Part shown: piece after piece, positions 1 to 64,000 of the stretch
Layout of the letters: every line of letters begins with the position of its first letter
How positions within the stretch are numbered: the first letter of the stretch is position 1
Assembly: GCF_900187995.1 (NCBI RefSeq)
Contig: NZ_FZNZ01000014.1
Coordinates: 1 to 64,000 of the forward strand
Direction of reading: 5' to 3'
DNA: 64,000 bases
Origin: Prevotella jejuni
GTDB taxonomy: Bacteria; Bacteroidota; Bacteroidia; Bacteroidales; Bacteroidaceae
Position numbers and translations under genes: made by a program
Notes under the pieces: model-generated
The model's database searches: none
The model's input: the letters and a program-made list of their open reading frames with translations, nothing else
Told to the model about the DNA's origin: nothing

Positions 1-62
<62 letters not shown>

Positions 63-326
63 TAAAATATGTTTTGGTGATAAGTGATGGGTGATAAATG
101 ATAATGGATACCATGTTAACCCAAACGCTTCACCGAGTAATCTCTGTTTCAGAACGCTTATCCTAAAAGTATCAAGTAAAAAGCACCTTTTCTTTTGTTC
201 CTTAATTGTTTTGAAGCGATGCCTCAAAAGCAGGAACAATGAATTGATCGGTTCGTTTCTTTTACCCATCTATTTGATATAAAATCAAACAGACGCTTCT
301 TGTACTACTTCTCTGTTTATGTAAAT

Positions 327-339
327 CTTTTCAAAGAAC
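327..339 (-). promoter_or_regulatory. boxA-like antitermination site in the rRNA leader
   Basis: On the minus strand the leader contains GTTCTTTGAAAAG, close to the boxA element found in rRNA leaders, which recruits NusB/S10. It lies about 265 nt upstream of the 16S 5' end and about 55 nt downstream of the promoter. The rest of the leader (63-326) shows no gene. Confidence 0.55.
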
Positions 340-394
340 TCTTTCTTCTATGCTTTAACCAACTTGCCAAGAGGCTTGTTTTGTAAAGCGAGTG

Positions 395-426
395 CAAAGG
401 TATAGACTTTCTCTGTAACCTCCAAA
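395..426 (-). promoter_or_regulatory. rRNA operon promoter, Bacteroidota type
   Basis: On the minus strand TTTG (423-426) is followed after exactly 20 bp by TACCTTTG (395-402), a perfect match to the Bacteroidota -33/-7 consensus (TTTG, 19-21 bp, TAnnTTTG). It faces the 16S gene, giving a leader of roughly 325 nt. The stretch 427-598 between this promoter and the ATPase stop shows no gene. Confidence 0.85.
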
Positions 427-598
427 TGTTTTGAGAGAAAATTTTATCAAAAACTTAATTTTTCTTCGTTAGGAGCGAATTAAACGGCGTTACACCTTAT
501 TATATAATACGCTTCCCTTTCTTGCAAAAAATAAGCTTCTTGTCCCGACCGTCATCCTTTCACGACCTAATTAAGCCAGGATTGACATTACAGCCATA

Positions 599-3469
599 CT
601 ATTTCTTTTTAGGCTTTATCAGATGCCAAGCCTCTCTAACCCATAGAACCAAAGAAGAGCCAAGCATGATAATAATCCAATCCTCCAATGACAATCCCCC
701 CTTAGCAATGTTAAAGAACTTCTGCAAGATAGGCAGTTCCACCATAGCAATTTGTCCGATAAGAATAATCATAACGATAAATAGCAATCCCCGGCACCCT
801 TTGAAATGCAAAGCACTCCGTCCTGTTTCAAATGCACGAGCATTAAACAGATAGAAGAAATGCGTCATAACAAAGATAGTAAAGAGTAAAGTTAATTCAT
901 ACGGACTAAGTCCATTAGTGCTACCAAGCTGCAGATGGATAATATCCTTTAATGCCGTAATATCAGCATGTTCGAAGATATAGAGTAAAGCCAACAACAT
1001 CACAAAGAAGAAGCCACCCACACCAAGAATATTCCAGCCCATAGAACGACTGATAATAAAGGCATTACGGTCACGCGGAGCATCCTTCATCACCCTTTCA
1101 GACGGAGGCAGAGAAGCCAGTGCCATAGCCGCAAAAGTATCCATGATAAGGTTCACCCACAACATCTGCGTCACTGTCAGCGGAGATTCCGTACCCATGA
1201 AAGCACCAGCAAGGACGAGGAAACAAGCCGCAACATTAACCGTAAGCTGAAAGAGTAAGAACCGTTGTATATTCTGATAGAGCGAACGACCCCACATCAC
1301 CGCCTTACCGATACTACTAAAAGAGTTATCGATAATCGTAATATCAGAAGCCTCCTTAGCCACCGACGTACCATCACCCATAGAGAGTCCCACATGTGCC
1401 GCCTGCAATGCAGGAGCGTCATTCGTGCCATCACCTGTAACGGCAACCACCTCATTACACCGCTGCAACGATTCAACCAGTCGTTTCTTATCCAGCGGAC
1501 GAGCCCGAGAAATAATCTTCAAGTCCTCCACTCGTTTATCAAGTTCAGCATCAGAAAGAGCCGCAAACTCTGGTCCTGTAATAATATTCTTATCCGAATC
1601 GCTGCTTGTCCACAGTCCTATCTGTCGTCCAATCTCCTTAGCAGTCCTTGACGTATCACCTGTCACGATCTTCACATCAATCCCCGCCTTCATACAATCA
1701 GCCACAGCAGCAGGGACATCATCACGAACAGGGTCGCTGATAGCGACTATCCCTTGGAAGATAAGGCCATCAGCCACTACTCTTCCCTCCTTAAACACAT
1801 CCTCCTTACCATCAACAATCTGATAAGCAAAGCCCAGCGTACGCATAGCCTGCTCCTGATACTCTTCCAACTGTCGTTCGATATCCTCTTTCGTAACATC
1901 ACAATCCGTCTGTTTACAGAGTCCATAGACAATCTCAGGAGCACCCTTCACATAGAGGATCTGCTTTCCTTCCATCAGCGTAGACTTGACGAGCACAGCC
2001 ATATACTTCCTTTCCGTAGTAAACGGCAGCTCCTCAACGATTTGCACATTACTTCTTATCTCTCTATAAGATATCTGATGATCATTCAGCCACAGCAACA
2101 AAGCCCCTTCAGTAGGACTCCCCAATACCTCAGGTTTATCTTTTTCCGAGTAATCCAAAGATGCAGTAGAGTTAACCGATATCCCCTCCATCAATAAACG
2201 TGCAGCCAGACTCTCATCCAATTGTTGCTTATCCAAGGCATAGAACTGCGTCTGATAAACCCGCATCTGGTTCTGTGTCAGCGTACCCGTCTTATCTGTA
2301 CAGATGACTGTCGTTGCTCCCATTGTCTCACAGGCATGCATCTTACGCACGAGATTGTTCGTCTTCATCATCCTTCGCATACTATAGGCTAAGCTCAATG
2401 TCACAGCCATTGGAAGGCCCTCTGGTACAGCCACAACAATCAAGGTCACAGCAATCATCATTGTATTCAGCGTATGCGCCAACAAGCCCGTCATACTCTC
2501 TTCAGGAAGGAGCATTATATGGAACACGACAACACAAGCCATTAAGATAAGGAAATAGCCAATCGTTATGAACGTATTAACAAACCATTTCCATCCCTCA
2601 AACTTCTTAATAACAAGCCAGAAGAATATTAACGTAGGAATACTCAACGTCCAAACAATTGGTTGCCAATGGAAGAACACGATCAATCTACCTACTATGA
2701 TACATCCTGCAAAGACATAGCTTAACTTCGTAATGAGCTCACTCAGTCCGTCAAGCTGTTCACTGAGCGGTGTCTTCACACTATCGTCTATTTGTGCAGC
2801 TTCAAACACCTTACCATTCTCAGTACTATCGCCTACAGCCTCAACCACAAAGATGCCATGTCCTTCCATCACCTTCGTACCACGCAATACTTGGTTAGTA
2901 GCGTAAGAGGCATCCTTGTCAAAATCTTCTTCTTTTACTGATTTATAAGCAGGAACACTCTCCCCATTCAGCGTTGACTCGTCAACATAAAGCGAGATAG
3001 CCTCGAGAAGCCTACCATCTGCTGGTATTTCTGCTCCTGTATTGATAATGACAACATCGCCAACAACAATATCTTTCTTAGCAACTGTCGTCGCATTACC
3101 ATTTCTTATCACCTCAACCTCTTCCTCATCGTTCGCTTGGTTGAGGATAGAGAACTCTTTATCTGCTTTCAGTTCAAAGTAGAATGCAATACTTGTAGCC
3201 AAAAGGATAGCTATAAAGATACCCACTGGTTCAAAGAAGACAGCCACTCCGTCCTCACTATGTAGTCCCCAGTATTCCCAACAAGAAATAGCGATAGAGA
3301 GGAAACCCGCAATGAGAAGGATGATAATGAGTGGGTCCTCAAACTTCTCTAAGAACTGCTTCCATAGTGGATCCTTCTCACAAGGCGTTAACACATTAGC
3401 CCCATGTTGTTCACGACTGGCCAACACCTCCGTGTCAGTCAACCCTTCATAATGTCTTTTTTGCTCCAT
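599..3469 (-). CDS. Calcium-translocating P-type ATPase (PMCA/SERCA-like)
   Basis: A P2-type cation pump that should export Ca2+ from the cytoplasm using ATP. Counting from an upstream TTG at 3484, NGES (actuator loop) is near residue 173, the M4 motif PEGLP near 354, the phosphorylated Asp in DKTGTLT near 397, and the hinge TGDGTNDAP follows further on. Hydrophobic segments flank these in the usual pump layout, with a C-terminal membrane block. I prefer the ATG at 3469 (956 aa), because the upstream in-frame start is a TTG that lies inside a -7 promoter-like element. PEGLP in M4 fits the Ca2+ pumps rather than heavy-metal pumps. It stands alone between the rRNA operon and the DGR. Substrate is inferred from family; Na+ or Mn2+ transport cannot be excluded. 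Confidence 0.93.
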   Translation of the reverse strand: MEQKRHYEGLTDTEVLASREQHGANVLTPCEKDPLWKQFLEKFEDPLIIILLIAGFLSIAISCWEYWGLHSEDGVAVFFEPVGIFIAILLATSIAFYFELKADKEFSILNQANDEEEVEVIRNGNATTVAKKDIVVGDVVIINTGAEIPADGRLLEAISLYVDESTLNGESVPAYKSVKEEDFDKDASYATNQVLRGTKVMEGHGIFVVEAVGDSTENGKVFEAAQIDDSVKTPLSEQLDGLSELITKLSYVFAGCIIVGRLIVFFHWQPIVWTLSIPTLIFFWLVIKKFEGWKWFVNTFITIGYFLILMACVVVFHIMLLPEESMTGLLAHTLNTMMIAVTLIVVAVPEGLPMAVTLSLAYSMRRMMKTNNLVRKMHACETMGATTVICTDKTGTLTQNQMRVYQTQFYALDKQQLDESLAARLLMEGISVNSTASLDYSEKDKPEVLGSPTEGALLLWLNDHQISYREIRSNVQIVEELPFTTERKYMAVLVKSTLMEGKQILYVKGAPEIVYGLCKQTDCDVTKEDIERQLEEYQEQAMRTLGFAYQIVDGKEDVFKEGRVVADGLIFQGIVAISDPVRDDVPAAVADCMKAGIDVKIVTGDTSRTAKEIGRQIGLWTSSDSDKNIITGPEFAALSDAELDKRVEDLKIISRARPLDKKRLVESLQRCNEVVAVTGDGTNDAPALQAAHVGLSMGDGTSVAKEASDITIIDNSFSSIGKAVMWGRSLYQNIQRFLLFQLTVNVAACFLVLAGAFMGTESPLTVTQMLWVNLIMDTFAAMALASLPPSERVMKDAPRDRNAFIISRSMGWNILGVGGFFFVMLLALLYIFEHADITALKDIIHLQLGSTNGLSPYELTLLFTIFVMTHFFYLFNARAFETGRSALHFKGCRGLLFIVMIILIGQIAMVELPILQKFFNIAKGGLSLEDWIIIMLGSSLVLWVREAWHLIKPKKK

Positions 3470-3481
3470 AACTTTACTTTG

Positions 3482-3656
3482 CAAATATATTTAGTTAGAT
3501 TTTTTCTTGTTCTGCAATCGTATTATCTCTTTGGTAGTGTAGCGTTTAGAAGATTTCCGTCTCTCGTTCTATTGACTGGTAAACACCATTGAGAATCATT
3601 ACGCTCAATTTCACTTGACATGTCTGCAAAGATACAAATATTTTGTTATTAACAAC
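3482..3656 (-). promoter_or_regulatory. Two candidate promoters for the Ca2+ ATPase
   Basis: Minus-strand TATATTTG at 3482-3489 would start transcription only a few nt before the ATG. A second -7 element, TATCTTTG at 3627-3634 with a GTTG at 3653-3656 (18-bp spacing), would give a leader of about 150 nt. Both fit the -7 consensus; neither has a perfect -33 box, so which is used is unclear. Nothing else is visible between 3490 and 3697. Confidence 0.45.
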
Positions 3657-3697
3657 CTTTATAACCATAAATATTATGAATGATGACGCTATTATAC

Positions 3698-3746
3698 AAA
3701 CAAAAACCTACCTCCAACTAGAAATCACTTCTTGTAAAGAGGTAGG
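3698..3746 (-). terminator. Rho-independent terminator of the DGR operon
   Basis: On the minus strand CCTACCTC (3746-3739) and GAGGTAGG (3714-3707) form an 8-bp stem, followed by TTTTTGTTTG. It lies about 100 bp after the reverse transcriptase stop and would end the DGR transcript before the ATPase gene. The loop of about 24 nt is long for a terminator. Confidence 0.6.
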
Positions 3747-3843
3747 AAAATGAAATAAAAACGAGTTTTAATTCACCAACGAGGTCGGTAACATCACGTC
3801 ACGGACAAGCTTCGTTATTAAACAAAAAAAACGATATTATTAA

Positions 3844-5034
3844 TTACTCAATATTCTTAAGACCAACCACATGAAATCCTCCATAAAAGAAGAAATAGCG
3901 ATAGAAAGGGTTGCGGTCAACAAGATGCTTTCGAAGTAAATAAGAGCTAAAATGCCCAAGATAGCCACAAAAGGAATTTATCACACTTCGCAACAGAAAG
4001 ATTTGTTTCTCTTTCATCGTTGTTCTACATCTACAAAGAGCTTCTATCAAACGCATTCGATTACGAAACTTGCATATCGTACGCCATCGAGGATAACGCC
4101 TATAAGGCATAATGTATGCTCCAAGAAAAGTCATACCCTTAGAACAGTGTTGCAAACTAATCTTCTTTGGGTGTAACGTAAGATGCAACTCATCATGCAG
4201 ATAATCACGAAACAGCCCTATCAATCTTGCCAGTTTACGGTGATCAGTATCTATAACATAAAAGTCGTCTACATAACGGCCATAATACTTCAAGCCCAAC
4301 TGACGTTTAGCAAACTGGTCAAGCTGATTAAGATAAATATTACTAAACAGCTGAGATGTCAGATCACCAATAGGAAGCCCTGAACCCTTTGCAGAACGGA
4401 AGAGACTCTTTGAAGGCGGTAATCCCTCCCAATCCTCCTTCCCCCCAACGATGCGTACATCACTTGTAGGGTCACGTAGAAGAATACTATCTATAAGGAA
4501 ATCAACCAGCTGGCGGTCGAATTTCTTATTCCATTCAGGTTTTCTATCCATCTCCTTACGTAATAGTTCTCGCAATTCACGCTTAGGAATACTCATAAAG
4601 TATCCTTTTATATCAAGCTTCAGCACGTACGCTGATTGTGTATAATTCTGTGTACAACTACGCAAATGATGCTCAAATCGTTCCACACCCTTCAACGTTC
4701 CTTTACCCACACGGCAAGAGTAACTATCATATATAAACGTTGTTTCAAACAGCGGTGCTATATAGTTAAAGAGCAGATGATGCACCACACGATCCTTAAA
4801 TGAAGAGGCAAAAATCTCACGCTGCACAGGGTCGAACGTAATAAAACAGATACAAGGTGATGGTCGATAAGTTCGAGTACGCAATTCATCGTAGAGATGC
4901 ATCAAGTTATGTTCAAGATTCATCTCAAACTTCATTTGACTCTCCGTGTTTCGCTTGTTCCTCCTTGCATCGTAGTAAGCGCTAAATATATCCCTCAATA
5001 AATCCATATTCTTAACGTCTCTACTTATTACCAT
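3844..5034 (-). CDS. DGR reverse transcriptase
   Basis: Retroelement-type reverse transcriptase that copies the template-repeat RNA into cDNA with adenine-directed errors. Visible RT motifs: LDIKGYF at about 140-146 (first catalytic Asp at 141), GLPIGDLTSQ at about 219-228 (the LPxG...SQ signature of DGR and group II-like enzymes), YVDD at about 254-257 (catalytic pair), and FLGAYI near 303. Length 396 aa is normal for a DGR RT. No maturase, endonuclease or X domain is seen. The reading frame overlaps the end of the TR-containing ORF by 14 nt; an alternative start is the Met at 5007. It is the last gene of the cassette, directly after the template repeat, the standard DGR order. Assignment rests on the motifs plus the adjacent TR/VR pair and Avd. 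Confidence 0.95.
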   Translation of the reverse strand: MVISRDVKNMDLLRDIFSAYYDARRNKRNTESQMKFEMNLEHNLMHLYDELRTRTYRPSPCICFITFDPVQREIFASSFKDRVVHHLLFNYIAPLFETTFIYDSYSCRVGKGTLKGVERFEHHLRSCTQNYTQSAYVLKLDIKGYFMSIPKRELRELLRKEMDRKPEWNKKFDRQLVDFLIDSILLRDPTSDVRIVGGKEDWEGLPPSKSLFRSAKGSGLPIGDLTSQLFSNIYLNQLDQFAKRQLGLKYYGRYVDDFYVIDTDHRKLARLIGLFRDYLHDELHLTLHPKKISLQHCSKGMTFLGAYIMPYRRYPRWRTICKFRNRMRLIEALCRCRTTMKEKQIFLLRSVINSFCGYLGHFSSYLLRKHLVDRNPFYRYFFFYGGFHVVGLKNIE

Positions 5035-5605
5035 TCAACTCGTCAACATCTCTCCCTCTCCTGTAGGCTGTAAATGCTGAGACCGGACGCGCCGCGAACC
5101 CATAGGTCCGATTGTTGTTGTTCAGCGGGTTCACGTTGCCCGAGTTGAAGTTCAGGTTGCAACCGTTGTTCGTGTTGTTCGGAACTGCCGACCAATAGTA
5201 ACCGTTGTTGCCGACGTTGTTGAGCGAACCATCATTGTTGTTGCGATAGCCCGAAGCAGGGAAAAATAGTAACCACTCATTAAATGAAGCATGGGGACCA
5301 CCACCATTCGTAATCCTATGAAAGAGAAACGAAATAAGGGCATGTGACCATCCAACAGATTGGGATAACATAACCAGCCAAGACGCATTGCCACGGGGCG
5401 TTTGCGTACCTTTTACATGTACTGGTGGGTTACTGGATTTACTAATGCACGCTGTCAACGACCTTAGTCGCTGACATTCTGGCTTAGCCTGAGTTAGGAG
5501 GGGAGAGAGAAGGAAGACGAGTAAAGTCATAAGCACAAAACAACCGAACGAGTCAGTATGCTTTGCGTATATTGTATTATAGGTTGTGATTAAAGTTTGT
5601 TTCAT
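5021..5605 (-). CDS. ORF containing the DGR template repeat; translation uncertain
   Basis: A 194-residue open frame begins at an ATG overlapping the Avd stop by 4 nt and runs into the RT gene by 14 nt, so it could be translationally coupled to both. Residues around 20-40 form a hydrophobic stretch ending in LLTQAKPE, like a signal peptide. From about residue 114 it reads through the TR in the same frame as the VR, giving 20 Asn residues in about 63 (AAC or AAT codons) and the framework WSAVP, YGFAARPVS. In known DGRs the TR acts as RNA and need not be translated, so this may be an incidental frame. Its middle part (5265-5540) has no recognisable domain. The alternative is a decayed copy of a variable protein that became the template. 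Confidence 0.4.
   Translation of the reverse strand: MKQTLITTYNTIYAKHTDSFGCFVLMTLLVFLLSPLLTQAKPECQRLRSLTACISKSSNPPVHVKGTQTPRGNASWLVMLSQSVGWSHALISFLFHRITNGGGPHASFNEWLLFFPASGYRNNNDGSLNNVGNNGYYWSAVPNNTNNGCNLNFNSGNVNPLNNNNRTYGFAARPVSAFTAYRRGRDVDELNGNK
5077..5264 (-). repeat. DGR template repeat (TR)
   Basis: This 188-bp stretch aligns without gaps to 6659-6846 in the variable lipoprotein gene at a constant offset of 1582. On the coding strand the TR has 49 adenines, mostly in AAC codons. By hand count 25 of the 26 differences to the VR are at TR adenines. The last 30 bp on the coding strand (5106-5077), GC-rich and identical in both copies, occupies the place of the initiation-of-mutagenic-homing sequence. 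It sits between avd and the RT gene, as in the Bordetella phage cassette. Confidence 0.95.
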
Positions 5606-5991
5606 ACTCCCGCTTCTTCTTTATTTGTACATTTAGTTGCGTTTGTTCCCTTTTGACTGTATTTATGCCATGCCGTCAGCTGCTTTGATATGCTTTCAGT
5701 CTGCAGGCAGAGTTGTGCAAACTGTGGTACACTTAGGTGGTGCATGTCTTTCAATAGGCGTATACGAAGCCTGATATGTACAAACACCTCAAGACATCTT
5801 CGTAGGATTTGCTCTTTCTCACGTTGACTATTTACTTGGTAAACCATCACCATCAACTCAACCAACTCATTCTTTAGGTCCTGTACCAGCGTGTATCTCA
5901 AGTCACGAGGTACATTGCGTGTACGTTGATAGACATCTAACAATAAGTCGTAGATAGCCTTAAACACTGGCAAATTATCATACTGTGCCAT
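5602..5991 (-). CDS. avd: DGR accessory variability determinant (Avd-like)
   Basis: A 129-residue, helix-rich, basic protein without membrane segments. Length, predicted all-helical character with the heptad-like stretch LKNELVELMVMVYQ, and position between the target gene and TR/RT match Avd, the four-helix-bundle protein that forms a barrel-shaped pentamer, binds the RT and TR RNA and is required for mutagenic retrohoming in Bordetella phage. The fold is related to the S23/four-helix-bundle family. The stop overlaps the start of the TR-containing ORF by ATGA, and the gene begins 19 bp after the preceding accessory gene, which suggests one transcript. Function is inferred from context and fold; sequence identity among Avd proteins is low. 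Confidence 0.85.
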   Translation of the reverse strand: MAQYDNLPVFKAIYDLLLDVYQRTRNVPRDLRYTLVQDLKNELVELMVMVYQVNSQREKEQILRRCLEVFVHIRLRIRLLKDMHHLSVPQFAQLCLQTESISKQLTAWHKYSQKGTNATKCTNKEEAGV

Positions 5992-6010
5992 GTCATTCTT
6001 CCTCTTTCTT

Positions 6011-6505
6011 TTAGTCGTTCAACTTTCCCTGCAATTGTGCTATAAACATCATACATTGCATAGGAGTACTATTAGCAACATTAAAGTCTCTCACCATCCT
6101 TATTATACTACCCGCATCAATATGTCCGGCACTTTCAGGCATTGTACTGTTGCTCGTCATACTGCCTGTTTGTGTAGACTCTTTTAGCTCTATTCCTTTC
6201 TTCCATTCGACAAAAGCATTCAAATCAATGGGTTCTGTCAGTCCTATAACTTTATGTGCATCATCTGATTCTATAATATTCCTCCCATTCAAATACTTAT
6301 CTTCTGACGAAGCAGGGAAGCCCACGTAAGCGACCTCCTCACCATTAAGAACCTTCAGCTGGCGTTTGATAACCTTAAAAGGATGTACAAAACTGCACAG
6401 GGCGAACGCTGAAGCTTCATAAGCACGAAAGAACAAGCCTTCACGATAGAGATTTATCCTGCAGGTATTCTTTTTCTCGGCCTCAACTATTTCTTTGATG
6501 TTCAT
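6011..6505 (-). CDS. DGR-associated accessory protein, MutS domain I-like
   Basis: A 164-residue protein encoded inside the DGR cassette between the variable protein gene and avd. Residues about 15-70 contain INLYREGLFFRAYEASAFAL, then VIKRQL, then YVGFPASSEDKYL, which resembles the mismatch-recognition (domain I) layout of MutS: xFYRxGxFYExF, then G-F-P and a helix. The C-terminal third is Ser/Thr-rich, then ends in a helical stretch. Surveys of DGRs describe a MutS-like (MSL) accessory family next to avd and HRDC types; I assign it there tentatively. No ATPase domain is present, so it is not a repair MutS. A role in nucleic-acid binding during homing is only inference. Confidence 0.6.
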   Translation of the reverse strand: MNIKEIVEAEKKNTCRINLYREGLFFRAYEASAFALCSFVHPFKVIKRQLKVLNGEEVAYVGFPASSEDKYLNGRNIIESDDAHKVIGLTEPIDLNAFVEWKKGIELKESTQTGSMTSNSTMPESAGHIDAGSIIRMVRDFNVANSTPMQCMMFIAQLQGKLND

Positions 6506-6540
6506 TGTTTCTTCTTATTACTTTGTTGTTTATTATCCTC

Positions 6541-6626
6541 GCCTTCATATACCGAAGGCAAGGATTTTTTTTCGACCGGCTACGCCGGTTTCTTTTGCCG
6601 GCGGGCGGGGCGATGCCCGCCGGCAA
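6541..6626. other. Three consecutive hairpins downstream of the VR, likely DGR target cruciform
   Basis: GCCTTC/GAAGGC (6541-6559, 7-nt loop), ACCGGC/GCCGGT (6575-6589, 3-nt loop), and a strong 12-bp stem TTGCCGGCGGGC / GCCCGCCGGCAA (6595-6626, 8-nt loop) follow one another. The last begins 33 bp beyond the VR and 28 bp beyond the stop of the variable gene. In the transcribed (minus) direction none is followed by a T-run. DGR targets carry a hairpin or cruciform just 3' of the VR that aids retrohoming; the TR has no such structure at its end, consistent with that role. A plus-strand terminator is possible because T-runs follow the first two stems on that strand. Confidence 0.6.
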
Positions 6627-6653
6627 TAAATCAAATGAATCAAATCAATCGAA

Positions 6654-9359
6654 TTATTCTGAGACCGGACGCGCCGCGAACCCATAGGCCCGAGCGCTGC
6701 TGCTCACCGGGCTCACGCCGCCCGAGCTGAAGCCCAGGTAGCAACCGCTGATCGTGCTGTACGGAACCGCCGACCAATAGTAACCGAGGCTGCCGACGTA
6801 GTCGAGCGAACCATCATTGTGGCTGCGATAGCCCGAAGCAGGGAAATTGATAGTAGCCGTCTTGCTGCTACTTGTCCAGAAGTTATGACCAAAATTGTTT
6901 TGGTAAGTCTGCCAATCGCTTGTACCATAAACATTCATAGTTCCTCCATTCTGACCATTTGCAGTAAAACCAGTAAACGCATTGGAAGCTGGCATCTTGA
7001 AACCTACAGGACAAGGATCGTAAACGGTCTTGACTACAGAGTTATCATTGAAACCTGTTGCCGTATTTTCGGCTGACCAAAGATTATAATAACTATAACC
7101 AGTTGGAGGAGTACTATACCATGACGAACCCCATGTATAGAAATTGTCTGGATGCTGAATACCATTCATAATAGACATATTATCACCTGCACTCTGCGTA
7201 AAATGGCTATTTGCTGCTAATTCGGATGCATCTACACCAGGGAAGGCATCCTTACGACCGAACTGGTAAAGTGTGGTAGCACCCTTCTTAACGTTACCAG
7301 GATTCTGGGTAATATTGATAACAGTCTCTTGTGCTACTCCACCATTCTTAATGGTCTGCACAACCTTGACTTTGACAGTACGAGCTTTGTCGTAGGTAGA
7401 ACCACTCCACTGGGTTGGCTTCCAACCCAAGGTTTCCTTAGTGAAGTTATAAACCTTACCCTGATAGTTGGTAACAGGAATCTTATCAAGTGCATCCTTA
7501 GGAGCAAACCACAAATGCCATGACCAAACAGTCGTACCACCCTTCTTAACAGCAACAACAGCATTACCGCTCTGAATGTCGCTTGCTGATACAGTGAAGT
7601 CGAGGAAACCCTCGCCACCATCATGCACAATAGAAGGAGAGTGAACGAGGTTGGCAGCATCTGCCCAAACCACCTCAGCACCATCAACGCCATTGTTAGC
7701 AGCGCCATTGGTCTTTTCTATCCAAGGGTCAGTGATGTTTTGGTTATTGTGGTCTTTAAAGTTATACAAAACGTATGAATTACCTGCAGCAGCATGGCTG
7801 GTGTAAGAGTTCGCATTGGTTGCACCGTTCTCGATGGCATTACCATAAACAAGCGGTATGCGATAATGACCGGGAGCTGAGATAACGTAACTATTAGCAG
7901 TGCTACGATTTTCTGAGCCGCCCTTCGTTGAAAGGTCGTAAGGAGTAGCTGTACCTAATTCTGTTGCCTCCTTAAGTGCCTTGTTACGTTTAGCGAGCAA
8001 ATCGGTAACGTCTTTGGTCAATGTGGCCGTACCTTGGTCGGCAGCAGTACCACCCGTGCCCTCGGTCTTGCTAAGGCTGGTCAGCCATGCAGGCTTTTCA
8101 CTCATAGAGAAAGTACCATCGTTATTGGCATCATAACCAACAACTTTCCATGCGACAGCCTGCTGCTGGTGTGTTGCCGGGTCTTCACGATAACTTGTGA
8201 TACCGTATGCCTGCGACTGGGTTTCATCATAATTAGCCGCACGGCTCGGGTCGGTTGGCGTGAGCGTGTAAGTCCAAGTAGAGGTAGTCTGGCTTAGCTT
8301 GTAAGTACGGGTTGTTCCCGCCTTCCATTCACCCTTTAAAGGTACGGTGATTTCTGTTCCATCGGTGCAGTGCACGTAAGCAGTCACATGGCCAGTAAGC
8401 TGCTGTGGTATCATATAGAACGTATAGTTATCGCCCGCATTACCCATGATGGTAACATTAGGGTTGGCACTTGTGCTCACACTGACACCCGAGAGGGTTG
8501 CATTGCCACGTGTGTCACTTGAGTGGTCCCAATCGGCCCCATTGCCATCAAACTGCTTAGAGAGTACATACTTACTCTTCATCACAGCACCACGCAATTC
8601 CACCTTATCGATGGTCTTATTCCAAGAAAGGTTCTGACCCACAGCAAAGCGAATACCCGTAAGAGCGTGGCGGAAATCGAGGTTGGTTGTAGGCTGCTGA
8701 AACTGCGTAGCATACTCAACATCACCCGTACAAGCCGTCATCAAGTCGACCTGCTTTGTCACATCACTGTTTACCTCGAAATCAACACTTGGGCTACCAC
8801 TCGTAGCATCGGTGTTATTGATGGTCATCTTTGCGTAGCTCTCTGCGTTAGGATAGACAGCAAAGAAGCGAGCCTTAGGCTGTGCAAACGACCATCGGAT
8901 AGGCGAATAGAGTTCGCCATTGCTCTTGGTCTTCTTAGCATGGAACCACTCGGGCGTGGTGAGGATGCCAGAGGCTGCTGTACCACGGATACCTGAGGCA
9001 GAGAAGTCGCCAAGGGTAGAGGTAGCTATGATGTCAGCACGTGTGCGGGCGTCAGCCTTAACAGGATTGACACCCTCGACAGTAGTCTCTATCAAGCAGA
9101 CGTCAATATTGCGGTTACTATGGGCTGCGAGCTTACCACCAGCGAGGTCGTTGCTGCCCAAGCCAGGCGTGATGGCACCACGTGTCATAGCACCACGGCT
9201 GATAGCCCCTTCCTGCACATCGTTTACACTAAAGCGGACGAGGGCATCATTGCCATTCGTTCCACCATTATCCAAATCGTCGTCGGCACACGATACTGCC
9301 GTCAACGCTGCGCCACCGGCCAAGAGAGCCGAGCAGGCGTAAAAGAAAAGTTTGTTCAT
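6654..9359 (-). CDS. DGR variable protein: surface lipoprotein with fimbrillin-like and C-type-lectin-like domains
   Basis: A 901-residue exported protein. The N-terminus has a lipobox, LTAVSC with Cys24, so it should be anchored in the outer membrane. Residues about 50-350 resemble fimbrillin-like Bacteroidales surface proteins (LDFRHALTGIRFAVG, MIPQQLTG, GTTRTYKL). The middle carries Ig-like Thr/Asn-rich stretches with TLGWKPTQWSG and VINITQNPG. The C-terminus, from about 770, begins DPCPVGFKMPAS and ends YGFAARPVSE, the layout of the Fibrobacter-paralogue/formylglycine-enzyme type C-type-lectin fold used by many DGR targets. The VR codes for residues about 838-900. Diversification would change a ligand-binding surface displayed outside the cell. 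The start codon lies at the edge of a roughly 100-bp tandem repeat. No promoter was found directly upstream; it may be cotranscribed with the small genes upstream. Confidence 0.92.
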   Translation of the reverse strand: MNKLFFYACSALLAGGAALTAVSCADDDLDNGGTNGNDALVRFSVNDVQEGAISRGAMTRGAITPGLGSNDLAGGKLAAHSNRNIDVCLIETTVEGVNPVKADARTRADIIATSTLGDFSASGIRGTAASGILTTPEWFHAKKTKSNGELYSPIRWSFAQPKARFFAVYPNAESYAKMTINNTDATSGSPSVDFEVNSDVTKQVDLMTACTGDVEYATQFQQPTTNLDFRHALTGIRFAVGQNLSWNKTIDKVELRGAVMKSKYVLSKQFDGNGADWDHSSDTRGNATLSGVSVSTSANPNVTIMGNAGDNYTFYMIPQQLTGHVTAYVHCTDGTEITVPLKGEWKAGTTRTYKLSQTTSTWTYTLTPTDPSRAANYDETQSQAYGITSYREDPATHQQQAVAWKVVGYDANNDGTFSMSEKPAWLTSLSKTEGTGGTAADQGTATLTKDVTDLLAKRNKALKEATELGTATPYDLSTKGGSENRSTANSYVISAPGHYRIPLVYGNAIENGATNANSYTSHAAAGNSYVLYNFKDHNNQNITDPWIEKTNGAANNGVDGAEVVWADAANLVHSPSIVHDGGEGFLDFTVSASDIQSGNAVVAVKKGGTTVWSWHLWFAPKDALDKIPVTNYQGKVYNFTKETLGWKPTQWSGSTYDKARTVKVKVVQTIKNGGVAQETVINITQNPGNVKKGATTLYQFGRKDAFPGVDASELAANSHFTQSAGDNMSIMNGIQHPDNFYTWGSSWYSTPPTGYSYYNLWSAENTATGFNDNSVVKTVYDPCPVGFKMPASNAFTGFTANGQNGGTMNVYGTSDWQTYQNNFGHNFWTSSSKTATINFPASGYRSHNDGSLDYVGSLGYYWSAVPYSTISGCYLGFSSGGVSPVSSSARAYGFAARPVSE
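6659..6846 (-). repeat. DGR variable region (VR)
   Basis: Target copy of the template, forming the 3' end of the lipoprotein gene. Compared with the TR, Asn codons became Ser (the most common change), Tyr, Asp, Gly, His, Leu, Ile and Ala, while the framework residues DGSL, GYYWSAVP and YGFAARPVS are kept. The only non-adenine difference is at 6707 (TR 5125), a coding-strand C to G giving Leu to Val. Confidence 0.95.
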
Positions 9360-9360
9360 T

Positions 9361-9622
9361 GTTGTTATTTGAGAAGTGAAAGGAGTGAAGGAGTGAAAGG
9401 GAGTTAAGACAATACCCTAACCTTACTTTACACACTTCCATCTCCATTGTTTAAATGTTGTTTTTGAGGAGTGAAAGGAGAGAAGGAGTGAAAGGGAGTT
9501 AAGACAATAGTTCTATTGTCAAATTCCTAACCTTACTTTATACACTTCCAACTCCATTGTTTAAATGTTGTCTTTGAGGAAAAGAAGGAGTGAGAGAATA
9601 AAAGAGCGTGTAGACAATAGCG
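9361..9622. repeat. Tandem repeat of 96 and 110 bp in the leader of the variable protein gene
   Basis: Units start at 9361, 9457 and 9567 with GTTGTNNTTGAG and continue with GTGAAAGGAG, GTTAAGACAATA, TAACCTTACTTTA and CTCCATTGTTTAAAT. The second unit has 14 extra bases that create the palindrome GACAATAG-TT-CTATTGTC. The third unit decays after about 55 bp. The array begins directly in front of the variable protein's start codon, so it forms most of its 5' leader. No gene is seen in 9360-9729. Confidence 0.85.
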
Positions 9623-9680
9623 TTGTTAGCCTTATCGTTACTCATTTCAAACTTGTTGAAACGATACTTATACACAAGCA

Positions 9681-9736
9681 ACTTGTCTACTTGTAAACTC
9701 GTCTACTCGTCAACTTGTCAACCCGTCAACTATCCC
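9681..9736. repeat. 8-bp tandem array, ACTYGTCW type
   Basis: Seven units with strict 8-bp phase: ACTTGTCT, ACTTGTAA, ACTCGTCT, ACTCGTCA, ACTTGTCA, ACCCGTCA and a final ACTATCCC that includes the stop codon of the small gene ending at 9730. The same unit is found at 24461-24564. Confidence 0.85.
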
Positions 9737-9933
9737 TCCAAATTATCATCATCACCTCCGTCCTCTTCAGTAGGAGGTACAACCTGAATACTGCCTGGAT
9801 GAGAAGTAGTACCGCCACCACCTGGGCGAACGAGAGGACTCTCGGCAAGGAAATTGCCCTCAGTCTCAACCTTGACCACCTCAACGGTAGGACGAACATA
9901 AAGTTGTCGCACGGTCTGTCTGATTTTCTTCAT
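9730..9933 (-). CDS. Small hypothetical protein, Gly/Pro/acidic tail
   Basis: A 67-residue ORF: a basic N-terminal half (MKKIRQTVRQLYVRPTVEVV) followed by KVETEGNFLAESP, a GGGG stretch and an acidic C-terminus. No signal peptide, membrane segment or Cys. Short proteins with an RPxVEVVxxExEGxxL core are familiar from Prevotella, often near surface-protein loci, but I know no function. It lies 370 bp upstream of the DGR target gene in the same direction. Its stop codon falls in the first unit of an 8-bp tandem array. It could be a leader gene of the DGR transcript. Coding is supported by a clear ATG and a composition typical of the genus rather than by a domain. Confidence 0.6.
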   Translation of the reverse strand: MKKIRQTVRQLYVRPTVEVVKVETEGNFLAESPLVRPGGGGTTSHPGSIQVVPPTEEDGGDDDNLEG

Positions 9934-10202
9934 AAAGCTTAATAATTAGTTAGTTTATAATATATGTTTGCTCACACAGTTGTCATAAGCGAAAGGGAAT
10001 TAAGAAACCATGCTGACTCCTAAGGGCAACGACGTAGACACGTCGCATCCCATCATAGCCAACATGGTCGCAATCAAATTATATGAGGAAAAAACGAATG
10101 ATAACACGAAAAAGACAAAAGGCAGATAGAGCAAGCCCCTTGTCGACATCTCGTCACGGTCTGCGCAACACACAGACACGTAACAAGCTATGAGAAAGTT
10201 AG

Positions 10203-10424
<222 letters not shown>

Positions 10425-10461
10425 TATCGTTATTACAAGTTAATTTTCGTTTAACTGCGTG

Positions 10462-10491
10462 CAAAGATAATAATAATTATTGAAACACAAA
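10462..10491 (-). promoter_or_regulatory. Promoter of the (CT)16 ORF
   Basis: Minus-strand TATCTTTG (10462-10469) with TTTG at 10488-10491, spacing 18 bp. Transcription would start near 10455, about 30 nt before the ATG at 10424. It is also the nearest clear promoter upstream of the DGR operon. Confidence 0.65.
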
Positions 10492-10599
10492 AGAATAAGA
10501 CAGGAATTTATTAAAATAACGAAATAATATTAGTCTTTCTGCTACTTTCTTAAAGACTTATTAAATAACTGTCAAAGCGAAGAACATAAAAAATAGTGG

Positions 10600-11130
10600 C
10601 CCCTCCCCCTGCCCCTCTCCGAATGGAGAGGGGAGTAATCACCGAGATACCCCTATGGCTAATCATTAACACCTAACACCCAACACCCATCAGAGGCCTC
10701 ACCCCCTGCCCCTCTCCGAATGGAGAGGGGAGTAATCACCGAGGTTACCCCTCCTTCGCTGTTTGCGTCTTGATGGGACGTGCCATTGGCTCGACCCCGC
10801 CTAAGCTAATCATTAACACCCAACAAGGCTATTCATCATCACCCAACAATTAACACCCAACACCCAACATTAGCTGTAACGTTCTGTGATATCGGTTGAC
10901 TTAATGTCTCTGTGCGCCTTTGTGTGTTCTGTTCTTCTGTGTAGTTCTGTGAGAAAACGAATACAAGAGGCTCGTTGGATATTTTATCTCTCACAGAGTT
11001 TCACAGAGGAACAGAAGCCCTTCAGCGAACAGGGGGGAACTCACAAACGTCTGCAAGCAGGCGACAGATATCACAGAGCGTTATTGCTAATGTTGGCAGA
11101 AACGCTCTGTAATATCGGTTGAATTAATGT
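10600..11130. repeat. Mixed dispersed repeats in a 920-bp gene-free stretch
   Basis: Two copies of a palindrome CCCCTCTCC-GAAT-GGAGAGGGG with flanks GAGTAATCACCGAG (10610-10660 and 10690-10745; a relative is at 55085-55130). Then CACCCAACACC-type minisatellite (10660-10690, 10815-10875), and two copies of an element with CGTTCTGTGATATCGGTTGA and CACAGAG motifs (10880-10970, 11070-11130). Short open frames here are repeat-derived and show no coding character. Between 10500 and 10600 I see nothing. Confidence 0.8.
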
Positions 11131-11305
11131 CTCTGTACGTTTTTCGGAAGACCATAAAGGTTATGGCAAAGAGAACAAGGCATGAAAAGAAAAAGAATAA
11201 AAACTATAAAACCTAACTGTCTACCTCTATGAAAACGTCAGCTTATTATCTTTTTTTAACTTAACTCAGTCACATTTGTTATCTTTCTATTTCCAAAGAA
11301 GGCCT

Positions 11306-11313
11306 TATCTTTG
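11306..11313 (+). promoter_or_regulatory. -7 element of the DUF438 gene promoter
   Basis: TATCTTTG matches the -7 consensus 32 bp before the ATG at 11346. The only nearby TTTG (11275-11278) is 27 bp away, too far for a normal -33 box, so the promoter is partial. Confidence 0.5.
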
Positions 11314-11345
11314 CAGCAGAAAACAATAAAATCAGTAACAGAGTT

Positions 11346-12875
11346 ATGGCAAATAAGATGAAAGACTATCTCCCTAAGATTGAAATGGAGAAGATGCAAG
11401 CAATGCTTGAACTGGAGGAAAAGTACGAGACAGGACAGCTCTCATTAGAAGAGGCACGTGAGCAGATGAAGACAAAGGTAGGGAAGATACGCCCTTATCA
11501 CCTTGCCTTCATCGAGCAAAACATGAAGTCGCGTGAGGACGATGAGTGTATACGTGCCGACATGCGCAAGATTATTGAACTCGTTGAGGGTTTCATGGAT
11601 TACAGCCGACCAGATGTACCAGAGGACCACCCACTTTCACATTATTATAAAGAGAACGATGAGATGCGCCGACTGCTCCTTGCTGTTGAGGACCTCATAC
11701 AGTATCCGATGATAAAGAACCAGTGGTTAGAACTCTACGACCAGATACGTCAGTATCCTATCCACTACCAACGTAAGCAGAACCAACTCTATCCTCTCTT
11801 GGAGAAGAAGGGCTTCGACCGCCCAACAACGACGATGTGGAACTTTGACGACATCATCCGTGATGAGATCAAGGAGTCGCTGCGACTCTTAGAGGCTAAC
11901 GACGAGGAGGCCTTCATCGCTGCTCAAAGTGAGTTGATAGCCAATGCACGCGACTTGATGGAGAAGGAAGAGACTATTCTCTACCCTACTTCTTACGCAC
12001 TTATATCTCCGGAAGAGTTTGAGGACATGAAGGCAGGCGACCAAGAGATTGGTTTTGCCTTCTTCACAGTGGAGACTCCATCATCACCCAACACCCACCA
12101 CTCTTCACCTAAAGAAGGCTTTGCAGAAGACCTCCAAGCCCTACTCAGTAAGTATGGTTACTCCGCAGGACCACAGCAGGAGTTGGATGTGGCAACAGGT
12201 AAGCTTACCTTAGAGCAAATCAACCTCATCTATCAGCACCTGCCAATCGACATCTCCTTCGTAGACGAGAACGAGTTGGTGAAGTTCTATTCTGATACTG
12301 ACCACCGCATCTTCCCAAGGTCGAAGAATGTCATCGGTCGACAGGTGTCTAACTGTCACCCTCGTAAGAGCGTGCACATCGTTGAGGAGATTGTAGAGAA
12401 GTTCCGTAATGGCGAACAAGACAAGGCTGAGTTCTGGATTAACAAGCCTGAAGTGTTCCTCTACATCGTCTACTTTGCTGTGCGCGATAAGCAAGGTCGC
12501 TTCCGTGGCGTACTCGAAATGATGCAAGACTGTACGCATATCCGTGAGCTGACTGGCTCACAGACCTTGCTGACATGGGCTGGTAAAGAGGAGGAAAACG
12601 CATCAACCACCACCACTACCGACGATAAGAACGACGACGCACCTACTGCCCAAGCAGACAAGCAGATAGAGATAACTTCAGACACACGTCTGAAAGACCT
12701 CTTTGAAGTTTATCCTCATCTAAAGAAGGAACTTGCTGCTCGCTATCCATCCTTCAAGATGCTGAACACGCCATTAGGTAAGTTGATACTCAAGAAGGCC
12801 ACTGTCCGCACTGCTGCTGAGCGTTCTGGATTAGGCGAAGAGCGGTTTATTCAGTTGCTAAAGGATTGTATCTAA
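11346..12875 (+). CDS. DUF438/hemerythrin/PAS-domain protein with C-terminal DUF1858 domain
   Basis: A soluble 509-residue multidomain protein. Residues about 1-75 match the DUF438 layout (MLELEEKYETGQLSLEEAREQ). Residues about 95-235 form a hemerythrin-like four-helix region with HPLSHYYKEN, YPIHYQRKQNQLYPLLEKKG and EEETILYPTSY, whose His and Glu residues could bind a di-iron site. Residues about 285-415 form a PAS-like sensor domain (GRQVSNCHPRKSVHIVEEI, EMMQDCTHIRELTG), and the last 70 residues (LKDLFEVYPHLKKELAARYP) are DUF1858. Related proteins are thought to respond to oxygen or nitric oxide; the exact role is unknown. Residues about 246-260 (SSPNTHHSSP) form a linker whose DNA matches the intergenic CACCCAACACCC minisatellite, so the repeat appears to have entered the gene in frame. 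Confidence 0.88.
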   Translation: MANKMKDYLPKIEMEKMQAMLELEEKYETGQLSLEEAREQMKTKVGKIRPYHLAFIEQNMKSREDDECIRADMRKIIELVEGFMDYSRPDVPEDHPLSHYYKENDEMRRLLLAVEDLIQYPMIKNQWLELYDQIRQYPIHYQRKQNQLYPLLEKKGFDRPTTTMWNFDDIIRDEIKESLRLLEANDEEAFIAAQSELIANARDLMEKEETILYPTSYALISPEEFEDMKAGDQEIGFAFFTVETPSSPNTHHSSPKEGFAEDLQALLSKYGYSAGPQQELDVATGKLTLEQINLIYQHLPIDISFVDENELVKFYSDTDHRIFPRSKNVIGRQVSNCHPRKSVHIVEEIVEKFRNGEQDKAEFWINKPEVFLYIVYFAVRDKQGRFRGVLEMMQDCTHIRELTGSQTLLTWAGKEEENASTTTTTDDKNDDAPTAQADKQIEITSDTRLKDLFEVYPHLKKELAARYPSFKMLNTPLGKLILKKATVRTAAERSGLGEERFIQLLKDCI

Positions 12876-12899
12876 AATAGACTTAGTAGTAGGTCTATC

Positions 12900-12977
12900 C
12901 CTATAAAGGTAACCTCACCCCCACTTCCTCCCTGCTTGTAAATGGGAGTAAGGGGGTGAGGTTATCCTTTATAGAAC
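12900..12977. repeat. Long imperfect inverted repeat after the DUF438 gene
   Basis: CTATAAAGGTAACCTCACCC on the left pairs with GGGTGAGGTTATCCTTTATAG on the right around an 11-nt centre; inner arms are CTCCC and GGGAG. The stem is over 30 bp with a few mismatches. It has no T-run, so it may be a palindromic repeat element rather than a simple terminator. From 12978 to 13190 I see no gene or repeat. Confidence 0.75.
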
Positions 12978-13190
12978 CACTAATAAAAGAATAAGGAACG
13001 TACTCACCCTATTTATCAACATCTCCACATGAGAAAAATCGGTAATGTCTCCACCGTTCAGGATAATCAATAACATCGTAAGAAATCATTACATACTATT
13101 GAAGTAAGTATCTGCAAAATAAGCATATATCATCTCCTTTTATCACACTCATAACAGTCAACAAATCAAGCTATTACAAACAGCGTTGTA

Positions 13191-13275
13191 GAAGACGCCC
13201 TTCTTGCCTCAAGAAGGGCGTCTTCTGCATGCAAGAAGGGCATGTTCTCGGACGAAGAAGGGCGTCTTCTTGTTG
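13191..13275. repeat. 22-bp periodic array (GCCCTTCT/AAGAAGGGC family)
   Basis: AAGAAGGGC recurs at 13211, 13233 and 13255, exactly 22 bp apart, with a reverse-orientation GCCCTTCT at 13197. The intervening six or so bases vary (TCTTCTGCATGC, ATGTTCTCGGACG). Similar arrays lie at 21192, 34976, 39741 and 54258. Confidence 0.85.
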
Positions 13276-13354
13276 TATACTCGGCCTTTTCTCAAAAAAA
13301 GAAGGGAACAATCTATAAAATATCTTGACATTTTCTGTTTACCAGGTTAGTGTT

Positions 13355-13690
13355 CTATCTCTCACAGAGGACATTTTTTTCTCTCACAGAAGAACACAGA
13401 TGAACAGAACACACAGCATTTCACAGAGACATTAAGTCAACCGATAACACAGAACCTTACAGCCACCATTAGCTATAACGTTCTGTGATATCTGTATGCC
13501 GAAGGCCTTCTGTGGGTTTGAAACTGTGCGCTATAATGTTCTGTTAAATCTGTGAGTTCTGTGAGAGAAAATACTACCCAGCGACTCTCAAGCGTTCATT
13601 TTTCTCACAGAAGAACACAGATGAACAGAACACACAGCATTTCACAGAGACATTAAGTCAACCGATAACACAGAACCTTACAGCCAATAG
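13355..13690. repeat. CACAGAG-rich long repeats, two near-identical copies
   Basis: The segments about 13383-13470 and 13602-13690 share long identical stretches (GAACACAGATGAACAGAACA, CATTAAGTCAACCGATAACA, CAGAACCTTACAGCCA). Related copies are at 10880-11130 and 54530-55020. No coding frame in them is credible. Confidence 0.8.
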
Positions 13691-13781
13691 AAGCCTCACC
13701 TCACCAAGCACTCGCCCGTAGAAATAGCCGAGCAATCCATCAACCCTAATCCCTCTGTAAAGCTATCTTTTGTTGTTCATC

Positions 13782-13813
13782 CTTGCAAGGTTCAAAGAAA
13801 ATACGTAAATTTG
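13782..13813 (+). promoter_or_regulatory. Promoter of the DUF4738-like lipoprotein gene
   Basis: CTTG (13782-13785), 20 bp, TAAATTTG (13806-13813), followed by the ATG at 13833. The spacing is exactly that expected for the Bacteroidota primary sigma factor. Confidence 0.75.
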
Positions 13814-13832
13814 CCTACAAGAATCACGTATT

Positions 13833-14432
13833 ATGACAAGAAATATATTACACATCATAAGCTTGAGCCTACTACTCTTGGGTGTTACAGCTTGCAAGCA
13901 AGAAAGAAAATCAAACGATATCATCACTAAGATTGCCCCAAAACCTCATGTGCCGAGTGGTACAAAGGCTATGGATGAATTCAAGTATGAGAAGAAAGTG
14001 GAGTGGATGGGTGCTACCTATACAATTCGCATACATCGTTTTGCAGATAAATCACTCTCTACTGTAAGTGACGAGGACGGCCGCAAATACTATGACAACA
14101 AGTTTCAAGTACAGATACTACGCTCGGATGGTTCATCATTCTACGACCGTACGCTTACAAAAGACGATTTCAGAGAGTTTACCGACAATCAGTACGCTAA
14201 GAATGGAGCCTTGATAGGTTTCATGTTCGACCGAGCTGAGGGCAACAAACTATACTTTGGAGCAAGTGTTGGCTCTCCTGACCCAAAGAGCGACGAGTAT
14301 GTTCCATTAGACGTAACCATCGATAACATGAGTAGGATGCGTATCAATAAGGCAACACAATTAGACACTCCAAGCGACCAACCCGAACAGCCGAAGAGTG
14401 AAGTGGATAAATCGGAGGAAGAAGGAGTGTAG
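13833..14432 (+). CDS. Lipoprotein, DUF4738-like
   Basis: A 199-residue lipoprotein: signal peptide with lipobox LGVTAC (Cys21), then a domain of about 150 residues with YEKKVEWMGATYTIRIHRFAD, VQILRSDGSSFYDRTLTK, FMFDRAEGNKLYFGASVGSP and DEYVPLDVTIDN. This pattern is that of Bacteroidota DUF4738 proteins, whose function is unknown. The last 30 residues are Pro/Ser/Glu-rich (SDQPEQPKSEVDKSEEEGV). A good promoter lies 20 bp upstream. The stop codon is followed within 10 bp by an 89-bp tandem repeat, and the next gene converges from the other side. Confidence 0.75.
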   Translation: MTRNILHIISLSLLLLGVTACKQERKSNDIITKIAPKPHVPSGTKAMDEFKYEKKVEWMGATYTIRIHRFADKSLSTVSDEDGRKYYDNKFQVQILRSDGSSFYDRTLTKDDFREFTDNQYAKNGALIGFMFDRAEGNKLYFGASVGSPDPKSDEYVPLDVTIDNMSRMRINKATQLDTPSDQPEQPKSEVDKSEEEGV

Positions 14433-14439
14433 GGAGAAG

Positions 14440-14835
14440 GGGACCTCCCCCAGCCCCTCCGAAGGAGGGGAGGCCCAAGCTGCTAAATCCCCTACAATTC
14501 CTTCGAAGGAGGGGAGTACTAAACTGCTGGGACCTCCCCCAGCCCCTCCGAAGGAGGGGAGGCCCAAGCTGCTAAATCCCCTACAATTCCTTCGAAGGAG
14601 GGGAGTGCTAAACTGCTGGGACCTCCCCCGACCCCTCCGAAGGAGGGGAGCCCCAAGCTGCTAAATCCCCTACAATTCTTTCGAAGGAGGGGAGTACTAA
14701 ACTGCTGGGACCTCCCCCGACCCCTCCGAAGGAGGGGAGGCCCAAGCTGCTAAATCCCCTACAATTCCTTCGAAGGAGGGGAGTACTAAACTGTTGGGAC
14801 CTCCCCCAGCCCCTCCGAAGGAGGGGAGGCCTAAT
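14440..14835. repeat. 89-bp tandem repeat, about 4.4 copies
   Basis: GGGACCTCCCCC starts units at 14440, 14529, 14618, 14707 and 14796, each exactly 89 bp apart. Every unit holds two palindromes, CCCCTCCGAAGGAGGGG and CCTTCGAAGG, joined by AGGCCCAAGCTGCTAAATCC. The copies differ by very few bases, so the expansion is recent. It fills the space between a rightward lipoprotein gene and leftward aroB, where it could act as a two-way transcription barrier. After it a 10-bp repeat TTAGCCTTAT runs to about 14890. Confidence 0.93.
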
Positions 14836-14903
14836 AGGATAAGATTGGTGATTAGGCTTAAGTCTTATTAGCCTTATTAGCCTTATTAGCCCAATACCCT
14901 TTA

Positions 14904-15950
14904 CTACCCTTCCCTCACAAAGTCAAGGGCCTCTTTCACCTCTTCCTCGCTAACAGACTGGTTGATACGGATGTCACCGATACCCCCTAAGAGTGTGACA
15001 TTAATCTCATCTCCACGGTTCTTCTTATCATGATGCATCAGCTCAATGAGCCTTGCATAATCGTTACAAGTGATGGGCAGCACCCCATAATACGTACGGA
15101 TGAAACTGACAGTCTGCCGCATACGCTCTGTTGGAAAACCCGTCTTCACTACAGAGAGGTATAATTCAGCTATCAAACCAAAGGCAACAGCATATCCATG
15201 AAGGATAGGACGATGGTCTAAAGCCCATGACTCGAACGCATGACCAAAGGTATGACCAAGGTTAAGGGACTTTCTAATACCCTTCTCGTGCGGGTCCTCC
15301 TCCACAATTCGTTCTTTTACGCATACGCTTCTACCCAACATTCCACTCAACAACAGCAGGTCTGGATCAGCAAGGTTGTAGTTTATTAACTCAGCCCACA
15401 TCTTTTCATCAGCAATCAAACCATGTTTTAGCATCTCAGCATAGCCACTGCGGATATTAGCAGCGTCGAGTGTCTTAAGCCAATCAGTGTTAAGAATAAC
15501 CGTATTCGCCTCATTGAAGACCCCAATCTCATTCTTCAATCCACCGAAGTTCACGCCCGTCTTACCGCCAACACTGGCATCAACCATCGCAAGAAGCGTT
15601 GTAGGAATATTAATGAAGTTAATGCCCCGTTTGAATGTTGATGCCGCAAAGCCACCAAGGTCGGTCACCATACCACCACCCAGGTTTATCAACAGCGAGT
15701 GACGCGTAGCCCCTCCCTGCTGTAAAGCCTCCCACACAGCCACCAAGGTATCGAGCGTCTTATTGCTATCTGTCGTCCCAATCGTAATCACTTGAGCCTT
15801 TTTTAGACAGAAATCATCCTTGATAAGTTCCCAACACAACTCACGTGTCGTCTCATCAACAAGCACAAATATCTTGTCTTTCTCGCACTCTGAGATCGCT
15901 GTTGCCAGTTCACTCTTGAACTGTTTGGATATAATAATGTTCTGTTTCAT
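14904..15950 (-). CDS. aroB: 3-dehydroquinate synthase
   Basis: Second enzyme of the shikimate pathway, converting DAHP to 3-dehydroquinate with NAD+ and a divalent metal in the cytoplasm. Diagnostic segments are INLGGGMVTDLGGFAASTFK (NAD+/substrate site), IPTTLLAMVDASVGGKTGVN, YAEMLKHGLIAD (metal-binding Glu region) and the His pair region LNLGHTFGHAFE. Length of 348 aa is normal. A possible -7 element, TATTTTTG, lies at 15977-15984, about 25 bp before the ATG. The gene is not in an aro operon; it converges on the lipoprotein gene across the 89-bp array. Confidence 0.97.
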   Translation of the reverse strand: MKQNIIISKQFKSELATAISECEKDKIFVLVDETTRELCWELIKDDFCLKKAQVITIGTTDSNKTLDTLVAVWEALQQGGATRHSLLINLGGGMVTDLGGFAASTFKRGINFINIPTTLLAMVDASVGGKTGVNFGGLKNEIGVFNEANTVILNTDWLKTLDAANIRSGYAEMLKHGLIADEKMWAELINYNLADPDLLLLSGMLGRSVCVKERIVEEDPHEKGIRKSLNLGHTFGHAFESWALDHRPILHGYAVAFGLIAELYLSVVKTGFPTERMRQTVSFIRTYYGVLPITCNDYARLIELMHHDKKNRGDEINVTLLGGIGDIRINQSVSEEEVKEALDFVREG

Positions 15951-16258
15951 AAGCTTCTCCTCTATAGTTCACAATACAAAAATAAGCTTTTTCAGCTTAC
16001 GAAAACACAGAAACACGCTGATATTTCACACACTTTAATACTATCTACCACGTTTTTGCGCACATTGCTCACTCTATGTGCAACCCTTTCGGAGGATAAC
16101 GCACCGTGTTTTCCTACGCAGAGACCTTTCATTCGGCCTCAACAACCAGCCGAACAACAACTTTTTTAATAAATTACTTATATCTCATTAAACCTTATTC
16201 TTTTTTCATCGTCATACTTATCGTTCTACGACAAGATTAAGAATTTAACAATAAATTT
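15951..16258. other. Divergent intergenic region between aroB and an outer-membrane protein gene
   Basis: It holds the probable aroB -7 element (15977-15984, minus strand) and an inverted repeat GCACAT/ATGTGC (about 16059-16082). I see no clear promoter for the rightward gene and no small gene. Confidence 0.4.
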
Positions 16259-19240
16259 ATGGTAAAAAGACTGTTGACATTTGTTCTTTTGCTGTCTGGC
16301 TCTATATCGATGCTGGCACAGAACAGGACAATTACGGGATCTCTCTACGATGGAGAGTTAAAAGAAAAGGTACCTTTTGCTGTTGTTCAGCTGCTGAAGC
16401 AGGACAGTAGCTACGTCGTTGGTGCCACATCAGACGAAGCAGGAAGCTTTAAGATTACGGCCCCTAATAACGGACGCTACATCTTAAAGGCATCGTATGT
16501 AGGCTACAAGACTATTTTCCAAAACGTTACTATCGCCAACGAGCAGGATGTCTCGGTGGGACAATTAGACTTTCAAGTAGACACAAGGACGTTGAAAGAG
16601 GTGAAGGTAGTGGCCTGTGCCCCGAAAGTAGTCGTCAAGGCCGATACCTTTCAGTATAATGCTTCGGCCTATCGAGTGCCTGAAGGCTCAACTATCGAGG
16701 CCCTCGTAAAACGCTTACCGGGTGCAGAAGTGTCAAGCGACGGTACGATTAAGATTAATGGTAAGGAGGTTAAGAAGATTCTTGTAGATGGAAAAGAGTT
16801 CATGGTGGGCGACACCAAGACCGCAATGAAGAACCTTCCTACCTCTATCATACAAACGATTAAGGCCTACGACCAGAAGAGTGACCTCAGTAGAGTTACT
16901 GGTATTGATGATGGAAACGAGTCGACAGTACTCGACTTCGGTATCAAGTTGGGTATGAACAAGGGTCTCTTCTCTAATATCGACCTCGGTATCGGTACGC
17001 AAAACCGCTATTCTGAGAAGGCGATGGGCGCTTACTTCAATAATAAGTTCCGTATGATGGGCTTTGCATCAGCCAATAATGTCAACGACATGGGCTTTGG
17101 AGGTGGTCCACGTGGTGGCTTCGGCGGTGTGCGCCAAGGTCTGAACGCTACCAAGATGGTGGGTCTGAACATGAACTACGACAATGGTAAGACCCTGCAA
17201 TGGGACGGTAGTGTGCGCTGGAACCACGCTGATGGCGACTTAAACACACGTGTAGCGAGTGAGAACTTCGTAGCACGACAAGGCTCATTTGCGAACCGCT
17301 TGTCGCAAGAATACACCAGAAGCAACTCTTGGGATGGGCGTTTCAGACTCGAGTGGCGTCCCGACTCTGTATGGAACATTATGTTCCGACCAAATTTCCG
17401 ACTTAGTAAGAGCGACGGACAAATCGTTAGTTCGTCTGCAGCCTACAATGCCGACCCCTACGAAACGGTTGACGATCCATTGTCAACAGCCGCTATCGCA
17501 CAGCTGAAAGGGCTTGGCTTGATGGGGAACACACAGCGTAATATGACCATCAGCTATGGTAACACCACTGCTTTGGGGGCTATGTTACAGGTGAACCGCA
17601 AGCTCTCCAGCAACGGACGAAACGTCACCTTGCGCACAGATGCTAACTATAGTAATTCGGACTCTAAGACGTTCTCAACGCAAGACATTCAGTATTTTCA
17701 GTTGCAGGACGCTCTCGGTAACGACTCTACCTACCGTGCTTACCGCTACAACCTCATGCCGACAAAGAGCTGGGACTATGCTTTGCAGGCTACTTACAGC
17801 GAACCAATAGCTCGCAAGACTTACTTGCAATTCAGCTACCAGTTTAAGTATGGCTTCTCAAAGAGCGACCGTGACACTTACGACCTGTCGGCTTTACCAT
17901 CAGGAACGTTCGGTAGTTTGAAACCTGCCTACCGTTCATGGGACAACTATCTCGGCTTGTTGACCAACCCATTGGGCAACTACCTTGATAATAACTTGAG
18001 TCGATACTCTGAGTATCGCACCTATACTCACGACGTGCAAGTGATGATGAGGATGATACGCGACAAATGGAAGATGAACGCGGGAGTAATGTTTCAACCA
18101 CAGCACTCCACTTACATGCAGGATTACCTCGGTGTACATGTCGACACAGCACGCACAGTATTCAACTGGAGTCCTACCTTCGACTTCCGTTACAAGTTCA
18201 GTGAGCAGAGCAACCTACGTATCAACTATAGGGGTACGATCGCTCAACCGACAATGAGTCAGCTGCTTAGCATTGTCGACAACACCGACCCACAGAACAT
18301 CTCAATTGGTAACCCTGGTCTGAAACCAGCCTTCACCAATAATTTCCGCTTGTTCTATAACACCTATAAGCAGAGTCATGCGCAGGCCTTGATGACCTTT
18401 GCAAACTTCTCAACGACCCGAAACGCCATAGGAAACAGTGTCACCTACGATGCTGTCACAGGTGCTCGTACGATACAGCCTGTCAATGTGAATGGCAACT
18501 GGGAAGCTGATGCAGGACTAATGTATAACATGAGTATCGACTCAGCTGGCGTATGGAATATCCATAGCTTCAGCCGTGCTAACTTCAACCGATACGTCAG
18601 CTATCTACAGCTGAACCGCACGAGTAGCTTAGACAAGAACATCACGAAGTCGCTTAGCTTAGGTGAACGACTTGCTGCAAGTTATCGTACATCGTGGTTG
18701 GAGTTAGAGTTAGACGGGTCAGTAGACTATACTAACACGAAGAACAACCTGCAGAGTATGAGCAACCTACGCACATGGCAGTTCGCTTACGGTGGTACGC
18801 TGAGTCTTAACCTACCATGGAACATGAGTATCTCGACCGACCTCCACCAGACCAGTCGACGTGGTTATAGCGACGCATCATTGAACACCAACGAGCTACT
18901 CTGGAACGCACAAATATCACAGAGTATGCTGAAAGGAAACGCGCTGACCTTCAGCTTGCAGTTCTATGACATCCTTCGTCAGCAGAGCAATCTCTCACGT
19001 GTCATCAACTCTGTGAGCCGTACGGACACAGAATACAATAGTATCAACAGCTATATCATGCTGAGAGCAACCTACCGATTGAACCTCTTTGGTGGTAAGA
19101 ACGCTATGCCGAAACCAAAGGATGGTCCTGACTTCGACCGAAACGGGCCGGGTATGGGGCCACGGGGCGGTCAGCGTCCTCCAAGAGGGGAACGTCCATC
19201 AGGTCCTTCACCATCAGGCGGTGGCTTCGGCGGCTTCTAA
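16259..19240 (+). CDS. Outer-membrane beta-barrel protein with N-terminal carboxypeptidase-regulatory-like domain (TonB-receptor-like)
   Basis: A 993-residue exported protein. Signal peptide at residues 1-20 (ending SMLAQN), a CarboxypepD_reg-like beta-sandwich at about 22-110 (ITGSLYDGELKEKVPFAVVQL, GRYILKASYVGYKT), a plug-like region at about 115-240 (PEGSTIEALVKRLPGAEVSS, KKILVDGKEF), then a long barrel rich in alternating aromatic strands. It matches the OMP_b-brl_3 family. The C-terminus is a Gly/Pro/Arg-rich tail (GPRGGQRPPRGERP) ending GGGFGGF. No SusD partner is adjacent, so its ligand is unknown. It may take part in iron, peptide or glycan uptake; that is inference. The alternative is a barrel that does not use TonB. 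Confidence 0.85.
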   Translation: MVKRLLTFVLLLSGSISMLAQNRTITGSLYDGELKEKVPFAVVQLLKQDSSYVVGATSDEAGSFKITAPNNGRYILKASYVGYKTIFQNVTIANEQDVSVGQLDFQVDTRTLKEVKVVACAPKVVVKADTFQYNASAYRVPEGSTIEALVKRLPGAEVSSDGTIKINGKEVKKILVDGKEFMVGDTKTAMKNLPTSIIQTIKAYDQKSDLSRVTGIDDGNESTVLDFGIKLGMNKGLFSNIDLGIGTQNRYSEKAMGAYFNNKFRMMGFASANNVNDMGFGGGPRGGFGGVRQGLNATKMVGLNMNYDNGKTLQWDGSVRWNHADGDLNTRVASENFVARQGSFANRLSQEYTRSNSWDGRFRLEWRPDSVWNIMFRPNFRLSKSDGQIVSSSAAYNADPYETVDDPLSTAAIAQLKGLGLMGNTQRNMTISYGNTTALGAMLQVNRKLSSNGRNVTLRTDANYSNSDSKTFSTQDIQYFQLQDALGNDSTYRAYRYNLMPTKSWDYALQATYSEPIARKTYLQFSYQFKYGFSKSDRDTYDLSALPSGTFGSLKPAYRSWDNYLGLLTNPLGNYLDNNLSRYSEYRTYTHDVQVMMRMIRDKWKMNAGVMFQPQHSTYMQDYLGVHVDTARTVFNWSPTFDFRYKFSEQSNLRINYRGTIAQPTMSQLLSIVDNTDPQNISIGNPGLKPAFTNNFRLFYNTYKQSHAQALMTFANFSTTRNAIGNSVTYDAVTGARTIQPVNVNGNWEADAGLMYNMSIDSAGVWNIHSFSRANFNRYVSYLQLNRTSSLDKNITKSLSLGERLAASYRTSWLELELDGSVDYTNTKNNLQSMSNLRTWQFAYGGTLSLNLPWNMSISTDLHQTSRRGYSDASLNTNELLWNAQISQSMLKGNALTFSLQFYDILRQQSNLSRVINSVSRTDTEYNSINSYIMLRATYRLNLFGGKNAMPKPKDGPDFDRNGPGMGPRGGQRPPRGERPSGPSPSGGGFGGF

Positions 19241-19404
19241 TAGACAGGATATAAAGTTTGTGTAACAGCGTGAACGCTGTCTGACCGAGCATAAAAAACA
19301 AGGTTACAGCGTGAACAAGGTTAGGCTGACAATGAAAGAAAAGATGTCGGAGTGGACGATGACAGACTGAACAAACGACGTCGACACCCGAAAGAGCGAG
19401 AGAG

Positions 19405-19455
19405 CCTCACCCCAACCTATCTCCAAACGGAGCAGGTCAGGGGTGAGGCCTCATT
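19405..19455. repeat. Palindromic repeat or terminator between two rightward genes
   Basis: GCCTCACCCC...ACCT pairs with AGGT..GGGGTGAGGC around CTCC/GGAG. The structure and composition match the GCCTCACCCC palindromes seen elsewhere in the window. CTCATTCTTTT follows on the plus strand, so it may terminate the outer-membrane protein transcript. From 19241 to 19404 I see nothing else except a duplicated ACAGCGTGAAC. Confidence 0.6.
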
Positions 19456-19467
19456 CTTTTAAGAACA

Positions 19468-19499
19468 CTTGCACAGTCCTTTGAAAATGCTTACCTTTG
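19468..19499 (+). promoter_or_regulatory. Promoter of the secreted hydrolase gene
   Basis: CTTG (19468-19471), 20 bp, TACCTTTG (19492-19499). Transcription would start near 19505, about 65 nt before the ATG at 19570. Confidence 0.7.
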
Positions 19500-19569
19500 T
19501 CTGCAAAGCTAAATCTTACAAGGGACTGAACCCTAACAAACAAATACATTGAAGATACAAAGTCGTAAA

Positions 19570-20985
19570 ATGAGACAGACCAATCACTTTATTATAGCTG
19601 TGGGCTTGCTGTTTGCGCTCTCTGCAAACACACACATCGCTCACGCACAGGGACGAAATATGCAGGAGAAGGTGAAGAACTATTTCCTACAAACACTCAA
19701 AACAAAACAGGACGAGGAGCTGAAGAGCAAGGAGACCTACCAACGTAACCGACCTTACACGACATCTATACAACAAGTAATGAAGGCTAACGAGATTGCT
19801 AAAAACCAAAAGATGGTATGGACGGCATGGTGTGAAGCCAACCGAGCGTTGAAGGAAGAGAAACTTGCCAAGCCCGAGGATTTACGGAAAGGGGTGAAGG
19901 CTGCATGGCACCTGCCTATGACCTTGGAGAAAGAGGCGGTCATGCCCTACTATTATGGACGAAAGGGAAGCAGCGAGGGAAAGCTGCCCTTGTTCCTTTA
20001 CCTGCATGGTTCTGGTCCGAAAGAACAAGAATGGTCTACCGGACTTGCCTTAGGCAACAGGTTCAAAGACGTTCCTTCGCTCTATTTCATCCCACAGATT
20101 CCTAACGAAGGCGACTACTATCGCTGGTGGCAGGTGGCTAAGCAATTTGCTTGGGAACGCCTTCTCCGACAAGCACTCGCCGAGGACAATGTCGATGCCA
20201 ACCGCCTTTATGTCTTCGGAATATCTGAGGGAGGCTACGGCAGTCAGCGTCTTGCCTCGTTCTATGCCGACTACTGGGCTGCAGCAGGACCTATGGCAGG
20301 GGGCGAACCACTGAAGAATGCACCCATAGAGAACTGTGCTAACATTGGTTTCTCATTCCTTACTGGGGCTGATGACACTGGGTTCTACCGCAACATACTG
20401 ACTTATTACACACAAGTGGCCTTCGATTCGGCACAGTTGGCACGCCCCATGGATGCCGACAAGCGGCCGCTCTTTGTTCATCGCATCAATCTTCTGCCAG
20501 GGATGCAACACCATATTAATTATGACCTTACCACCCCTTGGCTGAAAAACTTTGTCCGTAACCCTTATCCAAAGACTGTTCTTTGGGAAGACTACGAGAT
20601 GGATGGGCGGCATCGGTCAGGTTTCTACAATCTTCAAGTGATAGCTTCTCCTACGAAGAATCGCACCTACTACGACATGACTATCCATGATAACGTGGTG
20701 AGAGTCAGTATTCGAGAGGTAGAATACACCGCTGTTGAGCGTGACAAACAATGGGGAATTGAAATGAAATTCAACCGTAACTACACCACAGCAAAGGGTG
20801 GACGGCTTCGTATCTATCTGAACAATGAGCTCGTAGACATGGCTAAGCCCGTGACAGTCATCGTCAATGGACAGGAATGTTATCGAAAGACAGTGAAGCC
20901 AAACCTGCAAGACATGATTAATAGTTGCACCGAATACTACGACCCCTATCGTGTTTATCCAGCCTCTATCGAGGTTAGTTATTAG
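19570..20985 (+). CDS. Secreted alpha/beta hydrolase (esterase/phospholipase-like)
   Basis: I use the ATG at 19570 (471 aa), because the longer frame starts at a TTG and the ATG is followed directly by a good signal peptide (residues 1-27, ending AHAQG). The hydrolase core has LFLYLHGSGP (oxyanion-side loop), then VFGISEGGYGSQR, a GxSxGG nucleophile elbow, then a late conserved HHINYD that could supply the catalytic His. This fits the carboxylesterase/phospholipase branch of alpha/beta hydrolases found in Bacteroidota. The last 130 residues form a beta-rich accessory domain (YYDMTIHDNVVRVSIREVEY, LRIYLNNELVDM). Substrate is unknown. It has its own promoter and terminator, so it is a single-gene unit. 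Confidence 0.82.
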   Translation: MRQTNHFIIAVGLLFALSANTHIAHAQGRNMQEKVKNYFLQTLKTKQDEELKSKETYQRNRPYTTSIQQVMKANEIAKNQKMVWTAWCEANRALKEEKLAKPEDLRKGVKAAWHLPMTLEKEAVMPYYYGRKGSSEGKLPLFLYLHGSGPKEQEWSTGLALGNRFKDVPSLYFIPQIPNEGDYYRWWQVAKQFAWERLLRQALAEDNVDANRLYVFGISEGGYGSQRLASFYADYWAAAGPMAGGEPLKNAPIENCANIGFSFLTGADDTGFYRNILTYYTQVAFDSAQLARPMDADKRPLFVHRINLLPGMQHHINYDLTTPWLKNFVRNPYPKTVLWEDYEMDGRHRSGFYNLQVIASPTKNRTYYDMTIHDNVVRVSIREVEYTAVERDKQWGIEMKFNRNYTTAKGGRLRIYLNNELVDMAKPVTVIVNGQECYRKTVKPNLQDMINSCTEYYDPYRVYPASIEVSY

Positions 20986-21091
20986 GTTCAATGGGCTTTT
21001 CAAGTGGCGACACAAGGGTTTTTCATAGTGTTAACGGCTGATTATCTGTGTGAGGAGTATGTATCGAACAGGTCGTAAAACACAAACATAG

Positions 21092-21126
21092 CGAGGGTAG
21101 ATGTTGTTGTCTAACCTCGTTTTTTA
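21092..21126 (+). terminator. Rho-independent terminator of the hydrolase gene
   Basis: CGAGG-TAGA and TCTA-CCTCG form a stem with a GTTGTTG-like loop and are followed by TTTTTTA. It lies about 105 bp after the stop. Confidence 0.75.
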
Positions 21127-21191
21127 CTCTTTCTACTCTTTAACTCCTCAATGGCTTGTCAATAATTTTCGCCCCTTTTGAAACCAGTACA

Positions 21192-21295
21192 CGCCCTTCT
21201 ACGTTTAAGAAGAGGCCCTTCTGCGTTCAAGAACATGCCCTTCTTGCATGCAAAAGACGCCCTTCTTGAGGCAAGAAAGGCGTCTTCTTCAACAG
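21192..21295. repeat. 22-bp periodic array
   Basis: GCCCTTCT occurs at 21193, 21215, 21237 and 21259, each 22 bp apart. The unit reads GCCCTTCT, a variable core such as GCGTTC or TGCATG, then AAGAACA or similar. It ends in a reversed GGCGTCTTCTTC. From 21296 to 21549 I see nothing else. Confidence 0.88.
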
Positions 21296-21549
21296 AGTAT
21301 GTAATATGCTGATATATTACGAGTTAGGAAGTTGGTTTTCACAGATGATATAGTCTTGATTTGAGGACAAACCTGTGTGTTTTTGTCACATATTTTCATG
21401 AATTAAGAAAGTTATCTGAAGGTTCATTCCTCAGAGGTTTTCACAGAATGAGTAAGGACCTATTCGCACCCGAGAAGGTACCTTATAGCAGTGCCTTCTA
21501 TAAGGTTGTCGCATGAAAGAGATTGTGCACTTAGAATAAAAGAACCATC

Positions 21550-21581
21550 AAAAACGGGACTACCTTCGTAAAGGTAATCCC
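21550..21581 (-). terminator. Rho-independent terminator of the sugar transporter gene
   Basis: On the minus strand GGGATTACCTT and AAGGTAGTCCC pair around TACG, followed by GTTTTTGATG. It lies about 107 bp beyond the transporter stop. Confidence 0.7.
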
Positions 21582-21688
21582 ACAAATCTAATACTTCTAA
21601 AGATTATGACGTGCTATAAGCCTATAGTTAAGCGTCTGATCAAGAACTTGTTGTGTAGGAACTTAAAGCACTTTCAGACGATATTCTG

Positions 21689-22897
21689 TTAACGCAACTT
21701 ATAGCCCTTGAAAGCATAAAACATAATATAGCCAAAGCATACAAAGCAAAGACCATAGGCATATCGAGCATCTGAAACATCCTTTAAGAGGCCAAACAAC
21801 ACTGTAATAGCTGCTCCACCGATAAGTCCCATGGTTAAGAGTGACGACCCTTTCTTGGTGAACTTACCCAAATCCATCAGTGCTAAAGGCCAAAAAGCAG
21901 GCCACATCAGTGAACAGCCTAAGGCCATGACACCAACACTAAAGATACTATAAACCCCTGGGAGAAGGACGACAAGGGCAGTGCCCAGCAAGGCTACGAA
22001 CGAACATATCTGTAAAGCACGTGTCTGAGAAAGATACTTAGGGATAAGGATAATTCCCGCTATATATCCAATACTAATACTAATCGGTGTTATCCAAGAG
22101 TAGTTCTCTGGATGAGTAAGCCCTAACTCGTTTGCATAATCAATCAGTGTACCCAAGACGATGGTCTCTGCACCAACATAAAAGAAGATGGCAATAGCGC
22201 CAAGAACCAAATGTGGAAACTGGAAAACAGACTTTTTACTATTCGCATAAGTAGACACCTCTTGGTCAATCTCATCTGTTTCACTACTATCCTCACCAGC
22301 GGCCTTCACCTCTGGTAATGGTGATAAAAGCGCCACAACACCCAAAGCAATGAAAAGAAAGATAATCACAGCAAAGGGTTTACCTAAGTCATCTATAGCA
22401 ACACTGCCTGAGGCTCCTGCAAAGAGAGCAATAAACAGAGGTGATACTGGCCAAGCTAACTTGTTAATCATACCCATAATAGAGATACGCTTTGCGGCAC
22501 TCTCCGTTGGTCCTAATATCGTAACGTAAGGATTAATAGCTGCTTGTAAGAAGGTGTTGGCCGTTCCACAGAAAAAAGAAGCCGTCAGGAACAAAGGAAA
22601 ACTCTTTGCATCTGCCGAGAAGATAAATGCTCCGAAAGCTATGGCAAACATTCCAAACGCAGTAGCCATCGTACGCTTATACCCTATCTTACTGATTAAT
22701 ATTCCCGCAGGATAGCCAAAGATGAGGAAAGGAAGGAATGTTGCACCAATAAGCATATACGCTTCCATGGAAGAGACGCTTAACGACACCTTCAATACTG
22801 GTACCAATAAAGAATTAATACCCAGTGCAAAACCACAAGTGAAAAACATTAGTCCTAAGAATGCCATAGGTACAAGGAAACTCTTTTGTTCTTTCAT
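21689..22897 (-). CDS. MFS sugar permease, FucP/GluP (FHS) family
   Basis: A 402-residue inner-membrane protein with about 12 hydrophobic segments. It begins FLVPMAFLGLMFFTCGFALGINSLLVPVLK, and continues with FGYPAGILISKIGYKRTM (MFS motif A) and TFLQAAINPYVTILGP, characteristic of the fucose-galactose-glucose:H+ symporter family. A hydrophilic central loop of about 25 residues (ending at KSVFQFPHL) separates the two halves. Family members import L-fucose, glucose, galactose or other sugars with protons; the sugar here cannot be told. It is a single gene with its own terminator; no catabolic genes adjoin it. Confidence 0.88.
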   Translation of the reverse strand: MKEQKSFLVPMAFLGLMFFTCGFALGINSLLVPVLKVSLSVSSMEAYMLIGATFLPFLIFGYPAGILISKIGYKRTMATAFGMFAIAFGAFIFSADAKSFPLFLTASFFCGTANTFLQAAINPYVTILGPTESAAKRISIMGMINKLAWPVSPLFIALFAGASGSVAIDDLGKPFAVIIFLFIALGVVALLSPLPEVKAAGEDSSETDEIDQEVSTYANSKKSVFQFPHLVLGAIAIFFYVGAETIVLGTLIDYANELGLTHPENYSWITPISISIGYIAGIILIPKYLSQTRALQICSFVALLGTALVVLLPGVYSIFSVGVMALGCSLMWPAFWPLALMDLGKFTKKGSSLLTMGLIGGAAITVLFGLLKDVSDARYAYGLCFVCFGYIMFYAFKGYKLR

Positions 22898-23299
22898 AAG
22901 TCTATTAACAACACTTTTGATGAATACTATTATATATGTAATATGGGACTATAAGAGATATGCTCCAAAATAAAGGAGTGATGGGATGCCCACAAGCAAG
23001 AATGCTGCACAATGTTTTCAGTGCTACAACGCTTTGATAACAGGAACAGAGATGTCAAAGGAAGTGATAGAACACTAACCTTAGAAATGGCAACCTCTCA
23101 CTTCTTTAAGCGTTATGAAAAGATTACCAAAGAGTATATAAGTCCCTAAACACCTATTATCAACAACTGATATACTCTATCATTTATAATTGTTGGAAGG
23201 CCCAACAAATGTTACTCTGTATGTTGTCATTTCAAGAGAAAACCTAACTCAAGTGTTGCAATAAAGCCACATTAAATCTTGAATGACGGTGCAAAGGTA
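22898..23299. other. Gene-free stretch upstream of the sugar transporter
   Basis: No gene is seen. CAAAGGTA at 23292-23299 reads TACCTTTG on the minus strand and could be a -7 element for the transporter with a leader of nearly 400 nt, but no -33 box accompanies it. A long leader would leave room for regulation. Confidence 0.3.
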
Positions 23300-23346
23300 C
23301 AAAAAAAATGCGAAAGTCTATCATAAAAAGATAGCTTTCGCATTCA
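23300..23346 (-). terminator. Rho-independent terminator of ispH
   Basis: On the minus strand AATGCGAAAG-CTATC pairs with GATAG-CTTTCGCATT around a short A/T loop, followed by eight T. The stem is about 15 bp with one bulge and lies 28 bp after the ispH stop. Confidence 0.88.
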
Positions 23347-23373
23347 AACTCTTCGTAAAAAGATAAAAAAATA

Positions 23374-24381
23374 TCATTTCGTATATCGAAGTATCTCATC
23401 ACGACACTCCTCCATCAGCCATTTTGGTGTACTCGTTGCGCCACAGATGCCTACTGTCTCTACCCCATTAAACCAGTTCATGTCGATTTCATCAGCGCTC
23501 TCAACCTGATGGGAGTTTGGATTCACACTTAGGCACTCATGGAAGAGGACCTTACCATTCGAACTCTTACGCCCTGCCACGAAGAGAATCAAGTCATGAC
23601 GGGCAGCGAAGGTAGAGATGTTGGGCATGCGATTGGCCACCTGTCGGCAGATAGTATCAAAACTTTGGAACTTAGCATCAGGGGAGATATGACGCTGGAT
23701 GTAGTCTATTATCTTATGAAACTCATCCAAACTCTTTGTCGTTTGGGAGTAGAGATAAATGTCATGGGTGAAGTCTAAGGCCTTTACATCCTCAAACTTT
23801 TCTATCACAATGGCATGACTATGGGTCTGCCCAACCAGTCCGAGTACCTCTGCATGACCGTTCTTACCAAAGATGACAATGGAGGACGACGCACTAAGCG
23901 TTTGTCCCTCACCGACTGCAGGAGGGAGAGAAACAGAGGAGGAAGATGTCGTGTCTTCTCCTTCTGTTAGGGGTCTGAGTTTTGATGGGTCGTTGACAGT
24001 TGTGTTACCCTTGGATGTTATCATATAAGAAGGCTGTCGTCCCTTCTCATACTGAGTCTTGATACGCCGCTGAAGAGCGAGGACCACGGGACAAGTAGCA
24101 TCTATGATCTCTATGTTATTACGCCTTGCAAGCTCGTAGGTCTCGGGAGGCTCGCCATGAGCACGCAGTAGAACCTTCACGTCATGAAGCTCGCGCATCT
24201 GCTCATGGTTGATGGTGATGAGTCCTTTCTTCGTCAGTCGCTCCACCTCCATACTGTTATGTACGATGTCACCTAAGCAATATAACTTTGTCCCTTTGGC
24301 TAATTCTTCCTCGGCTTTCTTTATGGCTGTGGTCACACCAAAGCAAAAACCACTACCGTTATCTATCTCTATTTGAAGCAT
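23374..24381 (-). CDS. ispH: 4-hydroxy-3-methylbut-2-enyl diphosphate reductase
   Basis: Last enzyme of the MEP isoprenoid pathway, reducing HMBPP to IPP and DMAPP with a [4Fe-4S] cluster. The three cluster cysteines are visible in SGFCFGV (Cys13), DATCPVV (Cys97) and FDTICRQ; RAHGEPPETY and GKNGHAEVLGLVGQT are also diagnostic. The protein is 335 aa, longer than usual (about 285-300), because about 50 residues are inserted between IKTQYEKG (about 115) and IVIFGKNGHAE (about 168). The insert is Ser/Thr-rich (TTSSSSVSLPPAVGEGQTL) and looks repeat-derived. It falls on a surface loop near where ordinary enzymes go straight on, so activity may be kept. Its own terminator follows. No promoter was recognised. 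Confidence 0.95.
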   Translation of the reverse strand: MLQIEIDNGSGFCFGVTTAIKKAEEELAKGTKLYCLGDIVHNSMEVERLTKKGLITINHEQMRELHDVKVLLRAHGEPPETYELARRNNIEIIDATCPVVLALQRRIKTQYEKGRQPSYMITSKGNTTVNDPSKLRPLTEGEDTTSSSSVSLPPAVGEGQTLSASSSIVIFGKNGHAEVLGLVGQTHSHAIVIEKFEDVKALDFTHDIYLYSQTTKSLDEFHKIIDYIQRHISPDAKFQSFDTICRQVANRMPNISTFAARHDLILFVAGRKSSNGKVLFHECLSVNPNSHQVESADEIDMNWFNGVETVGICGATSTPKWLMEECRDEILRYTK

Positions 24382-24460
24382 TCCTACTATTTATATAAAA
24401 GAGTGAGAGGAGTGGATGGGAGGTAAGGAAATATCCCCCTATCCACCTCACTACCTAATA

Positions 24461-24564
24461 ACTCGTTCACTTGTAGACTCGTCTACTTGTCAACTCATCC
24501 ACTTATCTACTTGTCAACTCATTCACTTATCTACTCGTCTACATGTCTACTCCTTCACTTGAAT
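24461..24564. repeat. 8-bp tandem array, ACTYGTCW type, 13 units
   Basis: Units of exactly 8 bp from ACTCGTTC (24461) through ACTTGTAG, ACTCGTCT, ACTTGTCA, ACTCATCC and so on to ACTTGAAT (24557). The last two units fall in the coding end of the macroglobulin-like gene, whose TAG stop is formed where two units join. Confidence 0.88.
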
Positions 24565-27500
24565 AACCATGGCTCCAGTGCGTCCGCTATACTCTGGGGC
24601 GTATGCACACTGTACTGTACAGGTTCCAGTTTGGTAAACACCAGCGCGATCAACGTAATACTCGGTCTCAACAACATGTTTACCCTTAGCCATCTCATCG
24701 AAGTAATAGTTGGTGGTGTAGTCCTTCGGAGCAATATAATACCCCCAACGATAACCACTCAACTGGCTAACAGGCTCAAGGCAGGCCGCACGCTTGTCAA
24801 CAACCTGTACGAAGTCGTAATCACGATCAGCAATGATTGTCAAGCGGATGCGCACCTTGTCACCCACCTTAAGGTGCATAGTCTTCTTGAAAGACACGCT
24901 ATCTACCAGCACCTCACGTATAATCTTCATACCAGATGTGGCTGCAGAGATGTCTGTCGAAGCCTGGAAGAATTGTGCATAGACCGCCCCCCAGCTGGTG
25001 CCAGTGCTTGTCTTATTGATTGTTAGCTCATGACGGGAAGGCGATTGAATGTCGACAGGCTGCGAAACCTTCACATATCCCAAGCCAGCAGTAGGCTGTG
25101 TTGTCTGCAAAGGTTGGTTGTCAAGCAACAACGTAGCGTGTTCTCCGTTCTGCATCAGCCAGTTACCTTTATTAGTAAAGGCCCAAACAGCATTGACAGA
25201 GTTCAATGGTGTGTCCCAAGCCTGCGTACGCTTCTCCTGTAAGAGCCACCGCTGCATCTCGATAAGCGTCTTACTATCATTAGGTGCGATGGCCTTTAAA
25301 GCCTCGATAGCCGCCACCTGCGTTGGTATCTTATAATCACGCCAACTGTAATAAGCGTTTTTAGAATCAAAGTAACGTCCCTTCTCCTCCGTATAAACCG
25401 TATATTCCTTGATACTCTGTAGGTATTGACGTGCCTTCTCAACCCTACCATACTGCTGAAGGATTACTGCTGTATTAGCCTTACCATAAATGGTTAATTC
25501 CGTAGGCATCTTGGTCAAGCGGTCAATGAGGTACTTAATATCATTTGTAGAACGGTCGTGATAGAACAAAGCATTGGTGTAGAGATAATCACAAAGGTCA
25601 TCAGACGGGAAGAGAGTAGTGTCATACTTCTTCTCGTAACGCTTCATCTCCTTCACACACTTAGCCACCTTCTTATCCATAAAACGGAAAGAAGCCTTAA
25701 TCATGTCCGTTTGCTCTGGTGTTGGAGTCGTAATACTCTGCAGACGAGCGAGTGTCTTTGTCACCGCAACCGTCATATACAGACTTCCCTTCATCTCTGG
25801 CCACCAAGAGAACGAACCATCAGATTGCTGCAAATCCTTCAATTTCTTGAAGATTGAAGTAAGGTTGTTCTGCAACTGATTAGCGTCGAAGAAACGCACG
25901 AGTTGCTGTTTTTGTTCGCTTTCGTTCTTTGCCTCCATCACCCATGGCGTCTCATTAAGTGCCAGCGACTTAAGTTCTTGATTCTTCTCCAAAGCCGACA
26001 TCATTGAAGTTTCCTTACTGCTCTCCTTCTTCCATTGCTCAATAGTCTGCTTAATCACCGGTGAAGTACTCATGATGTGATTACCCAAGTAATTTGCATA
26101 ATAAGCCGATACAAGACTGATAGCATTATCGTCATTTGTCTTAGAGATATATGGCAAGGCCTGAATCATCAACCAGTTAGGGTTGTTAGTGTACTCTACT
26201 GTAAGCTTCTGGTCGGTACTCTTCTTTGGGAAGAGCTTACTGATATCTATTGTCTTAACGCCCGCCTCATTCTGAGTAAACGGATAGGTGTTTGTAACAT
26301 ACTCCTTATTAGGAAGTACTGAAAGGTAGTGTTGCTCCCCATCAGAGAACCCACCGCCCTCAACCAAGAAGCGCACAATGAGCAAGGATTGGTCAGCTGT
26401 AAGCTTGTTAGCGTCCTTTGCCAACAATGAAGCTAAACTATACGTTGCCGAACCACCCCCCTGTGCCTTCAAGACAACAGCTTTGCTATCGGTGAAGAGC
26501 ACCTTCTCCGTTGCAGGGTCAAGTATTTCAATCTTTGCCTTAGCATTGATATCCTTCTCAGAAAGGTTGAACAAGCGCGCAGAAAGCATCACCTCATCAC
26601 CCATACGGACAAAGCGAGGCATGTTAGGTTGCACCATCAAGGTCTTCTGAGCCACGATGTCATCAGAAAGGAAGCCATTGTTCATATCCTCATCATGTGC
26701 TAATCCCATGAAGCGCCACGTCGTTAAGCTCTCAGGAAGGGTGAACTTAATACTTACATTACCGTTCCCATCTGTCTGCAACTGTGGATAGAAGAAGGCA
26801 GTCTCATTGAGGTTCTCACGCATAGAAGGCTTTACAGTCTTCGTTTTGTCCTTTTCTTGTTTTATCTCCTCATCTTTCTTGATAACAGGAGCAGTAAATT
26901 TCACATCCGATTCATTGTCATCTTCATGGCCAACCTTAGCTACCTCGGCCATAGCAGACTCCTTTGCGAAAGCCATTGACTTAACGGCACGCGTCATGCT
27001 TACCATTCGGTCTGATGTTGCTGAATAAATATAAGCATCTGGCGTATCATATTCTTCTAAGAAGCGGCTATCAAACTTTGAGAAAGTTAACCTATCCACA
27101 TTATAATAAAGAAGGTTTGCATCAGCTGAAAGATAGATGCCTCCATAGCGAGGACTACGCCATTCAGCAAATGTATAGTTAAGTGAGAAGAAGTTGATAA
27201 AGCTCCATGAATGAGACATGAGCTCGTCAAGACTCTTATCATAAAGCGTTGCCATCAACTGAGCATTAGCCGCCTTACCATCAGGACGATTAATGGTCAC
27301 TGTCCATTCCTCCTGTTGTCCTGGGGTGAGCTTATTACGGAATGTCTTCCATTTCACTATCAATTTCTTATCTGGTAACGGACGGCTAATCCTCTCAGAA
27401 TGCCTATACAGAATGCCATTCTTTACCCAAGCATAATTAAGAAATATCTCATCACCATACTCTTCCTTATATATAAACTTGCGTGTCGTTATACTATTAC

Positions 27501-30096
27501 TCTGATTGAAAGCGCCTGTCTCAATCACTTTATCGCCTGAGAAGATAGAATAAACAACATATTGATTCTCATCGCTTGAGCCTACCTGCATATAAATAGG
27601 ACCTCCATCACGAGGGAATTGGTTCCCACTTAGATAGAACCAGTCATGTGTCTCAATAACAGGACGCTTATCGTCTAAAGAGAAGACTATAAAGTCCTGG
27701 TCTATTGTATCCGCCCCACAAATTGCATGTAGACGATAAGTTCCAGAAGACAAAGCCTTTATAGCAACCTCCTCATTAGCCTTCACGGTCGTGTAATTGC
27801 CATATACATACCTACTCTTATCCTTCTGCTGTGGTACTATCACATATTTCACGGTACCATCAAGAGTATTTCCTGCAACATTATAGTAACCGAACTTTAT
27901 CGTTTTAATGCTATTGCGCAGATTCTCATAAGGGAGATTACAAGACAAGAACGTCTCTTTTGTACCTATTGGTAACGACGCATAGCCCTCATGTGTCTCA
28001 CCGGCAGCATCAGTCACCGACGCTTCCACACTAAAACGATAGAATAGTGAGCGAAAGTCTTCATTACCGGCTTCTATTTCTTTCTTGACCTTGTCAGACA
28101 ATACAAAAGGTACGGTAACAACGAACTCACCCTTATCATCTGTCATAACGTCCTGTTCGTTCACGCTTGCAACGTCTTCATAGAAGCTACACCAATAGCT
28201 TGTATTACGCGTGACAACGTAATGCACCTTTGCACCTTGTACTGGTACACCAGCAAAACTCTTAGCATGTCCAATCAACTTGATAGTGTCACCGATAGCA
28301 TACTTATCCTTATATTCGTCAAAACTTACGTCAAACGTTGGGCGCTTATACTCATCTACCGAGAATGACTCATACCCTTTCGTACCATAATCTGCCTTGA
28401 TAGAGAATCGTCCAGTCAGTCCACTTGTAGGCAGCTCAAAGTCGGCTGCAGCAGTACCGAAGCTGTCTGTAGTCACTGACTTACGTCCAATCTCCTTATA
28501 ATTAGCGTCACGTAAGATCATATCGAAGGTTAGTCCGCCTGCAGCCTTCGTCTTATACCCTTGCTTTGTATTCTGATAAGCAATGACAGATGCGTGCACT
28601 GTCTGTCCAGGACGATAGATACTCCTATCCGTGAAGACCTCAGTTACCAAGTTGTCATAGTTTCTCCCGCTGTAATCATACGAACTTTCCAGTCTTACTT
28701 CCCTAAAGGCTTTGTCCTTACTCGTAGCGACATAGATCTTTGGGGCATTGCTTTCCGTCTCAAACACAACCTCCCCTTTCTTGTTCGTCACCTGCTTCTT
28801 TACAACAGAAGGCTTACCATAATATTCTGCATAGGTAGCTCTAACCTTTACATCGGCTACTGGTTGCCCATCCACAACATTAACTACAACATACCGTGAC
28901 AGCCCCTTCGGCTGCTGTTCAGACATGACATAGAGGTCACTAACATAGTAGAAAGCATACTCTGGCAGGACATCCTTATTAGAACTCTCTATCTTAATAA
29001 GGTAGACACCCAAAGGTAATGTAGGCATTAAGAAGGAGTCCTTCACCTCTTCATAGTCCTTATGACCAGTGTAAGTACGGATGATTGTCTGCTTTGTTGC
29101 GGGCAACAGGCTTGCCATCAACTTATCCCTATCCTTCTCAACATTGACACTAAGGCGGTGATCTCCAGCCAGTCTTGTACGCGTAACAGTTATGGTAACA
29201 TTCGACAAGTTGCGTGTATTCAGTCTAACCCAGTTATTCTTCTCCGACGAACTAACATTAGACTTATCAAAACGAGCATCGAACATCGGTTTTGTCAGTG
29301 ACATACGGATATTACGTAAACGCACTATTCGTTTCCATGAGGCCCATCTAACGAGGGCATCATCAATATAAGCTATCTTCTTCTCAACGGGTGTGTCCTT
29401 GCCCATACATAGATAACGTTGTATTGCAACTTCCCCACTTATAGGTAAGTCGCTATACTCTTGCATGAGTGAGTCGAGCTTTGGAATACTCTCTTCCTTC
29501 TCCTCTATCCCCATCAAGGCCGTGTAGCAAGCTGCTTCTCGGTTTCCAACGCTTTTGTAATAACTATGTAGTTTATCATAGTTGCCCACCTGCATACCAA
29601 TAACATGCAACAGGTCGCCCTTGAAGATATTATCGTCTTTACCGATTTCTACCAACGGCTGAAAGTCAGCTGCTTTCTGGCTTGCCAATAGAGAAGGATT
29701 GGCAAGTGCCTTCTTAAAGTATTCGTCAGCATTACCAGCATCTTCATTCCGATCTATCACACCCAAAACACAGTTATAGATAGCCGATAAGACTTCATCC
29801 TTCCCTTCTACCATCTTTGCCTTTCCCTTCAATCGTTTAAGCTCCACCTCAGCAGAGTCTGGAGCTATCTCTGTCCGTAACCTTGATGCCATCAGACTTG
29901 CTGCCAACACCTGTCCATAGGCTTTCTCCTTCTGTGCCTTCCGTTCAATCTGCTGCAATAAGCTGATTTGTGTCTTTGGCAGGTCCATTCTCTCTGCTTG
30001 ATTTACTTGTTGCCATAAGGCATCGAAACTCTGTGCTGTTACGCTGATAGGCAACAACAGAAATATAATTGATAAAATGATAAGGGATTTTCTCAT
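24547..30096 (-). CDS. Alpha-2-macroglobulin-family protein, thioester-less
   Basis: A 1849-residue exported protein with a signal peptide (residues 1-21, ending SVTAQS). N-terminal helical region, then MG-type beta domains (VFTDRSIYRPGQTVHASVIAY is the MG2 hallmark; TFDVSFDEYKDKYAIGDTIKL follows), bait-like low-complexity residues near 1030-1110, the A2M block (LNETAFFYPQLQTDGNGNVS, FTLPESLTTWRFMGLAHD), and a C-terminal alpha-helical toroid (SDGSFSWWPEMKGS) and receptor-like domain. The place of the thioester reads ALPYISKTNDDNAISLVSAY; there is no CxEQ, so it cannot form the covalent trap. Bacterial homologues are periplasmic or surface protease traps. A Bacteroidota promoter sits 24 bp upstream, so it is probably monocistronic. 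The stop lies within an 8-bp repeat array. Confidence 0.93.
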   Translation of the reverse strand: MRKSLIILSIIFLLLPISVTAQSFDALWQQVNQAERMDLPKTQISLLQQIERKAQKEKAYGQVLAASLMASRLRTEIAPDSAEVELKRLKGKAKMVEGKDEVLSAIYNCVLGVIDRNEDAGNADEYFKKALANPSLLASQKAADFQPLVEIGKDDNIFKGDLLHVIGMQVGNYDKLHSYYKSVGNREAACYTALMGIEEKEESIPKLDSLMQEYSDLPISGEVAIQRYLCMGKDTPVEKKIAYIDDALVRWASWKRIVRLRNIRMSLTKPMFDARFDKSNVSSSEKNNWVRLNTRNLSNVTITVTRTRLAGDHRLSVNVEKDRDKLMASLLPATKQTIIRTYTGHKDYEEVKDSFLMPTLPLGVYLIKIESSNKDVLPEYAFYYVSDLYVMSEQQPKGLSRYVVVNVVDGQPVADVKVRATYAEYYGKPSVVKKQVTNKKGEVVFETESNAPKIYVATSKDKAFREVRLESSYDYSGRNYDNLVTEVFTDRSIYRPGQTVHASVIAYQNTKQGYKTKAAGGLTFDMILRDANYKEIGRKSVTTDSFGTAAADFELPTSGLTGRFSIKADYGTKGYESFSVDEYKRPTFDVSFDEYKDKYAIGDTIKLIGHAKSFAGVPVQGAKVHYVVTRNTSYWCSFYEDVASVNEQDVMTDDKGEFVVTVPFVLSDKVKKEIEAGNEDFRSLFYRFSVEASVTDAAGETHEGYASLPIGTKETFLSCNLPYENLRNSIKTIKFGYYNVAGNTLDGTVKYVIVPQQKDKSRYVYGNYTTVKANEEVAIKALSSGTYRLHAICGADTIDQDFIVFSLDDKRPVIETHDWFYLSGNQFPRDGGPIYMQVGSSDENQYVVYSIFSGDKVIETGAFNQSNSITTRKFIYKEEYGDEIFLNYAWVKNGILYRHSERISRPLPDKKLIVKWKTFRNKLTPGQQEEWTVTINRPDGKAANAQLMATLYDKSLDELMSHSWSFINFFSLNYTFAEWRSPRYGGIYLSADANLLYYNVDRLTFSKFDSRFLEEYDTPDAYIYSATSDRMVSMTRAVKSMAFAKESAMAEVAKVGHEDDNESDVKFTAPVIKKDEEIKQEKDKTKTVKPSMRENLNETAFFYPQLQTDGNGNVSIKFTLPESLTTWRFMGLAHDEDMNNGFLSDDIVAQKTLMVQPNMPRFVRMGDEVMLSARLFNLSEKDINAKAKIEILDPATEKVLFTDSKAVVLKAQGGGSATYSLASLLAKDANKLTADQSLLIVRFLVEGGGFSDGEQHYLSVLPNKEYVTNTYPFTQNEAGVKTIDISKLFPKKSTDQKLTVEYTNNPNWLMIQALPYISKTNDDNAISLVSAYYANYLGNHIMSTSPVIKQTIEQWKKESSKETSMMSALEKNQELKSLALNETPWVMEAKNESEQKQQLVRFFDANQLQNNLTSIFKKLKDLQQSDGSFSWWPEMKGSLYMTVAVTKTLARLQSITTPTPEQTDMIKASFRFMDKKVAKCVKEMKRYEKKYDTTLFPSDDLCDYLYTNALFYHDRSTNDIKYLIDRLTKMPTELTIYGKANTAVILQQYGRVEKARQYLQSIKEYTVYTEEKGRYFDSKNAYYSWRDYKIPTQVAAIEALKAIAPNDSKTLIEMQRWLLQEKRTQAWDTPLNSVNAVWAFTNKGNWLMQNGEHATLLLDNQPLQTTQPTAGLGYVKVSQPVDIQSPSRHELTINKTSTGTSWGAVYAQFFQASTDISAATSGMKIIREVLVDSVSFKKTMHLKVGDKVRIRLTIIADRDYDFVQVVDKRAACLEPVSQLSGYRWGYYIAPKDYTTNYYFDEMAKGKHVVETEYYVDRAGVYQTGTCTVQCAYAPEYSGRTGAMVIQVKE

Positions 30097-30119
30097 ACTC
30101 TCTTTCTTTTTATTAATTG

Positions 30120-30150
30120 CAAAGATAATGATTTCAAAGGATATTTCAAA
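30120..30150 (-). promoter_or_regulatory. Promoter of the macroglobulin-like gene
   Basis: Minus-strand TTTG (30147-30150), 19 bp, TATCTTTG (30120-30127). The start should be near 30113, leaving a leader of about 17 nt. Confidence 0.8.
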
Positions 30151-30185
30151 AGATGAACTATGTATATTATAGAGTATTAATATTC

Positions 30186-30806
30186 CTACCTTATTATATA
30201 ATTAAACGTATCGAAGCGTGTAAAGCCCATCTTCTCCAACTGCTGCCGACTCTCTTGTCGGTCTTTGTCTGTGTTATATTTGGGTATCAAGGGTAAGCGA
30301 ATAATCACCTTATCAGCATACCCGTTCGCTGCTAACCACTGAAGGTTACTGATTACCAGAGCATTGTCTTTACAAGTGTATGCCTTATAGATAGTAGGGT
30401 TCATATCCTTAATATCAACATACCACAGCTTTATCAAAGGGGCAACAGACTTGACCCTCTCAAGCTGTACATTGAGTGACGTCTCTATTGTCAACATCCA
30501 CTCAGGGTTCATTATAGCTGCAAAGGCCTTGATGAAGTCTGAATGTAAGAGGGGTTCACCACCTCCAAAGCAGATGCCACCACCCGTTGCCATAAAGTAG
30601 AGGTCGTCTATCTCCACCTCACTATATAACTCTCCTGGCGTCATCCTGCACCATACCCCGTCAGCTTGTAAGCACTGAGGATTTAAGCAGTAGACGCAAT
30701 GAAGCGGACAACCATGGAACCCTACCAATGTCGTTACGCCCTCCCCATCGGTAGAGAGCCTATGCCGATTGATAGCTATAAACGGTGCTGTTATTTCTGA
30801 TTGCAT
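30186..30806 (-). CDS. Small radical SAM enzyme, glycyl-radical-activase-like
   Basis: A 206-residue cytoplasmic protein. GCPLHCVYCLN gives the CX3CX2C [4Fe-4S]/SAM motif (Cys33, Cys37, Cys40); FGGGEPLL is the SAM-binding GGE motif; WMLTIETSLN, WYVDIKDMN and VIIRLPLIPKYN complete the barrel typical of PflA/YjjW-like activases. It is short and lacks a second ferredoxin insert or SPASM domain. It overlaps the last of five tandem paralogues by 16 nt and is thus the last gene of that operon. No glycyl-radical enzyme is nearby, so its substrate may be one of the Cys-rich paralogues, another protein, or an enzyme encoded elsewhere. NrdG is an alternative but no nrdD adjoins it. Confidence 0.85.
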   Translation of the reverse strand: MQSEITAPFIAINRHRLSTDGEGVTTLVGFHGCPLHCVYCLNPQCLQADGVWCRMTPGELYSEVEIDDLYFMATGGGICFGGGEPLLHSDFIKAFAAIMNPEWMLTIETSLNVQLERVKSVAPLIKLWYVDIKDMNPTIYKAYTCKDNALVISNLQWLAANGYADKVIIRLPLIPKYNTDKDRQESRQQLEKMGFTRFDTFNYIIR

Positions 30807-31492
30807 TTCTCTTTATGTGATTGCGGTGCTGCGCTATCGGCTAACTCTTTTTCTAAATATGCCCTATCTATCCCTCCAACAACGGCGAGAGAGGGTTCTA
30901 AACGGACAACCATATCGTTAGGATTACGAATAGACTTCACTGCTATCACCTTATCTATATACCCATAAGATGAGAACACGAGCGTGTCATTGCGATTAAC
31001 CTGCAAGGCAAACCTTCCATCCTCGCCCAAAGACACTCTCTTCTTACCTCCCTGTATCATAACATTAACCTCCGAAGCAGCCTGACCAGATGACGCATTA
31101 AGCACACGCCCACTAATAGCTATGGAGCACTTCAAATCTCTTGTGTGTGCTTCTGGCATAACTTCTGTCTCGCCCTGAACTAACATATCAGTAGAATCCT
31201 GAGCTTTGCTCTCAACGTTGCAAGCTTTGGGAGTATTCTGACATGATGTAAGCGGGACCGTAGCAACACAAATGCCTGCAGCCAAGCCAGCCACCTTCAT
31301 GCCCCATCCCTTGCGTTTCCGTTCTCTTAACTGTGTCTCTAAATAGCGTATCTCTGCCTCACAAGCAGGGCAAGTACCCGCACAATCCCCCTCATAGTGA
31401 CACTCTTTGGGTTGATAGCTAATACCATTCGCATTTGCTATCTGCTGCCGAATACTCTTTAATAGCTTACAAGTACTCTTCCCTTTCACCAT
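30791..31492 (-). CDS. Cys-rich membrane-anchored carboxypeptidase-regulatory-like protein, paralogue 5
   Basis: A 233-residue member of a five-gene tandem family. N-terminal domain (1-50) with Cys8, Cys31, Cys37, Cys41 and Cys44: the last four have the spacing C-x5-C-x3-C-x2-C (CAGTCPAC), fit for Zn2+ or an Fe-S cluster. A charged helix (IRYLETQLRERKRKG) leads to one hydrophobic segment at about 66-83. It ends LTSCQ, so this copy alone resembles a lipobox. The C-terminal half is a CarboxypepD_reg-like sandwich (ISGRVLNASSGQAASEVNVM, VSLGEDGRFALQV). Topology is probably Cys domain inside, sandwich outside. It overlaps the radical SAM gene. Function unknown. Confidence 0.8.
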   Translation of the reverse strand: MVKGKSTCKLLKSIRQQIANANGISYQPKECHYEGDCAGTCPACEAEIRYLETQLRERKRKGWGMKVAGLAAGICVATVPLTSCQNTPKACNVESKAQDSTDMLVQGETEVMPEAHTRDLKCSIAISGRVLNASSGQAASEVNVMIQGGKKRVSLGEDGRFALQVNRNDTLVFSSYGYIDKVIAVKSIRNPNDMVVRLEPSLAVVGGIDRAYLEKELADSAAPQSHKEKCNQK

Positions 31493-31503
31493 AACCTTAA
31501 TCT

Positions 31504-32211
31504 TTACTTACACTTCTTCGTCTTCTCCTTATGCGACTTCACCTTATAAGTCCTACGACCATATACATCATCGTTATATATTGTCTTCGTAAATACAGCA
31601 AGGTCTCCAAGCATCACATTTCCATCGGTTTTAAGAATAATAACATTATTCTCTGAACGTAAAAGAGAACTTACACGAACCTTTTGCTTCTCATAACCGA
31701 TATATGAAATAACCAACGACGTGTCTGACGGTACTTTCAAAGCAAACTGTCCATCGATATCTGTTGCAATGCCCTTGTTTGTTCCGTCTATAAAAACACC
31801 TGCCCCTATCACTGGTTCTTTATTTTCTTCGTCTATGACCATTCCACGTACAATCACAGGTGATGCACAACTATCAGAAAGGTCTACTACCTTTATAGGG
31901 GCTTTCTTGGTTGTTTGTACAGGAGGGTTAGCCGTACTATCAGACTTAACAGCTTGCGCAGCAGCGGTCATCGGCATTACCGTGGCGCAAATACCTGCTG
32001 CGATACCAGCCACCTTCATACCGAAGCCACTACCCTTACGTGCTTTCAACTCCCGTTCAAGGTAACGTATCTCCGCCTCACAAGCAGGACAAGTACCCGC
32101 ACAATCCCCCTTGTGGTGACACTCCTTAGGCTGATAGCTGATACCATTGGCATCCGCTATCTGCTGCCGAATATCCTTTAGCAACTTACAAGTACTCTTT
32201 CCTTTTACCAT
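31504..32211 (-). CDS. Cys-rich membrane-anchored carboxypeptidase-regulatory-like protein, paralogue 4
   Basis: A 235-residue paralogue, nearly identical in its first 150 residues to the next gene upstream. It has the same N-terminal Cys set (CHHKGDCAGTCPACEAEIRY), one membrane segment at about 65-85 ending MTAAAQA, a Ser/Thr/Pro/Lys linker, and a C-terminal sandwich with VIVRGMVIDEENKEPVIGAG, ATDIDGQFALKVP and ISYIGYEKQKV. The last 25 residues are basic (RRTYKVKSHKEKTKKCK). The start follows the upstream stop by 11 bp. The sandwich domain is the same type as that at the N-terminus of TonB receptors, but no barrel follows here. Confidence 0.8.
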   Translation of the reverse strand: MVKGKSTCKLLKDIRQQIADANGISYQPKECHHKGDCAGTCPACEAEIRYLERELKARKGSGFGMKVAGIAAGICATVMPMTAAAQAVKSDSTANPPVQTTKKAPIKVVDLSDSCASPVIVRGMVIDEENKEPVIGAGVFIDGTNKGIATDIDGQFALKVPSDTSLVISYIGYEKQKVRVSSLLRSENNVIILKTDGNVMLGDLAVFTKTIYNDDVYGRRTYKVKSHKEKTKKCK

Positions 32212-32222
32212 AATCCTTATCC

Positions 32223-32936
32223 TTACTTACACTTCTTTTTATTCTTCTCCTTATGTGACTTCGGCTTATAAGTTCTACGACCATACAAGTCATCTTTACT
32301 GGTAGGTCGTGTAGCTATTGTTACAATACCATCTAACATTGGCTCTCTACTATCCTCAAGCACTATAACATTATTATCAGAATGCAAAAGAGAGCTTACA
32401 TGAACCTTCTTTGTCTTGTATCCGATATATGAAATAACCAACGAAGTGTCTGGTGGTACTTTCAAGGCAAACTGTCCATCAATATCTGTTACAATGCCCT
32501 TTCTTGTTCCGTCTATAAAAACAGCTGCCCCTATCACTGGTTCTTTATTTTCTTCGTCTATGACCATTCCACGTACAACCACAGGTGATGCACATCCATC
32601 AGAAAGGTCTACTACCTTTATAGGGGCTTTCTTGGTTGTTTGTACAGGAGGGTTAGCCGTACTATCAGACTTAACAGCTTGCGCAGCAGCGGTCATCGGC
32701 ATTACCGTAGCGCAGATACCTGCTGCTATACCAGCTACCTTCATACCGAAGCCATTACCCTTACGTGCTTTCAGCTCCCGTTCAAGGTAACGTATCTCCT
32801 CCTCACAAGCAGGGCAAGTACCCGCACAATCCCCCTTGTGCTGACACTCTTTGGGTCGATAACTGATACCATTGGCATCAGCTATCTGCTGCCGAATATC
32901 CTTCAGCAACTTACAAGTACTCCTTCCTTTCGTCAT
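32223..32936 (-). CDS. Cys-rich membrane-anchored carboxypeptidase-regulatory-like protein, paralogue 3
   Basis: A 237-residue paralogue. N-terminal Cys set as in its neighbours (CQHKGDCAGTCPACEEEIRY), membrane segment MKVAGIAAGICATVMPMTAA, a linker with NPPVQTTKKAPIKVVDLSD that is shared almost exactly with paralogue 4, and the sandwich (FIDGTRKGIVTDIDGQFALK). The two genes diverge mainly in the last 45 residues, so they arose by a recent duplication with change concentrated at the C-terminal end. Basic tail KSHKEKNKKKCK. It starts 15 bp after the upstream gene's stop. Confidence 0.8.
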   Translation of the reverse strand: MTKGRSTCKLLKDIRQQIADANGISYRPKECQHKGDCAGTCPACEEEIRYLERELKARKGNGFGMKVAGIAAGICATVMPMTAAAQAVKSDSTANPPVQTTKKAPIKVVDLSDGCASPVVVRGMVIDEENKEPVIGAAVFIDGTRKGIVTDIDGQFALKVPPDTSLVISYIGYKTKKVHVSSLLHSDNNVIVLEDSREPMLDGIVTIATRPTSKDDLYGRRTYKPKSHKEKNKKKCK

Positions 32937-32951
32937 ACCATCAACTTCTCT

Positions 32952-33662
32952 TTATTTCTTCTTGCACTTCTTTTCCTTGTGCGACTTAGGTCCTTTCTTT
33001 GGATGATGCTTCCCTGGTGTTCCTTTTATGCCTCCAACGGTGAAAATAACATGCTTATAGGTAGTATCCTCCTCAAGATAAATCGTCTTATCCTTTGTCG
33101 CTAACAGCTCTTTAACCGTTACATAAGTCTTATGATAGCCTACAAATTCAGCTTCTAAGGTGTCGGTTGGCAGAGCTTTCACCGCATACCAGCCATCCAC
33201 ATTGGTACATGTCCCCAATGCATTGGGTGCTGTTGACCCTTTCAACATAACAACTGCTCTAAATAATGAATCTTTTGTATCCTTATCAAGCACCTGTCCA
33301 CGTAAGAGCACAGCATCGGGATTACCCTTCGTCAGGTCCACCACTTCTACACTATCCTGCTTTATGAGCTGGGGATTCGCCTCCAGACTAATCTTACTCT
33401 CTGTTTGTACCATAGCAGCCATTGGCAATACTGTCACACAAACACCTGCTGCAATGCCTGCCACCTTCAATCCCAATCCTCCACGCTGCTTGTTCCTCAA
33501 TTGTTCTTCGAGGTAACGAATCTCCTTCTCGCAGCCTGGGCAAGTACCAGAACACTCGCCCTCATGATGACACTCTACCGGCTTGTAGCTTATTCCATTC
33601 TCTTTCGCAATTCTCTGACGAACCTCTTTCAGGACTTTGCAGATAGCTTTCCCTTTTTCCAT
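32952..33662 (-). CDS. Cys-rich membrane-anchored carboxypeptidase-regulatory-like protein, paralogue 2
   Basis: A 236-residue paralogue belonging to a second subgroup (with paralogue 1): MEKGKAICKVLKEVRQRIAK, then CHHEGECSGTCPGCEKEIRY, membrane segment GLKVAGIAAGVCVTVLPMAA, and the sandwich (LLRGQVLDKDTKDSLFRAV, NVDGWYAVKALPTDTLEAEF). The C-terminal tail is basic (HHPKKGPKSHKEKKCKKK). It has its own promoter-like element 41-48 bp upstream, copied together with the gene. The shared tail and Cys motif across all five copies imply a conserved role for both ends. Confidence 0.8.
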   Translation of the reverse strand: MEKGKAICKVLKEVRQRIAKENGISYKPVECHHEGECSGTCPGCEKEIRYLEEQLRNKQRGGLGLKVAGIAAGVCVTVLPMAAMVQTESKISLEANPQLIKQDSVEVVDLTKGNPDAVLLRGQVLDKDTKDSLFRAVVMLKGSTAPNALGTCTNVDGWYAVKALPTDTLEAEFVGYHKTYVTVKELLATKDKTIYLEEDTTYKHVIFTVGGIKGTPGKHHPKKGPKSHKEKKCKKK

Positions 33663-33702
33663 AAATTATCGTTTAAGTGTTAGAACATAATAGTTTTCGC
33701 CA

Positions 33703-33710
33703 CAAATATA
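33703..33710 (-). promoter_or_regulatory. -7 element upstream of paralogue 2
   Basis: Minus-strand TATATTTG, 41 bp before the ATG at 33662. The surrounding 90 bp are almost identical to those upstream of paralogue 1 (34595-34690), so promoter and gene were duplicated as one block. Confidence 0.6.
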
Positions 33711-33768
33711 TAAAAAAAAGAGGATAAACATGAATGTTCTAACAAATTTGTTATGCGAGTGTTGGGTG

Positions 33769-33891
33769 TTAGGTGTTTAATGTTGGGTGGTGATGATGAC
33801 ACTCCTTAGGCTGATAACTGATACCATTCGCATCCGCTATCTGCTGCCGAATATCCTTCAATAGCTTACAAGTACTCCTCCCTTTTACCAT
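33769..33891 (-). pseudogene. Truncated sixth paralogue fused to a minisatellite
   Basis: The first about 35 codons match paralogues 3 and 4 (MVKGRSTCKLLKDIRQQIA, then NGISYQPKECHH). The frame then runs straight into the GTGTTGGGTG-type intergenic repeat, giving HHHPTLNT and a stop. The remaining Cys residues, the membrane segment and the sandwich are lost, so it is a relic about 40 codons long. It sits between paralogues 1 and 2 and starts 5 bp after the stop of paralogue 1. Confidence 0.85.
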
Positions 33892-33895
33892 AACT

Positions 33896-34594
33896 TTATT
33901 TCTTATTACACTTCTTCTCCTTATGCGACTTAGGGCCTTTCTTCGCCTTATGCTTCCCAAACATTTTATCACATCCACCGAAGACTATAATTTCATTCAT
34001 CATCGCCGAGTCCTCAGTGATATAAATATCATTATTCTTTTTATCTAAGAGTTCTTTAACTGTCACACTCTTTTTATAATAACCAACACCTCTCACCTCC
34101 AGTGTATCAGTTGGCAGAGCTTTCACAGCATAGTCGCCCTCAATATCGGTGACATCTCCTTTTTTTGTGTCCTTCGACTCAACAACGGCTCCAATAATAG
34201 GCTCCTTTGTCTTTGTATCGAACACCTTCCCACGTAATAGCACAGCATCAGGGTGACCATTGGTCAGGTCTACCGCTCTTATAGAATCATTCTTTATCGT
34301 TTTATCCTTAAAGTCAGGACTAATCTTACTCTCTGTTTGTACCATAGCAGCCATTGGCAATACTGTCACACAGACGCCTGCTGCAATACCCGCAACCTTC
34401 AATCCCAATCCTCCACGCTGCTTGTTCCTCAGTTGTTCTTCGAGGTAACGAATCTCCTTCTCGCAGCCTGGGCAAGTACCAGAACACTCGCCCTCATGAT
34501 GACACTCTACCGGCTTGTAGCTTATTCCATTCTCTTTCGCAACTCTCTGACGAACCTCTTTCAGGACTTTGCAGATAGCTTTCCCTTTTTCCAT
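33896..34594 (-). CDS. Cys-rich membrane-anchored carboxypeptidase-regulatory-like protein, paralogue 1
   Basis: A 232-residue paralogue, first gene of the operon. Residues 1-90 are almost identical to paralogue 2, including the Cys set CHHEGECSGTCPGCEKEIRY and the membrane segment; the sandwich then differs (LLRGKVFDTKTKEPIIGAVV, DVTDIEGDYAVKALPTDTLE). It ends in the basic KSHKEKKCNKK tail. Function unknown. The pattern of near-identical N-termini and divergent C-terminal domains suggests a shared anchoring or processing module carrying different external domains. Confidence 0.8.
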   Translation of the reverse strand: MEKGKAICKVLKEVRQRVAKENGISYKPVECHHEGECSGTCPGCEKEIRYLEEQLRNKQRGGLGLKVAGIAAGVCVTVLPMAAMVQTESKISPDFKDKTIKNDSIRAVDLTNGHPDAVLLRGKVFDTKTKEPIIGAVVESKDTKKGDVTDIEGDYAVKALPTDTLEVRGVGYYKKSVTVKELLDKKNNDIYITEDSAMMNEIIVFGGCDKMFGKHKAKKGPKSHKEKKCNKK

Positions 34595-34634
34595 AAATTA
34601 TCGTTTAAGTGTTAGAACATAATAGTTTTCGCCA

Positions 34635-34664
34635 CAAATATATAAAAAAAAGAGGATAAACAAG
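34635..34664 (-). promoter_or_regulatory. Promoter of the five-paralogue operon
   Basis: Minus-strand TATATTTG (34635-34642) with a CTTG at 34661-34664 (18-bp spacing), 41 bp before the ATG of paralogue 1. A palindrome AACAAATTTGTT follows upstream at about 34674-34685 and could be an operator. Confidence 0.6.
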
Positions 34665-34689
34665 AATGTTCTAACAAATTTGTTAGGCG

Positions 34690-34855
34690 GGTGTTGGGTG
34701 TTAGGTGTTTAGTGTTGGGTGGTGATGGAATGCCTTTGTTGGGTGTTAGGTGGTAATTTTTGGGTGTTAGGTGTTTAATGTTAGGTGTTGATGGCGTGCT
34801 TTGTTGGGTGTTAGATGTTTACTATTGAGTATTAAAGTCTACATGTTAGTAATAT
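34690..34855. repeat. GTGTTGGGTGTTAGGTG minisatellite
   Basis: Variants of GTGTTGGGTG, GTTAGGTGTT and TTGATGG repeat irregularly. The same family occurs at 10660-10690, 10815-10875, 33765-33800, 45856-45955, 48168-48250, 48780-48848, 53940-54110 and 55150-55190, always outside genes except for the relic at 33769 and a linker in the DUF438 gene. Confidence 0.8.
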
Positions 34856-34904
34856 CATATTAAACATCCACAACTACAAACGTCATTGGTTTTCTCTTAG
34901 TAGC

Positions 34905-35076
34905 TTGGGGCTCCCCTCCTTCGGAGGGGTTGGGGGAGGTCCCCTCTATCCACCTTTCCCCTTGTCTATTTTTTCGTCCTTCTTCGTTCGAGAACATGCC
35001 CTTCTTCGTTCGAGAACATGCCCTTCTTGGGGCAAGAGGAGGCCCTTCTTGAGGCAAGAAAGGCGTCTTCTCCAAT
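34905..35076. repeat. CCTCCGAAGGAGG palindrome followed by a 22-bp array
   Basis: CTCCCCTCCTTCGGAGGGG and TTGGGGGAGGTCCCCTC (about 34909-34945), then GTCCTTCT or GCCCTTCT at 34976, 34998, 35020 and 35042, 22 bp apart. The same pair, in the same order, is repeated at 54190-54375, so the two elements travel or expand together. From 35077 to 35410 I see no gene; short frames there lack any support. Confidence 0.85.
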
Positions 35077-35410
35077 AGAGTATGTAACATATTGATTTCT
35101 TGTGTGTTATAGACTCGATTACAGAGGAGAGAGTTCTCGCTTTTTGAACGGATTAAGCACAATAGTATGTAATGATTTCCTACTTCTTCACGAACGCCTT
35201 ATAGAGATAATCTCACACCACACACTCCTCCCAGCGGAGGTTGAGAAGGAGGAAAGATCACTTTTCTCATACGTTCGACCGTGGGTAGAATGTATCTGTT
35301 TCGACTGTGCTCTCTGTGAGAGAAGGAAACTGCCAATCAGCAAGAAAACAAACGAATAGACTTTTGTTAAGAGAAGAATACATACCAAACGCACAAACGT
35401 ATAGACACAA

Positions 35411-35466
35411 AAATCCCCTCTCCAAAACCATTCCTACGGTCGACACCGTTGGTTCTGAGAGGGGAC
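35411..35466 (-). terminator. Terminator of the GldB-like gene
   Basis: On the minus strand CCCCTCTC-GAACC-ACGG pairs with CCGT-GGAATGGTT-GAGAGGGG around TGTCGA, followed by ATTTTTGTG. Long stem with a few mismatches, 36 bp after the stop. Confidence 0.75.
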
Positions 35467-35501
35467 TGTATAATTGTTTCAGCTCAACTGAGTAGTAGCC
35501 G

Positions 35502-36314
35502 CTAATATCCAGTGGTATTAAACTTAGAGAAATCTGTCATACGAAGCAGTTCCTCATACGAGATCTTTGAGTTCTTTTTCATATATTCATCGACCGCCTC
35601 TTCGTAACGACTGTGATAGATGCGCTTCGACATGACCTGATTAACAAGCCATTGTATCTTTCCTATTTGTAGATCACGCTCCACCTGCGGACGCGACTCA
35701 AAGTGTTGAAGAGGATAAACACTCATCAAATAGAAGGTCATACAGTCTGGAAGGATGTATTCACGCGACATCTGTTTGCGCTGTGTAGGCGAATAGAACT
35801 TCGCATACAATGGGTAGTTAGGGCCGAGATACTTATCCAATGATATGCCTATCGTACCGTTACCGACCACAATACTCTGGTCTAAAGCTGATATCTGGGC
35901 ATAGACTCTTGGTATGGCAACGTTTGGCAATAATTGTCTCAACCGTTTGAAAGCCGAACTAAACTGGTGGTCAAGGTCCTCCGTATTGGCATACTCCGAC
36001 TCGACAGCGGCAATAACCGACTGTAAAGTTGTGTCTTGATAGAACTTCAAGAACTTAGTATTGATGTCAGGGTCGGTTATCTCGCCTATCTTTACTACAT
36101 CTTCTATTAGCGTACGAGTCTCTATAGGATACTCAGTATTCATCTGCTGGAGGGCAGAGAAGTCACCTGTTGTCAAATAACGATACTCCAAACGGTCATA
36201 GCGATCTATCTCAAACAATAGAGAGGAGTCTCTCCCATCATCTGATGTAAGCCTAAACTGACAACCAACGCAGGTAAACAGTACAACAACTAATATGTAA
36301 TAGAGATATTTCAC
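35502..36314 (-). CDS. GldB-like lipoprotein
   Basis: A 270-residue lipoprotein: signal peptide with lipobox FTCVGC (Cys18). The region GNGTIGISLDKYLGPNYPLY with a following Tyr/Pro-rich stretch, LPDCMTFYLMSVYPLQ, KIQWLVNQVM and the helical end match the GldB family. GldB is essential for gliding in Flavobacterium, but non-gliding Bacteroidales, including Prevotella, carry it too, so it need not imply motility. It probably acts in the periplasm or at the outer membrane. It is a single gene with its own promoter and terminator; no other gld genes are in the window. Confidence 0.65.
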   Translation of the reverse strand: MKYLYYILVVVLFTCVGCQFRLTSDDGRDSSLLFEIDRYDRLEYRYLTTGDFSALQQMNTEYPIETRTLIEDVVKIGEITDPDINTKFLKFYQDTTLQSVIAAVESEYANTEDLDHQFSSAFKRLRQLLPNVAIPRVYAQISALDQSIVVGNGTIGISLDKYLGPNYPLYAKFYSPTQRKQMSREYILPDCMTFYLMSVYPLQHFESRPQVERDLQIGKIQWLVNQVMSKRIYHSRYEEAVDEYMKKNSKISYEELLRMTDFSKFNTTGY

Positions 36315-36347
36315 TGGTTACTTTTTACAATATTTGAGTATTCTCTG

Positions 36348-36379
36348 CAAAATTACTAAAAATTATTTTAAAGCGCAAG
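36348..36379 (-). promoter_or_regulatory. Promoter of the GldB-like gene
   Basis: Minus-strand CTTG (36376-36379), 20 bp, TAATTTTG (36348-36355), 34 bp before the ATG at 36314. Confidence 0.7.
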
Positions 36380-36424
36380 TGATATGCTAAAAATATTAAA
36401 AAGGCATGTAATCTTTTCTTATTT

Positions 36425-37462
36425 TTATTCAGGTAGAGTCTCAAAGAGCTTATGTCCTTTCACATAATACTGCCAAAGAAGGGAATACTCCTTGCGTCCA
36501 TCATGCGTACAGGACGGTAAATTCTCTCTATGACCATCGATCTTCTCAAGATAACTTGGTAGTCGTTCAAACTCGTGTCTCCACTTCTTAAAGGCACGAC
36601 GTGCCGATAGTATCGCTTTGAACTCACCCCAATTACGCTTCTGTATCAGTGCTTGAAATGCTGCGAGATAGTCTAAGAACCATCTTACACGCATGACATG
36701 CTTCAACTCATCCTCTGGTAAGTTCTTCCACAACATAGTAAGGTTATTGCGGAAGTTCAGGAAGGTCTTACGTGGATTCGACTTGGGTAACGTACCGCCT
36801 CCGACGTGATAGACATAGCTCTCAGGAAAGCAGAAGATGCGTTTACCCATCTGATGCAGACGCCAACAGAGGTCTATTTCCTCATTGTGGGCAAAGAAAC
36901 GCCCATCTAAACCGCCTGCTGTCCAATAGTCTTTAGCACGTATCATTAGGCAAGCACCTGTTGCCCAAAGTACTTCCTCACTGTTATCATACTGCCCATT
37001 ATCGTCCTCCACCGTGTCAAAGATGCGCCCTCTGCAGAACGGATAACCGTAACGGTCGAGGAAGCCACCCGATGCACCAGCATACTCAAAAGCGTCAGGA
37101 TTGGCCACAGAGAGCAACTTCGGCTGACAAGCCGCTATGTCTTCATGGGCTTCCATCTCCTCTATGAGCGGTGTTAACCAGTGGTGGGTCACCTCGACAT
37201 CACTGTTTAGTAGCACGTAATACTCGCTGTCTACCTGCTTAAGAGCACGGTTATAGCCCTCAGCAAAGCCATAGTTCTTCGTCAACTCAATCACCCGCAA
37301 GTAGGGATAAGTAGCTTTTAACCATGCGACAGAATCGTCTGTTGAGGCATTGTCAGCAATGATTATCTCGGCTTCATTACGTGAGAAATTCAGCACAGAA
37401 GGCAGGTATTGCTCCATCATGCTACGTCCGTTCCAGTTCAGAATGACAATGGCTACTTTCAT
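36425..37462 (-). CDS. Family 2 glycosyltransferase
   Basis: A 345-residue cytoplasmic or membrane-associated GT-A enzyme. VAIVILNWNGRSMMEQYLPS starts the nucleotide-sugar fold; ADNASTDDS and LLNSDVEV give the metal and UDP-sugar binding Asp residues; ATGACLMIRA and FFAHNEEIDLCWRL are acceptor-side motifs of rhamnosyl/WcaA-type transferases. The C-terminal 110 residues are helical and basic. It should add a sugar to a surface glycan, but donor and acceptor are unknown. It overlaps mtaB by ATGA (4 nt), so the two are cotranscribed and coupled although functionally unrelated. Confidence 0.88.
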   Translation of the reverse strand: MKVAIVILNWNGRSMMEQYLPSVLNFSRNEAEIIIADNASTDDSVAWLKATYPYLRVIELTKNYGFAEGYNRALKQVDSEYYVLLNSDVEVTHHWLTPLIEEMEAHEDIAACQPKLLSVANPDAFEYAGASGGFLDRYGYPFCRGRIFDTVEDDNGQYDNSEEVLWATGACLMIRAKDYWTAGGLDGRFFAHNEEIDLCWRLHQMGKRIFCFPESYVYHVGGGTLPKSNPRKTFLNFRNNLTMLWKNLPEDELKHVMRVRWFLDYLAAFQALIQKRNWGEFKAILSARRAFKKWRHEFERLPSYLEKIDGHRENLPSCTHDGRKEYSLLWQYYVKGHKLFETLPE

Positions 37463-38808
37463 AAGAGGTCTGCTTTTAATGAGCTCTGGTCGAAGTTGAA
37501 CTCGCCTAAACGTACTCGGAGGATTTGGTTGTCATACTCCTCTTTTGCCTGTGCAGGCGATAGCTCCACTCGAATATAGTTATCTGTGAAGCCATGCATA
37601 GCCTTTCCACGTGCGGCTTTCTCGAAGAGTACGTTGGCTTCCTGCCCTATATGCTCCGCATAGAAAGCACGTGTCTTCTCATCCGACAGCTTCAAGAGCT
37701 TGTGAGCACGGTGTTTCTTCTCACGGTCGTCTACCACGTAAGGGATCGAGAGGGCCGCTGTTCCTGGGCGTTCAGAGTAGGGGAAGACATGCAGTTGGGT
37801 GATAGGAAGGGAATTGAGAAAGTTATAACAGTCCTCAAAATACTCTGGTCTTTCACCACGAGAACCCACCATTACATCCACACCGATAAATGCTTTCGGC
37901 ATCTTCTCCTTAATGAGTCGTATCTTGTGGGCAAAGAGCTGCGTGTCATAACGGCGGTGCATCAACTTCAACACCTCGTCAGAACCACTCTGAAGGGGGA
38001 TATGGAAATGAGGCACAAAGGCTCGTGACTCGGCACAATAGGCTATTAAGTCATCGTCAATCAGGTCGGGCTCCAACGAACTAATGCGGTAACGCTGTAT
38101 TCCCTCAACCTTATCTAATGCCTTGACAAGGTCTAAGAAACTCTCGCCAGTGGTCTTTCCAAAGTCACCTATGTTCACTCCCGTTAGCACAATCTCCTTT
38201 CCTCCTTCCTTGGCAGCCTCCTCTGCCTGTGCAACAAGCGACTGAATGGTAGGGTTACGAGAGAAACCTCGTGCAAAGGGAATCGTACAATAAGTACAGA
38301 AGTAATTACATCCATCTTGTACTTTAAGGAAGTAGCGCGTGCGATTACCACGTGAGCAACTTGCCTGAAAACTCTTGATATCCTTCGTCTTAACAGAGTG
38401 GTACTCCCCTTCCTGTGCTTCTTCCTTAGCAGAATCGACCTTATTCCATGCGTCACTAAGGTACTGCACGAGGTCAGCCTTCTCATTACTCCCCAAGACA
38501 AGGTCAACTCCTTCAATCTTCGCTACCGTTGCACTCTCAAGCTGAGCATAGCAACCTGTCACGATGACAAAGGCTCCTGGGTTCTGACGGACCATACGAT
38601 GAATGATCTGACGGCACTTATGATCGGCAACCTCAGTGACCGAACAGGTGTTAATCAGGCAGATGTCTGCCTGCTCTGTCTTCTTCGCTTCACGCACGCC
38701 CATATTATATAAGGTACGCGCGAAGGTACTTGTCTCTGAGAAATTGAGCTTACAACCCAACGTATAGAACTTGGCTGTCTTGCCTTGAAATGCTGCTGTA
38801 TCTATCAT
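37459..38808 (-). CDS. mtaB: tRNA t6A37 methylthiotransferase
   Basis: Radical SAM methylthiotransferase that converts t6A37 to ms2t6A in tRNAs. N-terminal UPF0004 domain with YTLGCKLN, ADICLINTCSVTE and VTGCYAQ carrying the three Cys of the auxiliary cluster; radical SAM motif VQDGCNYFCTYCTIPFARG (CX3CX2C); C-terminal TRAM-like region (HGFTDNYIRVEL). I start it at the ATG at 38808 (449 aa), because the family begins MIDTAAFQGKTAKFYTLGCK there and a perfect promoter lies inside the longer frame (38817-38848). This would leave a leader of only a few nt. Cotranscribed with the following glycosyltransferase. MtaB rather than MiaB is inferred from the CKLN motif. Confidence 0.93.
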   Translation of the reverse strand: MIDTAAFQGKTAKFYTLGCKLNFSETSTFARTLYNMGVREAKKTEQADICLINTCSVTEVADHKCRQIIHRMVRQNPGAFVIVTGCYAQLESATVAKIEGVDLVLGSNEKADLVQYLSDAWNKVDSAKEEAQEGEYHSVKTKDIKSFQASCSRGNRTRYFLKVQDGCNYFCTYCTIPFARGFSRNPTIQSLVAQAEEAAKEGGKEIVLTGVNIGDFGKTTGESFLDLVKALDKVEGIQRYRISSLEPDLIDDDLIAYCAESRAFVPHFHIPLQSGSDEVLKLMHRRYDTQLFAHKIRLIKEKMPKAFIGVDVMVGSRGERPEYFEDCYNFLNSLPITQLHVFPYSERPGTAALSIPYVVDDREKKHRAHKLLKLSDEKTRAFYAEHIGQEANVLFEKAARGKAMHGFTDNYIRVELSPAQAKEEYDNQILRVRLGEFNFDQSSLKADLL

Positions 38809-38816
38809 ATAACCTG

Positions 38817-38848
38817 CAAAGTTACAGTAAAATGAACACATTACCAAA
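38817..38848 (-). promoter_or_regulatory. Promoter of mtaB, nearly leaderless
   Basis: Minus-strand TTTG (38845-38848), exactly 20 bp, TAACTTTG (38817-38824). With the usual start 5-7 bp downstream the transcript would begin within about 5 nt of the ATG at 38808. Confidence 0.8.
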
Positions 38849-39069
38849 GAAAAGAGGCCGTTTGCACATTATAAAAAGGTAAGAAAGACAAAGAAAAGAA
38901 GATTTTTCACGCCAAGAGAAGACTTTTAGATAGCAAAAAACGAAGCCTTTTCAAATTGTGTAGGCACACATCTAAAACGTTAACATTTATTTACTATTTG
39001 TATATAGTTGAGTATCAACACTTTGCAAGAACACCGCTTTCAAAGAATAAAAAAAGTCCTAAAAATATT

Positions 39070-39099
39070 ATTGCCGTATAAAAAAAATACTTACCTTTG
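39070..39099 (+). promoter_or_regulatory. Promoter of a small lipoprotein gene
   Basis: ATTG (39070-39073), 18 bp, TACCTTTG (39092-39099), 52 bp before the ATG at 39151. From 38849 to 39069 I see nothing else. Confidence 0.7.
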
Positions 39100-39150
39100 C
39101 ATCGTTTTAACAAACAAATGATTGTTTTACAGATTTAAAAAAGCAAAGAA

Positions 39151-39336
39151 ATGAAGAAATTAGTTTTAATGTTCGTAGCTATTGCAGCTATCTCTTTCGC
39201 ATCATGTGGTGGTAACTCTAAGCCAGCTGCAAACGCTGACTCTACTGCAGACTCTACTGCAGACTCAGCTATGGTAGATAGCGCTAACGCTGACTCAGCT
39301 GCTGCTGACTCAGTTGCTCCAGACTCTGTTAAGTAA
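39151..39336 (+). CDS. Small Asp/Ser-repeat lipoprotein
   Basis: A 61-residue lipoprotein: signal peptide with lipobox ISFASC (Cys19), then a short mature part made of imperfect repeats of ADSTADS, ADSA and PDSVK. Acidic and without Cys after the lipid anchor. It has a clear promoter and a strong terminator, so it is a real single-gene unit and may be strongly expressed. Function unknown; such short acidic lipoproteins are common in Prevotella. Confidence 0.88.
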   Translation: MKKLVLMFVAIAAISFASCGGNSKPAANADSTADSTADSAMVDSANADSAAADSVAPDSVK

Positions 39337-39369
39337 TTCAGAGTACGAACAGAAAAAGAGAGAAATTGG

Positions 39370-39398
39370 CCGCAGGACCTTGTCCTGCGGTTTTTTTT
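39370..39398 (+). terminator. Strong rho-independent terminator of the small lipoprotein gene
   Basis: CCGCAGGAC and GTCCTGCGG form a perfect 9-bp stem with a CTT loop, followed by eight T. It lies 33 bp after the stop codon. Confidence 0.97.
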
Positions 39399-39740
39399 GT
39401 GCCTATAAGGCTGAACTATATCTGTCAACAGGCTGTTCTAATAGCTTCTACCGCATTTTAAGCAGTCGACTCCATCCATGAGAAGAAAAAAAGGATTAGT
39501 CGGTCTATGCTTTTCTACGCTATCACTCTACCCCTACATTAGCATACCTTCTATACTGCTTATCTATACACTCAGATAAAGCACGCCCTAACCACCTACC
39601 CTATCCATACATGCTTTGGAACTGACAAGTCTATCAGTCACAAAAAGAAAAGCGAAAAGGAAAACATAGAAACAGCTTTGCAATACAAGACAGCACGTAC
39701 TTCTTGTAAAGAGTTTTCAATCCTCTCCTTACCAGTACAC

Positions 39741-39836
39741 GCCCTTCATGATTGAAGAAGACGCCCTTCAACGTTGAAGAACATGCCCTTCTTGCACCAA
39801 GAACACGCCCTTCTTGCACCAAGAAGAGGCCTTTCT
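39741..39836. repeat. 22-bp periodic array
   Basis: GCCCTTC at 39741, 39763, 39785 and 39807 and GCCTTTCT at 39829, each 22 bp apart, with spacers such as ATGATTGAAGA and TGCACCAAGAAC. The surrounding 39399-39740 and 39837-40129 show no convincing gene. Confidence 0.88.
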
Positions 39837-40129
39837 ACAACCGACCTCACAACCCTCTGACATCATGCGACTTACGTCTGCGACCTTCACATGCGTTTCT
39901 TTTGTAGTTGTCTACAATCTTATTCCTTCTTTGTAAATATATTTCAATCCATAGAGAAAAGTGTTTCCGAATCCACGTCAGTTCTTATAGAAATCATCAA
40001 CACCAAGCAATTTTCTACGATTAAGTACGTTTACACTATAAAAGAGATAGGGTTCTTTTGTCTCTTTTGGTTTGCTTGCAACAGCAAGCACACTTATTTT
40101 GAAGAAAGTAGTCGGTTAATTCGTAAAGT

Positions 40130-40489
40130 ATGAGACATCTTTTATATCCTTTCTTATTGTCAGTTCTGCTCATCGCATGCAGCAGGTACAACGGACCCGT
40201 TTATCCCCAAGCATTTACAGGTGAGTGGGTAGGCGTGAAAAAGACTATCGTCGGTATGCCTCCAATACTCGAGGTGACCGACTCAACTGCGGTTTTCGAC
40301 CCAGGGATGGGCGACACCTGCAGATGGTTTACCCATTATCACTTTGCGAAAGACTCGCTTTTCTTAGTGTATAACGAGGAGGACACCGCCCGATGTAAGG
40401 TTTTAGAATTACATGATAGTGTGTTGGTTATCGAAGGATTACCATGGTATGAAAAGCAAACAGTAGCGTTCAGGCGGCAAAAGAGATAA
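40130..40489 (+). CDS. Small lipoprotein, lipocalin-like beta fold suspected
   Basis: A 119-residue lipoprotein: signal peptide with lipobox VLLIAC (Cys18), then GEWVGVKKTIVGMPPILEVT, a Trp-rich start like that of lipocalin-type barrels, and alternating hydrophobic strands (FAKDSLFLVYNEEDTARCKV, LHDSVLVIEGLPWYEKQTVA). Two later Cys (in GDTCRWF and TARCKV) could form a disulfide. The fold is inferred from strand pattern only. No promoter was recognised. It converges on the next gene, whose stop is 21 bp away. Confidence 0.7.
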   Translation: MRHLLYPFLLSVLLIACSRYNGPVYPQAFTGEWVGVKKTIVGMPPILEVTDSTAVFDPGMGDTCRWFTHYHFAKDSLFLVYNEEDTARCKVLELHDSVLVIEGLPWYEKQTVAFRRQKR

Positions 40490-40509
40490 GTAGCATCTCG
40501 AAGTTCGTC

Positions 40510-41022
40510 TTATTCTCTGACGATAACTCCCTTATCCAAGTTGATAGTAAGCATCTTACGCTCCTTCCCAAAGTCCTTCAGATACTTGAATTTCACCCTA
40601 TAATCTTCGCGAGTAATCCCTGCAACTCCCTTTTGATAGACGATTTTGTAAGATGAAAACAAGGCAACATCAGCCATCAGAACACCCGCTTTCTTATAGC
40701 CTAAGTATTGTTGGAAATAAGAATCAAAGGGCAGATAACTGTCTTGATGACTATCGACATACCGCCTCACAAGGGTCTTAGCGAGTTCAAACTCCTTGTC
40801 GCTCAGTTGTTTCGGCACCTCTGTTCGCCTCTTATCAAACAGCGAGTCACCATTAGCCGTTACTGCCTTCTCAGAAACAACATTGTATATTTTCTGTCCT
40901 TCTTCGTCCTTTGCGTAGACAAACACCGTGTCGTATGGAGAATGAACAGCCTCAGCCTTCCTCGTCCTCGTCGTACAAGAGAGAAGAAAGAAGCAAGATA
41001 AGAGTATTAGAACCGTCTTCAT
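40510..41022 (-). CDS. Hypothetical lipoprotein
   Basis: A 170-residue lipoprotein: lipobox FLLSC (Cys16), mature part with YDTVFVYAKDEEGQKIYNVV, KEFELAKTLVRRYVDSHQDS and a basic, beta-rich C-terminus (KYLKDFGKERKMLTINLDKG). I know no family. It begins 9 bp after the stop of the lipoprotein gene upstream, so the two probably form an operon. Confidence 0.75.
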   Translation of the reverse strand: MKTVLILLSCFFLLSCTTRTRKAEAVHSPYDTVFVYAKDEEGQKIYNVVSEKAVTANGDSLFDKRRTEVPKQLSDKEFELAKTLVRRYVDSHQDSYLPFDSYFQQYLGYKKAGVLMADVALFSSYKIVYQKGVAGITREDYRVKFKYLKDFGKERKMLTINLDKGVIVRE

Positions 41023-41031
41023 ACGTCACAA

Positions 41032-41580
41032 TTACTTACTCTTCAAGGGAATATCCCCTACAAATATCCAAACCGAACCAATCTCCCCACTCCCCGTTTT
41101 CATTAATGGCGAGAAGATACTGTCAGCATTTTCTCTTTCGATAGGATACCGCTTATTCATAAACCAGACGGCATCCTTCGTGCGATAAAGATTCATTTTG
41201 ATATAGGGTTTGTCTGATACATAATAGCCACCATATTCTTTCAAATCCTCATAATTTGGGAAGTCTTGCACCAAGATACCCAATGTCAGTCCCTGACCTG
41301 TTATGGTATGCGAGAGGACTCCATCGGTATATACCCATCCATGCAACAGTGTAAAGAACTTATTTCCGATACCTATTGGAGTCGTGTTGAAGTCGTAATC
41401 TCCACATTCCATGATGACTATGTCGTCCTTGAACTCCTTTAGATATTCCCTCTGGTCAGGGAAATGACCTGCTGCCACACCCGAATCCTTCGCCTCATCA
41501 GATTGCTTTGTCTTGCAGGCAAGCAATAGAAGCGAGAGAAAGAACAGTGTTAGGGCCGTTTGATATCTTCTCATACGCAT
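41032..41580 (-). CDS. Hypothetical lipoprotein
   Basis: I use the ATG at 41580 (182 aa; another in frame at 41574) because the longer frame from 41703 includes the promoter and its first 41 residues do not resemble a signal. The chosen start gives a proper signal peptide with lipobox LLLLAC. The mature protein has YLKEFKDDIVIMECGDYDFN, GNKFFTLLHGWVYTDGVLSH, YGGYYVSDKPYIKMNL and SGEIGSVWIFVGDIPLKSK. No family recognised. It is the first gene of a two-gene lipoprotein operon. Confidence 0.75.
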   Translation of the reverse strand: MRMRRYQTALTLFFLSLLLLACKTKQSDEAKDSGVAAGHFPDQREYLKEFKDDIVIMECGDYDFNTTPIGIGNKFFTLLHGWVYTDGVLSHTITGQGLTLGILVQDFPNYEDLKEYGGYYVSDKPYIKMNLYRTKDAVWFMNKRYPIERENADSIFSPLMKTGSGEIGSVWIFVGDIPLKSK

Positions 41581-41628
41581 CGTTATAGTATGTTTATAGT
41601 GTTCGTAAATAGCTGCTGTTAGCTGCGT

Positions 41629-41659
41629 CAAAGATACAAAAAGATTCCCAAACAACAAG
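41629..41659 (-). promoter_or_regulatory. Promoter of the two-lipoprotein operon
   Basis: Minus-strand TATCTTTG (41629-41636) with CTTG at 41656-41659 (19-bp spacing), about 50 bp before the ATG at 41580. It decides the start of the first gene. Confidence 0.65.
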
Positions 41660-41744
41660 GCTTTTTCACTGATTATCAGCCTAAAAACAAAAATCCTCCC
41701 CACCCAGAAGAGTGAAGAGGACGATGTCGTATTGTGTTCTGAAC

Positions 41745-42005
41745 TTACAATGCGGTGAAAGCAGCTACAAAACCAAAGATGATACCTGGCGTGTTAGCAA
41801 TTGCCAAAGGCCAATCACGCTTCTCCTTGAACAATCCGTATGCGACCCACAAGGTACAGTTTATACCTGCCATAAATGGCTGAATAAAGGTTCCCTTCTG
41901 CCCCGCTAAGTTGTTTCCTATCTGTGGGATGTAGAATACATACATCAAAATAGATGTCACCATACCAACCCATCCCATAGAGGTGAAGAACTTTTCTTTT
42001 GTCAT
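41745..42005 (-). CDS. SemiSWEET-type sugar transporter
   Basis: An 86-residue integral membrane protein with three hydrophobic segments (about 8-27, 40-58, 67-85), the size of a SemiSWEET. YIPQIGNNL is the PQ-loop signature; GTFIQPFMAGINCTLWVAYG contains the Asn and Trp expected in the sugar-binding pocket of the dimer. SemiSWEETs move sugars by facilitated diffusion. It probably shares a transcript with the small membrane protein gene 60 bp upstream. Confidence 0.88.
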   Translation of the reverse strand: MTKEKFFTSMGWVGMVTSILMYVFYIPQIGNNLAGQKGTFIQPFMAGINCTLWVAYGLFKEKRDWPLAIANTPGIIFGFVAAFTAL

Positions 42006-42065
42006 AATTGTATTTATTAATTGTTATCTATAATCTTAACGACGCTTCAACAGTCTGATTAATCG

Positions 42066-42371
42066 TTATCTATCCTGTAAACCAGTGTTATCCTTACCAA
42101 TGCAGAAAAGGATTAAAATCATCAACCAGGGTGTACCCAACAGACTAAAAAGAATCCATAAAGCAATGCTTCTGTTTCTCTTTCGTGCCATCATGGCAAC
42201 GATAACATAACCTATAATACTGAAAAAGCCAATGATGAGCATGGTACTGAGGGCGATTGTACTCCCTAAGAACCTCGATACCAAGTCCTGTGCACCCTGA
42301 TTATTGGCCGCAAAAGCCGATAAGGCCATGAGTATTGACCCACTTGTTGCAAGTAATCGCTTTGTATCCAT
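42066..42371 (-). CDS. Small membrane protein, unknown function
   Basis: A 101-residue protein: possible signal peptide or membrane segment at 5-22 (ending SAFAAN), then two membrane segments at about 37-60 and 70-90 separated by a basic turn (MMARKRNRS). Related short proteins with a GTPWLMILIL-like second segment are seen in Bacteroidota as uncharacterised. Its position upstream of the SemiSWEET gene is the only functional hint. Confidence 0.65.
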   Translation of the reverse strand: MDTKRLLATSGSILMALSAFAANNQGAQDLVSRFLGSTIALSTMLIIGFFSIIGYVIVAMMARKRNRSIALWILFSLLGTPWLMILILFCIGKDNTGLQDR

Positions 42372-42480
42372 CCTTTGTAACTTAGTTATCTTTTGTGCAC
42401 AAAGGTAACCTTTTTAAGTCAGAAAACTATCTTTTGATGTATAAAAAGTATTTATTCGTATTATTAAAAGGAGCTTCTGT

Positions 42481-45171
42481 CTAATTAAAATACTTCTGTA
42501 TGCTCTCCATCAGAGGTGTTAGTTCACGATTGAAAACCCTACCGTGGCGGTCGACCATCTGTAGGGCATAGGCGATGAACAGCCTACGTTTAGCACGCGA
42601 CATGGCCACATAGAACTTACGGGCATCCTCCTCATCCTGCTGCTTCGTCTTGTTGTAGGCGTTTGGATAGCGTCCGTCAGCAGCATCAAAGATGATAACA
42701 TTATCAAACTCCAGTCCCTTGGCCTTGTGAACAGTCGTCACATAGATACGCTCAAGGATACTCTTACTATTGCAGAAATCGGCCTCTTTGAGTGTGTTAA
42801 TATCCATCATGTACTGCGAAAGTTGTGGGGCAAGGGCGTTGGCAACTCCCTCATCCGTCAACATATCTATACGGAGATAACGAAGGATATAGTCTAATCG
42901 GGGAATGTCATTGACTAATCCGTCGAGACGAAAGGCCTTATAAGCCGTAGAAAGCTCACTAACAAGGGCAAGCTCAGGGTCGGCAGAGGGCTTATAGAGA
43001 CGGTTGACGGCCGTTCGATAGCTTTCGCCATAATTGCTTCGGAGCACATTTGCAAAGGGCTTCACCTTTGGGTGGTGGATAAAAGCCTCTTGACTGGCCT
43101 GTTTCTCACGTGCCTTCTCAGCACAGAGGCGCACAAGACTGACCGTTGCCCGCACGTCATCAATTGCCTGATGACTGTTTACACCCGTCAAGTGAAAGGT
43201 TTCGAGCAAGCTTTCCAACTTATAAGAATGAAGGCTCGGAGCCAGTAGTCTTATCAGTTTGAGCGAGTCGAAGCAACGAATAGGATGTGCCTGCATCGTG
43301 TCATTACAGTAACGTTGCAGATTGTTGTCTAATATGTTGTAATCGTAGTTGGCGTTATGGCCGAGGATAGGACTGGTACCGACGTAGGCAAGGAAGCGTT
43401 GTAGGGCATCAGCAGGAGGGAGCAGTTCGCCCGTGGCCAGCTTCTCATGGTAGATAGCATACATCGGGTTCTCCTTGTCACCGAGCTTGGGCAGAATCGG
43501 CTTATCGGTCTCTATGTAGAGGTCGAGCGGTTCGCCAACCACTTCCCCACCCTTTATTCGTATGGCCGCAACCTCTATGATATCATCAGTAAACACATTC
43601 AAACCCGTTGTCTCAGTATCGAAGACAACGATTTCGTCCTCGTTATAGGCACGAAGGAACTCTGCTGTGTAACAGCTTTCGGGGTAGAGAAGGAAATCGG
43701 AAGGCGTTAGTGCTAATTGTTTCAGCTTCCAATTAAATCGGCGAGCAAGGGCATGAGAAGGGAAGGCATGCACCCCCTTCATAATACGTGTCCATGCGAT
43801 AGAGTTATGTTCATTGGAGAGAACACTCAAATGAGCCAATAACAACTTGACATCTGGTGTATCGAAGAGGTCACGCCCAGACACCCTAAAGTGGGTCAAG
43901 GCAGCCTCCGACATCGCTTCACTGATACGGTCGGCATCAGAATTAGAGCTGACGATGATAGCTGTACGCTCCTCGCTATTCTGTTCATAAAGGCGGAGAG
44001 CCTCAGCAGTAATATCCTTCTGTTCAGCTTCAATCGTACTGCTATGTATGATTCGTAGGTCGCCTAATGTGGCCTTCGTGTCGTTGTCGGAGAGAGGGAG
44101 TAGTTCGCGGTCTATCTTCAGTTGCTTTTCAGCATAGTCATTAAAGACATCGAGCAAGTATTTTGGCGAACGGTGATTGCGCTGTAGATGGTGGATATTA
44201 CCCTTACAGCGCATCTTCAAGAGGGTTAACGTCTCCACTTTCGCCCCCATAAAAGAGAAGATAGCCTGCTGCTCGTCGCCTAAGTACATCACCATCGGGT
44301 TGTCCTTTGCCGTTAGAAGGTCGATGATAGCGAGTTGCATACCGTTAAGATCCTGCACTTCATCGACCTGTATCCATGGATAACGCTTACAGCTTGGGTC
44401 AGAACGATAGATGTCGTAGGTGAAGAGGAGCAAGTCCTCGAAATCGAAAAGGTGGTTTTCCTCTTTATAACGAGCGTAACAGCCAGCGTAATACATCTTC
44501 CATAGCAATACACGTATCCTATCGGCTAACTTTGCATCAAGCCCAGGTGCATTCGCTTCGTCCATGTATTCCTGTGCATGACGATAGATATTCACTACGG
44601 CCTGTTCGTTATAATCAATCTTCTGTGAGCCACAGATGTGTTTTATCGCTTCTCTATCACCATCCGTAAAGCTCTCAGGATGGAGGTAATACTTCCATGG
44701 GTGGTGGTGTTCTAACTGATAGATGAAATGCTGAAAGAAGATGATTGTCTGATAGCCTTTGTACCTATTGAAGTCTCTTGTTACTCCTTCCTCATCTTCA
44801 TTGCGATAGTCTGCAATGATGCTCACCGCCTCTTCGTCGTCAATAATAGCCGAGTCGGCTGGTATACGACCCTGTTCAAAGAGAAACTTAGAGCAGAAAC
44901 GATGCACATTACCTACCATCAACTCAGAGAAGTCACCTCCTACTACTTTTTGGATACGGTTGGTCATCTCTCTCGCAGCACGGTTTGTGAATGTAAGACA
45001 GAGCATATCCTCATACTTAACACCCCTTTCTCGTGCATACCTCACCCTCTCTGCGAGGATATGAGTCTTACCACATCCTGGCGACGCAAGCACAAGGTGA
45101 TAGCCCTGACTTGACTCTACAACAGGTATCTGATACTGGTCTAAACTGGGTGTGTAACTGTTTTCTTCCAT
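42481..45171 (-). CDS. UvrD/Rep-type helicase with an internal DnaQ-like exonuclease domain
   Basis: An 896-residue cytoplasmic SF1 helicase. Walker A SPGCGKTH (Lys35), motif Ia LTFTNRAAREM, motif II VDEVQDLN (about 269-276), motif III YLGDEQQAIFSFMGA, motif IV-like HLQRNHRSP, and near the C-terminus the UvrD hallmark TTVHKAKGLEFDNVIIFDAA (about 833) and YVAMSRAKRRL. Between the two helicase halves, at about 512-690, lies a complete DEDDh exonuclease: VVFDTETTGLN (Asp518, Glu520), LGHNANYDYN, HQAIDDVRAT. The protein could unwind and degrade 3' ends in one polypeptide. Such fusions exist in Bacteroidota but their repair role is not settled. A partial promoter (TACTTTTG, 45208-45215 complement) precedes it, and a stand-alone DnaQ-like gene is divergent. 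Confidence 0.9.
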   Translation of the reverse strand: MEENSYTPSLDQYQIPVVESSQGYHLVLASPGCGKTHILAERVRYARERGVKYEDMLCLTFTNRAAREMTNRIQKVVGGDFSELMVGNVHRFCSKFLFEQGRIPADSAIIDDEEAVSIIADYRNEDEEGVTRDFNRYKGYQTIIFFQHFIYQLEHHHPWKYYLHPESFTDGDREAIKHICGSQKIDYNEQAVVNIYRHAQEYMDEANAPGLDAKLADRIRVLLWKMYYAGCYARYKEENHLFDFEDLLLFTYDIYRSDPSCKRYPWIQVDEVQDLNGMQLAIIDLLTAKDNPMVMYLGDEQQAIFSFMGAKVETLTLLKMRCKGNIHHLQRNHRSPKYLLDVFNDYAEKQLKIDRELLPLSDNDTKATLGDLRIIHSSTIEAEQKDITAEALRLYEQNSEERTAIIVSSNSDADRISEAMSEAALTHFRVSGRDLFDTPDVKLLLAHLSVLSNEHNSIAWTRIMKGVHAFPSHALARRFNWKLKQLALTPSDFLLYPESCYTAEFLRAYNEDEIVVFDTETTGLNVFTDDIIEVAAIRIKGGEVVGEPLDLYIETDKPILPKLGDKENPMYAIYHEKLATGELLPPADALQRFLAYVGTSPILGHNANYDYNILDNNLQRYCNDTMQAHPIRCFDSLKLIRLLAPSLHSYKLESLLETFHLTGVNSHQAIDDVRATVSLVRLCAEKAREKQASQEAFIHHPKVKPFANVLRSNYGESYRTAVNRLYKPSADPELALVSELSTAYKAFRLDGLVNDIPRLDYILRYLRIDMLTDEGVANALAPQLSQYMMDINTLKEADFCNSKSILERIYVTTVHKAKGLEFDNVIIFDAADGRYPNAYNKTKQQDEEDARKFYVAMSRAKRRLFIAYALQMVDRHGRVFNRELTPLMESIQKYFN

Positions 45172-45269
45172 AGATAGTATTCTTTATAGCAGTAGATGCT
45201 CCTCCTGCAAAAGTAAGAAAAAGATTGGAAATAACTCGTTATCAGCCTAAAAGAATGAAAAGAAAGTTG

Positions 45270-45309
45270 TATCTTTGTGCGTAGATACTTTATGTTACAT
45301 AACATAAAG
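45270..45309 (+). promoter_or_regulatory. Promoter with a perfect palindromic operator candidate upstream of the exonuclease gene
   Basis: TATCTTTG (45270-45277) is the -7 element; no good -33 box is visible. Immediately downstream, CTTTATGTTA and TAACATAAAG form a perfect 10-bp inverted repeat around CA (45288-45309), at or just after the expected start of transcription. That is the place for a repressor operator or an mRNA hairpin. Confidence 0.6.
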
Positions 45310-45363
45310 CGTCATCTACAGATTTAAGATACAATAGACGACAAATATAATTAACAGTAAACT

Positions 45364-45855
45364 ATGCAGGACTTTGCGTCAATTGACTTTGAAACAGCTA
45401 ACTTTGAGCGATGTAGTGTATGCTCGGTAGGAGTAGTGATAGTAAGGGATGGAGAGTTTGTTGACTCTTTCTATTCGCTTATACAGCCTGAACCAAATTA
45501 CTATCAATGGCGATGTACGCAGGTGCATGGGCTCACCTGTGCCGATACTGACGGTGCACCGGTATTCAGTGAGGTGTGGGAACAGATCGAACCGATGATA
45601 GAAGGCTTGCCACTTGTGGCCCATAACGCATCTTTCGACAGGTCTTGTCTGATGGCATCGTTCCATACCTACCAGATGGATTACCCTGATTATGAGTTCT
45701 TCGACACGCTGAAAGCAGCCCGACATCATTTCCCTCACCTCCCCAACCATCAGTTGCATACGGTCTCTTCAGCCTGTGGCTTTGAGCTAATCCACCATCA
45801 TCACGCCCTTGCCGACGCTGAGGCTTGTGCGTGGATAGCACGAGAGATATTGTAG
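45364..45855 (+). CDS. DnaQ-like 3'-5' exonuclease
   Basis: A 163-residue stand-alone DEDDh exonuclease. ASIDFETANF gives the first Asp and Glu (ExoI motif), LVAHNASFDRSCL the second (ExoII), and HHHALADAEACAWI the ExoIII His and Asp. The VHGLT near residue 54 is also usual in the family. The length matches single-domain proofreading-type nucleases. It could trim DNA or RNA 3' ends; substrate unknown. It is divergent from the helicase-exonuclease gene, so the two may share a control region of 190 bp. Confidence 0.9.
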   Translation: MQDFASIDFETANFERCSVCSVGVVIVRDGEFVDSFYSLIQPEPNYYQWRCTQVHGLTCADTDGAPVFSEVWEQIEPMIEGLPLVAHNASFDRSCLMASFHTYQMDYPDYEFFDTLKAARHHFPHLPNHQLHTVSSACGFELIHHHHALADAEACAWIAREIL

Positions 45856-45955
45856 GGTGGTAGGTGTTGAGTGTTAGGTGATGATGAATAGATGATGAGA
45901 GGTAGTGGGTGTTGAGTGTTAGGTGATGATGATATGCTGCATGAGAGGTATTGGT
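45856..45955. repeat. GGTGTTGAGTGTTAGGTGATGATG minisatellite
   Basis: Two or three irregular copies of GTGTTGAGTG, TTAGGTGATG and ATGAATAGATGATGAGAGG start right at the stop of the exonuclease gene. The rest of the gap up to the ftsZ-like promoter (45956-46208) shows no gene. Confidence 0.75.
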
Positions 45956-46208
45956 GGTAATTTTGATAAGCTTTTTCACAAGGGTTGGATTTCGTTGTCT
46001 TTCTATATAAAAGATGACTGTAATAATCCGCCCAAGCCTCATATAGGATTCTAACTGAGCCAATAGGCTGTCTTAATGATACTATTGACCATAATTCTCA
46101 TCCCATCTCTTTTGCATACAAGGGCATAGCGAACGCTATCTATCAGTCTTTCAAGTGGTTTTGATAGATGTCAGTAATATAAATGAGAACCTGCAAGCCT
46201 TGCAGAAA

Positions 46209-46240
46209 TTTGGCTCTTTTTTATTTAATTCATACCTTTG
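46209..46240 (+). promoter_or_regulatory. Promoter of the ftsZ-like gene
   Basis: TTTG (46209-46212), exactly 20 bp, TACCTTTG (46233-46240): a perfect consensus, 30 bp before the ATG at 46271. Confidence 0.88.
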
Positions 46241-46270
46241 TAAACATAATCAAGTGCAACATAAATAACG

Positions 46271-47578
46271 ATGACAGAAGAGTATATCCCTATTGATTTC
46301 GATATTCCAGAGGACAAGACACAGCGTCTTATCAAAGTGATTGGCGTTGGTGGTGGTGGTTGTAACGCTGTTAAGAACATGTATAACGAAGGTATTAGCA
46401 GCGTCTCCTTTGCTATCTGCAACACTGATAGTCAGTCGCTTGTACACTCTAACGTACCTGTCAAGATTCTGTTGGGTACAGGACTGGGGGCAGGAGGAGT
46501 ACCTGAAAAGGGTAAGTCGGAGGCTGAACAGAATATTGAAGATATAAAACGACTATTGAGCGACGGCACGAAGATGGTCTTTGTGACAGCCGGTATGGGT
46601 GGCGGAACAGGGACGGGTGCGGGCCCTGTCGTGGCTGGTGTGGCTAAATCGATGGGTATTCTTACTATCGGTATAGTAACTATTCCATTCTACTTCGAGA
46701 AGAAACGCAAGATTATCAAGGCTATCAAAGGGGTCGAACAGATGCGTAAGAATGTGGACGCCTTGCTGATTATCAATAATGAACGGCTTTGCGATGTGTA
46801 TAGCGACTCACCTCTTCCTATCAAAGAGGCCTTTAAGCGTGCCGATAACATCCTACTGAATGCTACGAAAAGTATCTCAGAACTGATCACAGTGGAGGGT
46901 GACATCAACCTTGACTTTCGTGATGTTGAGAACACCTTACGCAGTGGTGGCAGTGCTATCATGGCTATGGGGCGTGCAAAAGGGGAACATCGTGTGGAGA
47001 ATGCCATTGTGAGTGCACTCGACTCTCCCCTCCTCTATGGCAGTGACATCAGTCAGGCTAAGCGCATACTATTCAATATCTACACCAGTAACGATAAGCC
47101 TTTACTTGTCGAGGAGATGAACGAGATAGACGCTTTCATGGACACTCTCGATGTGAATATAGACGTTATTTGGGGCACAAGTACCGATGACAGCTTGGGT
47201 GAGGACGCTAAGGTGACGATTCTCGCTACTGGTCTTGATAAGAGTAACGTACATGAAGCGGACGAGCAGACCGAAGAGATGAGCGAACACTATGATGAGA
47301 TTATCAACAAACTGTACAAACCTGTGAGGCGTAAACCTGCTGTTGCTGAAGAGACAACAGTTTCTCCTACGATAAAGGAGGAACCCATTGAGCCAAAAGA
47401 GGCCGAACCTGAATTTATCGTAGAACCAACGATAGTACCTGAACCTGCGGTAAAGGTGGTCAGTCCAGAGCCTGAACCAGCAGCGCAGGAACCGTCTGGT
47501 CGACTGTCATTCTTAGACAGGTTGAAGGCTCGTATGCGTCAGCTGACATCTGAAATGCTTGAAGGAGGGGAGGAGTAG
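46271..47578 (+). CDS. FtsZ-like tubulin-family GTPase, probably a second FtsZ
   Basis: A 435-residue protein with the full GTPase core: IGVGGGGCNAV (about 24-34), the tubulin signature GGGTGTG (110-116), and a T7 loop NLDFRD (213-218) with the catalytic Asp residues, so it should bind GTP, polymerise and hydrolyse. It differs from the usual Bacteroidales FtsZ: the insert after VPVKILLG is shorter, the C-terminal part is a Pro/Glu linker (EPEPAAQEPSG) ending SFLDRLKARMRQLTSEML, and the conserved C-terminal tail that binds FtsA is not seen. It is outside a dcw cluster; no ftsA, ftsQ or mur genes precede it. I infer a divergent paralogue; the alternative is that it is the only FtsZ of a lineage with an altered tail. 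Confidence 0.88.
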   Translation: MTEEYIPIDFDIPEDKTQRLIKVIGVGGGGCNAVKNMYNEGISSVSFAICNTDSQSLVHSNVPVKILLGTGLGAGGVPEKGKSEAEQNIEDIKRLLSDGTKMVFVTAGMGGGTGTGAGPVVAGVAKSMGILTIGIVTIPFYFEKKRKIIKAIKGVEQMRKNVDALLIINNERLCDVYSDSPLPIKEAFKRADNILLNATKSISELITVEGDINLDFRDVENTLRSGGSAIMAMGRAKGEHRVENAIVSALDSPLLYGSDISQAKRILFNIYTSNDKPLLVEEMNEIDAFMDTLDVNIDVIWGTSTDDSLGEDAKVTILATGLDKSNVHEADEQTEEMSEHYDEIINKLYKPVRRKPAVAEETTVSPTIKEEPIEPKEAEPEFIVEPTIVPEPAVKVVSPEPEPAAQEPSGRLSFLDRLKARMRQLTSEMLEGGEE

Positions 47579-47582
47579 GCTT

Positions 47583-48167
47583 ATGTCTGACCCAATCATG
47601 CAAACCCCCGAACAGTTAGCCGACATTGTGCAGCATGCAAGTCAACGGCTGATTGGCTTGGGTCGTTACGACCTTCTCTTGAAAAGCTTAGGTGGCTCAG
47701 CGGTCATCGAGGAGCTGCGCATAGAATTAGCAAAGAGTCGGCTGTCTCCTCTTGTCATCACTTCCGACTATCGTTTCCTGTTACCTGAGATGGAGAAAGA
47801 GGTTGAGTTGACCCCAGTACATAAGGCTGTGTATCTCTTCTTCCTACATCATCCAGAGGGAATAGAGCTGAAACGGCTATCAGAACACCGACAAGAGCTA
47901 TTAGAACTGTACTGTAAAACAGCCCGACTGTCTGACAATGAGAAGATTGAAGAGAGTATCGACCATCTTATCAATCCACTTGATAATGCCATCAACGAGA
48001 AGTGCTCGCGCATCAAAAAGGCCTTTTGTGATGTGATGGACGAGTATCTTGCAAGCTACTATATCGTCAGTAGCCATCGTAAACGGCAGCTCTCTAACTC
48101 TACCCGCATCTGGTATCAACGCTTGAAGATTATTACTCTACCACGAGAGTTGGTGGTTTGGGAGTGA
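47583..48167 (+). CDS. Conserved hypothetical protein next to the FtsZ-like gene
   Basis: I use the ATG at 47583 (194 aa), 4 bp after the FtsZ-like stop, rather than the upstream start inside that gene. Helical N-terminal part (LADIVQHASQRLIGLGRYDL), then LTPVHKAVYLFFLHHPEGIE followed by LKRLSEHRQELLELY, a block I know from uncharacterised Bacteroidales proteins, then INPLDNAINEKCSRIKKAFC and a basic end. No membrane segment. The very tight spacing points to translational coupling, so it may work with the FtsZ-like protein. Confidence 0.75.
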   Translation: MSDPIMQTPEQLADIVQHASQRLIGLGRYDLLLKSLGGSAVIEELRIELAKSRLSPLVITSDYRFLLPEMEKEVELTPVHKAVYLFFLHHPEGIELKRLSEHRQELLELYCKTARLSDNEKIEESIDHLINPLDNAINEKCSRIKKAFCDVMDEYLASYYIVSSHRKRQLSNSTRIWYQRLKIITLPRELVVWE

Positions 48168-48368
48168 TGGGTGGTGGGTGTTGAGTGTTGGGTGATGATG
48201 AATAGTTAACGAGGGGTGATGGGTGTTGAGTGTTAGGTGATGATGAATAGTTAACGAGTAAGTATTGAGACTGACGTTGACAAGTCCTTTCTGAAAGGTT
48301 AGACAGCCTTATACCTTATATAATATAGCAACAACAAGAGATTTTGTAACCTTTTTCTACAAACGTTT
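48168..48368. repeat. GGTGGGTGTTGAGTGTTGGGTGATG minisatellite and flank
   Basis: Three irregular copies of GGTGTTGAGTGTTAGG and GTGATGATGAATAGTTAACG (48168-48260) start at the stop of the previous gene. 48261-48368 has nothing recognisable. Confidence 0.7.
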
Positions 48369-48610
48369 GAAAGGTACACAACTGTTAACCAAAGGGTTAA
48401 CACTTATCTTCAAAAGCATACACAATTATTATCTAAAGCGTACACAATTATTATCTGGAGGCTTTGAACATATTATTCAAAGCGTCCGAACTAACAGTCC
48501 AAAGGCTTTACAAACATTGTCCGGACGCTCCGGACAAACTGTCCGAAGGCCCCGGACACGTTGTCCGAGGGCTTCGGACATATAGTGCTAAGCCTTCACA
48601 CTTATTTTAT
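48369..48610. repeat. Degenerate 22-bp tandem array, 11 units, with GTCCGGAC palindromes
   Basis: Eleven consecutive units, each exactly 22 bp (48369, 48391, 48413, 48435, 48457, 48479, 48501, 48523, 48545, 48567, 48589). The consensus is roughly RAAGSSTTYRRACA followed by AWTRTYC. Units change gradually from AT-rich (AAAGCGTACACAATTATTAT) to GC-rich (GGACGCTCCGGACAAACTGT). In the GC-rich part TGTCCGGACGC and TTGTCCGAGGGC form local inverted repeats. The period equals that of the GCCCTTCT arrays but the sequence differs. Confidence 0.92.
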
Positions 48611-48849
48611 TAGGTGCTAAATGATCAACTGACTGACCCTCATACGCAGATTAACTATGCTCAATCTCAACGAAGACTTGCGTAGATGTAATATATAGCA
48701 GAGGTATCCTTGATTAGAATATATAGTAGATATCGTGTATAGCAGAGGTGTCCTTGAGTAGAGTATAGGCTATTCATCAACACCCATCACCCATCACTCA
48801 ACACCTAACTGACATTCAACACCTAACATTCAACACCCATCACCCATCA
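48611..48849. repeat. Tail repeats before pheS
   Basis: A duplicated segment with ATATAGCAGAGGTATCCTTGA (48696 and 48738 areas), then a CACCCATCACCCATCACTCA-type minisatellite (48780-48848) up to the pheS stop. No gene. Confidence 0.7.
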
Positions 48850-49887
48850 CTAAGCTCCTTCGAACTCACGGAGGAAGCGGGTATCATTCTCTGAGAAGAG
48901 GCGGAGGTCGCTTACACGGTACTTGAGGTTAGCAATACGTTCAACACCCATACCGAAGGCATAGCCCGTATATACGCTTGAATCAATGCCACAAGCCTCA
49001 AGGTCATGAGGGTCGACCATACCACAACCGAGTATCTCTACCCAGCCAGTATGCTTACAGAAGCCACAGCCCTCACCGCCACAAATATTACAGCTGATGT
49101 CCATCTCTGCACTTGGCTCAGTGAATGGGAAGTAGCTTGGACGCAGACGTATCTTCGTATCTGCACCGAACATCTCACGAGCAAAGGTCAGGAGCACCTG
49201 CTTAAGGTCGGTGAAACTAACGTTCTTATCGACATATAAACCCTCAACCTGATGGAAGAAGCAGTGCGCACGAGCCGAGATAGCCTCGTTACGATAGACA
49301 CGTCCAGGGCAAAGCACACGTATTGGAGGTTCGTGAGTAGACATATAATGAGCCTCATCGTTCGATGTGTGACTACGAAGAAGCACATTCTTCGTAACGT
49401 CCATCGTGTTGCTACGCTCAATGAAGAAAGTGTCCTGCATATCACGAGCCGGATGGTCAGCAGCGAAGTTAAGCATAGTAAAGACGTGCTCATCGTCGTC
49501 TATCTCCGGACCTTGGTATAGGGTAAATCCCATACGGGCAAAGATATCAATAATCTCGTTCTTTACCAACGTCAATGGATGGCGTGTACCGAGTCCGATA
49601 GGATAAGCCGTACGTGTCAAGTCGATATCATCGCTCTGTGCTTCACTGGTCTCCAACTGATCCTTGAGTTCGTTGATCTTGTTCTGAGCACTTTGCTTCA
49701 ATTCATTAATCTTCATACCGACAACCTTCTTCTGGTCGGCTGCCACATTACGAAACTCGCCCATCAACGCATTGATTTCGCCCTTCTTACTGAGGTATTT
49801 CAGACGGAGCTGCTCTACGTCATCAGCACTCTTTGCTGTGAGTGCACTCACTTCTTTGAGAAGTTCTTCTATCTTGTCTAATAACAT
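48850..49887 (-). CDS. pheS: Phenylalanine--tRNA ligase alpha subunit
   Basis: Catalytic alpha subunit of PheRS. N-terminal coiled coil (1-85, LRLKYLSKKGEINALMGEF), then the class II core: motif 1 region HPLTLVKNEIIDIFARMGF, motif 2 FHQVEGLYVDKN and RPSYFPFTEPSAEMD, and motif 3 GFGMGVERIANLKY-like at AFGMGVERIANLKY. A CNICGGEGCGFCKHTG segment supplies four Cys plus His, typical of the Bacteroidetes-type PheS. Length of 345 aa is normal. pheT is not adjacent, as is usual for Bacteroidales. Its start is marked by a -7 element at 49908-49915 about 20 bp upstream. Confidence 0.98.
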   Translation of the reverse strand: MLLDKIEELLKEVSALTAKSADDVEQLRLKYLSKKGEINALMGEFRNVAADQKKVVGMKINELKQSAQNKINELKDQLETSEAQSDDIDLTRTAYPIGLGTRHPLTLVKNEIIDIFARMGFTLYQGPEIDDDEHVFTMLNFAADHPARDMQDTFFIERSNTMDVTKNVLLRSHTSNDEAHYMSTHEPPIRVLCPGRVYRNEAISARAHCFFHQVEGLYVDKNVSFTDLKQVLLTFAREMFGADTKIRLRPSYFPFTEPSAEMDISCNICGGEGCGFCKHTGWVEILGCGMVDPHDLEACGIDSSVYTGYAFGMGVERIANLKYRVSDLRLFSENDTRFLREFEGA

Positions 49888-49907
49888 AGTTCTTGTTTAT
49901 TTTCCTG

Positions 49908-49998
49908 CAAAGGTACAATTTATAATCGTAACGGAGAAATTCGCCTAATATAAATTTGCTTATTTCCTATCTTATTAGAAATAAATATCGTACTTTTG
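49908..49998. promoter_or_regulatory. Divergent promoters of pheS and the DUF4348-like lipoprotein gene
   Basis: Minus-strand TACCTTTG (49908-49915) faces pheS; plus-strand TACTTTTG (49991-49998) faces the lipoprotein gene at 50029. Neither has a clear TTTG at -33. Confidence 0.65.
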
Positions 49999-50028
49999 CA
50001 GCAAGTTTGAGATGAATAAAAAGACTGT

Positions 50029-50886
50029 ATGAAAAAAGCGTTTTTACTTATTATGTGTGTTTGTGTGGCTATGGTAGCTGTTACTACGGGCTGTACAAGC
50101 AAGAAGGTTGATGCCGATGACAGTATAAACACTGACTCTACAGAGGCCGATGAGGCTGACACTGTAGACAGCGTCGACTCTGCCACGGAGGTAATAGCTG
50201 CTACTCCTATGCCTAAAGCAGCTGACCAACTATTCGACGACTTCTTCTTTAACTTTATTGCCAACAAGAAACTACAACGCAACAGAGTTAAGTTTCCACT
50301 GCCAGTCGTTAATGGTACAAAGACAACAAAACTAACTCGTGATGCATGGAAAATGGATTACTTCTTCCGTAAACAGGGTTATTACACGCTTATCTTCGAT
50401 AATGAAGCACAAATGAAATACCCTAAGTCAACCGACTTAGACAGTGTCATCGTTGAGAAGATACGCTTACAAAAGGGCACGATAGAGCAGTATTGGTTCG
50501 ATCACCAGGATGGAAGCTGGAAGTTAAATCAGATTCGTACCATCTCGTTCAAGGATAGCTACAATGCAGACTTCCTCGATTTCCTCCATCGTTTCTTTAC
50601 TTCTGGAGGCAAGGGCTACGTGAAGAGCACCTTAGCTTACACTGGTCCTGACCCTAACGGAGAGGAGACTGCAACCGTGAACACCACTATCCCTGCAGAA
50701 GAATGGGCATCATTCCTACCAGAGATACCACATGACATGATTTACAACATCCTCTATGGACAGAAATACACAGAGACTGACCATAAGATAGTGACCTTCC
50801 GTGGATTGTCAAATGGGGCAGAGACGCAACTTGTCTTTAAGGCTCATGGCAAGAGTTGGAGGTTAGAGAAGATTATAGCATATTAA
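50029..50886 (+). CDS. DUF4348-like lipoprotein
   Basis: A 285-residue lipoprotein: lipobox VTTGC (Cys22), an acidic Asp/Thr/Ser linker (TDSTEADEADTVDSVDSATE), then a domain starting FDDFFFNFIANKKLQRNRVK and containing MDYFFRKQGYYTLIFDNEAQ, IEQYWFDHQDGSWKLNQI, FLDFLHRFFTSGGKGYV and GKSWRLEKIIAY. This matches the Bacteroidales DUF4348 proteins, which have no known function but a cystatin/NTF2-like look. Own promoter and strong terminator. The following genes run in the same direction but are separated by the terminator. Confidence 0.8.
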   Translation: MKKAFLLIMCVCVAMVAVTTGCTSKKVDADDSINTDSTEADEADTVDSVDSATEVIAATPMPKAADQLFDDFFFNFIANKKLQRNRVKFPLPVVNGTKTTKLTRDAWKMDYFFRKQGYYTLIFDNEAQMKYPKSTDLDSVIVEKIRLQKGTIEQYWFDHQDGSWKLNQIRTISFKDSYNADFLDFLHRFFTSGGKGYVKSTLAYTGPDPNGEETATVNTTIPAEEWASFLPEIPHDMIYNILYGQKYTETDHKIVTFRGLSNGAETQLVFKAHGKSWRLEKIIAY

Positions 50887-50891
50887 TAAGT

Positions 50892-50928
50892 AAGACCCCC
50901 AACCACCCTGGTTGTGGGTCTTTCTTTA
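50892..50928 (+). terminator. Rho-independent terminator of the DUF4348-like gene
   Basis: AAGACCC-CAACCA and TGGTTGTGGGTCTT form a stem of about 13 bp with a CCC loop, followed by TCTTTAAT. Confidence 0.88.
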
Positions 50929-50962
50929 ATCCTGTTACTCGGTTGTTTAAGCCCCATTGCAG

Positions 50963-51535
50963 ATGAAAAGCGAACTCCAAAAAGCCATAGATGGCGAGTT
51001 GTTCAATGCTATCGACCCAGAGATACAACAGATAACGATACGTACTAAACGCCTATTGCGCCAGTTGAACGATTGTGACTATGCTGACGCCGAAGGGAAA
51101 CGTAGGATTATCGAACAGCTGTTTGGCTCTGTTGGCGAAAGAATACATATTGATGTAGACTTTCATTGTGAGTATGGTGTTAACATACACATGGCCGACT
51201 GGGTGTTTGTCAACATGAATTGCACCTTTATAGACAATAGTCGTATTGACATCGGTAGCCATGTTCTTATCGGCTCAGACGTGAAGATCTATACAGCTAC
51301 CCATCCTGTCAATGCCAAGGAACGCATGCTTCCGGGCGGAGGGTGGACAGTCTACGCTAAAGCCGTTAGGATAGAAGATGGCGTATGGATAGGAGGAGGA
51401 GCGGTTATCCTGCCTGGTGTGACGATTGGACGTAATGCTGTGATTGGTGCAGGGGCTGTGGTAACGAAAGACATACCCGCCAACGCCGTTGCTGTGGGCA
51501 ATCCTGCAAGAGTAATAAGATATCAGGAAGGATAA
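50963..51535 (+). CDS. Hexapeptide-repeat O-acetyltransferase (maltose/galactoside acetyltransferase-like)
   Basis: I use the ATG at 50963 (190 aa); an in-frame TTG lies 6 bp upstream. The N-terminal Mac-type region is followed by a left-handed beta-helix with VHIGSHVLIG-type hexapeptides (RIDIGSHVLIGSDVKIYTAT, VWIGGGAVILPGVTIGRNAV, IGAGAVVTKDIPANAVAVGN). HPVNAKER supplies the catalytic His. It transfers acetyl from acetyl-CoA to a sugar hydroxyl; acceptor unknown. It is followed by murB after 52 bp and may be cotranscribed with it. Confidence 0.9.
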   Translation: MKSELQKAIDGELFNAIDPEIQQITIRTKRLLRQLNDCDYADAEGKRRIIEQLFGSVGERIHIDVDFHCEYGVNIHMADWVFVNMNCTFIDNSRIDIGSHVLIGSDVKIYTATHPVNAKERMLPGGGWTVYAKAVRIEDGVWIGGGAVILPGVTIGRNAVIGAGAVVTKDIPANAVAVGNPARVIRYQEG

Positions 51536-51587
51536 CACCTTTCTATATATAAGAACAAAGAGAAACGCAAAAACGATATCAGTTAAC

Positions 51588-52592
51588 ATGAGAATAGAGC
51601 ATAACTATAGTCTGCTAAAGCATAACACCTTCGGTATTGACGCTAAATGTCAGCGTTTTGTTGAATACGAATCAGTAGAGGAAGCACAGGAGCTTGTGCG
51701 TTCCTTGACAGAAGACGACTATCCCCTATTGATTCTCGGAGGCGGTAGCAACCTCCTACTCACAGGTGATTACAAGGGTACCGTAGTCCATTCTGGCATC
51801 TCCTTTATCGAGCGTCTCGATGACGAGCGAGTACGTTGTGGCTCAGCTTACGTATGGGATGACTTTGTAGACTACTGTGTTCTTCATCAGCTCTATGGTG
51901 CAGAAAACCTCTCTATAATCCCTGGTGAGTGCGGTGCCAGTGCTGTTCAGAATATCGGAGCATACGGTGCTGAAGCCAAAGACTTGATAGATGAGGTCGA
52001 GGCGGTGGAGATCTCCACTGGTGAGGTGCACCATTTCAAGAATGCTGATTGTGCTTATAGCTACCGACAGAGTAAGTTCAAGCATGAATGGCGTGATAAG
52101 TATCTTATCACATCCGTCACTTATCGACTCTCAAAGACCTATCATCCTAAGCTCGACTATGGTAATATCCGTGCGGCATTGGCTGAGAGAGGCATCGAGA
52201 ACCCTACTGCCATAGAACTTCGTCAGACGATTACTGACATTCGTAATGCTAAACTTCCCGACCCGAAAGAGATAGGTAATGCGGGCAGCTTCTTTATGAA
52301 TCCTATCGTTCCTAAGGCTAAGTATGAGGAGTTGGCAGCGTTGTATGAGCGTATGCCCCACTATACTATCGATGCTGAACATGAGAAGATACCGGCCGGA
52401 TGGATGATTGAACAATGTGGCTGGAAGGGTAAGGCTTTAGGCCCTGCAGGCGTCTATGCGAAGCAAGCATTGGTATTGGTCAACCTTGGTGGGGCTTCTG
52501 GTGCCGACGTGGTGCGCCTCTGCCAGACCATACAACATGATGTGAAGGAGAAGTTTGGAGTTGAGATTCTGCCAGAGGTGAATGTGAGGTGA
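51588..52592 (+). CDS. murB: UDP-N-acetylenolpyruvoylglucosamine reductase
   Basis: Second committed enzyme of peptidoglycan precursor synthesis, a cytoplasmic FAD enzyme that reduces UDP-GlcNAc-enolpyruvate with NADPH. LLILGGGSNLLLTGDYKGTV is the FAD-binding motif; IPGECGASAVQNIGAYG and YRQSKFKHEW contain the usual active-site residues; GNAGSFFMNPIV holds the catalytic Ser region; the C-terminal end VEILPEVNV has the general-acid Glu. This is the longer type I MurB of 334 aa. The TGA stop runs directly into a GGACCTCCCCC palindromic repeat. Confidence 0.97.
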   Translation: MRIEHNYSLLKHNTFGIDAKCQRFVEYESVEEAQELVRSLTEDDYPLLILGGGSNLLLTGDYKGTVVHSGISFIERLDDERVRCGSAYVWDDFVDYCVLHQLYGAENLSIIPGECGASAVQNIGAYGAEAKDLIDEVEAVEISTGEVHHFKNADCAYSYRQSKFKHEWRDKYLITSVTYRLSKTYHPKLDYGNIRAALAERGIENPTAIELRQTITDIRNAKLPDPKEIGNAGSFFMNPIVPKAKYEELAALYERMPHYTIDAEHEKIPAGWMIEQCGWKGKALGPAGVYAKQALVLVNLGGASGADVVRLCQTIQHDVKEKFGVEILPEVNVR

Positions 52593-52860
52593 GGACCTCC
52601 CCCGGCCCCTCCGAAGGAGGGGAGAGCCTAACGGGGGCTAACAAGGGACAAGTTCTATATTGTTGAATAATATTGAGATGGGACGTGACTACTAATATGT
52701 CTTGTCTTAAAACGTCCCTTAAACAAATAAAAGCCAGCACCTCCGAAGGAGGGGAGAGCCTAACGGGAGCTAACAAGGGGCAAGTTCTATATTGTTGAAT
52801 AATATTGAGATGGGAGGTGATTACTAATACCGTTCATATTAAACTCTCACCTTAAACGAA
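52593..52860. repeat. CCTCCGAAGGAGG palindrome with a 132-bp tandem duplication
   Basis: GGACCTCCCCCGGCCCCTCC and GAAGGAGGGGAGAGCC begin at the murB stop. From CCTCCGAAGG at 52608 the sequence recurs at 52740 (offset 132), including AACGGG, GCTAACAAGGG, CAAGTTCTATATTGTTGAA and TAATATTGAGATGGGA. 52861-53113 holds two or three copies of a shorter motif (ATATCCTTTGAAATAAGG) and no gene. Confidence 0.85.
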
Positions 52861-53113
52861 TAAAAACCGTCCCTTAAATAAATGATAAGACCTATCCCTT
52901 GAAACAATAAGGATATATAAACCAACGAATAACACCTATCACCAACTTACTGATATACCCTTTGAAATAAGGCGAACAGACACGTTCTAACAGAAAGTAT
53001 ATCCTTTGAAATAAGGGGAACAAGCGTTTTTTAGAGAAGAGATACCCTTTGTACAAAAGGAGTGTAGTCGTTTGAGTAATTAAGACATATAATCATCTAA
53101 CAAGAGGCAGACA

Positions 53114-53947
53114 ATGAAACGAGAAGAAGACATACGCAGCGAACATTCCGTTAGGCTCTCCCCTCCTTCGGAGGGGTTGGGGGAGGTCCTCACCTTCCTT
53201 GGTACTGGTACATCCAACGGAGTACCTGTATTAGGCTGCAACTGTGCTGTCTGCAGGAGTAAGGACCCACGCGACAACCGCTTACGTACCTCCGCTTTAT
53301 TAGAGACGGCCACTACTCGCATTGTCATAGACAGTGGGCCCGACTTTCGCCAGCAGATGTTGGCTCAGACATTCCGCAAGATTGATGGTTTATTAATCAC
53401 CCACATCCACTATGACCACGTAGGGGGCATCGACGATGTGCGCCCTTTCTGTGCGTTAGGCGACATCGACGTCTATGCTAACGCAACTACTTGTGAGGGC
53501 TTACGACACAACTTTCCCTACTGTTTCACCGACCATTTATATCCAGGAGTACCTAAACTGAACCTTCATAGTATCCAACCTCATGCGAAGTTTGTCATTG
53601 GTGACATCGAGGTAACACCGATTACTGTAATGCATGGTAAGCTCCCCATCCTCGGTTACCGCTTCGGTAAGCTGGCTTACATCACGGATATGAAGACGAT
53701 AGACGATGCTGAGTTGCCCTATCTCGAGGGTGTGGAGACACTTGTCGTGAACGCATTACGATGGGAGCACACGCACCACTCGCACCAACTCATCGCTGAT
53801 GCCATCGCTTTTAGTTGGAAGATTGGGGCCAAGCGCACCTACCTAACCCACCTCACCCACCGTATCGGTCTACATGAAGAGGCGCAGAAGAAACTCCCTA
53901 AGAATGTCTTCTTCGCATACGATGGGCTTAAAGTGGGTGTTGGGTGA
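53114..53947 (+). CDS. MBL-fold metallo-hydrolase with a repeat-derived N-terminus
   Basis: A 277-residue metallo-beta-lactamase-fold protein of the PhnP/RNase Z-like branch. LTFLGTGTSNGVPVLGC is the usual N-terminus, ITHIHYDHVGG the HxHxDH metal motif, then VMHGKLPILGYRFG, YITDMKT and LTHLTHRIGLHEE. CNCAVCRSKDPRDNR is typical of this group. It may be a phosphodiesterase; substrate unknown. The first 25 residues (MKREEDIRSEHSVRLSPPSE then GLGEV) precede the point where family members start, and the DNA for RLSPPSEGLGEVL is the CTCCTTCGGAGGGG palindrome that is repeated elsewhere. So either a repeat has been recruited in frame, or translation starts at a later non-ATG codon. Confidence 0.88.
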   Translation: MKREEDIRSEHSVRLSPPSEGLGEVLTFLGTGTSNGVPVLGCNCAVCRSKDPRDNRLRTSALLETATTRIVIDSGPDFRQQMLAQTFRKIDGLLITHIHYDHVGGIDDVRPFCALGDIDVYANATTCEGLRHNFPYCFTDHLYPGVPKLNLHSIQPHAKFVIGDIEVTPITVMHGKLPILGYRFGKLAYITDMKTIDDAELPYLEGVETLVVNALRWEHTHHSHQLIADAIAFSWKIGAKRTYLTHLTHRIGLHEEAQKKLPKNVFFAYDGLKVGVG

Positions 53948-54110
53948 TGGGTGTTAGGTGTTGATGATATGCTTTGTTGGGTGTTAAGTGATGAGTGTTA
54001 GGGTGTTAGGTGTTTAATGTTAAGTGTTGATGGTGTGCTTTGCTGGGTGTTAGTTGTTAAGTATTAGGTATTGAAGATATGCCTTTTGGCGTATTAGGTG
54101 TTTATTATTG
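53948..54110. repeat. GTGTTGGGTGATGGGTGTTAGG minisatellite
   Basis: Irregular copies of GTGTTGGGTG, GTTAGGTGTT and TTGATGATATGC begin inside the last codons of the MBL gene (its end reads GTGGGTGTTGGGTGA). Confidence 0.8.
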
Positions 54111-54184
54111 AGTATCAAAACCTATTTGTTAGTATATCAAATAAACACCCACAACAACAAACGTCATTGGTTTTCTCTTAGCAG

Positions 54185-54378
54185 CTTGGGGCTCCCCTCC
54201 TTCGGAGGGGCTGGGGGAGGTCCCCTCTACCCACCTCTCCCCTTGTCATTTTTTTTCGCTCTTCTATGTTCGAGAACACGCCCTTCTCCGTTCGAAAACA
54301 TGCCCTTCTTCGTTCGAGAGCATGCCCTTCTTGCATGCAGAAGACGCCCTTCTTGAAGCAAGAAGGGCGTCTTCTTCA
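54185..54378. repeat. CCTCCGAAGGAGG palindrome and 22-bp array
   Basis: GGGCTCCCCTCCTTCGG and AGGGGCTGGGGGAGGTCCCC (54187-54225), then GCTCTTCT at 54258 and GCCCTTCT at 54280, 54302, 54324 and 54346 (22-bp steps), closing with AAGAAGGGCGTCTTCTTC. The order matches 34905-35076, including the stretch AAACGTCATTGGTTTTCTCT on the left of both. Confidence 0.88.
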
Positions 54379-54524
54379 ACGCTATTCGTAACACATTGAT
54401 TTCTTGTTGATTACCTACTCCGTCAGAGCCAACGCTATACTCTTTTTTAGAGGATATTTGGATTGCACCGATATAATGATTTTTTTCAGCGCTTGCCACC
54501 TCCATGTGGGGTCGAAATGTGTAC

Positions 54525-55040
54525 CAAGAAACTCCGTGAACTCAGTGTGCTCTGTGAGAGATAAAACTCCCCTGCGAGTCTCAAAAATGTTCTTTTTCTC
54601 ACAGAGAACACAGATGAACAGAACACACAAAGGCCCACAGAGACATCAAGTCAACCGATATCACAGAACGTTACAGCCACCTTTAGCTATAACGTTCTGT
54701 GAATTCTGTATGCCAGAGGCCTTCTGTGGGCTCGAAACTGTGCGCAAAAAGGTTCTGTTAGATCTGTGAGTTCTGTGAGAGATAAAACTCCCCACTGAGT
54801 TTCAAGTCTTTTCTTTTTCTCACAGAACACACAGATGAACAGAACACACAAAGTTTCACAGAGACATCAAGTCAACCGATATCACAGAACGTTACAGCCA
54901 CCTTTAGCTATAACGTTCTGTGAATTCTGTATGCCGGAGGCCTTCTGTGGGATCGAAACTGTGCGCCAAAAAGCTCCGTGAACTCTGTGCGCTCTGTGAG
55001 AGAAAAAACTCACCAGCGTGAGAGAAAAAACTCTCCACAC
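54525..55040. repeat. CACAGAG-rich long repeats, two tandem copies of about 225 bp
   Basis: Two copies (about 54590-54790 and 54812-55015) share AACACACAAAG, GACATCAAGTCAACCGATAT, CACAGAACGTTACAGCCACC, TTTAGCTATAACGTTCTGTG, GAGGCCTTCTGTGGG and CTGTGCGC. Related units are at 10880-11130 and 13355-13690. 54379-54524 shows nothing. Confidence 0.85.
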
Positions 55041-55079
55041 CCCATGTAAGCTGCCCAGTAGGGGTAACCTCACAGACTA

Positions 55080-55190
55080 ACTACCAGTTGGCCCCTCCCC
55101 CTTCCCCTCCCCCGAAGGGAAGGGGAGTAATCACCGAGATACCCATGTGGCTAATCATCAACACCTAACACCCACCATCCAACACCCTTC
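55080..55190. repeat. CCCCTCCC palindrome and minisatellite before tssR
   Basis: CCCCTCCCCC-TTCCCCTCCC and GAAGGGAAGGGGAGTAATCA match the palindromic element at 10600-10745, including the trailing GAGTAATCACCGAGATACCC. The CACCTAACACCCACCATCCA minisatellite follows. The gene-free stretch 53948-55217 thus consists almost wholly of repeat families. Confidence 0.8.
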
Positions 55191-55217
55191 AGTGGCCTCA
55201 CTCCCTACCCTATCCGA

Positions 55218-57500
55218 CTAAGGAACCTCCTTAATCGGCACAAAGTAATAAGTCTTACCAGCCACAAGGACGGTCCTTAAGCGGCCAGACTTGAAGCGAC
55301 TCTCAAGGTCGACGAGCCTGTCAAGCATCTCCTTATAGGCTGCCTCCCATTTACTCTCATCACATTTCTTACGTGTGATGTCCTTTACTCGTACGATATT
55401 ATTCAATACGTCAGAGCTTGGGACACTCAATCGATGATAGAAGACAGACGAGATAGACGACTTATTCTTCAGTACTGTGCGGTAAGAAAGACGGTTGACT
55501 AAGTCGCTCTGCAGCTTAAAGTTCCTTCTCAACTCAAACAGTTGCTGATTAGAAAGAGAGTCGGCATGGAAATAAGGCATGAGGGCACGATAGCCTTCAA
55601 GGAGGTTTTTCAACTCAACAGCATCAAAGAGATAACCCTCATCGTAGGTTGACAACTCCATAGGAGAGATTAACATCTCCTTGAAATAGAGGTCGTTGAT
55701 GTTGTTCTTCTCTATGCTCTCAACAGGAACACCAGCATCTTTAGTGGTGTTAACCATCTCTTGTGTTGGGATAGCACGCAGTGCACCGTATTGGTTCTCA
55801 GCGTCGGTAGAGACCGCTACCAGTTTCTGGTTGCGCTCATCAATTCGTACGAAGAGAGAGTCGAGAACCCTTGCAAAGCCAGTGTTCGTCAGTTCTGTAT
55901 CAAGACGAGGATAGACGAAACCACCCGTCACAATGCCGTTCTTCGGTGCATCCAATACGAAAGCATTCTCGCTCTCAGTACTGATATCGGTAAACAAGCC
56001 ACCCTTCGACCAGTCAGAGGCACATAGATAGTCCTTCGCATAACTCATATACTCAGAGGTGTTATTGTCTAACAAGGTCTTTGACTGTAGTACGAAGCTC
56101 TGGTAAGAAGGCGTCAGTCGACCAAGCATCTGCGCTAAGAACAAGGTAGCAGAACGTGTGTACATCTCTGCGTTAATCTCAGAAGTAAACGTAGGGAACT
56201 CATCTGTACCCAAGATGATAAACACATTGTTCTCGAACTTAGTATAAGGAGTCTCAGAGAATATCTTGTTCATGGCAGCATGAAAGCCAGCCCCACCAGA
56301 AACAGGGAGCGTGTTGGGTGCAGTTGCATTAGCCAAGAAGTCAATCCAACTACCAAAGTCGGATGTCAACGCAAGGTGCTTGTTGCCCTTATCAGACACG
56401 GCTGTAGCAGAAAATCTGACCTGACTGGCCTTGCCAAACTTGCCCTCCAAGCCCTGTAAGGCATTGAGCAAGTTGCGCACCTGCATGCGGTCTTGACTAT
56501 AGAATATCAGATGGATATTCATCTTCTTACTGTTCTCAATCAGCTGATCGAGGTCGGCAACCGACACGTCCTCACCCTTAGCATTAACCATCATCGACTT
56601 CTTTCTGTCCCAAAGAGCGAGTGGCATATTGATAGCAACACGTGGGTCTTCATAGTTGCCCAGATAGTTGCCGTCAGAAGTGAAGAGCAGGTTAGACCCA
56701 AGCTGATAGTTGCCAAAGACAGGATAAGGCGAGTCGAGCAAGAAAACACGGTTCTGTCCTACCATCGCAATGAGGTCGGATGGAACCCATCCCAAGACTG
56801 TTCGCAAGGAATCAGACAGTGCTGGACGGTCCGCAACAAGTACGGCCTGTCGGCTGACATCATACTTATAAGCATAGACGATTTGCCCATCTACCAACTT
56901 TCCTTTGGTCTTCTCAAGGAAGAAGGGGTCGTTATAGAGATTGAGCGAGTCCTTTGTGAAGAACGTCTTAAGGTCGGACAAGCGTGCAGCCCTTGTAGCA
57001 CCAACACGATAGCGAAGCGGGAAGTTGTTGTCTTTAGACACAAAAGAATGATTGAACTCCAAGACAGCATTCTTGTCAATCCAGCCTACGAAAGGCGACT
57101 TCTTAGCATCCTTAAAGTGAGTACGGCCACTGTAAAGGGGTGCGAAGAGTCCCTTAGGCTGTCCAAGTAGCTCTTGGTTGGCTGCAACCACCTTATAATA
57201 ACCATTCTTCTCACCGATGACATAGAAAGGAGAGCCCATCTTCTGCTCGCTTAACACACGCTGTGCGTAGGGTTCAGCGTATGCTTTATTATGGCTTCTG
57301 TCGGAGAATACGATATGAATATCGTTATTATCACGAACCTGTTGAGCCCCTGCTCCACCCACTGGGTAATTGAAACTGGTATGACCAACGGTCTTCGTCT
57401 TGTCATACCGAGCCACTTGAGCAGTGAGACATTGCGGTAAAGCAAGGCAGAAGACAAGTCCAGACAACCCATATAACGTCTTTATAAATCCTTTCTTCAT
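55218..57500 (-). CDS. tssR: T6SS-iii protein TssR
   Basis: A 760-residue exported protein: signal peptide (1-27, ending CLTAQV), then regions of SH3-like and beta-rich character (GSPFYVIGEKNGYYKVVAAN, SPFVGWIDKNAVLEFN, VLGWVPSDLIAMVGQNRVFL), and a VWA-like section (MNIHLIFYSQDRMQVRNLLN, NNVFIILGTDEFPTF). A helical C-terminal part follows (LNNIVRVKDITRKKCDESKW). This fits TssR, found only in Bacteroidota type iii T6SS and thought to act at the periplasmic side of the membrane complex. It overlaps the PKD gene by 4 nt and is the last gene of the operon visible here. Confidence 0.8.
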   Translation of the reverse strand: MKKGFIKTLYGLSGLVFCLALPQCLTAQVARYDKTKTVGHTSFNYPVGGAGAQQVRDNNDIHIVFSDRSHNKAYAEPYAQRVLSEQKMGSPFYVIGEKNGYYKVVAANQELLGQPKGLFAPLYSGRTHFKDAKKSPFVGWIDKNAVLEFNHSFVSKDNNFPLRYRVGATRAARLSDLKTFFTKDSLNLYNDPFFLEKTKGKLVDGQIVYAYKYDVSRQAVLVADRPALSDSLRTVLGWVPSDLIAMVGQNRVFLLDSPYPVFGNYQLGSNLLFTSDGNYLGNYEDPRVAINMPLALWDRKKSMMVNAKGEDVSVADLDQLIENSKKMNIHLIFYSQDRMQVRNLLNALQGLEGKFGKASQVRFSATAVSDKGNKHLALTSDFGSWIDFLANATAPNTLPVSGGAGFHAAMNKIFSETPYTKFENNVFIILGTDEFPTFTSEINAEMYTRSATLFLAQMLGRLTPSYQSFVLQSKTLLDNNTSEYMSYAKDYLCASDWSKGGLFTDISTESENAFVLDAPKNGIVTGGFVYPRLDTELTNTGFARVLDSLFVRIDERNQKLVAVSTDAENQYGALRAIPTQEMVNTTKDAGVPVESIEKNNINDLYFKEMLISPMELSTYDEGYLFDAVELKNLLEGYRALMPYFHADSLSNQQLFELRRNFKLQSDLVNRLSYRTVLKNKSSISSVFYHRLSVPSSDVLNNIVRVKDITRKKCDESKWEAAYKEMLDRLVDLESRFKSGRLRTVLVAGKTYYFVPIKEVP

Positions 57501-58471
57501 TTTCCTATATTTCTTTGAGTTACTTCTATTTTAGTAATACGATGGAAGTCATCCACCTTAACATCATCTATGCTGACACGACTATAACGGTTGCTTTCCA
57601 GATAATGAAGGCCTTGACAGTAGTCAGGGAATAGGTTATAGCGTTCGCCATTCACCTGTACAATCACCCTTCCACCATTGCCTCTGAGGTAGGTATCATT
57701 GATATAACCCATGTTAGAGCGCACTGCCTCTTGGTCTCTTGCGCCTGCATTGGCTATTGCCTGTAGGCGGCGTTTAATGTCGTTCTGCACCAATGCCAAC
57801 GTGTCAATAGGTTCTTGCGGTTCAGCCTGTTCCTCTTCTCCCATGTCAGCAGGCACTGCGTCTACCTTATCAAGGATGGTAACAACCTGAGAAACAGGGT
57901 AGAGTGTGGTGTTAGTCTTAAGCTTCACGAGGTATTTACCTGGTTTATCATACTTATAAACGACCTGACGTTCGAAGGCGTCAATCGTTCCGCTCTCGCC
58001 AAATTCCCATAACCAACTTGTCATACCATCGCCATCAGCAGAGAAGACAAGACTTTCGCCTACGAAACCCTGCTTTGGTCCGACAATCTTAGGGACAGAG
58101 TCAACGGCCACGGTGTCCTTTGTGAGCTTAACAACATCAATCGTCTTCTCCTTAACAACCTTACCATCAACCTGCAAGGTGATGAGGTATCGGCCCGCTT
58201 GATGATAGGTATAGCTGATATTAGGATTACCAACAATACTATCCCCATTACCCATCTTCCATAGAACTCGCTTATCCACAACGGCAGACGAGTCGTTAAC
58301 AATGAATTTCAGTGGCTCATTTACTTCCAACTGATTGTTCACATTCTGATCTTGGATATAGAAATCCAGATTCTTGTCTACCGTCCTTGAAGGAAGCAGC
58401 AAAGCAATCACAAGCCCCACAATAGCCAAGCCCGAGACGATTGCCAAAATGATTTTTTGTCTTTCAGTCAT
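57497..58471 (-). CDS. T6SS-iii membrane protein with PKD-like domains (TssP-like)
   Basis: A 324-residue protein with one N-terminal membrane segment (about 6-26, IILAIVSGLAIVGLVIALLL) and a periplasmic part with two PKD-like units: VNEPLKFIVNDSSAVVDKRV to YTYHQAGRYLITLQVDGKVV (about 50-110), and VGESLVFSADGDGMTSWLWE to YKYDKPGKYLVKLKTNTTL (about 135-200). The C-terminal third is helical and then beta-rich (VIVQVNGERYNLFPDYC). Its place between TssR and two small membrane genes, with overlapping or adjoining ends, marks it as one of the Bacteroidota-specific components (TssO to TssR). I favour TssP but cannot prove which. Confidence 0.7.
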   Translation of the reverse strand: MTERQKIILAIVSGLAIVGLVIALLLPSRTVDKNLDFYIQDQNVNNQLEVNEPLKFIVNDSSAVVDKRVLWKMGNGDSIVGNPNISYTYHQAGRYLITLQVDGKVVKEKTIDVVKLTKDTVAVDSVPKIVGPKQGFVGESLVFSADGDGMTSWLWEFGESGTIDAFERQVVYKYDKPGKYLVKLKTNTTLYPVSQVVTILDKVDAVPADMGEEEQAEPQEPIDTLALVQNDIKRRLQAIANAGARDQEAVRSNMGYINDTYLRGNGGRVIVQVNGERYNLFPDYCQGLHYLESNRYSRVSIDDVKVDDFHRITKIEVTQRNIGK

Positions 58472-58479
58472 AATTATAT

Positions 58480-58929
58480 TTATTGAATTTGAGTCTTTAG
58501 CTCTTCCAGAATACGCTTTCTATCCTCTTTGGTCTTCGATGCCCAATACAGGTTCTGCTTGATGTCAAAGTAGGCTTGAATGGTCTTGAAGGCCTGCATA
58601 CAATATAGATACTTCGTATTGTAGGAGTGTTGTCTGTAATTGTTCTGTAACTGCGACATCCTGTCCTTTATCTCTCCGATACGTTGCGTCTGCTGAATAT
58701 CAAAGTTAAGGGAGTCGATATCGGTCTTGAGAGCCTTCATCTGTTCGCCCATCTTTTGTTGATCGGATAAGACAGCCTCAGCGTCATTGATCTCTTGGAC
58801 CGTGTTCCCTGTCACAGAAACAGGTATAGGCATCACGTACTTACAGACTAATATGTATAACAAAGTCACTGAGAAGAACAGTAACAGCGTGAACTTTATG
58901 GTTGACCATATTTTCTCATCTCTTGTCAT
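58480..58929 (-). CDS. T6SS-iii small membrane protein
   Basis: A 149-residue protein: one membrane segment at about 10-28 (IKFTLLLFFSVTLLYILVCK), then a helical periplasmic part with long coiled-coil potential (MKALKTDIDSLNFDIQQTQR, IKDRMSQLQNNYR). Topology and size resemble its upstream neighbour, so it is probably a paralogue or partner in the same membrane complex (TssO/TssQ class). No lipobox. It lies 8 bp before the PKD gene and 16 bp after the previous gene. Confidence 0.65.
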   Translation of the reverse strand: MTRDEKIWSTIKFTLLLFFSVTLLYILVCKYVMPIPVSVTGNTVQEINDAEAVLSDQQKMGEQMKALKTDIDSLNFDIQQTQRIGEIKDRMSQLQNNYRQHSYNTKYLYCMQAFKTIQAYFDIKQNLYWASKTKEDRKRILEELKTQIQ

Positions 58930-58945
58930 AATAATCTTCTGTTAT

Positions 58946-59428
58946 TTATCTTTTCTTATTCTTCTTTATATCTTGTGCCCTTTGTATCTGCTCCATGATG
59001 TAGTCAAGGTCGCGCTTCTCGTCGAAGAAGGTTGCAGAAACATCTTGCGTCGACTGTAACTGATTGAACAGTACGTTATAAAGGACATAGCTGGTGGTGT
59101 CAGCATCAGCCTGTCGAATCTCGTCTTGCATCCCTTGCCACTTGCGGGCAATAATCATCTGGTATTGAGCCTGCTCATTGTCCGTACGCTTCTGAGTGTA
59201 GAGATTGTTCATATCTTTGAAGATCTCGTCCATACGATAGTTGTATCCCGCTTGCTTACGGAAGATGTCATCATAGCGAACCTTCTTCTCGTCTAACAAG
59301 CTGATGCCCCTCTCGGCTGTCTTTAACGTACAAATGGCAAACAGAACGAAGAGTAATAGAGTGAAACTAAAGATGAAGATGAAGGAACTCATCGCCTGTC
59401 GGCGTTCTTTCTTATTTTTCTCTGTCAT
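58946..59428 (-). CDS. tssO: T6SS-iii transmembrane protein, TssO-like
   Basis: A 160-residue protein: positively charged N-terminus (MTEKNKKERRQAMSS), one membrane segment at about 16-36 (FIFIFSFTLLLFVLFAICTL), then a helical periplasmic domain (YNYRMDEIFKDMNNLYTQKR, YQMIIARKWQGMQDEIR). This matches the TssO description: a small bitopic protein encoded right after TssK in type iii T6SS loci. Assignment is by context and topology; alternatives are TssQ or an unnamed component. Confidence 0.6.
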   Translation of the reverse strand: MTEKNKKERRQAMSSFIFIFSFTLLLFVLFAICTLKTAERGISLLDEKKVRYDDIFRKQAGYNYRMDEIFKDMNNLYTQKRTDNEQAQYQMIIARKWQGMQDEIRQADADTTSYVLYNVLFNQLQSTQDVSATFFDEKRDLDYIMEQIQRAQDIKKNKKR

Positions 59429-59444
59429 TGTGAGTACCTCCTAC

Positions 59445-60596
59445 TTAGTCCCAAACCTTCCATGATTTCCTCTCATTCTCAGACGCTTTACCACTGTGTT
59501 CCTCGCTGATAATGATGTTCTCCTTGATGAGTCCGACGTATTCCAAGTCACTTAACTTCTGGAAGAGGGTGTGGATTACTTTGAGGAAAGCGTATATCAA
59601 TGAGAATGACTGGCTTATCTCGCCATGGTTATAACTTATATGTGCCACCTTACTGGCATTGTTCATAAATTCAGAAGGACGTATGTTGGTCCACTCATCG
59701 AAGTATTGTAAAAGTGTTTCAAAGTCCTTCTCTGGTAATGAACGTAGTGTTGAAAGTAAGAGAGTGGCAAGCTCATTGGCTAAGTGTACGACGTGTATAG
59801 GTGCCTTCTCACCTAATATATATTTCAACTCGAAGATATGTCGACCGTAAAAGGCCTTAATCACATCGCATAAAGCAAAGGTATTGTCAGCCAAGACACT
59901 ACGGTGTGGATTGGTGATGTTCTTTGAATAGACCTTCAAAGCATTATTATGCGTCTCCTCAAGGGTCTTCTCAAAATAAGTCAAGAACTCTGACGCCTTA
60001 TCAAAGAAGTTCGTTTGCTGAATAGCAGGGATATAGTCTTCATCAACCGCAAAGGTTCCGTTGTCAACAACTATCTTACTTACGATAAGGCTATTACCCT
60101 CTAAAAAGGCTTTGTTAAGGTTCTGCTCCGCTACAAGCTGCAGTGTTATCTCTGGCAGAACATACGGATGATGCAATGGAGTAGTCTCTGGGTCAGGTAC
60201 ACCAACAGGCAACATTTTATATGGATTCACCGTAAGCATGACACAAACGACCTGTCGAGTCGATAGGTCAATATCCATATTCTGGAGTGTAGCCTCTGGT
60301 ATAAAGTCACCATAGAGGTCCTTTGTGTAGGAGATATGGAAGCCGTTTCTTGTGACTGCATTACATGAGATTAAGCGCACAGTTAAGGTCTTTGCCGTCT
60401 CCCCTCGTACGTCTAAGACAACCGAATGGTCAGCTCCCTCCATGCTTTGCCCTAACCCATAATTATAGCTTGTGAGCGTGTCCTCCCTATTTAGTTTCTG
60501 CATTTCAACTACGTTATAGTAGGTTTCAAAGAAATGAGAACTACTAATCTTCTGTCCGTTAACCCAGTTAACAGGTAAGTGATCAATCTTCTTCAT
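59445..60596 (-). CDS. tssK: T6SS baseplate-membrane connector TssK
   Basis: A 383-residue cytoplasmic protein. The N-terminal VNWVNGQKISSSHFFETYYN corresponds to the TssK start (family members begin with a W..G..L..QHFQ pattern); a beta-rich shoulder domain and a helical centre (about 210-300) follow, then a C-terminal head domain of about 100 residues. In T6SS-iii the protein links baseplate and membrane complex. It overlaps tssN by 14 nt and precedes the TssO-like gene by 16 bp. The TssK identity is moderately secure because of low conservation across subtypes. Confidence 0.75.
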   Translation of the reverse strand: MKKIDHLPVNWVNGQKISSSHFFETYYNVVEMQKLNREDTLTSYNYGLGQSMEGADHSVVLDVRGETAKTLTVRLISCNAVTRNGFHISYTKDLYGDFIPEATLQNMDIDLSTRQVVCVMLTVNPYKMLPVGVPDPETTPLHHPYVLPEITLQLVAEQNLNKAFLEGNSLIVSKIVVDNGTFAVDEDYIPAIQQTNFFDKASEFLTYFEKTLEETHNNALKVYSKNITNPHRSVLADNTFALCDVIKAFYGRHIFELKYILGEKAPIHVVHLANELATLLLSTLRSLPEKDFETLLQYFDEWTNIRPSEFMNNASKVAHISYNHGEISQSFSLIYAFLKVIHTLFQKLSDLEYVGLIKENIIISEEHSGKASENERKSWKVWD

Positions 60597-61467
60597 GCTG
60601 TATATCGTTTATGCTTTTTACTCGTTTTATATAGATAACTTGGTTCTTCTTAATCCTATTCTCTGAAGCAGTTCGCCGTGGGTCAAGCATCCTAATGAAC
60701 AATGGATAGCGGAACCACTTGTTCGTATAGAATATCCAACCACTCTCTGAATTATCCATCGCTATGTCTATCTGTGCCTGTGGGAAGCGTCGGTTCTGGT
60801 CTTCTACAAGCCAATCAAACCAGTCGCCTAAGGCAATCCCCTCTGCCAAACGTACTGAGAGCGTAGTATAACCATAGTCGCCAATATGCCTCTTAAGCTT
60901 TACCTTCACCGTTGTAGCCTTGAAGGTATCAAGCGTATCCCAGTAGTTACGGTTAAAGCCACTATGGTTGATGCGCCATAAGTCATATATTGGAGGTTGG
61001 ATATTACGGAAGAAACGATAGCTTCTAAATACGAAGTAGGGTATAGAAAACCACCAGACAGCTGTCATAGCCCATGGTGTGTACTCTAATCCATTGCTAA
61101 TCCAATCAAAGATAAGGTAATATGACCACATACCAAATATCCCTGACAATACCATAACAAGGATTTCCATAGCCATGTCGTCATTCTTCTTACTGATAAA
61201 CGTTCGTAGCGCCCACAAGTAGAAGAACCCAAGAACTAAGTAAGCAACAACTGTCAAGAATAGTCCTCCCCATACATACTCATTCCTAAGATACCCCAGA
61301 AGGGACGGAATAGCAAGGAAGATAGCCGTTATCAATGAGAAGACAATAATCCTCTTCACGCTCAACTGCTGTCGAACAGACTTCAAGGCACCCATGACAG
61401 ATACCATGATGATAGCCAAGAGCGGTGCAAGTAAGTACTTTACAAAGAATAATATTAATGGTTTCAT
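60583..61467 (-). CDS. tssN: T6SS-iii membrane protein TssN
   Basis: A 294-residue integral membrane protein with about five membrane segments in the first 160 residues (LILFFVKYLLAPLLAIIMVS; IVFSLITAIFLAIPSLLGYL; GGLFLTVVAYLVLGFFYLWA; MEILVMVLSGIFGMWSYYLI; TAVWWFSIPYFVF), followed by a cytoplasmic domain (LWRINHSGFNRNYWDTLDTF, GDWFDWLVEDQNRRFPQ). TssN is the polytopic subunit of the Bacteroidota T6SS, taking the place of TssL/TssM of other subtypes. Overlaps tssK by 14 nt. Confidence 0.8.
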   Translation of the reverse strand: MKPLILFFVKYLLAPLLAIIMVSVMGALKSVRQQLSVKRIIVFSLITAIFLAIPSLLGYLRNEYVWGGLFLTVVAYLVLGFFYLWALRTFISKKNDDMAMEILVMVLSGIFGMWSYYLIFDWISNGLEYTPWAMTAVWWFSIPYFVFRSYRFFRNIQPPIYDLWRINHSGFNRNYWDTLDTFKATTVKVKLKRHIGDYGYTTLSVRLAEGIALGDWFDWLVEDQNRRFPQAQIDIAMDNSESGWIFYTNKWFRYPLFIRMLDPRRTASENRIKKNQVIYIKRVKSINDIQHEED

Positions 61468-61526
61468 TATATGTTGTAAGTTCGTGTCATAGCCTAAAAG
61501 CTATTGTTCTAAGCTAAGTTCTTTTA

Positions 61527-62462
61527 TTATAAGTTCGTATCGTAACCCAAAAAGTTCTGTCCTAAGACAAGTTCAGTATTTGATGTTATTGTATAGATGA
61601 GCCTTATGTCTCTTGAAGAAAGGAGGAAGAAAGACAAGATATACCTTACTATCTCCATTTGCTTCTTCAGTCTACTCTCTGTCACACTATCGTGGAAGAT
61701 AAGCTTCACCTCCACATCGTCCAATTCACAAAGCAACCGTCCATCAAGACCAGAGTCAACTCCTAACACACAGTCGCCCAAGTTCATATAAGGTAAGTCG
61801 TCCTCGTAATGATAGACATAACGCATCTGAGCATCTATATCACATACCGTCAAGAGTAGTTCCTCCAGTGCTGAAAGGTTTTCCTTATAGTCCTCCACCT
61901 TGCGAAGACACAGGAATAACTTATATCGTTCACCTGCTGTAAGGGGAGCCGACTTGGCAAAGAAGACATTAGTAAAGCTCTTGAAAATGACGTTCTCATA
62001 CGGTTCATCAAACAACGTCAGCTGTCGTTCGAAGATAGACACACTATCATGGAACATCATTGTATCAAAGGGAGAGAAGAAGTGAACGGCTTGCTCGGCC
62101 TTCTTTCTATTCAGACGGATAGCCTCAACGACCTCCTTATTACTCATCCCAGGTGCACTCAGCGAAATAGGATGGAATAGGAACTCTGGCAACTGATGGT
62201 AGAAGCCATTGCGAGCGATGTTCAGTATGATTCGATCTCGTAGTTGTCCATCTTTATAAACCTCCTCTTTTTGCAGGTCGATGATGTCTTGTGAGTTCAC
62301 ACGACTATTCATTCCATGGCTCACAACAACCGTCTTATCCAGTAGGTTCTCATCTGTAACGAACTGCAACTCAGCATAGAACACCTCCGCAATAAGGTTT
62401 CTCGCGTCACTATTACAGAACCTTTCTAAGTCTCTTTCAGATGTTGTTATACGTGATTCCAT
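61527..62462 (-). CDS. T6SS-iii baseplate-type protein, TssG-like suspected
   Basis: A 311-residue soluble protein with no membrane segment. It has an acidic, helical N-terminus (MESRITTSERDLERFCNSDA), ILNIARNGFYHQLPEFLFHP near residue 80, and a beta-rich C-terminus (YHYEDDLPYMNLGDCVLG, IRLIYTITSNTELVLGQNFL). The pattern of a Y/F..LPxxLFHP motif followed by a beta-sandwich fits baseplate proteins of the TssF/TssG group, and the place between clpV and tssN fits too. It overlaps clpV by 16 nt. Which of the two subunits it is remains open. Confidence 0.55.
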   Translation of the reverse strand: MESRITTSERDLERFCNSDARNLIAEVFYAELQFVTDENLLDKTVVVSHGMNSRVNSQDIIDLQKEEVYKDGQLRDRIILNIARNGFYHQLPEFLFHPISLSAPGMSNKEVVEAIRLNRKKAEQAVHFFSPFDTMMFHDSVSIFERQLTLFDEPYENVIFKSFTNVFFAKSAPLTAGERYKLFLCLRKVEDYKENLSALEELLLTVCDIDAQMRYVYHYEDDLPYMNLGDCVLGVDSGLDGRLLCELDDVEVKLIFHDSVTESRLKKQMEIVRYILSFFLLSSRDIRLIYTITSNTELVLGQNFLGYDTNL

Positions 62463-64000
62463 TGTAGATTGCCATCTTTATAAGTTGCGATAATATGGTC
62501 ACCGGGCTTGATCATTTCTGATACTATGAGCTTTGAGATAGTCTTCTTTAGGTAGGTTCTTACCACACCAGCGATAGGGCGTGCTCCATACTGTGGTGAG
62601 AAGCCCTTTGAAGTGAGGTATGCAATGGTCTCTGGGGCCAAGTCTAACTGTATTTCCTTCTGCTCTAACAGCTGTTTCTGTAGGCGTGAGAACTGTAGAA
62701 GGAATATCTGTTGTGCAACCTGTTCGGTAATAGGTGAGAAGGGGACAACCTCTGTCAGACGACCCAAGAACTCTGGTCGGAAGTACTTCGACATCACTTC
62801 TATCAATTCGTTAGACGTTGGCTGGTGTCCTTTCTGTATCTGTTCTGCAATCCATTGACTACCAATATTCGACGTGAAGATGATGATTGCGTTAGAGAAG
62901 TCGCCTTCTCGTCCGAGCTTATCATGCACCTTTCCTTCGTCCATAATCTGTAGGAAGATATCATAAACACTACTGTGTGCCTTCTCGATCTCGTCGAACA
63001 GTACAACAGAGTAGGGTTTCTGGCGTATCTTCGTTACCAGTAAGCCACCCTCTTCATAGCCTACATAACCCGGAGGAGCACCATAGAGCAAAGCAGCAGA
63101 GTGTTCTTCCTTAAACTCAGACATATCGAAACGTATCATGGCCGTATCGTCATCGAAAAGAAGGTCGGCCAACGACTTTGTCAGCTCAGTCTTACCTGTA
63201 CCCGTAGGACCAAGGAAGAAGAACGAACCAATAGGTTTCTTCGGATCGCTCAGTCCGCTTCGTGACTCAATGATAGCGTCAGACAGCGTTCGAATAGCCT
63301 TATCTTGTCCTTTGACTCTTTCGTGTAGCTTGGTCTCTATTCCTAACAGTCTATCCTTCTCTTGAGCCTGAATCTTACCGATAGGAATGCCTGTGTCGTC
63401 TGCTACAACCGACTCTATCTCTAACGAACTAACCTTCTCTATGCCTTTCTCTGAGAGCACTGTCAATTCGTTAAGTATCTTTCCAAGCTTATTGAGCTTC
63501 TCTTCTGTCGAGTCGTCATCAGTAAGTATATAGTTGTCTTCAACCTTTGAAGTCAAGACAACACTCACCTTATTAAATATAGTATAATAAAGTAGATGCA
63601 AGTCGAAATCGCTCACCTCTTCTATTGGCATTGCCTTGTATTTCTCATACTGTTCGACAAGCTGCTCCACAATACCTACCGCATTCTTATTACTCAGTCT
63701 CACTGAAGCGGCCGTACTGTCTATCAAGTCTAATGTAGAGGCTGGTTGACTCTTCTCCTTATAATATCTGTTAGAAAGGTTATAAGCACTGATGAACGAT
63801 TCCTCCGTCATAGCCAGACTATAAAAGGCTTGTAGTGTTGGCCTGTGTCTTAACAATGCACTGCGAAGGATGTTAGGCTCAAGTTCTTCTACATTAATGA
63901 TGTTCAACTTGTTAGCGATGGAATGTTTCTCTACATGCTTACGATAGGCATCCATCGAGAGCACCATTAACAGCGTGACAGAACCGTCACATATCTGTGC
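62447..64000 (-). CDS. clpV: T6SS ATPase ClpV, 5' end beyond the window
   Basis: An AAA+ disaggregase of the ClpB class that recycles contracted sheath. The open frame continues past the right edge (the codons before the first in-window ATG read on without a stop, giving ICDGSVTL), so the window holds only the C-terminal part (about 517 residues). The end of the first nucleotide-binding domain is followed by VVADDTGIPIGKIQAQEKDR, and the second has Walker A GPTGTGKTE, Walker B VVLFDEIEKAH and sensor 1 IIIFTSNIGS. The C-terminal D2 small domain (FRPEFLGRLTEVVPF, FSPQYGARPIAGVVR) is complete. The first-domain remnant (MVLSMDAYRKHVEK) is more divergent than in ClpB. The ATG at 63967 is internal. 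Confidence 0.9.
   Translation of the reverse strand, partial: AQICDGSVTLLMVLSMDAYRKHVEKHSIANKLNIINVEELEPNILRSALLRHRPTLQAFYSLAMTEESFISAYNLSNRYYKEKSQPASTLDLIDSTAASVRLSNKNAVGIVEQLVEQYEKYKAMPIEEVSDFDLHLLYYTIFNKVSVVLTSKVEDNYILTDDDSTEEKLNKLGKILNELTVLSEKGIEKVSSLEIESVVADDTGIPIGKIQAQEKDRLLGIETKLHERVKGQDKAIRTLSDAIIESRSGLSDPKKPIGSFFFLGPTGTGKTELTKSLADLLFDDDTAMIRFDMSEFKEEHSAALLYGAPPGYVGYEEGGLLVTKIRQKPYSVVLFDEIEKAHSSVYDIFLQIMDEGKVHDKLGREGDFSNAIIIFTSNIGSQWIAEQIQKGHQPTSNELIEVMSKYFRPEFLGRLTEVVPFSPITEQVAQQIFLLQFSRLQKQLLEQKEIQLDLAPETIAYLTSKGFSPQYGARPIAGVVRTYLKKTISKLIVSEMIKPGDHIIATYKDGNLQWNHV

Follow-up and report, generated by a model that had tools for sequence, protein, structure and literature searches.

The minus strand of Prevotella jejuni between positions 3844 and 9359 of the window (the whole 64,000-nt stretch of DNA analysed) almost certainly carries a complete chromosomal diversity-generating retroelement (DGR) of the MSL+Avd type. 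DGRs are makers of targeted protein diversity, and most of what is known of their mechanism comes from a single phage. The system described here is of an already known kind; it is particular in combining a MutS-like helper protein with a structured RNA adjoining the template. The operon consists, in this order, of a lipoprotein gene with a C-terminal variable repeat (VR), three hairpins, MSL, Avd, the RT-7 RNA, the template repeat (TR) and a reverse transcriptase (RT). All parts named in the original prediction were found, and all of them lie in the same direction on the minus strand:

6654-9359 (-): DGR target gene, an ORF encoding a 901-aa exported lipoprotein, with the VR at its C-terminal end
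6656-6846 (-): VR, 191 nt, 86% identical to the TR
6535-6655 (-): post-VR element, an AT-rich stretch and three hairpins (DNA fold; conservation in P. vespertina)
6011-6505 (-): MSL accessory protein, 164 aa (PF01624 in relatives; AlphaFold model)
5602-5991 (-): Avd, 129 aa (PF22296, NF033474)
5262-5483 (-): RT-7 structured RNA (RF03028; Rfam match above gathering, covariation in the first hairpin)
5074-5264 (-): TR, 191 nt; read in the frame of the VR it holds 20 AAY codons (TR/VR alignment)
3844-5034 (-): DGR reverse transcriptase (PF00078, 61 bits), starting at 5034, or at 5007 by comparison with P. vespertina
about 3707-3746 (-): likely terminator, a stem-loop followed by UUUUUG (fold z = -3.25)

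The RT clade, Avd, TR, VR, the post-VR hairpins and the adenine-only TR/VR pattern all agree with a complete DGR. For the terminator predicted to close the operon, the stem-loop and the U-run support the assignment, but a consensus terminator scan gave no entry for 3707-3746 because the loop exceeds the length permitted by that scan.

All three motifs originally read in the RT (LDIKGYF, LPIGDLTSQ and YVDD) were confirmed, and the enzyme carries the DGR-type IGxxxSQ of the [I/L]GxxxSQ class instead of QGxxxSP. Models of group II, Drt3a and retron RTs gave profile matches, which might suggest that the enzyme comes from a retron, a group II intron or a defence system and that the repeat pair is incidental. 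However, all these matches lie far below the curated cut-offs (105 bits against a cut-off of 300 for the group II model TIGR04416), the motif is IGDLTSQ, and Avd, TR and VR stand alongside the RT. In the phylogenetic tree the RT joins Brt of phage BPP-1 and phage RTs annotated as DGR enzymes, and is separated from the RTs of group II introns, with 99/98 support. We consider the probability of such a non-DGR enzyme to be negligible. A placement outside the DGR clade had been named as an observation that would speak against the prediction; since the RT falls within that clade, this objection is removed. Synonymous change at the start of the RT gene was not clearly depressed, giving no sign of a hidden RNA element there.

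The TR and VR differ at 26 of their 191 positions, and 25 of these mismatches fall on TR adenines (17 A>G, 5 A>T and 3 A>C), a distribution with a chance probability of about 5e-14. The single interior change off an adenine is C>G. The VR ends at the stop codon of the target gene and is followed by the hairpin element, whose hairpins at about 6595-6626, 6575-6589 and 6535-6565 give a DNA fold z of -6.4 relative to shuffles. Among other Prevotellaceae, 17 loci have a related cassette whose TR and VR could both be read; in 15 of these, mismatches were found solely at TR adenines, in a scan whose scoring favours pairs with adenine-only mismatches. A DNA search of the own genome with the TR returned the TR and the VR and otherwise short weak matches, and thus no further target. 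The best two of the weak matches lie in other lipoproteins with a related end.

A DGR with every part present and in identical order was found in Prevotella vespertina (NZ_VVIQ01000003.1, locus L021). Its RT is 86% and its target 80-82% identical to those of P. jejuni, and its RT-7 RNA scores 142 bits. It differs in possessing its own distinct VR and in its flanking genes, which are unlike those of P. jejuni outside a common upstream stretch. The post-VR element is 96% identical over 100 nt between the species, compared to about 79-81% for the neighbouring genes. The P. vespertina TR/VR mismatches follow the adenine-only pattern (P 3e-9), with two VR changes off adenines. The TRs of both species show 13 interior differences; at 11 of these each VR has the base of its own TR, and the other two are adenines of the P. 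jejuni TR that are changed in the P. jejuni VR. Consequently, each VR matches its own TR at every non-adenine TR difference. Where the TRs are identical, the VRs of the two species differ at 26 of 47 adenines and at 3 of 130 other bases. That each VR tracks its own TR off adenines while the two VRs diverge at template adenines indicates, on the evidence of sequence comparison, that mutagenic homing operated in both lineages after the species split, over evolutionary time. Identity of the VRs had been proposed as a finding that would contradict the prediction; checked between these species, the VRs differed in the predicted manner.

This comparison also bears on the possibility that the element is a recent fossil, whose parts survive undamaged although this strain no longer performs homing, so that its VR would now be nothing more than the fixed end of a normal gene. 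Relatives of the target in the genomes of four further Prevotella (G012, G147, G208 and G046) retain the post-VR hairpin element, in three of these genomes together with the NNC codon fingerprint, and no RT, MSL or RT-7 was found in any of the four. As the VR element was kept without the mutator, retirement seems to occur in this target family. In P. jejuni, however, RT, Avd and MSL remain intact, with purifying selection acting on them (for the target gene as well as for RT, avd and msl, dN is much lower than dS), the VR follows its own TR as described, and all but 1 of the 26 mismatches are related to adenines, which implies that there is almost no VR decay. We therefore regard a fossil as unlikely. 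Gene conversion between lipoprotein paralogs, rather than reverse transcription, could likewise generate VR variation, since the own genome contains the target paralogs C59 and C50, and two to four are found in many of the relatives. Yet the paralog ends have no DNA-level similarity to the TR and lack the NNC bias (6 of 20 codons in C59), and gene conversion would not restrict changes to template adenines, which makes this source of variation extremely improbable. Adenine-directed homing from the TR is thus the preferred explanation of the VR pattern, and we infer that it continues at present.

The gap between avd and the TR, which the original prediction had overlooked, contains not a gene but, judged from sequence, the structured RNA RT-7. 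The match to RF03028 at 5262-5483 covers the full model (1-191) with 133.5 bits against a gathering threshold of 116.8, at its 3' end it extends over the initial 3 nt of the TR, and covariation was found in its first hairpin. In each of the seven loci where RT-7 could be placed, it sits between avd and the TR, and at five of six resolved junctions it lies no more than 4 nt from the TR start. When the whole leader-TR-spacer RNA was folded thermodynamically, the result was no better than for shuffles (z -0.34), and the RT-7 claim is therefore limited to the Rfam match and the covariation. An ORF at 5021-5605 crosses the TR and might encode a real secreted protein whose end is a second product of the system. 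Its open length is 194 aa in P. jejuni and about 200 aa in P. vespertina, and in the former its start overlaps the avd stop. Nevertheless, changes upstream of the TR are distributed 29/17/24 over codon positions 1/2/3 with a dN/dS of about 0.65, synonymous change is depressed, and this stretch of the ORF corresponds to the structured RNA RT-7. A second product is accordingly very unlikely, and we rejected the ORF as a gene for want of a codon signature upstream of the TR.

The Avd-like gene was corroborated by a match to PF22296 (bAvd) of 42.8 bits over a cut-off of 40 (E 8e-11); the match to NF033474 (E 3.4e-13) is below that model's own cut-off. The second accessory, originally described as MutS-I-like, was upheld through its relatives and its predicted structure but not by its own match to MutS-I (PF01624), which is not significant (E 0.22). 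PF01624 was matched by 11 of 17 MSL family members (best 1.9e-6). The AlphaFold model (pLDDT 79.5) predicts a MutS domain I fold and a C-terminal helical part, with no MutS ATPase; residues 1-84 align with MutS 12-95 (Z 6-6.9), and the top 35 rows of the fold comparison are all MutS-family chains. A wider MSL profile reached MutS among PDB sequences at E 0.6, and a tightened profile gave no MutS match there, so that the assignment of the fold rests on the fold comparison. The modelled MSL folds like MutS domain I. The mismatch-stacking Phe36 of the MutS FXE motif is kept, and Glu38 is replaced by Arg. Scans of viral contigs with RT, MSL and post-VR element detected no close DGR relative, and the RT-7 core motif was not found in such contigs. 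Distant MSL relatives do occur in them.

The target carries the lipoprotein signal AVSC-ADDD, and full-length homologs are present in 35 of 299 Prevotella genomes. Its description as an exported fimbrillin-like surface lipoprotein is supported by several full-length relatives matching Mfa_like_1 (PF13149; E 3.5e-16 to 7e-11, the former in a relative 65% identical to the target), but the protein itself matched nothing in Pfam, PF13149 included. Fib_succ_major was matched by 4 of 22 relatives (best 4.6e-5). The structure prediction of the variable domain has a pLDDT of 34, and no solved relative was found in the PDB. This domain may adopt a C-type-lectin fold and bind a ligand. The target is probably located on the surface of this host-associated Prevotella, and VR variation may therefore affect binding to the host, neighbours or phages.

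In the mechanism that we propose, the operon would be transcribed from the minus strand to yield a template RNA in which a short spacer follows the RT-7 leader and the TR. Together with Avd, the RT would copy the TR into cDNA, misincorporating opposite template adenines, and synthesis may stop where RT-7 and TR meet or close to that point. Once mutated, this cDNA would take the place of the VR that ends the lipoprotein gene, with the 3' end of the VR and the hairpins that follow it as guides, while MSL may bind or shield the mismatched heteroduplex against host mismatch repair. The 20 AAC/AAT codons would become NNC/NNT, each permitting 15 residues and never a stop, and thus the C-terminal domain of the anchored, presumably surface-displayed fimbrillin-like lipoprotein would be re-written on a fixed scaffold. 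Tentatively, these features may define a DGR subtype in which RT-7 5' of the TR sets its 5' boundary, an FXE-altered MutS domain I protein shields the heteroduplex from mismatch repair, and the mutator can be discarded while target, VR and hairpins persist as a frozen variant. A natural comparison set is formed by the two sister species, in both of which the cassette has been at work since they separated, together with the loci of several genera in which RT-7 adjoins the TR and the relatives that have the VR element without the mutator. With this set it becomes testable what determines where the template copy has its 5' end, which role MSL plays and what becomes of the target once the mutator is lost.

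Among known systems, the DGR accessory family MSL (PF01624; the name is given in PMC10053308) likewise comprises small MutS-domain-I-like proteins within DGR operons; here MSL co-occurs with Avd and combines the retained Phe36 with the Glu38 to Arg change in FXE. Bacteroides DGRs diversify type V pilus tip pilins according to Macadangdang et al., as cited in PMC12632263, and to the extent covered by that citation they resemble the present system in a Bacteroidales lipoprotein or pilin-like target with a diversified binding part. The Bordetella phage BPP-1 DGR (mtd-avd-TR-brt) has the same order target(VR)-avd-TR-RT, an Avd and a related RT, and its adenine-directed homing and the stem-loop behind its VR (PMC12875486) have counterparts in the adenine-directed pattern and post-VR hairpins found here. 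In contrast to BPP-1, the P. jejuni element has a bacterial lipoprotein as target and the additional MSL protein. The RNA match of BPP-1 (RF03022) lies in its 144-nt spacer 3' of the TR, whereas RT-7 lies 5' of the TR and the TR-RT spacer is just 39-66 nt long.

The locus is a complete diversity-generating retroelement (DGR), active in evolutionary time, in a Prevotella genome of 3.65 Mb. On the minus strand the target gene with its VR is followed by hairpins, msl, avd, RT-7 RNA, TR, the RT gene and a terminator:

6654-9359, minus strand: gene of the 901-aa target lipoprotein
6656-6846, minus strand: VR
6535-6655, minus strand: post-VR element (AT-rich stretch and three hairpins)
6011-6505, minus strand: msl, encoding the MutS-like accessory protein MSL
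5602-5991, minus strand: avd
5262-5483, minus strand: RT-7 RNA (Rfam RF03028)
5074-5264, minus strand: TR
3844-5034, minus strand: RT gene

TR and VR, each 191 nt long, are 86% identical, and 25 of their 26 mismatches fall on TR adenines (A->G 17, A->T 5, A->C 3), the sole exception, C>G, being interior. An edge difference, C/A at the third base from the repeat end, was kept out of this count. VR alters 19 of the 20 AAC or AAT codons of TR, none of them at the third base. In a tree, the reverse TRANSCRIPTASE of the window clustered with Brt of the Bordetella phage reference DGR BPP-1 and annotated phage DGR RTs (99/98 support), separately from three group II intron RTs and one retron-like RT from the same genome, and it carries LPIGDLTSQ at the motif that reads QGxxxSP in group II RTs. 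The original prediction of a complete DGR with an RT of the DGR clade is borne out by the parts present, the adenine-confined mismatches, and the placement and motif of the RT. The genome encodes a second RT (G000 C58:75444-76034, L001; 441 aa), whose nearest models are those of retron RTs (E 1.5e-77 with NF042941, under the cut-off).

The same cassette was found in Prevotella vespertina (RT 86%, target 80-82% identical), where 18 of 20 VR changes are at adenines. The TRs of the two species have 13 interior differences; each VR contains the base of its own TR at 11 of these, and the remaining two fall on adenines of the window TR that the window VR has changed. At positions with identical TRs, the two VRs disagree at 26/47 adenines compared to 3/130 other bases. 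Repeated TR-to-VR copying with adenine errors after the species split would be expected to leave this footprint. RT, avd, msl and target are under purifying selection.

The lipoprotein signal of the target, AVSC then ADDD, suggests surface export. Of 299 Prevotella genomes, 35 encode full-length relatives, frequently two to four of them, and several of these proteins match Mfa_like_1. For the variable domain, a candidate C-type-lectin fold, no solved relative was found; Fib_succ_major was matched by 4/22 relatives. A domain 42% identical to the variable domain occurs in a protein encoded on a predicted viral contig (L066, 6798-9362). Two similar lipoproteins of 523-536 aa encoded in the window's genome (L005 on contig C38, L006 on C86) share a related C-terminal motif, GGYYWSS, and each has an HU-like gene behind it. 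Upstream of the target gene, a 110-nt unit is present about twice in tandem (9416-9620), and a 67-aa ORF (9730-9933, minus strand) is conserved upstream of the P. vespertina target as well. A small ORF some 0.9 kb upstream of the target gene ends in an (AG)16 tract (10218-10249), and P. vespertina has (CT)n in the corresponding position (L021 2857-2879); this could be a phase-variable switch. Elsewhere, the window contains part of a Bacteroidota-type type VI secretion locus (55218-63967, minus strand) with TssR, TssN and a ClpB-like AAA protein.

An RT like that of the window was not found in 18 of 19 genomes with target relatives. Nevertheless, six relatives, L069 and L124 (both in genome G208), L120 and L121 (both in G147), L125 (G012) and L131 (G076), have a third-position C at 17-19 of the 20 sites matching TR AAY codons. 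Compared with the gene background, this NNC fingerprint has P values of 1e-5 to 3e-7 or, more weakly, of 0.03 to 2e-4 when the comparison takes in NNY codons only; the same count is 6 in the window genome's own paralog C59 and 2 in L132. The post-VR element is kept in L121, L124, L125 and L134 (G046), with 77-92% identity over 49-96 nt, together with the fingerprint in the first three and without it in L134, and no DGR RT was found in these genomes. Fingerprint-bearing genes are dispersed in the target tree, interleaved with relatives lacking it. The simplest reading is that the mutator was lost after diversification, although draft assemblies and masked stretches could hide cassettes, and L121, L124, L125 and L134 are possibly retired DGR targets. 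In two genomes, target relatives are immediately followed by tandem repeats of ~41 nt (L120 5146-5290, L122 6066-6267, L124 3138-3346, oriented).

MSL has been described before as an accessory of DGRs (PMC10053308). For the single protein, the predicted MutS-I label was not significant (E 0.22); the label draws on its relatives, 11/17 of which match PF01624 (best 1.9e-6), and on the predicted fold. In the AlphaFold model (pLDDT 85-93 across residues 11-100), residues 1-84 superpose on E. coli MutS 12-95 (Z 6.0-6.9); the top 35 rows of the structure comparison were all MutS-family chains, and while these Z values are middling, unrelated folds came nowhere near. The offset of 11 at both alignment ends equates F25 with Phe36 and R27 with Glu38 of MutS, the FXE motif that reads mismatches. 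Nearly all relatives retain F25, 16/17 have a basic or polar residue at the Glu position, and the length of MSL is insufficient for the MutS ATPase. We hypothesize that MSL might shield the mutated heteroduplex from host repair; in DGR work in E. coli, mutS was deleted so that substitutions were kept (PMC12875486).

A 194-aa ORF starting at the avd stop spans TR. Its pre-TR part differs from P. vespertina at codon positions 1/2/3 by 29/17/24 (dN/dS ~0.65, few synonymous changes), in contrast to every neighbouring gene; this codon pattern and an end-to-end RT-7 match (133.5 bits; 142 bits in P. vespertina) mark the leader as an RNA, not a protein gene. RT-7 was detected in 3/398 Prevotella and 6/399 Prevotellaceae genomes, several scores being below gathering. 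MSL and Avd lie upstream of it in all eight distinct loci, the RT lies downstream in seven (the contig ends in the other), and all seven loci with a placeable TR have RT-7 between avd and TR. RT-7 and TR overlap by 3-4 nt in four loci (the window, P. vespertina, L174, L055); L175 has a 1-nt gap between them and L176 one of 10 nt. The L177 match is partial and positioned further up from TR. TR/VR mismatches are at adenines throughout L174 (12/12), L175 (27/27), L176 (24/24), L177 (20/20) and L055 (17/17). Compensatory changes keep 5 of 12 RNAalifold pairs of RT-7, all in the first hairpin and the closing pairs.

We infer that RT-7 is the 5' boundary of the copied template, an end it would mark by stopping the RT or by docking the complex. 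In BPP-1, the Rfam match (RF03022, DGR RNA) lies in the spacer before brt, on the side of TR opposite to RT-7 in the window. Reportedly, this BPP-1 spacer both recruits RT-Avd and primes synthesis, which a motif in the avd end stops (PMC12875486); the TR-RT spacer of the window measures 39 nt, or 66 nt if the RT starts at 5007. The link of RT-7 to DGRs may already be on record. The locus belongs to an already known kind of system, and adds detail on its RNA, MSL and the apparent loss of the mutator.
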